20,074 nucleotides of DNA. Origin: Spirogloea muscicola. Taxonomy: Eukaryota; Streptophyta; Zygnematophyceae; Spirogloeales; Spirogloeaceae. A program made the translations under genes and the position numbers. The notes under the pieces are model-generated. The model ran no database searches. It was not told where the DNA came from and worked only from the letters and a program-made list of their open reading frames with translations. The number at the start of each line of letters is the position of its first letter. Within the stretch, counting starts at the first letter, position 1. Below, piece by piece: positions 1-20,074 of this stretch. Location: NCBI GenBank assembly GCA_009602725.1, contig WELB01000244.1, positions 105,699-125,772 of the forward strand, given 5' to 3'.

Positions 1-2103
1 CGCTTGGGACTGCAGGACCTCCACTTGATCTCCCCCTGTCCGCCAGAGGAGGTCGCTGGGCTGACCGTACCCCAAGCGGAAAAAGGGTACCAGGGAGGGG
101 AAGGATGCCCGGAGCTCCTCCGCAATGCTGGCGCGCTCCACAGTGTTGAAGGCATTCTTCACGTCAACGGCCAGCACCAGCCACCCCGGGTGCTGGTCCA
201 AGGTCGCACGAACCCCATGAACGACGGCCTCGACCCCACTCCGCAGCCCCGCGCCGTACTGGTGTGGCGCCATGTGCACCTGCGCCAGCCCCGCATGCTG
301 CTGCCAGAGTACGCGGCTCACCAGGCGGTACAGGACCTCCCCAATGGCAATGGGCCTGACTCCCCCGCTCGGCTTGTCGAGGGCGAGCAGCGTGCTGGTG
401 CACAGTACGCCGCGGATGCTGGCCGGCACATTGTCGCGGGCCATATGCTGGCAGATCTGCAGCAGCGCGTTGAAGTCTGTTGCCTCACCCTCAAGGAAGA
501 TCTCCCGCAGGTGCTCAGTTAGCATGCGGGAGGGGCCGCCGGCGGCTGCGCGACGGCTGGTCTGGAGAGCCTTCATGAGGGCGTCGGCGTCCAAGACCAC
601 CTCCTCCGGCGGGGCGAACGCGGCCAACCACGGTGGCAGGGGGGAGCTGGACGGGGGGTGGAGGGAGTCCAGAGCCGCCCGGGTTGCCGCATTGGTCGGC
701 GCCAGCATCGCATCGTCCAGGGCCTGCACAGCCCGGGAGAGCTCGCCCGCGTGGCCGTAGCGAAGAGCCCTGCGGACGCTGGCGGCCCGGTCGTGTGTTG
801 CCCCTCGACCACCACGGTTGGCTTCGGATGCCGCCACGGCTGCGTCGTGCCTCGCCAGGAGCTCCTCCCAGTGCCCGCTCTCGAACAACTGGACGCGTTC
901 CAAGAGGGGCTGCTGGCCCTGCTTGCGGCTGTCGAGAGAGACCCGCCCGAGCAACAGCCGGGGGAAGAGGATGAACAGCTTCCACGCCGCCTCGTCTCTG
1001 TGGTCCACGACGATCCGCTGTGTCACCGGGCGGAGCGCGCGGCGGAGGTGTGGGCGTGCCCAGCGTGGAACATGGCGTAGGAGCGGCAGGGCCGCCTGGC
1101 GGTGAACTGCGGCCAGGTCAAGGTCGGCCAGCCACTGCCAGTGGTGAGGCGTGGGCGGGGACGGCGCGGGAGGCCTGCCTGGTCTGCCCCGACGACCACC
1201 CGCCGCCGCTGCGCTCCGCGCCTGCTCCGCACGGTTGATGTTGCCCGCGCAAGTTCGCTGGTGGTTGGACCGGCCGGACCGCGTGGTGAAGGTCCTCTGG
1301 CAAAGCTGGCACCGAGGCGGGTCGGGCGAGGGAGGAGAGGGCGACGGCGGTGGAGCCGGCTCGCTCGGCGGGGGTGGAGGCGGCGGAGATGGGGGGGGCG
1401 TCGATGGCGCCGACTGTGGAAGGCTGGGCGGCTCGAGAGGCGGGATGGCGGATGATCGGGAAGGCGGCGTCGGAGGAGGTGGGGGCGGTGGGGACGTCGG
1501 CGGCTGTGGTGACGACGGCTCGGCGGGCGGTAGCGGCTGCCGCACCACTGTCGCCGGAGAAGCACACTCAGGGGCGTCAGGGCCGAGCACATGGGACATG
1601 GTACCCTGAGGATGGAGGAGCGTGGTCACCTCGTGGGTCCCCTCGCTTCTCAGGGGTGGAGGCGATAACGTTGGTGCCCGACACTTCTCTCGGGCGGGAG
1701 GCGATAGAGTAGTGGCCTCCGTGGAATGCTCCGTGGAATGCTCCGTGGAATGCTCCGCCCGAGTGGATGCCAGGGCCTGGACGATGGGGCTGCAAGCCGC
1801 GACGGCCGCTGCGGGCGGCGGGCCGGTGGGGCTGGCATGCCCCTTGCAGTGTCGCCGATGCACAGAGACACCATGGGGAGTTGCGAAATCCCGCGGGCAG
1901 GTGGGGCACGGCGCGCGCGGGGGCTTCGCAGGCGAGGGTGGCGACGGCGGAAGAAGGGGGGGCTGCGGCGGAGGTGGCGTGGTGGCGGCATGGAAGGCGG
2001 CGAGGGTGAGAAACCGCTGCGCCCACGCGAACTTGGCCGGGGGAAGTTCGGGACTCCGGCTCCGAGGGCGGCGCCGAGAGCTGCACGCCGCCGCGGACCC
2101 CAT
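1..2103 (-). CDS. R2-like non-LTR retrotransposon protein, N-terminal part (zinc fingers + start of reverse transcriptase), runs off left edge
   Basis: One uninterrupted minus-strand frame of 701 codons runs from ATG 2103-2101 to the left edge. The nearest upstream in-frame stop is at 2193-2191. Two zinc fingers fit C-X2-C-X12-H-X3-C: residues 66-86 (starts CPTCPRDF, bases 1908-1846) and 265-285 (starts CQLCQRTF, bases 1311-1249). They are separated by long Pro/Ser/Ala-rich linkers. The reverse transcriptase begins near residue 560. RPIAIGE at about 583 matches the region ahead of motif A, and LAVDVKNAFNTVER at about 644-657 is motif A, with its catalytic Asp near 647. The frame reaches the edge near where the SxxGVxQGDPLGP motif should start, so the YxDD motif and any endonuclease would lie outside. 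Paired N-terminal CCHC/CCHH fingers on a single ORF resemble R2/NeSL-type elements (family knowledge); the clade is inference. The frame is intact here, so the copy may be young. ATG 1599 is a possible internal start but would omit finger 1. Confidence 0.9.
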   Translation of the reverse strand, partial: MGSAAACSSRRRPRSRSPELPPAKFAWAQRFLTLAAFHAATTPPPPQPPLLPPSPPSPAKPPRAPCPTCPRDFATPHGVSVHRRHCKGHASPTGPPPAAAVAACSPIVQALASTRAEHSTEHSTEHSTEATTLSPPAREKCRAPTLSPPPLRSEGTHEVTTLLHPQGTMSHVLGPDAPECASPATVVRQPLPPAEPSSPQPPTSPPPPPPPTPPSRSSAIPPLEPPSLPQSAPSTPPPSPPPPPPPSEPAPPPSPSPPSPDPPRCQLCQRTFTTRSGRSNHQRTCAGNINRAEQARSAAAAGGRRGRPGRPPAPSPPTPHHWQWLADLDLAAVHRQAALPLLRHVPRWARPHLRRALRPVTQRIVVDHRDEAAWKLFILFPRLLLGRVSLDSRKQGQQPLLERVQLFESGHWEELLARHDAAVAASEANRGGRGATHDRAASVRRALRYGHAGELSRAVQALDDAMLAPTNAATRAALDSLHPPSSSPLPPWLAAFAPPEEVVLDADALMKALQTSRRAAAGGPSRMLTEHLREIFLEGEATDFNALLQICQHMARDNVPASIRGVLCTSTLLALDKPSGGVRPIAIGEVLYRLVSRVLWQQHAGLAQVHMAPHQYGAGLRSGVEAVVHGVRATLDQHPGWLVLAVDVKNAFNTVERASIAEELRASFPSLVPFFRLGYGQPSDLLWRTGGDQVEVLQSQA
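1717..1752 (-). repeat. Triple 12-base tandem repeat inside the retrotransposon ORF
   Basis: The plus-strand unit CTCCGTGGAATG occurs three times without change. In the minus-strand frame of the retrotransposon protein it adds the four-residue unit E-H-S-T three times between zinc finger 1 and the proline-rich linker. The length is a multiple of three, so the frame is kept. Confidence 0.9.
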
Positions 2104-2261
2104 GGCAGGCGCCGCCGGCGACGGCGCCGGCGGCGGCCCGGGGTTTAAGAGGGGTGGCGGCGGCGGCGGCGGCGCCCGCGACCAGATGGATCAAAAGAGA
2201 ACGACATTAAAGCCAGGCTGCTCGCCCTCCTGCCCGTGGCGGCGGGCCGCTGCTCGCCATG
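2104..2261 (-). other. 5' flank of the retrotransposon ORF, with a GGC-repeat
   Basis: This stretch lies between the ORF start (2103) and the retroelement 3'-end-like module at 2262-2345. It contains a (CGG)n-type triplet run at about 2155-2173. It is probably the element's 5' untranslated region. I see no recognisable promoter element or other gene in it. Confidence 0.4.
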
Positions 2262-2345
2262 CAAGGCGGTGAAGAAAGAAAGCGCGGCCAAATTGACTGG
2301 TGGCTGTGAGAGGCCAGCCCAAAGAAATGGACAAGGTCTGGAGGA
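2262..2345 (-). repeat. Retroelement 3'-UTR-like module with stem-loop, just upstream of the retrotransposon ORF
   Basis: Read on the minus strand, it runs from CAGACCTTGTCC through GGGCTGGCC...CAGCCACCAGTCA to GGCCGCGCTTTC. The plus-strand stretch at about 9392-9455 has the same order (CAGACTTTGTCC, GGGCTGGCC...CAGCCACCAGTCA, GGCCGCGCTTCC). At 9341 that order follows a coding tail and stop codon, so this copy is probably the 3' end of an older element lying upstream of the 1-2103 ORF on the same strand. No coding tail is readable next to this copy. Confidence 0.65.
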
Positions 2346-2418
2346 TACAGCAGCCACACTCGTCTTCCGTTTTGCACCAGACTCTGCCCGAAGAATGTAT
2401 TGGCTTGAATTGGCCTCC

Positions 2419-2527
2419 CTTTCTGTTTCGTAGCGCTTCCCCTGGCCCCCTTCTCGTACTCTGTTCATTCTTTTTCGGGCTGGTTGTTCCAGCCCCTATT
2501 CCCAATGGGCGAGCACTTTCTTCTTTT
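2419..2527 (+). repeat. Dispersed stem-loop module, copy A (apparently inserted)
   Basis: It contains CGCTTCCCCTGG, CTTCTCGTACTCTG, the stem-loop GGGCTGGTTGTTCCAGCCC and AATGGGCGAGCACTTTC. Bases 2464-2525 match the cores at 14801-14862 and 14889-14950 except for one base. The flanks at 2381-2418 and 2528-2562 are joined directly to each other at 10776-10848, so this module sits inside an otherwise continuous repeat. Confidence 0.85.
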
Positions 2528-3013
2528 TTTTCATTTCATGCGCTCCGCGCGCCTTCTCTCTTTCCGTTGCGTCGCCTTGTGTCTAGTTGTCTTCCCTGGC
2601 CGAACGCGGTCGCCCGCCCCTTCTCCGCCGGCGTCACCGAGCACTCTGCGGCGAGCCGTCGCCCCCGCCACGGTGCCACTCCGTCCTTGCGCCTATGCAC
2701 CAGCCCTGGCCACAGACATGGCCGCTCGGTGGTCCGCATGTCCTGTTGAGCTTGTTGAGTCGCTGCTTCGATTGAAGCGAGCCTCTGACGAAAACAGAGC
2801 ACCCCTAGCGCTGGCGCAGCGCCTGGTCCAGGCTGCGTAATGAGCACAGCCACCACGACGAGCGGTTCGAAAGTCAACAATGAAAATAAATTGCCCTTAG
2901 CAGCCATTTCTGCAGCATGCTGACAGTTACTTTCATTGTCTTTGCAAAGCCACCACGTGCACACGGCAGCATTGCCGGAGGACTTCTTTGCAAGCTGAGA
3001 CACTTTGGCTAGG
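2528..3013. other. Intergenic region upstream of the HIBADH-like gene; no gene supported
   Basis: It starts with a repeat shared with 10814-10848. A plus-strand frame from 2539 to 2840 encodes about 100 residues, Arg/Pro/Ala-rich at first and then helical-looking, ending at a TAA. A longer minus-strand frame (3132-2536) crosses it. Neither has a domain I recognise. The plus frame ends before the HIBADH exon 1 without a clear splice link. It could hold 5' UTR and promoter of the HIBADH gene, but no TATA-like site stands out. Confidence 0.4.
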
Positions 3014-5652
3014 ATGGCTGGCTTCAAGGCCGAGCTTACGGCTATCAAGCCAGGCCTGACCCGGATTGGGTGAGGGATTCTGTGCTCTCGTTTGCCTTTG
3101 TTAAGGGCTCCAAGCCTCGCAATGTGTATCACGCTGAGTACGACTTTTCAGAAATGTCAAAAATGAGCTGTCGTCTGTCAATTGCTCAGCTTCCTCGGGG
3201 CATGTGTCTAGGACATGTCAGATGGATCGGAACAGGAGTCATGGGTCAAGCAATGTGTGGACACCTCCAAGCTGCTGGATACGATTTGACCATCTTCAAT
3301 CGAACAGCAAGGTGCTTCTCCACGTCATGATCGCCTTCGACTGACGGTCCACTGGGCTGAGCACGGTGATGATGTCTAGATGGATACACAATGAGGAACT
3401 GCTGGTGGCCTCTCATTGTAGATTGACAACGTGCAGCACCATCTGCACCTGATAACATCAGTCAATACATATGGCCAATAGCAGTCAGCCCTGAGCATTT
3501 CATTGCTAAGCTGACTGAGCACGAGTGCTCCTGTTCACTCCTTTGAAAGCCGTCTCTTCTTACCTGCTACTCCAGGAAGGCTGAAACTTTGAGAGAGAAG
3601 GGTGCAAAGCTCGTGGACTCGCCTTCTGCCGTGGCATCAGAGAGCGATGTTGTCTTCACGATCGTCGGGTCTGCATCTTCACCCAAGGTCTGCAGCTCCG
3701 AAGCTGCTAGTGACTTGTGGTGCTGAATGTGGGCACGTTTAGTTCTGCTGATTAATACGAGCAAGAAGCAGGTGAATCAAGAGCACAACTGGCTAACTGC
3801 ATCTCAATGTTCTCCCGCAGATGTCAAAGAGGTCATCCTTGGTGACACTGGTGTCTTGAAGAGCTTGCAACCTGGCAGCATTGTGAGGGCTCCCTGCACT
3901 GCTACTCACTGTCCATTTCAAGGGCAGTCGCTTGTCTCACAAAACGTTGGTAGAGAATGTTGAGAACTTGGGGTACATCTTCAAAGATTTGACTTCGAGT
4001 TATGAACTAACTTACACAGGTGGTCGACATGACGACTAGTCAGCCAAGCTTGGCAAGAGACATATATGAAGCTGCCAGAAAGCGGTAAGTATGTTGAGGC
4101 CAGCCTCTGCTTTTTCTCTGATTTGACATTAAAACAAGTGTATGTACAAGGAGCTACAATCTGTTAAGGTATCCTTCATCATTCTCAGGTTTTGAGAGAT
4201 GGGCCACATCTGTGCGTTAGCAAGAGCTCTACTTTGCCGTTGCCACTGTGCAGGGGTTGCAGTGCTGTGGATGCACCAGTCTCAGGAGGCGACAAGGGTG
4301 CAAAATCTGCAACCTTGGCAATCATGGCTGGGGGCGATGAAGCAGTTGTCCAGACGCTTCAGCCTTTGTTCAATTGTCTAGGGAACTGTACATATCTTGG
4401 ACCAGCCGGTTCTGGCCAAAGCTGCAAAATCGCGAATCAGGTCATTGATTAGCTTTTGCTTTCCCCTTCATCTAGGTATTGCTTATGCCTTCGATTGTGG
4501 GACATGAACTTACTGCACATTTGACACTTCGGGTGCAGGTCACAATTGCTTCAACTATGATTGGGATGGTTGAAGGAATGCTGTATGCTCACAAGGCTGG
4601 TCTAGATGTTCCCTTGTGCGGACCCTCTCCCTTTTGAATTTGTAGGTAGACTATCAATGGCATACATTGTGAATTACGCAGGCCTTCCCTCGAATCATTC
4701 GTGGTTGATTGCTTTAGGAGCATACATTGCATGCATCGTCATCAGCTTCCTTGGATTAGCATCCTTCACGACATGCTTGATGCATGCATTTCTTGGGATA
4801 TGGGTAATGTTGTTGGTGGAGGCCTCTGTCTCAAGTAGAGCTTGTACTGATATCCACTTCCTCATTGTCCATAGATTTGTGAAAGCAATATCTGGTGGTG
4901 CTGCTGCTTCCAAATCGCTTGATATTTATGCTAGCCGAATCCTGCAACGAGACTTTGCCCCAGGTCCGCATTTTGCTGACGTAGCTCCTCACTTACAATA
5001 TTCGTTCATCACATCAATCTTGGTGCATGGTTAGGTGCTCAGTATCCATTTGAGAGAGGCAAGCTGCTGCGGAGGTCGTACCTGCATGCACATTAAAGTG
5101 GTCTTCAAGCAAGTGCTACGTCTGCTCTGAATTCTGGTAATATCCTGAAGTGTGCAAAGTGGTCATAGGCCTGCCGAATATTGGAGCAAGATTCAGCCCG
5201 TCATTGATGATTCCTGCAGGTTTCTATGTCAAGCACTTCGTGAAAGACCTTGGCATTGCTCTGGAAGAGTGTCAGGCAATGAGACTGGCTCTACCTGGAC
5301 TGGCTCTTGTAAGGACCTTGGTTTCCCTAGCTTCTGCATGTCACTGTTGCAAGATCCCATAACGCACAGTCTTTGGTGCTTCCAAGGCCCCACATCATAC
5401 TAAGTTGCTTCAATTCATGCAAGCTTCTGATTATCTGCACAATATCTAAACGTCACGCGAGATGCAGCATAGCTGAGGTTGCAATATTCTGAAGCACGCT
5501 GCTCTGACCGAGATGCTGCTGGTGACAACCACCTTGTGCAGGCACAGCAGCTGTATGTCTCACTCCAGGCACACGGTGAAGGCGAGCTTGGTACACAGGC
5601 CCTACTCTTAGCACTGGAACGACTCAACCACACATCCATTGATTGCAAATGA
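3014..5652 (+). CDS. 3-hydroxyisobutyrate dehydrogenase-like 1 family protein (beta-hydroxyacid dehydrogenase), ten exons
   Basis: Spliced exons: 3014-3069, 3222-3311, 3576-~3709, 3821-3882, 4020-4084, 4254-4440, 4539-4615, 4875-4963, 5220-5308, 5542-5652; about 319 aa. GT-AG boundaries keep the frame, but the end of exon 3 is uncertain. It oxidises a 3-hydroxy acid, or reduces the matching semialdehyde, with NAD(P). The product aligns in my memory along its whole length with the plant HIBADH-like 1 group. Visible motifs: dinucleotide-binding GWIGTGVMG across the exon 1/2 junction, VVDMTTS, substrate-loop DAPVSGGDKGA, and GSGQSCKIANQ with the catalytic Lys near residue 194. The C-terminal helical domain includes FYVKHFVKDLGIALEECQ and ends LERLNHTSIDCK. 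ATG 3014 was chosen because the following residues splice cleanly into GWIGTG. It gives only about 18 residues before that motif, so a mitochondrial presequence is not evident; a further 5' exon cannot be excluded. The substrate (hydroxyisobutyrate, glyoxylate or succinic semialdehyde) cannot be told from sequence. Confidence 0.92.
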
Positions 5653-6087
5653 TTACGCTTGTCTGCTATTAACCTGCCTGTACTTCATTGAGCTGCTATT
5701 ATCAGATGAGCAGCAGTTGCCTGTGCTTCAGCAACAAGATGCTGGGCATGGGAAACTCTGATCGTGATTAAGCTATGGCACCAGGACTCTTGAGCTCTGC
5801 ATTTCTAGCTGCCCTCCCAGGCACTCTTGGGCTTGACTCTCCAGCTGATTAGGCAAAGTAATTTATGTAATGCCCAAGTAGGTGCAGTCCGTCTCGCTCT
5901 CAATGGCTGGGCATTGTGATGTGGTGCAAAACCCTGAACTTTAAATTGCTCCCAAGGTTGCACATCACATCCGTTGACTAGTTCTATGGAGCACCTTGAA
6001 AGTGACCCCGTGGATGGCTATGTGCCATCCTGAAAGGGACACATCTTGCAACGCATGTGGCACTTGTTGTGCAATTGCTTTGCTGGA
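5653..6087. other. Convergent 3' ends of the HIBADH-like and KH genes
   Basis: The 435 bases between the two stop codons must hold both 3' untranslated regions. A TGTAA is present for the plus-strand gene (5866-5870). I find no TGTAA on the minus strand here for the KH gene. No further ORF or RNA gene is supported. Confidence 0.6.
5866..5870 (+). terminator. Likely polyadenylation signal (TGTAA) of the HIBADH-like gene
   Basis: TGTAA, the common chlorophyte poly(A) signal, lies 214 bases after the stop codon. A five-base motif is weak evidence by itself; the position is plausible. Confidence 0.45.
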
Positions 6088-8494
6088 CTACACCCTGATA
6101 GCTTGCTGGCCGCTCATCAGGAAAGCCTGTATCAACGCGTGTGCTGCAGCTACCTGCTCAAGTAAGACCCTGAGTCAGCATTCATGCGCTGCCAAAATTT
6201 GGCCTGTGCACCTGTGGCCTGTGGAGTTGCCAACTATGTTTCTCTCGACTCTTTTCTTAAGGAGATAGGTGGATAGACAGATAACAGTATCTCAGCAAAG
6301 GCCAGGTGATATGTTACTTGAACCCTCGCAAATCGTCATACCTGCTCCGAGCTGCCAGCAATTTCAACCACCCGATCCTCCTCCCCGTCCTGCTGGTCAT
6401 GGACCTGGAGAGCTTAGCTTGAAATGTTAGCCAACTCAAGTGAAGGTGAGGTTGAACAAAGGAAGATATGAAGCAACAGAAGCGAGCAAAAGTCATCTAG
6501 CTGCTGATTGGGACTTGTCTTAATTGTCTGGCACGGCACAGGTCAAGAACCTTGATCACTGCTCCAGACATCTGACGAATCTGGTTGATGTTGGCACCAC
6601 CCTTGCCGATTATGGGACCCATATGAGTCTTGGGGAGGCGCAGCTCCTGCTTGAGCTGTTGAAACACCATGGAGGGTTGCCCTCGCCCTTGGCCTGGGAT
6701 GATGCCGACTGCACGCAAGCAGCCGATTACAGTAGTATCAAAACAATATCAGAATCGTCAGAGACATGTGCCGTCAGCCTTCTGCAGCTGCTTTCAAGTG
6801 ACTTTCAAATCCGCAGCACAACGACACTTTAGTAGGCCAATGCTGTGCTCCACTGCCACCGTCCCATGGATATGCAGAGATGGAATCAGTTTGCATCAGC
6901 AAGCAAGCCTCAACTCCAGAGACCAAGAATTGATTGACAACGAGATCAAGAAAGACTAGCAGCTGTCAAATTGAGGCACGAACCTTGTGGGAGCACAGGT
7001 GCACCATGCATGCCTGGGAACTGCCAGGGATTGGCCATCTGATGGACAGTCGGCATGCGGCTTCCAGGCCCAAGCTGCTCCTTTGTTGGGTTATCTCTAC
7101 AGCAGATGAGCAGGCCAGTGTTGGTGGACATGTGACCTGACAAGCTGGTGACCTTGCTCAAACACCCTCACTGCGATGAGGCTCGTGGTTGCTTGTACCT
7201 GAGGTACAAGCCTGGGTATACCTGAGGATGCCGCAGACGAGCTTCAGGGCAGATTCTACAGCCAGTGACTCTCCCGAAACTTGCACCAGGCGGTCTGTCG
7301 GACTTGATCCTGCTGGGAGGTCCTCCGACACCCTCACGCTGGCCCCCGTTGTCTCTCGGATCTCGTTGATGGTGGCCCCCCCCTTGCCAATGACGCTGCC
7401 AGCCTGAGAGCCGGCAATAAGGAGCCTCACATTGCACGTGGGTGCAGGGCCCGTGCTGTCCTCCTCCATCATCTCATCCTCCTCTTTGTCTTCCTTGGCC
7501 TACACGGCAAGAGTAGTGTCAGGCCAGGATGCATCAGTATCAAAGTTCATCACACACAGCTGATGTCGACCCAAGTCAAGGAAGCCATGTATGCAAAGTG
7601 CTCACTGATGTAGTGATTGTTTGGTATCACTCTTAACACCTGCTCAGCAACCCTGCAGCAATGGGCGGGGCCTGGACCTAGTCGGGGTGATGATCAGGGA
7701 TGCAGACCTCATCCAACAAGCATCAGTTAAACTTGTATGCATGAATTGCTTAAAAGGGACCCTGTGCAGGCCGAGAAAGCTGGCAGTTTGGCAGAGAACT
7801 CCACCCACATTGCTGCAGATAGCCACGAGGCGCAGCAGGGCCTCCATGGCTGCTGACCAGGGCTGGCCTTCCTCATCTAGAGATGACACCAGGACCACCC
7901 TTTCATCGGCGGCCTGCACGACATTTACAAACAGGATGCTGGGCATTTAGAAATGAGTCCAGCTGCAGGCAATACTCCGCATTGAGTGATCTGCGGAGGC
8001 CCGTTACTTGACTAGCAGAGTGCAGCAATTTCAGATATGCCAGGAAAGGCATCAGAAGGGGAGCCACTGGTCATGCGAAGGGGTTTCAGAGCACTGACAG
8101 GAACGGAGTCTGTGATCTTGATCTTGGCGCCTGTGTCCTCACGAAGCTGCTTGACCGTGGCACCCTGCTTGCCGATGATACTGCCCACACGCTTGGCCGG
8201 CACCAGCAGCCGGAACGACGCCTCCACTGTGGGCCCGGACCCAGCCGCAGCATGCCTTTTGCCAGACCCGTTCTGACGAGAGAGGGGAGATCCAGGTTGT
8301 GCACATTGAGATCCTACATTGGTCGTAACAGTACCATCTCGTCCGACGCACTGTGTGCATCAAGTGAAGCAATTGGGAAACAATGGGAAGCTGCACTGGA
8401 TAGCATGGTGGGCCTGTCTCACCTCCATCACCGGCGTGGTGCGCTCGGATCTCGGATGCGCAGGCTCCGCTTTCCCTAGCGCCGCAGCCGCCAT
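6088..8494 (-). CDS. Triple KH-domain RNA-binding protein, FLK/PEPPER-like, eight exons
   Basis: Exons on the minus strand: 8494-8423, 8272-8099, 7913-7809, 7499-7222, 7096-6984, 6708-6551, 6404-6342, 6153-6088. All introns are GT-AG, all phases fit, and the total is 1029 bases, or 342 aa. Three KH domains are visible. KH1 (about residues 44-117) has FRLLVPAKRVGSIIGKQG. KH2 (about 140-210) has NVRLLIAGSQAGSVIGKGG. KH3 (about 266-336) has ELRLPKTHMGPIIGKGG and ends HALIQAFLMSG. Each carries the GxxG loop (GKQG, GKGG, GKGG) that holds single-stranded RNA or DNA. The KH2-KH3 linker is rich in Pro, Gly and Met. An acidic stretch (KEDKEEDEMMEED) precedes KH2. Three KH domains with this spacing resemble plant FLK and PEPPER, nuclear regulators of mRNA processing; the exact role here is unknown. 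The start (MAAAALGKAEP) is the first Met of exon 1, in GGCATGG context. Confidence 0.93.
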
Positions 8495-9111
8495 GCCATC
8501 CCAGGGCCCGCCCAGATGGGTAGCCACCGACCAGCAACCGCCACTCGTCGCTTAGGAGGCCCGGGCCTCAATGACGGCGCCCGAGCTTCCTCCCGGCGCT
8601 CGAGCCGACCTGCCGTGCCCGCGCTCGGGCTCGCGGGGAGCGGGGCTGCACTGGCAGGCGCGCTGGTCCGCCCGCCGCGGCCTGCCACGGCGTCGCCCGC
8701 CTCACCGTCGGCGGCTGGCCCTGCCCACTTCGCGCCTCCGTGTGCTACCGACGCTTGATTTCGCTTGCGCTCGCTCGCTCGCTTGCGCTTCCCCATTCTT
8801 GGAACCCGCTACTCGGAGACCAGTGGCTCTCCCAATAGGGGCAAGGGCTGTGAGAAGCCAGCACGTACTGACAACAGGTTAGAAGGGGCCAAAATGGCCC
8901 TCCCCATCTGTCTCCTCCCCAGTCAATCTGGCCGCGCTTCCCCTGCTCTGGCCCCTGTTTGCGGCCCTTGTGGGCCACCTTCCATTTGGGCTTCTTCCAC
9001 CGTTTTTGGGCTGGAACTTTTTGACGTCCGGCTGCTGACCAGCGGCTGCTGACCGGGAAATGCACTTCCTTCTCAAAAAGCAGACGAGTCGCCATTCCCC
9101 CCTCGAGCCTA
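8495..9111. other. GC-rich upstream region of the KH gene and degenerate repeat DNA
   Basis: 8495-8760 is GC-rich and probably holds the KH gene's 5' UTR and promoter. About 8761-8790 is a short CGCT/TGCGCT-type simple repeat. 8910-8975 carries traces of the dispersed family (CCAGTCAATCTGGCCGCGC, then CTTCCCCTGCTCTGGCCCC). 9005-9020 has TTTTTGGGCTGGAAC. I see no ORF with a recognisable domain. Confidence 0.5.
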
Positions 9112-9149
9112 GTATGTCCGACCTGCGGCTGCTTAGCGGAGGTTACTGA
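9112..9149 (+). repeat. Retroelement 3'-end remnant: coding tail ending SDLRLLSGGY-stop
   Basis: TCCGACCTGCGGCTGCTTAG is followed by CGGAGGTTACTGA; in frame this reads SDLRLLSGGY and stop (TGA 9147-9149). The same tail, with small changes, ends at 9341, 10546, 10713, 10270 (minus) and 14631 (minus). After the stop comes TCGTAGCTGCTTTGTTTCTG, nearly the same as 14760-14779. Confidence 0.65.
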
Positions 9150-9283
9150 ATGATTCGTAGCTGCTTTGTTTCTGCCCTCCCGCCGCAGACCCCGCCGATG
9201 CCGCCGCAATCCCCGTTGCGCGCAGGCCGAGCTTTGGCGGCGCCCTCCGGCTTCCGTCAGGGCGACGTCTTTCCACCAGCTAG

Positions 9284-9455
9284 CTTCTCAATGGGCGAGC
9301 CCTTCTTCTCGGACCTGCATCTCCTGTCTAGAGGTTACTGAGCATTCCCTGGCTGATATCTTAGTCCTAGTCGTTCGCACTCAGGCTCCCTCAGACTTTG
9401 TCCATTCTTTTGGGCTGGCCTTTCCCAGCCACCAGTCACTCTGGCCGCGCTTCCT
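9284..9455 (+). repeat. Retroelement 3' end: coding tail (SDLHLLSRGY-stop) plus 3' UTR with stem-loop
   Basis: The tail reads FFSDLHLLSRGY and stops at TGA 9339-9341. An AATGGGCGAGC motif lies just before it (9290-9300). The 3' UTR then has CATTCCCTGG, and 72 bases after the stop comes GTCCATTCTTTTGGGCTGGC, with a paired partner CCCAGCC downstream. The order then continues CACCAGTCA...GGCCGCGC as at 2262-2345 (minus). Confidence 0.75.
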
Positions 9456-9456
9456 T

Positions 9457-9708
9457 CTTTGTTTCTCTGTGTGCTTGTTTCTTTTAGCGCTTCCCCTGGC
9501 CCCCTTCTCGTACTCTGTTTGTTCTCTTTTGAGCTCTTTTCCAGCCCCTATTCTCAATGGGCGAGCACTTTCTTCTCCTCCCCCGCGCCAGGCGAAGAGA
9601 AAGTGCTCGCCCATTGAGGATAGGGGCGCTGGAAAGGCCAGCCCAAAAAAGAATGAACAGAGGACGAGAAGGCCAGGGGAAGTAAAACAAGCACACAAAG
9701 AAACAAAG
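9457..9708. repeat. Long foldback: two inverted copies of the dispersed module with a 17-base spacer
   Basis: Arm 1 (9457-9576, plus) and arm 2 (9594-9708, minus) are copies of the same module. Both run from CTTTGTTTCT.TGTGTGCTTG through TTCCCCTGG, CTCTGTT and the CCAGCSCCT part of the stem-loop to CAATGGGCGAGCACTTTC. By eye the arms agree at roughly four fifths or more of positions, with a few indels. A transcript across this locus could form a hairpin with a stem over 100 base pairs. Confidence 0.9.
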
Positions 9709-10266
9709 CAGCTACTGTAACAAAGTTACACAAGATGGAACATCTATATCAAGGGAATGATAGCTGGAGGGGGTACTGAGGAGGCGAAGGACGGGCGCGC
9801 GATATTAGAGAAAGCGCATCTCTGAATAATGGCGCGCGACGCTGATGAAGGAGCAATATGGAATTTAGGAGCGCGACGGCGGCAAAGCCGGAATCTAGTG
9901 TTAGAACTCTACTAGTATTAGTATTAGTATTCCGCGCGGGGTCCCCGCAATCGGCGGCGACTCCAGCGGCGGAGGCGGCGGCCACGGGTGGATCTTCTGT
10001 GAGGGCTTAGCAAGTGGCCGGGCGCCTAATAATCCCATGAGGCCGGGGCCAGGGCCCCGAGAACCCTCGATGGCTACTTAAGGAGAAGGGGAGTCCAGTC
10101 GTGGGTTTTTCTCTTCCCCCCCCACACGCTTACGCTCGGCATTGTTTGTATTTCAACATCTGGTTTGTTCTGACCCATTGCACAAGTTTGGCTCCGACTC
10201 CTTTGCTTCGCGACACCAACGCCTCGTCCTTGGGCTTGACGATCCTCATTCTTTACAGCTACGATT
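9709..10266. other. Unassigned GC-rich stretch, possibly a decayed LTR-like sequence
   Basis: No gene is supported. It contains a short tandem of TAGTAT/TTAGTA units (about 9911-9930) and GC-rich inverted segments around 10015-10060. A TATA-like TACTTAAGG at about 10075 is followed by a poly-pyrimidine run near 10106-10125. A TGTTAGAA at 9898 and a TTCTTTACA ending at 10258 could be the ends of a solo LTR, but the five bases on each side do not match. Treat this as unexplained. Confidence 0.25.
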
Positions 10267-10318
10267 CACTCAGTAACCCCTGCTAAGCAGCCGCAGATCA
10301 GAGATGCTAGGCTCCTGG
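10267..10318 (-). repeat. Retroelement 3'-end remnant, 51 of 52 bases shared with 14629-14680
   Basis: On the minus strand it encodes a tail ending SISDLRLLSRGY-stop (TGA 10272-10270). The plus-strand segment starting CACTCAGTAACCCCTGC matches 14629-14680 with one difference, then the two sequences diverge sharply on both sides. Confidence 0.8.
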
Positions 10319-10507
10319 CCAGGCCGGTGGCCGTGGGGCCCGGTCGCGGCGCCCCCCCTCCGTCGATGCTGCCAAGCGGATCGGATGGTCCGGCGGCATC
10401 TCCTCTCCTGAACACTGTGGCCTCCCTTTCACGTCATGCGAAGAGAGCAGGCGCGCGGTGCGCATGACGATGGAAGAGTAACCAGTTCAGTTTCCTTCCC
10501 TGCCACG
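10319..10507. other. Unassigned intergenic stretch
   Basis: A GC-rich segment between two repeat remnants. I see no ORF with recognisable features, no RNA gene and no match to the other modules in the window. Confidence 0.3.
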
Positions 10508-10655
10508 AGCTACTCCGACCTGATGTTGCTCACTCGAGGGTACTGAGCTTCCCTGGAGCGTTGTCGTGTTTGGTAGTGTAGTCCTTCGGCACCTATTTCT
10601 TTGGCTTTAGACATTGTCCATTCTTTTTGAGCTGGCTTTGCCAGCCCTCTTGCGG
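10508..10655 (+). repeat. Retroelement 3' end: coding tail (SYSDLMLLTRGY-stop) plus 3' UTR with stem-loop
   Basis: The tail stops at TGA 10544-10546 and is followed by GCTTCCCTGG, like the copy at 9341. 83 bases after the stop lies TCCATTCTTTTTGAGCTGGC, pairing through a TTT loop with GCCAGCCC. The stem is kept while the loop differs from other copies. Confidence 0.75.
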
Positions 10656-10657
10656 CG

Positions 10658-10720
10658 CTCCAGCTCCCCAAGTTAGCCTGTCGGATTTGTTTGTGCTCAC
10701 CCGTAGGTACTGATGTCACC
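10658..10720 (+). repeat. Retroelement 3'-end remnant, left arm of an inverted pair (tail ..LSDLFVLTRRY-stop)
   Basis: It contains CTCCCCAAGTTAGCCTGTCG and ends GTAGGTACTGATGTCAC, with stop TGA 10711-10713. The minus strand of 10964-11029 carries the same sequence with scattered differences, making an imperfect inverted repeat separated by about 240 bases. Confidence 0.75.
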
Positions 10721-10775
10721 TAAGGCACCTTGGTTTCGGTTTCCGTAGTATGTAGCCCTGTTTGATTTGCCCTAA

Positions 10776-10848
10776 ACTCTGCCTGAACAATGTGTCGGCT
10801 TGAATTGGCCTCCATTTCATTTCATGCGCCCCGCGCGCCTTCTCTCTT
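10776..10848 (+). repeat. Uninterrupted ('empty') version of the repeat split by module A at 2419-2527
   Basis: 10776-10813 (ACTCTGCCTGAACAATGTGT...) matches 2381-2418 at 34 of 38 bases. 10814-10848 (TTTCATTTCATGCGCCCCGC...) matches 2528-2562 with about one difference. Here the two halves are adjacent; at the other locus about 109 bases separate them. Confidence 0.8.
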
Positions 10849-10963
10849 CTCTATGAATGCGCACTTCTTCTCTTCAAGCCAGAACCTTCTTCAGGCAAAA
10901 GCTAGAGCGAGATTTGGGGCTCCATAGCAGGAAGCACCATGCTAAGGTGGCTTTGGTAACAGC

Positions 10964-11029
10964 GTGACATAAGTACCAACAGGTGAGCACATGCAGATCC
11001 GACAGGCTAACTTGGGGAGCCGAAGCTCC
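10964..11029 (-). repeat. Retroelement 3'-end remnant, right arm of the inverted pair; stop codon lost
   Basis: On the minus strand it reads ..APQVSLSDLHVLTCWY, but the usual TGA after the Tyr is TTA, so the frame reads on. It is otherwise like 10658-10720. 11118-11165 (plus) holds a more decayed relative (ATGTTAGCAAGTCGGATC...AAGTACTTGG). Confidence 0.65.
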
Positions 11030-11213
11030 ACCACGGAAGCTGGTGGCCTGATTTACAGCGTGCCCAGCACACTGATGAATAGCCGGAGCTTTGAAGCGCT
11101 GCGCACCGCGCCTGCTCTCTCCGACTCCCATGTTAGCAAGTCGGATCATGGTCACTCATCAAGTACTTGGCAGTGCCCGAATTCTGCTCTGCTGATCTCT
11201 CAGTGGCCCAGCT

Positions 11214-11218
11214 TTACA
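11214..11218 (-). terminator. Likely polyadenylation signal (TGTAA) of ALG8
   Basis: TTACA on the plus strand gives TGTAA on the minus strand, 175 bases past the ALG8 stop codon. The position is plausible; the motif is short. Confidence 0.4.
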
Positions 11219-11392
11219 ACAGGCCTTTTGCATCAGAGGCATGTCTTCCATTCTCAGACCGACTTGGTATTCAAGAAGCTGCCAAGGATCGCATTCATGT
11301 TTCCACTGCTAAAGGTCATCAAACACACTTAACAATCTATGACAGGTATGCGATGGCCCGCCCTAATCTCAATGCTGACAATCTTCAGTCCT

Positions 11393-14277
11393 TCACAAGG
11401 TTCTCAGCAAAAGTAGCCAAGAGTATATCATGCCCAGTGAGCAATACAGAGAGGTGAGGAGGAGTGGTAGAAATGGCAGCCTTTGGCCCATCAGAATGTG
11501 GTGTAAAAACTGACCATACAGCTCTACTACAGGCAGACCCAATAGGTAAGCCCAACAGTGAAGTGGCAGTAACTTCACCTTCTCTTGATCCGCATGCTTA
11601 AGGTTGCCTGGTCTTTGGTATAAGTGCGAGAGCCCACAGTACAAGCCGATTGAGTACAGTGTGAGCAACAGCATCTTGATTGGATACTCTTGGGGTTGAA
11701 ATAGAAGTGGAGAGAGGGACCATTGAGCCACTGTGACAGCAAGGAGTAAATTGCGCCAGTCAGACCTTGCATACCGTGCATCAGAACATCCAAGCTGCAA
11801 GGAGGAGGAAATGCTTTGGCGCTTAATGAGCAAGTAGTGATCCAAGAGAGTGCTGAAGATGCAAAAGCTGGTAGTCAGAATCATCACTAGCTGCATGCTA
11901 AAAGAAACAGGCTAATTACCAAGGGCTGTGAAGCAGGACCAAAGTCCATAGCTCACCAGTAGAAAGAAAGTAGTACTGTGAGCCTTCCTTGGCAGTGTGC
12001 GCACACGTTAAAGCAAGAGGGATGACAAAATGTAGGGTTGCCTTCTCATGGACGTGCCACCCGAGCATGTAGCCACAAAAGTAGCTATAGGATACCCAAG
12101 TCACCATGTCCATGGTGGAGGGCGCCTGCTTTGTCCAGATCTTATGCAGGCAGGGAATCATTGCCAGTAGTACCAGGGCCATAGAGATGCCAGGTTTGAT
12201 CTGCAACATAAGAGGCACAAGAGGTACTCACTACCTGGAATGAGTAGGTAATGGTACAGGTATCCACGACAACTAAGTGCTGCGGTACAATGAGTGTATC
12301 AAGATCAGCTTGCGTAGAACCTGCTCGCGAGATCGTGAATCTTAGGAAAGGCAGTGGAGCTAACACTTGGGAGGATCGCATACGGCGTCATGTCGCCAAC
12401 CAGACCGCCAGTCAAGGCCCCGCTTCTTAGAGGCAATTCAAGTCCCGTAAGTACGCCGTGCCTCCTCAATATACTCATGAAGCAAGCCAGAGCTTTGTCA
12501 AGTACATTGTAGATTGCCCACACGTTGGGTGCCCAATAAGCATGACACAAGCCCCTGCCAAAGGGGAAGAGCCTTGTGAACAGCTGCTTTCCCTGAGGAT
12601 GCCAGATTGCAGAGAGTCGAGCTTGTCAAGTGGTAATCCACAAGCAAAGAGCCTGTGACAGCATCAAGGTACTCTGCACTGCCAGCTATGTTGGCCTGCG
12701 ACATAGCACTGCATTACTGGGGTCAGGGTGTCGCAATTTGGTTCTCAAAGTTTGCCCTCTTGGTCAATTGAAAGATTAACATCCACATATAATCACGTGC
12801 CTTATCTGTGTAAAGACACCTGCACGATGTCAAAGCAGAAGAGAGAAGACATACCTGGCCTAGGTACCAAAAAGGACCAAAGGCTGCCAAGACTACTACC
12901 AAAACTGATGCCCCCAAAGCCATGAATCTCTGCACTGCTTGCTTTCCCTGGCAGTGATGCCGAAGGAGGTGGATCAATCAAGTACACGGGTCCAGCAACA
13001 GCAAACAGGTGCTTAAGGCAGACAAGTAGAGCAAATAACACTCCTCCAAGCAAGCCCTTGCCTTCCTGGGGCGCATAAACCAAGCAGGGTTTGAATGAAG
13101 AGTGACAACTTCTGTACATGGTGGCATCACCAACGGTATGTCAAAACCACCAACCAAAGCACAGAGGACCTTGCAGGCGCCAGCCAATGACACATGTCTG
13201 CACTGAGGAGCACATGCAGAAGAGGACATGCTCACCTTAAGCATGGCCAAAGAAAGGACGAGAATGCCGAGTAGGAAGCCATTGTACTGGAAGTGTACGT
13301 GGTCTACCATGATTAAGCCTGGGGAGAGAAGGACGGCAGCACTTGTCAGTCTCCTCCTCTCCTCTCCCATGTCCCTGGAAACACATGGCCACCAGTATGC
13401 ATGTAAGAGAATGTGCTTGAGCAGGTGGGGCACCGGTAGGCGTAATTTAGTGGCGTGCTGGAAGCTTCCATTAAACGAGCTCCTTGGAGTATCTATACAC
13501 GTGATTAGGAATGATAATGGCAAGCTCGATAGCATGCTGCCGGTATAGGATAAACAGTCTGTTGGCTACCTGCGGCTCGAAGCACACACATAATGGTTAG
13601 CATTACCACGCTATTATCATGCGGTGCCGTTGTTGTGCAAGCCGTTTAGAATAGGAGCCACTGAGCACCTCACTATGCAGCAGCAAAGGGTCTGAAACAG
13701 CTGGCAGTGGCCCAGGTGTGCCTGCAGACTGCACCTACAGAATCGCCACAAGGCGTAGTAGAGCAAGCAGTCCGCGACCATGACAGTGCTCCGGAGGTAG
13801 AGCACCGTGGCAGGGCTGGCATAGCCGAGCCCGCCATGGAGGTCCACTATGAGAGGGTCCACCGCAGCGGCCGGGATGGCAAGGAGGCGCTCGAGCCAAG
13901 CGAAGAGAGGAGGGTAGTCCAGCGTCCACTCCGACGTCTCGTCTGCGTACCACTGCAGAAAGCGCGACAAGGCTCTGATGCGAGCTGAATTGCCGAGCCC
14001 TGATCATACGCTCAGCCTCTCAAGTCTCGAGCCAAGAGCGCACAGCACTCAGACCACGACATTGGATTATATTGCAGGCAGTCTCCATCAAGCTGACGGC
14101 GAGGACCAGCATCAAGAAGCACGTCGAGGAGCTCGGAGGCATGAGCACCTGCACGAGGGGAAGGGAGCGCGTGAGCGCCATCCAGTGGCGGTGAACCTCG
14201 AAGTCGGTGCTGCGGTATGCCGGCACGAGCAGCAGCTTGACGGCCGTCGCCACGCTGGCCAGCCACGCCACGTCCAT
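11393..14277 (-). CDS. ALG8: ALG8: dolichyl-P-Glc:Glc1Man9GlcNAc2-PP-dolichol alpha-1,3-glucosyltransferase, seven exons, frameshifted in exon 4
   Basis: Exons: 14277-14149, 13952-13735, 13374-13236, 13065-12855, 12592-12365, 12200-11957, 11730-11393. All introns are GT-AG and all phases agree except inside exon 4. ALG8 (family GT57, ER membrane) adds the second glucose to the lipid-linked N-glycan precursor. Recognised motifs: [14 protein letters not shown] in exon 1, [14 protein letters not shown] in exon 2, [13 protein letters not shown] in exon 3, [11 protein letters not shown] in exon 4, [17 protein letters not shown] and TGGLVGD in exon 5, [12 protein letters not shown] in exon 6, [12 protein letters not shown] and LPFLPLLL in exon 7. 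Many hydrophobic spans fit a multipass protein. A tandem ATCA duplication (12973-12980) shifts the frame. As written, translation would stop in exon 5 at about 263 aa; without the duplication the reading is 500 aa, the usual family length. It may be a sequencing error, a variant allele or a recent pseudogene. Start MDVAW was chosen by homology; Mets upstream in the same frame exist. Confidence 0.93.
12973..12980. repeat. 4-base tandem duplication (ATCA x2) breaking the ALG8 frame
   Basis: Plus strand GGATCAATCAAGT; minus strand ACTTGATTGATCC. Conserved ALG8 residues are read in one frame up to this point (..GPVYLI) and in another directly after it (HLLRHHC..). Removing one ATCA unit joins the two frames exactly. 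No splice site of reasonable intron length explains the shift. Confidence 0.85.
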
Positions 14278-14433
14278 GGCCGCTCCGGTCACCAGAGCGC
14301 CGCCGCCGCCGCCGCCCGCAAAGGCGGCGGCAGCACGCGAGGCCTGGCAGAAGTGACGAGGACGCGAGGTAGGCATGAACTGAAAGGGAGGACAAATCAA
14401 GCCAACGCACTCAGGCAGAAGCTATTGCAAAGA

Positions 14434-14565
14434 ATGAAGAAAGTGCTCGCCTATTGAGAATAGGGGCTGGAACAACCAGCCCGAAAAAGAATGAACAGAG
14501 TACGAGAATGGGAGTGCTCGCCCGTAGAGAAGAGGGACCGGGCAAAGCCAGCCCAAAAAACAATA
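14434..14565 (-). repeat. Two dispersed stem-loop modules in tandem (copies F and E), upstream of ALG8
   Basis: On the minus strand, copy F comes first (TTTTTTGGGCTGGCTTTGCC, then GGGCGAGCACTCCC). Copy E follows (CTCGTACTCTGTTCATTC, stem-loop GGGCTGGTTGTTCCAGCCC, AATAGGCGAGCACTTTC). The E core matches the cores at 14801 and 14889 except for one visible base. F lies 77 bases after the retroelement coding tail that stops at 14631, as expected for its 3' UTR. Confidence 0.85.
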
Positions 14566-14628
14566 ATCTTCTTGGGACAATATTCAAAGAAGACTGGGGC
14601 TATGCGAAGCGGAGCCCTATTCCAAGAC

Positions 14629-14760
14629 ACTCAGTAACCCCTGCTAAGCAGCCGCAGATCAGAGATGCTGGGCTCCTGGAAGTGGGTCCCCTGAGCCAGA
14701 GGCAGCGAGACGGCCAGGCGCATTCGATACACTTGCGCCAGCGACCCTGCCACGAGTGTC
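14629..14760 (-). pseudogene. Fragment of a retrotransposon protein C-terminus
   Basis: Read on the minus strand, 14747-14702 is identical over 46 bases to 19988-20033 (encoding GSLAQVYRMRLAVSL). A short stretch follows, then the tail SISDLRLLSRGY and TGA (14633-14631). The fragment lacks the middle of the C-terminal region seen at the right edge of the window, so it is internally deleted or belongs to a subfamily. It is too short to be functional. Confidence 0.75.
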
Positions 14761-14950
14761 TCGTAGCAGCTTTGTTTCTGTTTCGTAGCGCTTCCCCTGG
14801 TTCATTCTTTTTCGGGCTGGTTGTTCCAGCCCCTATTCTCAATGGGCGAGCACTTTCTTCTTTCCCCTGGCCCCCTTCTCGTACTCTGTTCATTCTTTTT
14901 CGGGCTGGTTGTTCCAGCCCCTATTCTCAATGGGCGAGCACTTTCTTCTT
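14761..14950 (+). repeat. Two dispersed stem-loop modules in direct tandem (copies C and D)
   Basis: 14801-14862 and 14889-14950 are identical over 62 bases (TTCATTCTTTTTCGGGCTGG to the CTTTCTTCTT end), with a period of 88. Copy C lacks the CCCCCTTCTCGTACTCTG segment present in D and in copy A. Copy C is preceded by TCGTAGCAGCTTTGTTTCTG, as after the tail at 9149. The pair faces copies E and F (14434-14565) in the opposite orientation. Confidence 0.9.
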
Positions 14951-14989
14951 ATTCCAAGGGAAGGGATGCCAGTACACTAGCATTATCTG

Positions 14990-15170
14990 CTTGCCGGCGG
15001 CTAGTCTTTCTGACTTGTGGCTACTACCTGCCGGTTACCAAGTGGTTATCATACAGGTTACTTACATAGTAACTACATGCTAAAGCGCTTGCCAGCTCCT
15101 CTTTCTATGGGCGAGCTCCTCTCTTTCCGGCCCCTTCGGACCTTGTCAAATGCTTTTCTTCGTTTCACCC
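14990..15170 (+). repeat. Decayed retroelement 3'-end remnants near the SHMT promoter
   Basis: About 14997-15037 reads SLSDLWLLPAGYQ, a decayed coding tail without its stop. About 15090-15125 has CTTTCTATGGGCGAGCTCC, a changed form of the AATGGGCGAGCACTTTC motif. CCTTGTCAAATGCTTTTCTT follows at 15140-15159. These lie 350-520 bases before the SHMT start. Confidence 0.5.
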
Positions 15171-15516
15171 ATTCTCCAGCGTCGGTGCTCAACGAGAATT
15201 GCCGACCACGTTTCGGCGTCGTCCCGTCGCGCGAGCCCCCGGTTTGAATCGGGCTCCCCCGCCATCGGCGGCGCGTCCTTCCTCTGCGTCGCCAGAAACG
15301 GCAGGGCCCGCTGATCGCCCGAGGCCTTTCGCTCCGAGCTGTTGTGACCTGCAGAGGACTCCCCCCGGCTGGCGTGCTCGGCCGGCAAACCGCCGGGCCG
15401 CCGTTACCGCAGCGGCAACTGGCCGACAAGGTGGCTTCTTCAGCGAGGCTGGAGGTCGCCACCGCCACGTCAGTGCGGACCGCAACTTATCTGGAAGTTA
15501 GCGAGTCCTCCCCACC
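15171..15516 (+). promoter_or_regulatory. GC-rich upstream region of SHMT
   Basis: This CpG-rich stretch between the last repeat remnant and the first SHMT ATG probably holds promoter and 5' UTR. No TATA-like site or other regulatory motif can be named from the sequence. Frames on both strands are open by base composition and show no domain. Confidence 0.35.
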
Positions 15517-18500
15517 ATGCCGCCGCCGCCGGACTGGTCTCCGGCAGCTCCTCCCCTCGCCCTGCAGGCGCTCCACGTCCACGCCGCGGCCGCCGCCCCG
15601 CCGCCGCCGCTCCCGCCGCCGCTACCGCCGCCGCCCTTTGCGCCGCGGGCGGCCTGCGCTGCCTCGGCGGCCGCCATGGAGGCGGTCGGCGAGTGGGGCA
15701 ACACGCCTCTGCGCGATGTGGACGCAGAGATCCACAGCCTTCTCGAGCAGGAGAAGCGCCGGCAGTGGAAGGCACGCTGCTTCGTGCTTGCTCCCCTTGC
15801 TTCAGAGCCTGCCCCGCGCCAAGCGGCAGCTGCCGAGACGCCCTTCCTTGCGCCTCTGGAGCACCTCCCTCTCTCGCATCTCGAGGCTGCTCTGGTCGGA
15901 AGCTCAGTTTTGTCCTCGTGGTCACCTCGAAGCTCGCTCGATATGCGGCCTGTATATGTTGCCTAGCGCAGCAGGCTCTCCTTTTTGCCGACTTTTGATC
16001 CTTAAAAGATCAAGAGGGGTGCTGATTGACGTCCTTTCCTCATCCTCGTGCAGGGAATTGAGCTGATTGCCTCCGAAAACTTCACGTCACAGGCTGTCAT
16101 GGAAGCACTTGGCAGCTGCTTCACAAACAAGGTGCTGGGAGATAGCAACGTCTTGTATTTGGCAACAGCTGAATGCAGCCTGTGCCCTTGATGGTGTCAA
16201 ACCAAGCTCATGGTTAGAGGCTGATGCTGCCAAGTAGCAGGCCTCAGAATCAGTGAATTAGTGACTTCCAATGCAGGCTAGACCTTCGCTACCTTCAATC
16301 ACTTACTGGTCTTCCTTTCTGTTCGCTCAGTACTCGGAAGGTCTGCCAGGAGCCCGATACTATGGAGGGAATGAGGTTGTTGACCAGGTTGAGAACATCT
16401 GCAGAGCCCGGGCACTGCAGGTTTTTGGAGCAGACCCCGAGAAATGGGGTGTCAATGTGCAGCCTTATTCTGGAAGCCCGGCCAATTTTGCAGGTGGGGC
16501 TTGGCACAGAAAGTGCTGTACATGTAATCAGGTGGCTTGTCGTCCTTGCAGGTTAGCTTGCCTGGACTGGGCTTATTGACGTCAAGCCTGGCATTCATAC
16601 ATGAGCTGAAGTCTTACATAGGGGCTGCATATCCTGGTCTTTGTTGCTAAGTCTGTACTTTAAATGTGACAGTATACACTGCATTACTCAATCCGCACGA
16701 CCGCATCATGGGCCTTGACCTCCCATCCGGTGGCCATCTAACGCATGGGTAGGCAGCACGCAGCTGATACTTTTCCGTTTCTATGACTGATACCATTGAT
16801 GGAGACTCTCCTCTCCAGGAAAGGCCTGCTGCAAGGTGGAGCTTAAGTCACTGCAATCAATTAGTCAATCTCAACCTTAATAATGTGTGGCCAACTGATG
16901 AGCTCTTTCATTGTTGTCATGCAACAGCTACTACAATGCCGCTGGAAAGCGCATCTCAGCAACGTCCCTCTACTTTGAGTCATTGCCATACAAGGTGCAC
17001 AATGAGACAGGGTACATTGATTTCGAGAAGCTTGAGGAGAAGGCCTTGGATTTCAGGCCCAAGCTTATCATATGTGGTGGAAGTGCGTATGCACGCGACT
17101 GGGAGTATCCCAAGTTCAAGGCCACTGCTGACAAAGTTGGAGCTCTTCTGATGTGTGACATGGCACATATTAGTGGGCTTGTTGCTGCCAGAGTAAGTTC
17201 TGCATCGGCTTTTCCAAATATTGCCTGTTTATTTGCTTGCTGCTTCTCGTGAACATCCCTGGTATTGAAATGTAAAGGTTGGATGAGTCTGGGAGGCCAG
17301 ATGAGATGTTTAGGAAGTTGGATTGTACTAGCAGCTATCAGCAGTGCTGTCAGCACTGGACATTGTAGATATAAGCAGAGCATGGGGCACCAGAGCAGCT
17401 ACAAGTGCTGGTCGTTGCCAACCTCTGGACCTAAATTCCTTGATACCAATTATGTGATGACGCAGGAAGCAAGCAGCCCATTTGATTACTGTGATATAGT
17501 TACAACCACCACACACAAGACCTTGAGAGGTCCTCGGGCAGGCATGATATTCTTCAGGAGAGGTCCAAAAGCTCCAGCCAAAGGGCAGCCAGAAGGTGCT
17601 GTCTACGACTTTGAAGAGAAGATCAATGCCGCTGTCTTTCCTGCACTTCAGGTTGGAACCTGGCCCTTGTCTGGTTGACAGGTTATTGTTCAGGTGCAGG
17701 CAGGCTACTCTGTTACAGGTTGGTCTCATGATGATCTTGCAAGATTCTTCAGGTGACTACCTTTGCAAGATGTATCGCACTTTTAGACTGCTCTTCAGCA
17801 ACTTAACTTGAGACAATCGCTTTGCTTGGCTTAGGGAGGTCCTCATAATCACCAGATTGCAGCTTTGGCAGTAGCATTGAAGCAGGTATGCACCACTTTA
17901 TCCTGTACCATATCACAGTTCATATTGCTGCTATGTCTTGTTCCACGCATTTGCCAACCTGCATTGGTGTCTTATCTTTGACAAGTCCCTTTTCCCGTTT
18001 ATTCAGGCGAGTGGGCCAGCATTCCAAGCTTATGCAAAGCAAGTGAAGGCCAATGCACGGGCTATTAGGGACAGGCTGATGAAGCATGGATATAAGCTCG
18101 TTACAGACGGCACAGACAACCATCTTGTCCTCTGGGATCTTCGTCCTCTGGGATTGACAGGTATGCTACTTGAGCCAGATTGTCACTTGTAGGTCCCCTC
18201 AAGCTCAGTCTTCCCACATTGTTCTGCTATGATCTATTGACCCCTCTTAGCTGGGCATTAAGCCTCCTCAATCATCACCCAGTGTGCACAAGGCAGACTA
18301 AGAGGTTACGGTGAACAACTAGCACCTGCTGCGTATGTCTAGGTGGACATGATGCAAGGCATCTGCTTTCATTGTTGCAGGCAGCAAGGTCGAGAAAATC
18401 TGCGAATTGGCGCACATAACGCTCAACAAGAATGCTGTGCATGGCGACAGTAGTGCTCTTTCTCCTGGTGGAGTACGCATAGGTATGTGTATCTACATTG

Positions 18501-19085
18501 GAGGTTGAGCTGTTTGACTTCTTGTGCAACCTGCAGCTTTGTGCTGCAGCAACTCTGTAGAGAGGTACATGAATGTCATTGACCCTCTCTACCAGGTCTA
18601 GCCGCTGAGCCGATCACTCTGTGATGTGGATCAGGTGCTCCTGCCATGACATCCCGCGGTCTCAAAGAAGCCGACTTTGAGCAAATAGGAGACTTCCTTG
18701 CTCGCGCCATCGCAATCACTCTTACCGTACAGGTAACAGATGCTCTGGGGAAAGTGCTGATTGTTTGCAGCTGCAGATGACTTTTGGGCAGCTTATGCTA
18801 TGACGCGGTATGGGTTTGCATGGCACAACAGTGTGTAACTGTAAGCAAGAGGGTTTGAGAACCTGTAATGCCTAGCTTTGAATGGATGGATAGGTCTGCA
18901 TGGATGTATTGTTCATTTTCTTCAGTTGCCTCCTTGCACAGAAGGAGCATGGCAAGCTGCTGAAGGATTTCAACAAGGGGGTCAATGATAATAAGGATAT
19001 TGCAGCTCTTCGATCGGATGTGGAGAAATTTGCGTCATCGTTTGACATGCCTGGGTTTGATGTGAATGACCTTAGGATTGACTGA
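15517..19085 (+). CDS. SHMT: Serine hydroxymethyltransferase, cytosolic-type, eleven exons
   Basis: Exons: 15517-15771, 16054-16131, 16331-16493, 16673-16748, 16928-17192, 17466-17651, 17835-17885, 18007-18160, 18381-18482, 18635-18732, 18942-19085. They sum to 1572 bases, 523 aa, with all phases matching. The PLP enzyme interconverts serine and glycine, loading tetrahydrofolate with a one-carbon unit. Motifs: [84 protein letters not shown] with the PLP Lys at residue 297, [22 protein letters not shown] and GAPAMTSRG. The end [12 protein letters not shown] is complete. The wording matches the plant cytosolic type rather than the plastid or mitochondrial ones. The frame opens with a 53-residue Pro/Ala-rich extension. 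ATG 15676 (GCCGCCATGG) would give a 470-residue cytosolic form with its PLP Lys at 244. Which start is used, and whether the extension targets an organelle, is open. Intron 1 appears to start with GC rather than GT. Confidence 0.96.
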
Positions 19086-19640
19086 ATGGCACTGGCAGGT
19101 GTTCGCGCATTAAACAAACTCTGCCCCATATAGCCTACTGTAGAAGGCCTACATTGCTAGTCAGAAATCTGTGAAGAAAATTAGCCATGGCAACTGTGCC
19201 GTGTCACATTGTCCTGGGAATTTCCATGGCAAGTGCCACTCCCTCTGCTCGATGATTGAGCCCCATGCCAATCACTTCGGGCGACCATTGATACTGTTGT
19301 TTAGCACCTTGTGGTATTACACAAGGCCCACAAGGCCAGTACAGCGCCAACACTATTCGCTCATTTCCTCTGGTCAAATATTGCTCCTCAGATATTTCTA
19401 GAGAGATTGTAAGCAATTACATTTGCAAAAGTTGCAGGTACACGTCCTGCTCTTTTTTATTAGCCCATGCTTTTGAACAATGGGAAATATTAATATTCGT
19501 GACATGCATGTTGGTGAGAGAGAGTACGCTGTTGTATTGAAAGAGAAATTGTATTGAAGGTAAATGGCATTGCCGCTTAGCTGTGCTGCTCTCAACCCTC
19601 GTCCTCAGGACCAGAGTCTGGGGTTCGTACAAGAACAAAG
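19086..19640. other. SHMT 3' region; no gene
   Basis: AT-richer than its surroundings. It probably holds the 3' UTR, with a TGTAA at 19408-19412. Short frames on both strands have no recognisable features. Confidence 0.5.
19408..19412 (+). terminator. Likely polyadenylation signal (TGTAA) of SHMT
   Basis: TGTAA lies 322 bases after the stop codon. TGTAA also occurs by chance in AT-rich DNA, so this is tentative. Confidence 0.4.
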
Positions 19641-19826
19641 AAGAAAGGGAAGCAGCTCAGTGGAAGGGAAGGGGCTGGTAAGGCCAGGTTCCTTCGCTGA
19701 TGTCACTTGTAACTTTGAGGGGTCCACCAAAGTCAGAGAGCGATGGCTGAGAACAAGAAGAAAAACTGAGACAAACCGAAGAAATCGCTTCCAGAAGAGA
19801 GCGATGGCTTTGAGAGGCCAGCCCAG
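19641..19826 (-). repeat. Degenerate dispersed-repeat DNA with a stem-loop remnant
   Basis: On the minus strand, 19826-19806 reads CTGGGCTGGCC..AAAGCC, the stem-loop family signature. A short direct repeat AGAGAGCGATGGCT occurs at 19735-19748 and again at 19796-19809. The remnant directly abuts the retrotransposon coding fragment on the opposite strand, so a rearrangement or insertion junction lies near 19826. Confidence 0.5.
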
Positions 19827-20074
19827 AACATAGATATGACAACGTTCGAAGGGAAGACGAGTTCTTCCCGTTGGCCATCGACACACATGGGGCGCTGGGC
19901 GCTCGGTGGCTCGAGCTGCTCACCCAGCTCGCCCGCCACACCATCGCCCGGCGCTTCCATGGGGAGCCGGTTGACTTCCCTGCAGCCGGGTCGCTGGCGC
20001 AAGTGTATCGAATGCGCCTGGCCGTCTCGCTGCAGAGGTCCATGGCCCGGGCGCTGCACCTTCGTGCCGGCAGA
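19814..20074 (+). CDS. C-terminal region of a second retrotransposon protein, runs off right edge; N-terminal part absent
   Basis: The frame is open from the stop at 19811-19813 to the right edge, 87 codons with no clear start. It reads RYDNVRREDEFFPLAIDTHG at 19832-19891, then ALGARWLELLTQLARHTI, and later GSLAQVYRMRLAVSLQRSMA. The pattern 'F-x-P-[LFV]-A-[IV]-[DE]-x-[HY]-G-A-[LM]-G' followed by a helical 'xxxxLARxx' stretch is what I know from the region after the reverse transcriptase in many non-LTR elements. It shares 46 identical bases (19988-20033) with the fragment at 14702-14747. The lack of any reverse transcriptase upstream shows a 5'-truncated copy, normal for target-primed integration. 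Whether it is the same family as 1-2103 cannot be tested here, because the two pieces do not overlap in the protein. Confidence 0.75.

Follow-up and report, generated by a model that had tools for sequence, protein, structure and literature searches.

Dispersed repeats of Spirogloea muscicola are 3' ends of several R2-like retrotransposon families, three of which carry a hairpin that may serve as a reverse transcriptase tag

The window analysed here, i.e. the whole stretch of 20,074 nt from position 105,699 to 125,772 of contig WELB01000244.1 in the 153-Mb Spirogloea muscicola assembly GCA_009602725.1, contains copies of five retroelement families (F1-F5). These were mapped onto the window by blastn, and flanks were rejoined across inserts. 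Pieces of host genes are recognized by Pfam at 3070-4452 (NAD-binding dehydrogenase), 7158-7472 on the minus strand (KH domain), 13617-13970 on the minus strand (ALG6/ALG8 glycosyltransferase) and 16911-17678 (serine hydroxymethyltransferase, SHMT). The element copies are listed below, each with the basis of its assignment in brackets.

1-2189, minus strand: F1 element, 5' 2,189 nt (99.7% to F1 copy nt 1-2189)
2202-2338, minus strand: F3 3'-end fragment at 2279-2338 with hairpin at 2302-2320, and adjoining F3 coding fragment at 2202-2276 (blastn to F3 4694-4754 and 4381-4455)
2371-2562, plus strand: F5 3' end, interrupted by an F1 3' end at 2420-2524 with hairpin at 2477-2495 (joined flanks restore F5)
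9105-9580, plus strand: F1 3' end split by an F3 insertion; tail stop 9149, UTR 9150-9173 (family mapping, flank joining)
9174-9456, plus strand: F3 3' end inside the F1 copy; tail stop 9341, hairpin 9412-9430 (F3 match from 9219)
9598-9715, minus strand: F1 3' end, hairpin 9625-9644; partner tail at 10318-10256 (family mapping, flank joining)
10256-10318, minus strand: F1 coding tail, stop 10270, with the first 14 nt of the 3' UTR (family mapping, flank joining)
10493-10651, plus strand: F2 3' end; tail stop 10546, hairpin 10629-10646 (family mapping, flank joining)
10652-10850, plus strand: F5 3' end; tail stop 10713, hairpin GGCTTGAATTGGCC at 10797-10810 (family mapping)
10964-11102, minus strand: F5 coding fragment, equal to F5 copy 3985-4123 (family mapping)
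14373-14431, minus strand: F5 3' UTR fragment (family mapping)
14436-14745, minus strand: composite of F1 tail (stop 14631), F2-like module and F1 3' end with hairpin 14464-14482 (family mapping)
14754-14949, plus strand: pair of F1 3' ends in head-to-tail order, joined at 14861/14862, with hairpins at 14814-14832 and 14902-14920 (family mapping)
19851-20074, plus strand: F1 fragment, element nt 3673-3896 (RLE region), running past the right window edge (99.6%)

The F1 element at the left edge has its 5' end at 2189, comprises the 5' UTR, the C2HC fingers and the start of the RT, and continues past the window edge. The F1 copy at 9105-9580 resumes at 9457 behind the F3 insert, with CTTTGTTTCT on both sides of the insert (9164-9173 and 9457-9466) and a damaged hairpin at 9531-9548, and the last part of the F2 copy at 10493-10651 has been moved to about 10844-10869 by the F5 insertion. 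In the composite, an F2-like module (14513-14623) replaces about 40 nt of the F1 UTR and brings in an imperfect hairpin, GGGCTGGCTTTGCCCGGTCCC, at 14535-14554. A 540-nt insert of no assigned type (9716-10255) separates the minus-strand F1 tail from its own 3' end and is flanked on both sides by CAGCTAC on the plus strand, i.e. GTAGCTG on the minus strand (9709-9715 and 10256-10262). At 9544-9627 two element 3' ends meet tail to tail and form an inverted repeat of 30 bp (97%) whose arms are 24 nt apart. Further 3' modules of the form GGGCTGGCTTTTCACAGCCC...TTGGGAGAGCCAC or ...TTGGAAGAGCTC (types F6 and F7) are seen at 8823-8891 on the minus strand of the window, and in the fetched loci L003, L004, L011, L012, L013, L016, L064, L100 and L102.

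A sequence-only reading of the window had described six coding tails ending in SDLxLLxRGY, three of them followed by a GGCTGGC-type stem-loop, and had assigned them to one retroelement family. Translation upstream of each stop confirms all six tails and their stops, and the inverted repeats 3' of the stops at 9341, 10546 and 14631 are likewise present, that of 14631 being imperfect. The single family has to be replaced by at least five, as the proteins of the four further families are only 43-67% identical to F1, and the three copies taken as alike are an F3 copy (9341), an F2 copy (10546) and the F1/F2-like/F1 composite (14631). Of the three tails thought to be without a clear stem-loop, those ending at 9149 and 10270 (minus strand) belong to split F1 copies whose hairpin lies beyond the insert, and both do have their 3' ends past the inserts; the tail at 10713 belongs to F5 and has a different, weaker hairpin, GGCTTGAATTGGCC.

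The conserved tail is the C-terminus of a single ORF of ~1,250-1,450 amino acids with a C2HC finger, an RT and an RLE-like endonuclease. The region upstream of the tail is a coherent reading frame, and the protein of every family, F1-F5, ends in SDLxxLxRGY. Full-length ORFs ending in the tail and its stop codon, which the earlier reading had proposed to look for, were found for F1-F5 and bear out its view that the anonymous repeats are 3' ends of non-LTR retroelements and that the tail is coding. A search by RT family proved unsuitable as a route to full-length LINEs: in nine fetched loci out of 150 listed matches no ORF of at least 350 amino acids ends in the tail, and the only two tails (L016 and L021) lie on the opposite strand. 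Six RVT_1 matches tie for the top score in that search, and loci L016-L020, L022 and L024 appear Ty3/gypsy-like by eye, with long ORFs and in several cases chromodomain-like C-termini. The full-length LINEs were obtained instead by a genome search with the C-terminal protein, which returned 20,787 candidates; the 150 scored and listed include frames of about 1,140-1,400 amino acids, and 35 of them reach one of the two highest scores, at 99-100% identity across 198 amino acids. The F1 copies L026, L027 and L028 have ~4.1 kb in common, L027 being near full length and ending about 20 nt before the usual 3' end, while L025 lacks the 5'-most 183 nt and an N run lies in L029. The tails revealed four more families, each of which was then searched and is represented by one fetched full-length copy: F2 (L130), F3 (L131), F4 (L132) and F5 (L133), with protein identities to F1 of 67%, 63%, 43% and 48%, respectively. 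In full-length copies the tail is followed by a 3' UTR of 90-150 nt without poly(A).

All five ORFs match RVT_1 (E 2.3e-13 to 9.8e-19) and none of them matches an APE endonuclease family at E<=1. Searching the PDB with a profile of the five sequences gives R2 proteins as the best matches (3.9e-11, 4.7e-10 and 5.5e-10) and LINE-1 ORF2p at 0.019, in line with the likeness to R2 suggested earlier. With a single ORF as phmmer query no LINE was found in the PDB, and NCBIfam returned only group II RT matches far below cut-off. Pfam has no match for the C-terminal (RLE) region; the RLE residues K-x2-[K/H]-Y, D-x14-D and H are nevertheless present in all five ORFs, as K-x2-K-Y in F1-F3 and as K-x2-H-Y in F4 and F5. 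The RLE of R2 is described as having a displaced catalytic K within K-x2-K-Y, plus H (PMC5678591). These residues give the pattern of a C-terminal PD-(D/E)xK-like endonuclease with a motif of the K-x2-K-Y type, which is predicted here from the protein sequences. Upstream of the RLE all five ORFs contain C, C, H and C in the spacing CX1CX11-12HX3C, compared with CX2-3CX7-8HX4C for the published CCHC knuckle. An N-terminal finger Cx2Cx11-12Hx3C is also found in all five; no finger family scores above cut-off, zf-C2HC_2 reaching 3.9e-4 in F4, under its own cut-off. An Rfam search of five full-length loci at E<=5 detected no HDV-like ribozyme at the 5' end, where a divergent one is possible. There is no single insertion site in 28S rDNA: the elements are dispersed over many contigs, their flanks differ and target duplications are present. 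Most of the repeats are 5'-truncated copies, reduced to the 3' end, of several related non-LTR retrotransposons that encode an RLE, have the architecture of the R2 group and are not site-specific. The tail peptide forms the end of the predicted endonuclease region and probably has no role at the RNA level.

The position of the hairpin was analysed in 20 3' ends per family, hand-picked from the listed matches across the identity range and not at random. Left out before counting were one of 20 F1 copies (N run), two F2, eight F3, two F4 and no F5 copies, and single copies were added or left out for alignments. Distances to the end were measured to the last base of the conserved end motif, such as CTTTC. 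From stop codon to hairpin the F1 copies vary between 74 and 99 nt depending on the subfamily, whereas the hairpin lies 26 nt from the end motif in 19/19 usable copies. The corresponding distance is 26-28 nt in F2 (14/18 copies matched) and 24 nt in F3 (11/12), and the weaker stems of F4 and F5 are found 23-28 nt (18/18) and 33-36 nt (19/20) from the end. The four unmatched F2 copies comprise one with the stem lost, one with an insert and two longer-loop variants; one kept F3 copy and one kept F5 copy have no proper stem. Common to F1-F3 is thus a GGCTGG hairpin located 24-28 nt upstream of a short terminal pyrimidine motif such as CTTTC, the ends being CTTTC/CTTCT-like in F1, F2, F3 and F5 and less clear in F4. 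On the 3' side of the stem, CGAG is conserved in 18/19 F1 and 9/16 F2 copies. The fixed distance noticed in the window is accordingly real as a constancy, but its reference point is the 3' end of the element and not the stop codon.

The same anchoring is seen genome-wide. Of 1,930 candidates obtained by searching the genome with the 14631 copy, 40 were scored; when these are aligned by the tail, most vary in their 5' start and share the end ...GGGCTGG(5)CCAGCCCCTATTCTCAATGGGCGAGCACTTTCTTC. An exact pattern from the hairpin to CCAGCCCCT and then ATGGGCG matches 2,883+2,850 times (5,733) at a spacing of 6-9 nt and 104+123 times (227) at 10-40 nt, and the reversed controls give 0; many of the 10-40 nt matches among those listed also hold the motif at its normal spacing, with another copy after it. 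The tail sequence TTACTGAGTG followed by the hairpin matches 977+964 times (1,941) at 64-94 nt and 119+115 times at 100-130 nt, compared with 0 and 0 for the reversed pattern, so that tail and stem-loop are coupled beyond chance. All these counts may include some loci twice because the assembly may hold duplicated contigs. Among 100 listed matches, the 100-130 nt class is mostly one subfamily type with a longer UTR. Such an F1-like subfamily, with the hairpin more than 100 nt from the stop, is seen at C2:188631, C3:1452171 and elsewhere, near-identical on many contigs. The regions C20:1130796-1135995 and C338:9309-14508 contain the same spaced copy pair in opposite orientation and are perhaps duplicated haplotypes.

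The 3' UTRs that follow the six window stops differ from one another. Folded alone, they give z scores of 0.51, -2.03 and -0.47 for the three hairpin copies and of -0.62, 1.40 and 0.49 for the others, and only the 10546 copy (z -2.03) is mildly stable, with 6/200 shuffles as good. In F1 and F2 the hairpin is predicted to sit inside a second helix within the final 62 nt, e.g. UGUCCAU/AUGGGCG, forming a two-tier stem. These folds are more stable than dinucleotide shuffles in F1 (z -3.66, 0/500 as good) and F2 (z -4.01, 1/500), while in F3, F4 and F5 the final 62 nt are no more stable than shuffles (170, 66 and 101 of 500 as good). In the proposed covariance test the stem, nearly invariant in sequence, had few changes to compare: in F1 none of 17 pairs is changed on both sides (96.6% paired versus 96.7% in shuffles), and in F2 there is one compensated pair in one copy, a result reached by 33/500 shuffles. 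One F5 pair is seen as UG, CG and UA, with nothing beyond shuffles. Slid controls are far worse than the actual pairing, though the structure was derived from the same sequences. The outer helix was also analysed by swapping upstream and downstream arms of 22 to 55 distinct modules between families, including or excluding F3 and those modules whose upstream box is not intact, and matched arms are not favoured in 12/12 settings (p 0.26-0.85). An enclosing helix common to all families was therefore rejected, as it is predicted in F1 and F2, yet arm swaps gave no matched advantage; it is a possibility for F1 and F2 only. The GGCC/GGCC stem of F4 was likewise rejected as a homologue of the hairpin, being broken in 6/23 copies without compensation (by eye) and absent from the predicted fold. 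Full-length elements without the stem-loop do exist in part, in that F4 and F5 have weaker, unrelated stems instead of the GGGCTGG hairpin, while F1-F3 have it.

The variable 5' truncation, the constant 3' end and the missing poly(A) fit the insertion pattern of non-LTR elements. Words of at least 6, 7 and 8 nt are shared by 16, 11 and 7 of 40 F1 junction pairs, respectively (e.g. CTTTTGCTC and CTTGATACGC). When the ends are re-paired at random (300 trials), such words turn up on average in 6.8, 2.9 and 1.2 pairs and at most in 12, 7 and 4. Since the shared words exceed those of re-paired ends, short target duplications exist, though most junctions show none (29/40 share less than 7 nt). CTT microhomology is found at several junctions. 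In 42/86 copies the 3' flank holds the 3' UTR of another copy at a distance of no more than about 100 nt, compared with 22/200 chunks of the window and 9/564 chunks near other RT loci. Nesting specific to 3' ends is not established by these numbers because element ORF fragments are enriched in the flanks too (31/86, compared with 40/200 window chunks and 10/564 RT-locus chunks). The counts suggest that element copies cluster, the backgrounds being the window and RT loci, neither of which is random genome. L028 (C135:50200-55600) combines a full-length F1-type ORF (93% to F1) with an F2-like 3' module, a possible module swap; its target duplication is imperfect.

Conserved stem-loops near the 3' end, as in F1-F3, are a feature of the stringent-type LINEs UnaL2, ZfL2-1 and ZfL2-2 and of the monocot L1 lineage ME1, all of which are APE-type, whereas the elements described here encode an RLE. 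The ORF2 proteins of two stringent LINEs (ZfL2) are reported to bind their cognate 3' stem-loop via the region between endonuclease and RT (PMC4176376), and in ME1 a conserved CGAG 3' of the stem is described (PMC3747384), as in F1 and F2. With R2 (R2Bm, R2Tg) the elements share the single ORF, the N-terminal zinc finger, the RT and the C-terminal RLE with K-x2-K-Y, and they have a knuckle-like motif of different spacing. They differ from R2 in being dispersed and not in 28S rDNA, in their C2HC fingers, in the lack of a detected HDV-like ribozyme and in a 3' UTR of 90-150 instead of 248 nt with a simple hairpin instead of the P1/P2 core. Both R2Bm and R2Tg are reported to need part of the 3' UTR for target-primed reverse transcription (TPRT): R2Bm works with a 43-nt core or tag and does so without terminal homology (PMC10499050), and R2Tg binds a pseudoknot in its 3' UTR (PMC12222951). 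The RLE architecture is also that of the NeSL, Utopia and HERO clades. Most RLE LINE clades are described as largely target-specific, with the exception of HERO, which has many non-specific elements, and Utopia is reported from Amoebozoa, SAR and Opisthokonta (PMC4640811). Dualen/RandI of Chlamydomonas, an algal family (PMC3747384), is an RLE-bearing LINE in a green alga as well, but it is described as carrying APE plus RLE (PMC4640811), whereas the five ORFs here have no APE match.

Taken together, these are R2-like elements of several families, and we consider it probable that the 3' hairpin of F1-F3 is an RT tag for TPRT and that 3' fragments and nesting follow from this mode of insertion. 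Recognition of the hairpin by the RT is likely, as it fits the rigid 3' anchoring, the fold stability of F1 and F2 and the literature on R2 and stringent LINEs. In this mechanism the elements would move by TPRT, with the RLE making a nick close to a target of the CTT type. The RNA tag bound by the cognate RT may be the hairpin, joined in F1 and F2 by the enclosing helix, and the bound 3' module would place the RNA 3' terminus on the nicked target so that synthesis could begin at CUUUCUUC. Where synthesis aborts, a 3' fragment would result; older copies may offer good new targets in their CTTTCTTC ends, so that copies would nest in one another.

The hairpin could alternatively be a sequence without structural function, inherited by related families through recent divergence or 3'-end exchange. 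We regard this as unlikely: the near invariance of the stem and the combination of an F1-type ORF with an F2-like end in L028 are in its favour, as is the comparison of F2 with F1 in the window, where the ORF is ~78% and the terminal ~65 nt are ~80% identical and the module is therefore not more conserved than coding DNA. However, only these terminal ~65 nt of the F1 and F2 3' UTRs could be aligned, the end spacing is rigid although upstream indels are tolerated, and the folds of both families are more stable than shuffles. A role of the hairpin in mRNA stability or 3'-end formation, as a histone-type stem-loop or terminator and not in RT binding, would agree with the lack of poly(A), with the closeness of the hairpin to the 3' end and with the conserved sequence 3' of the stem, and is nevertheless quite improbable. 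Histone-type cleavage takes place about 5 nt past the stem. The insertions keep about 26 nt past it, so the template RNA extended beyond such a cleavage point. No histone family was found in Rfam either, where five full-length loci gave two unrelated sub-threshold matches at E<=5, the F3 end four at E<=10 and the window none at gathering score; a histone-type stem-loop was rejected on these two grounds.

We think it very unlikely that only the pyrimidine 3' terminus counts, with CUUUCUUC annealing to AAG-ended primers to select the template and the hairpin incidental. The CTTTC/CTTCT-like ends of F1, F2, F3 and F5 and the CTT microhomology at several junctions would be accounted for, but the rigid spacing between hairpin and end would be left unexplained, and R2Bm is reported to depend on the 3' UTR core and not on terminal homology (PMC10499050). 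Within the preferred reading of the hairpin as an RT tag, a more far-reaching version is conceivable, if doubtful: several RLE-LINE lineages of one genome would share an exchangeable ~60-nt 3' module, consisting of enclosing helix, GGGCTGG hairpin and CTTTCTTC end, as template tag. RTs would then act on each other's RNAs, modules would swap between ORFs as in L028, and CTTTCTTC ends would serve as landing sites, giving rise to self-nesting arrays.

In the literature searched we found no algal case of dispersed RLE-only LINEs carrying a 3' hairpin; the families may be in Repbase. R2-type enzymes are being turned into gene-insertion tools, and which features let a short RNA serve as their template is under active study. 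This one genome, with thousands of dispersed and in many cases young insertions from several related RLE-LINE families, provides a natural data set that can show which 3' bases are always kept, at which point synthesis begins and how 3' modules and ORFs are paired. The use of a stringent-type 3' hairpin, best known from APE-type LINEs, would thereby extend to dispersed RLE elements, and anonymous intergenic repeats become an explained class.
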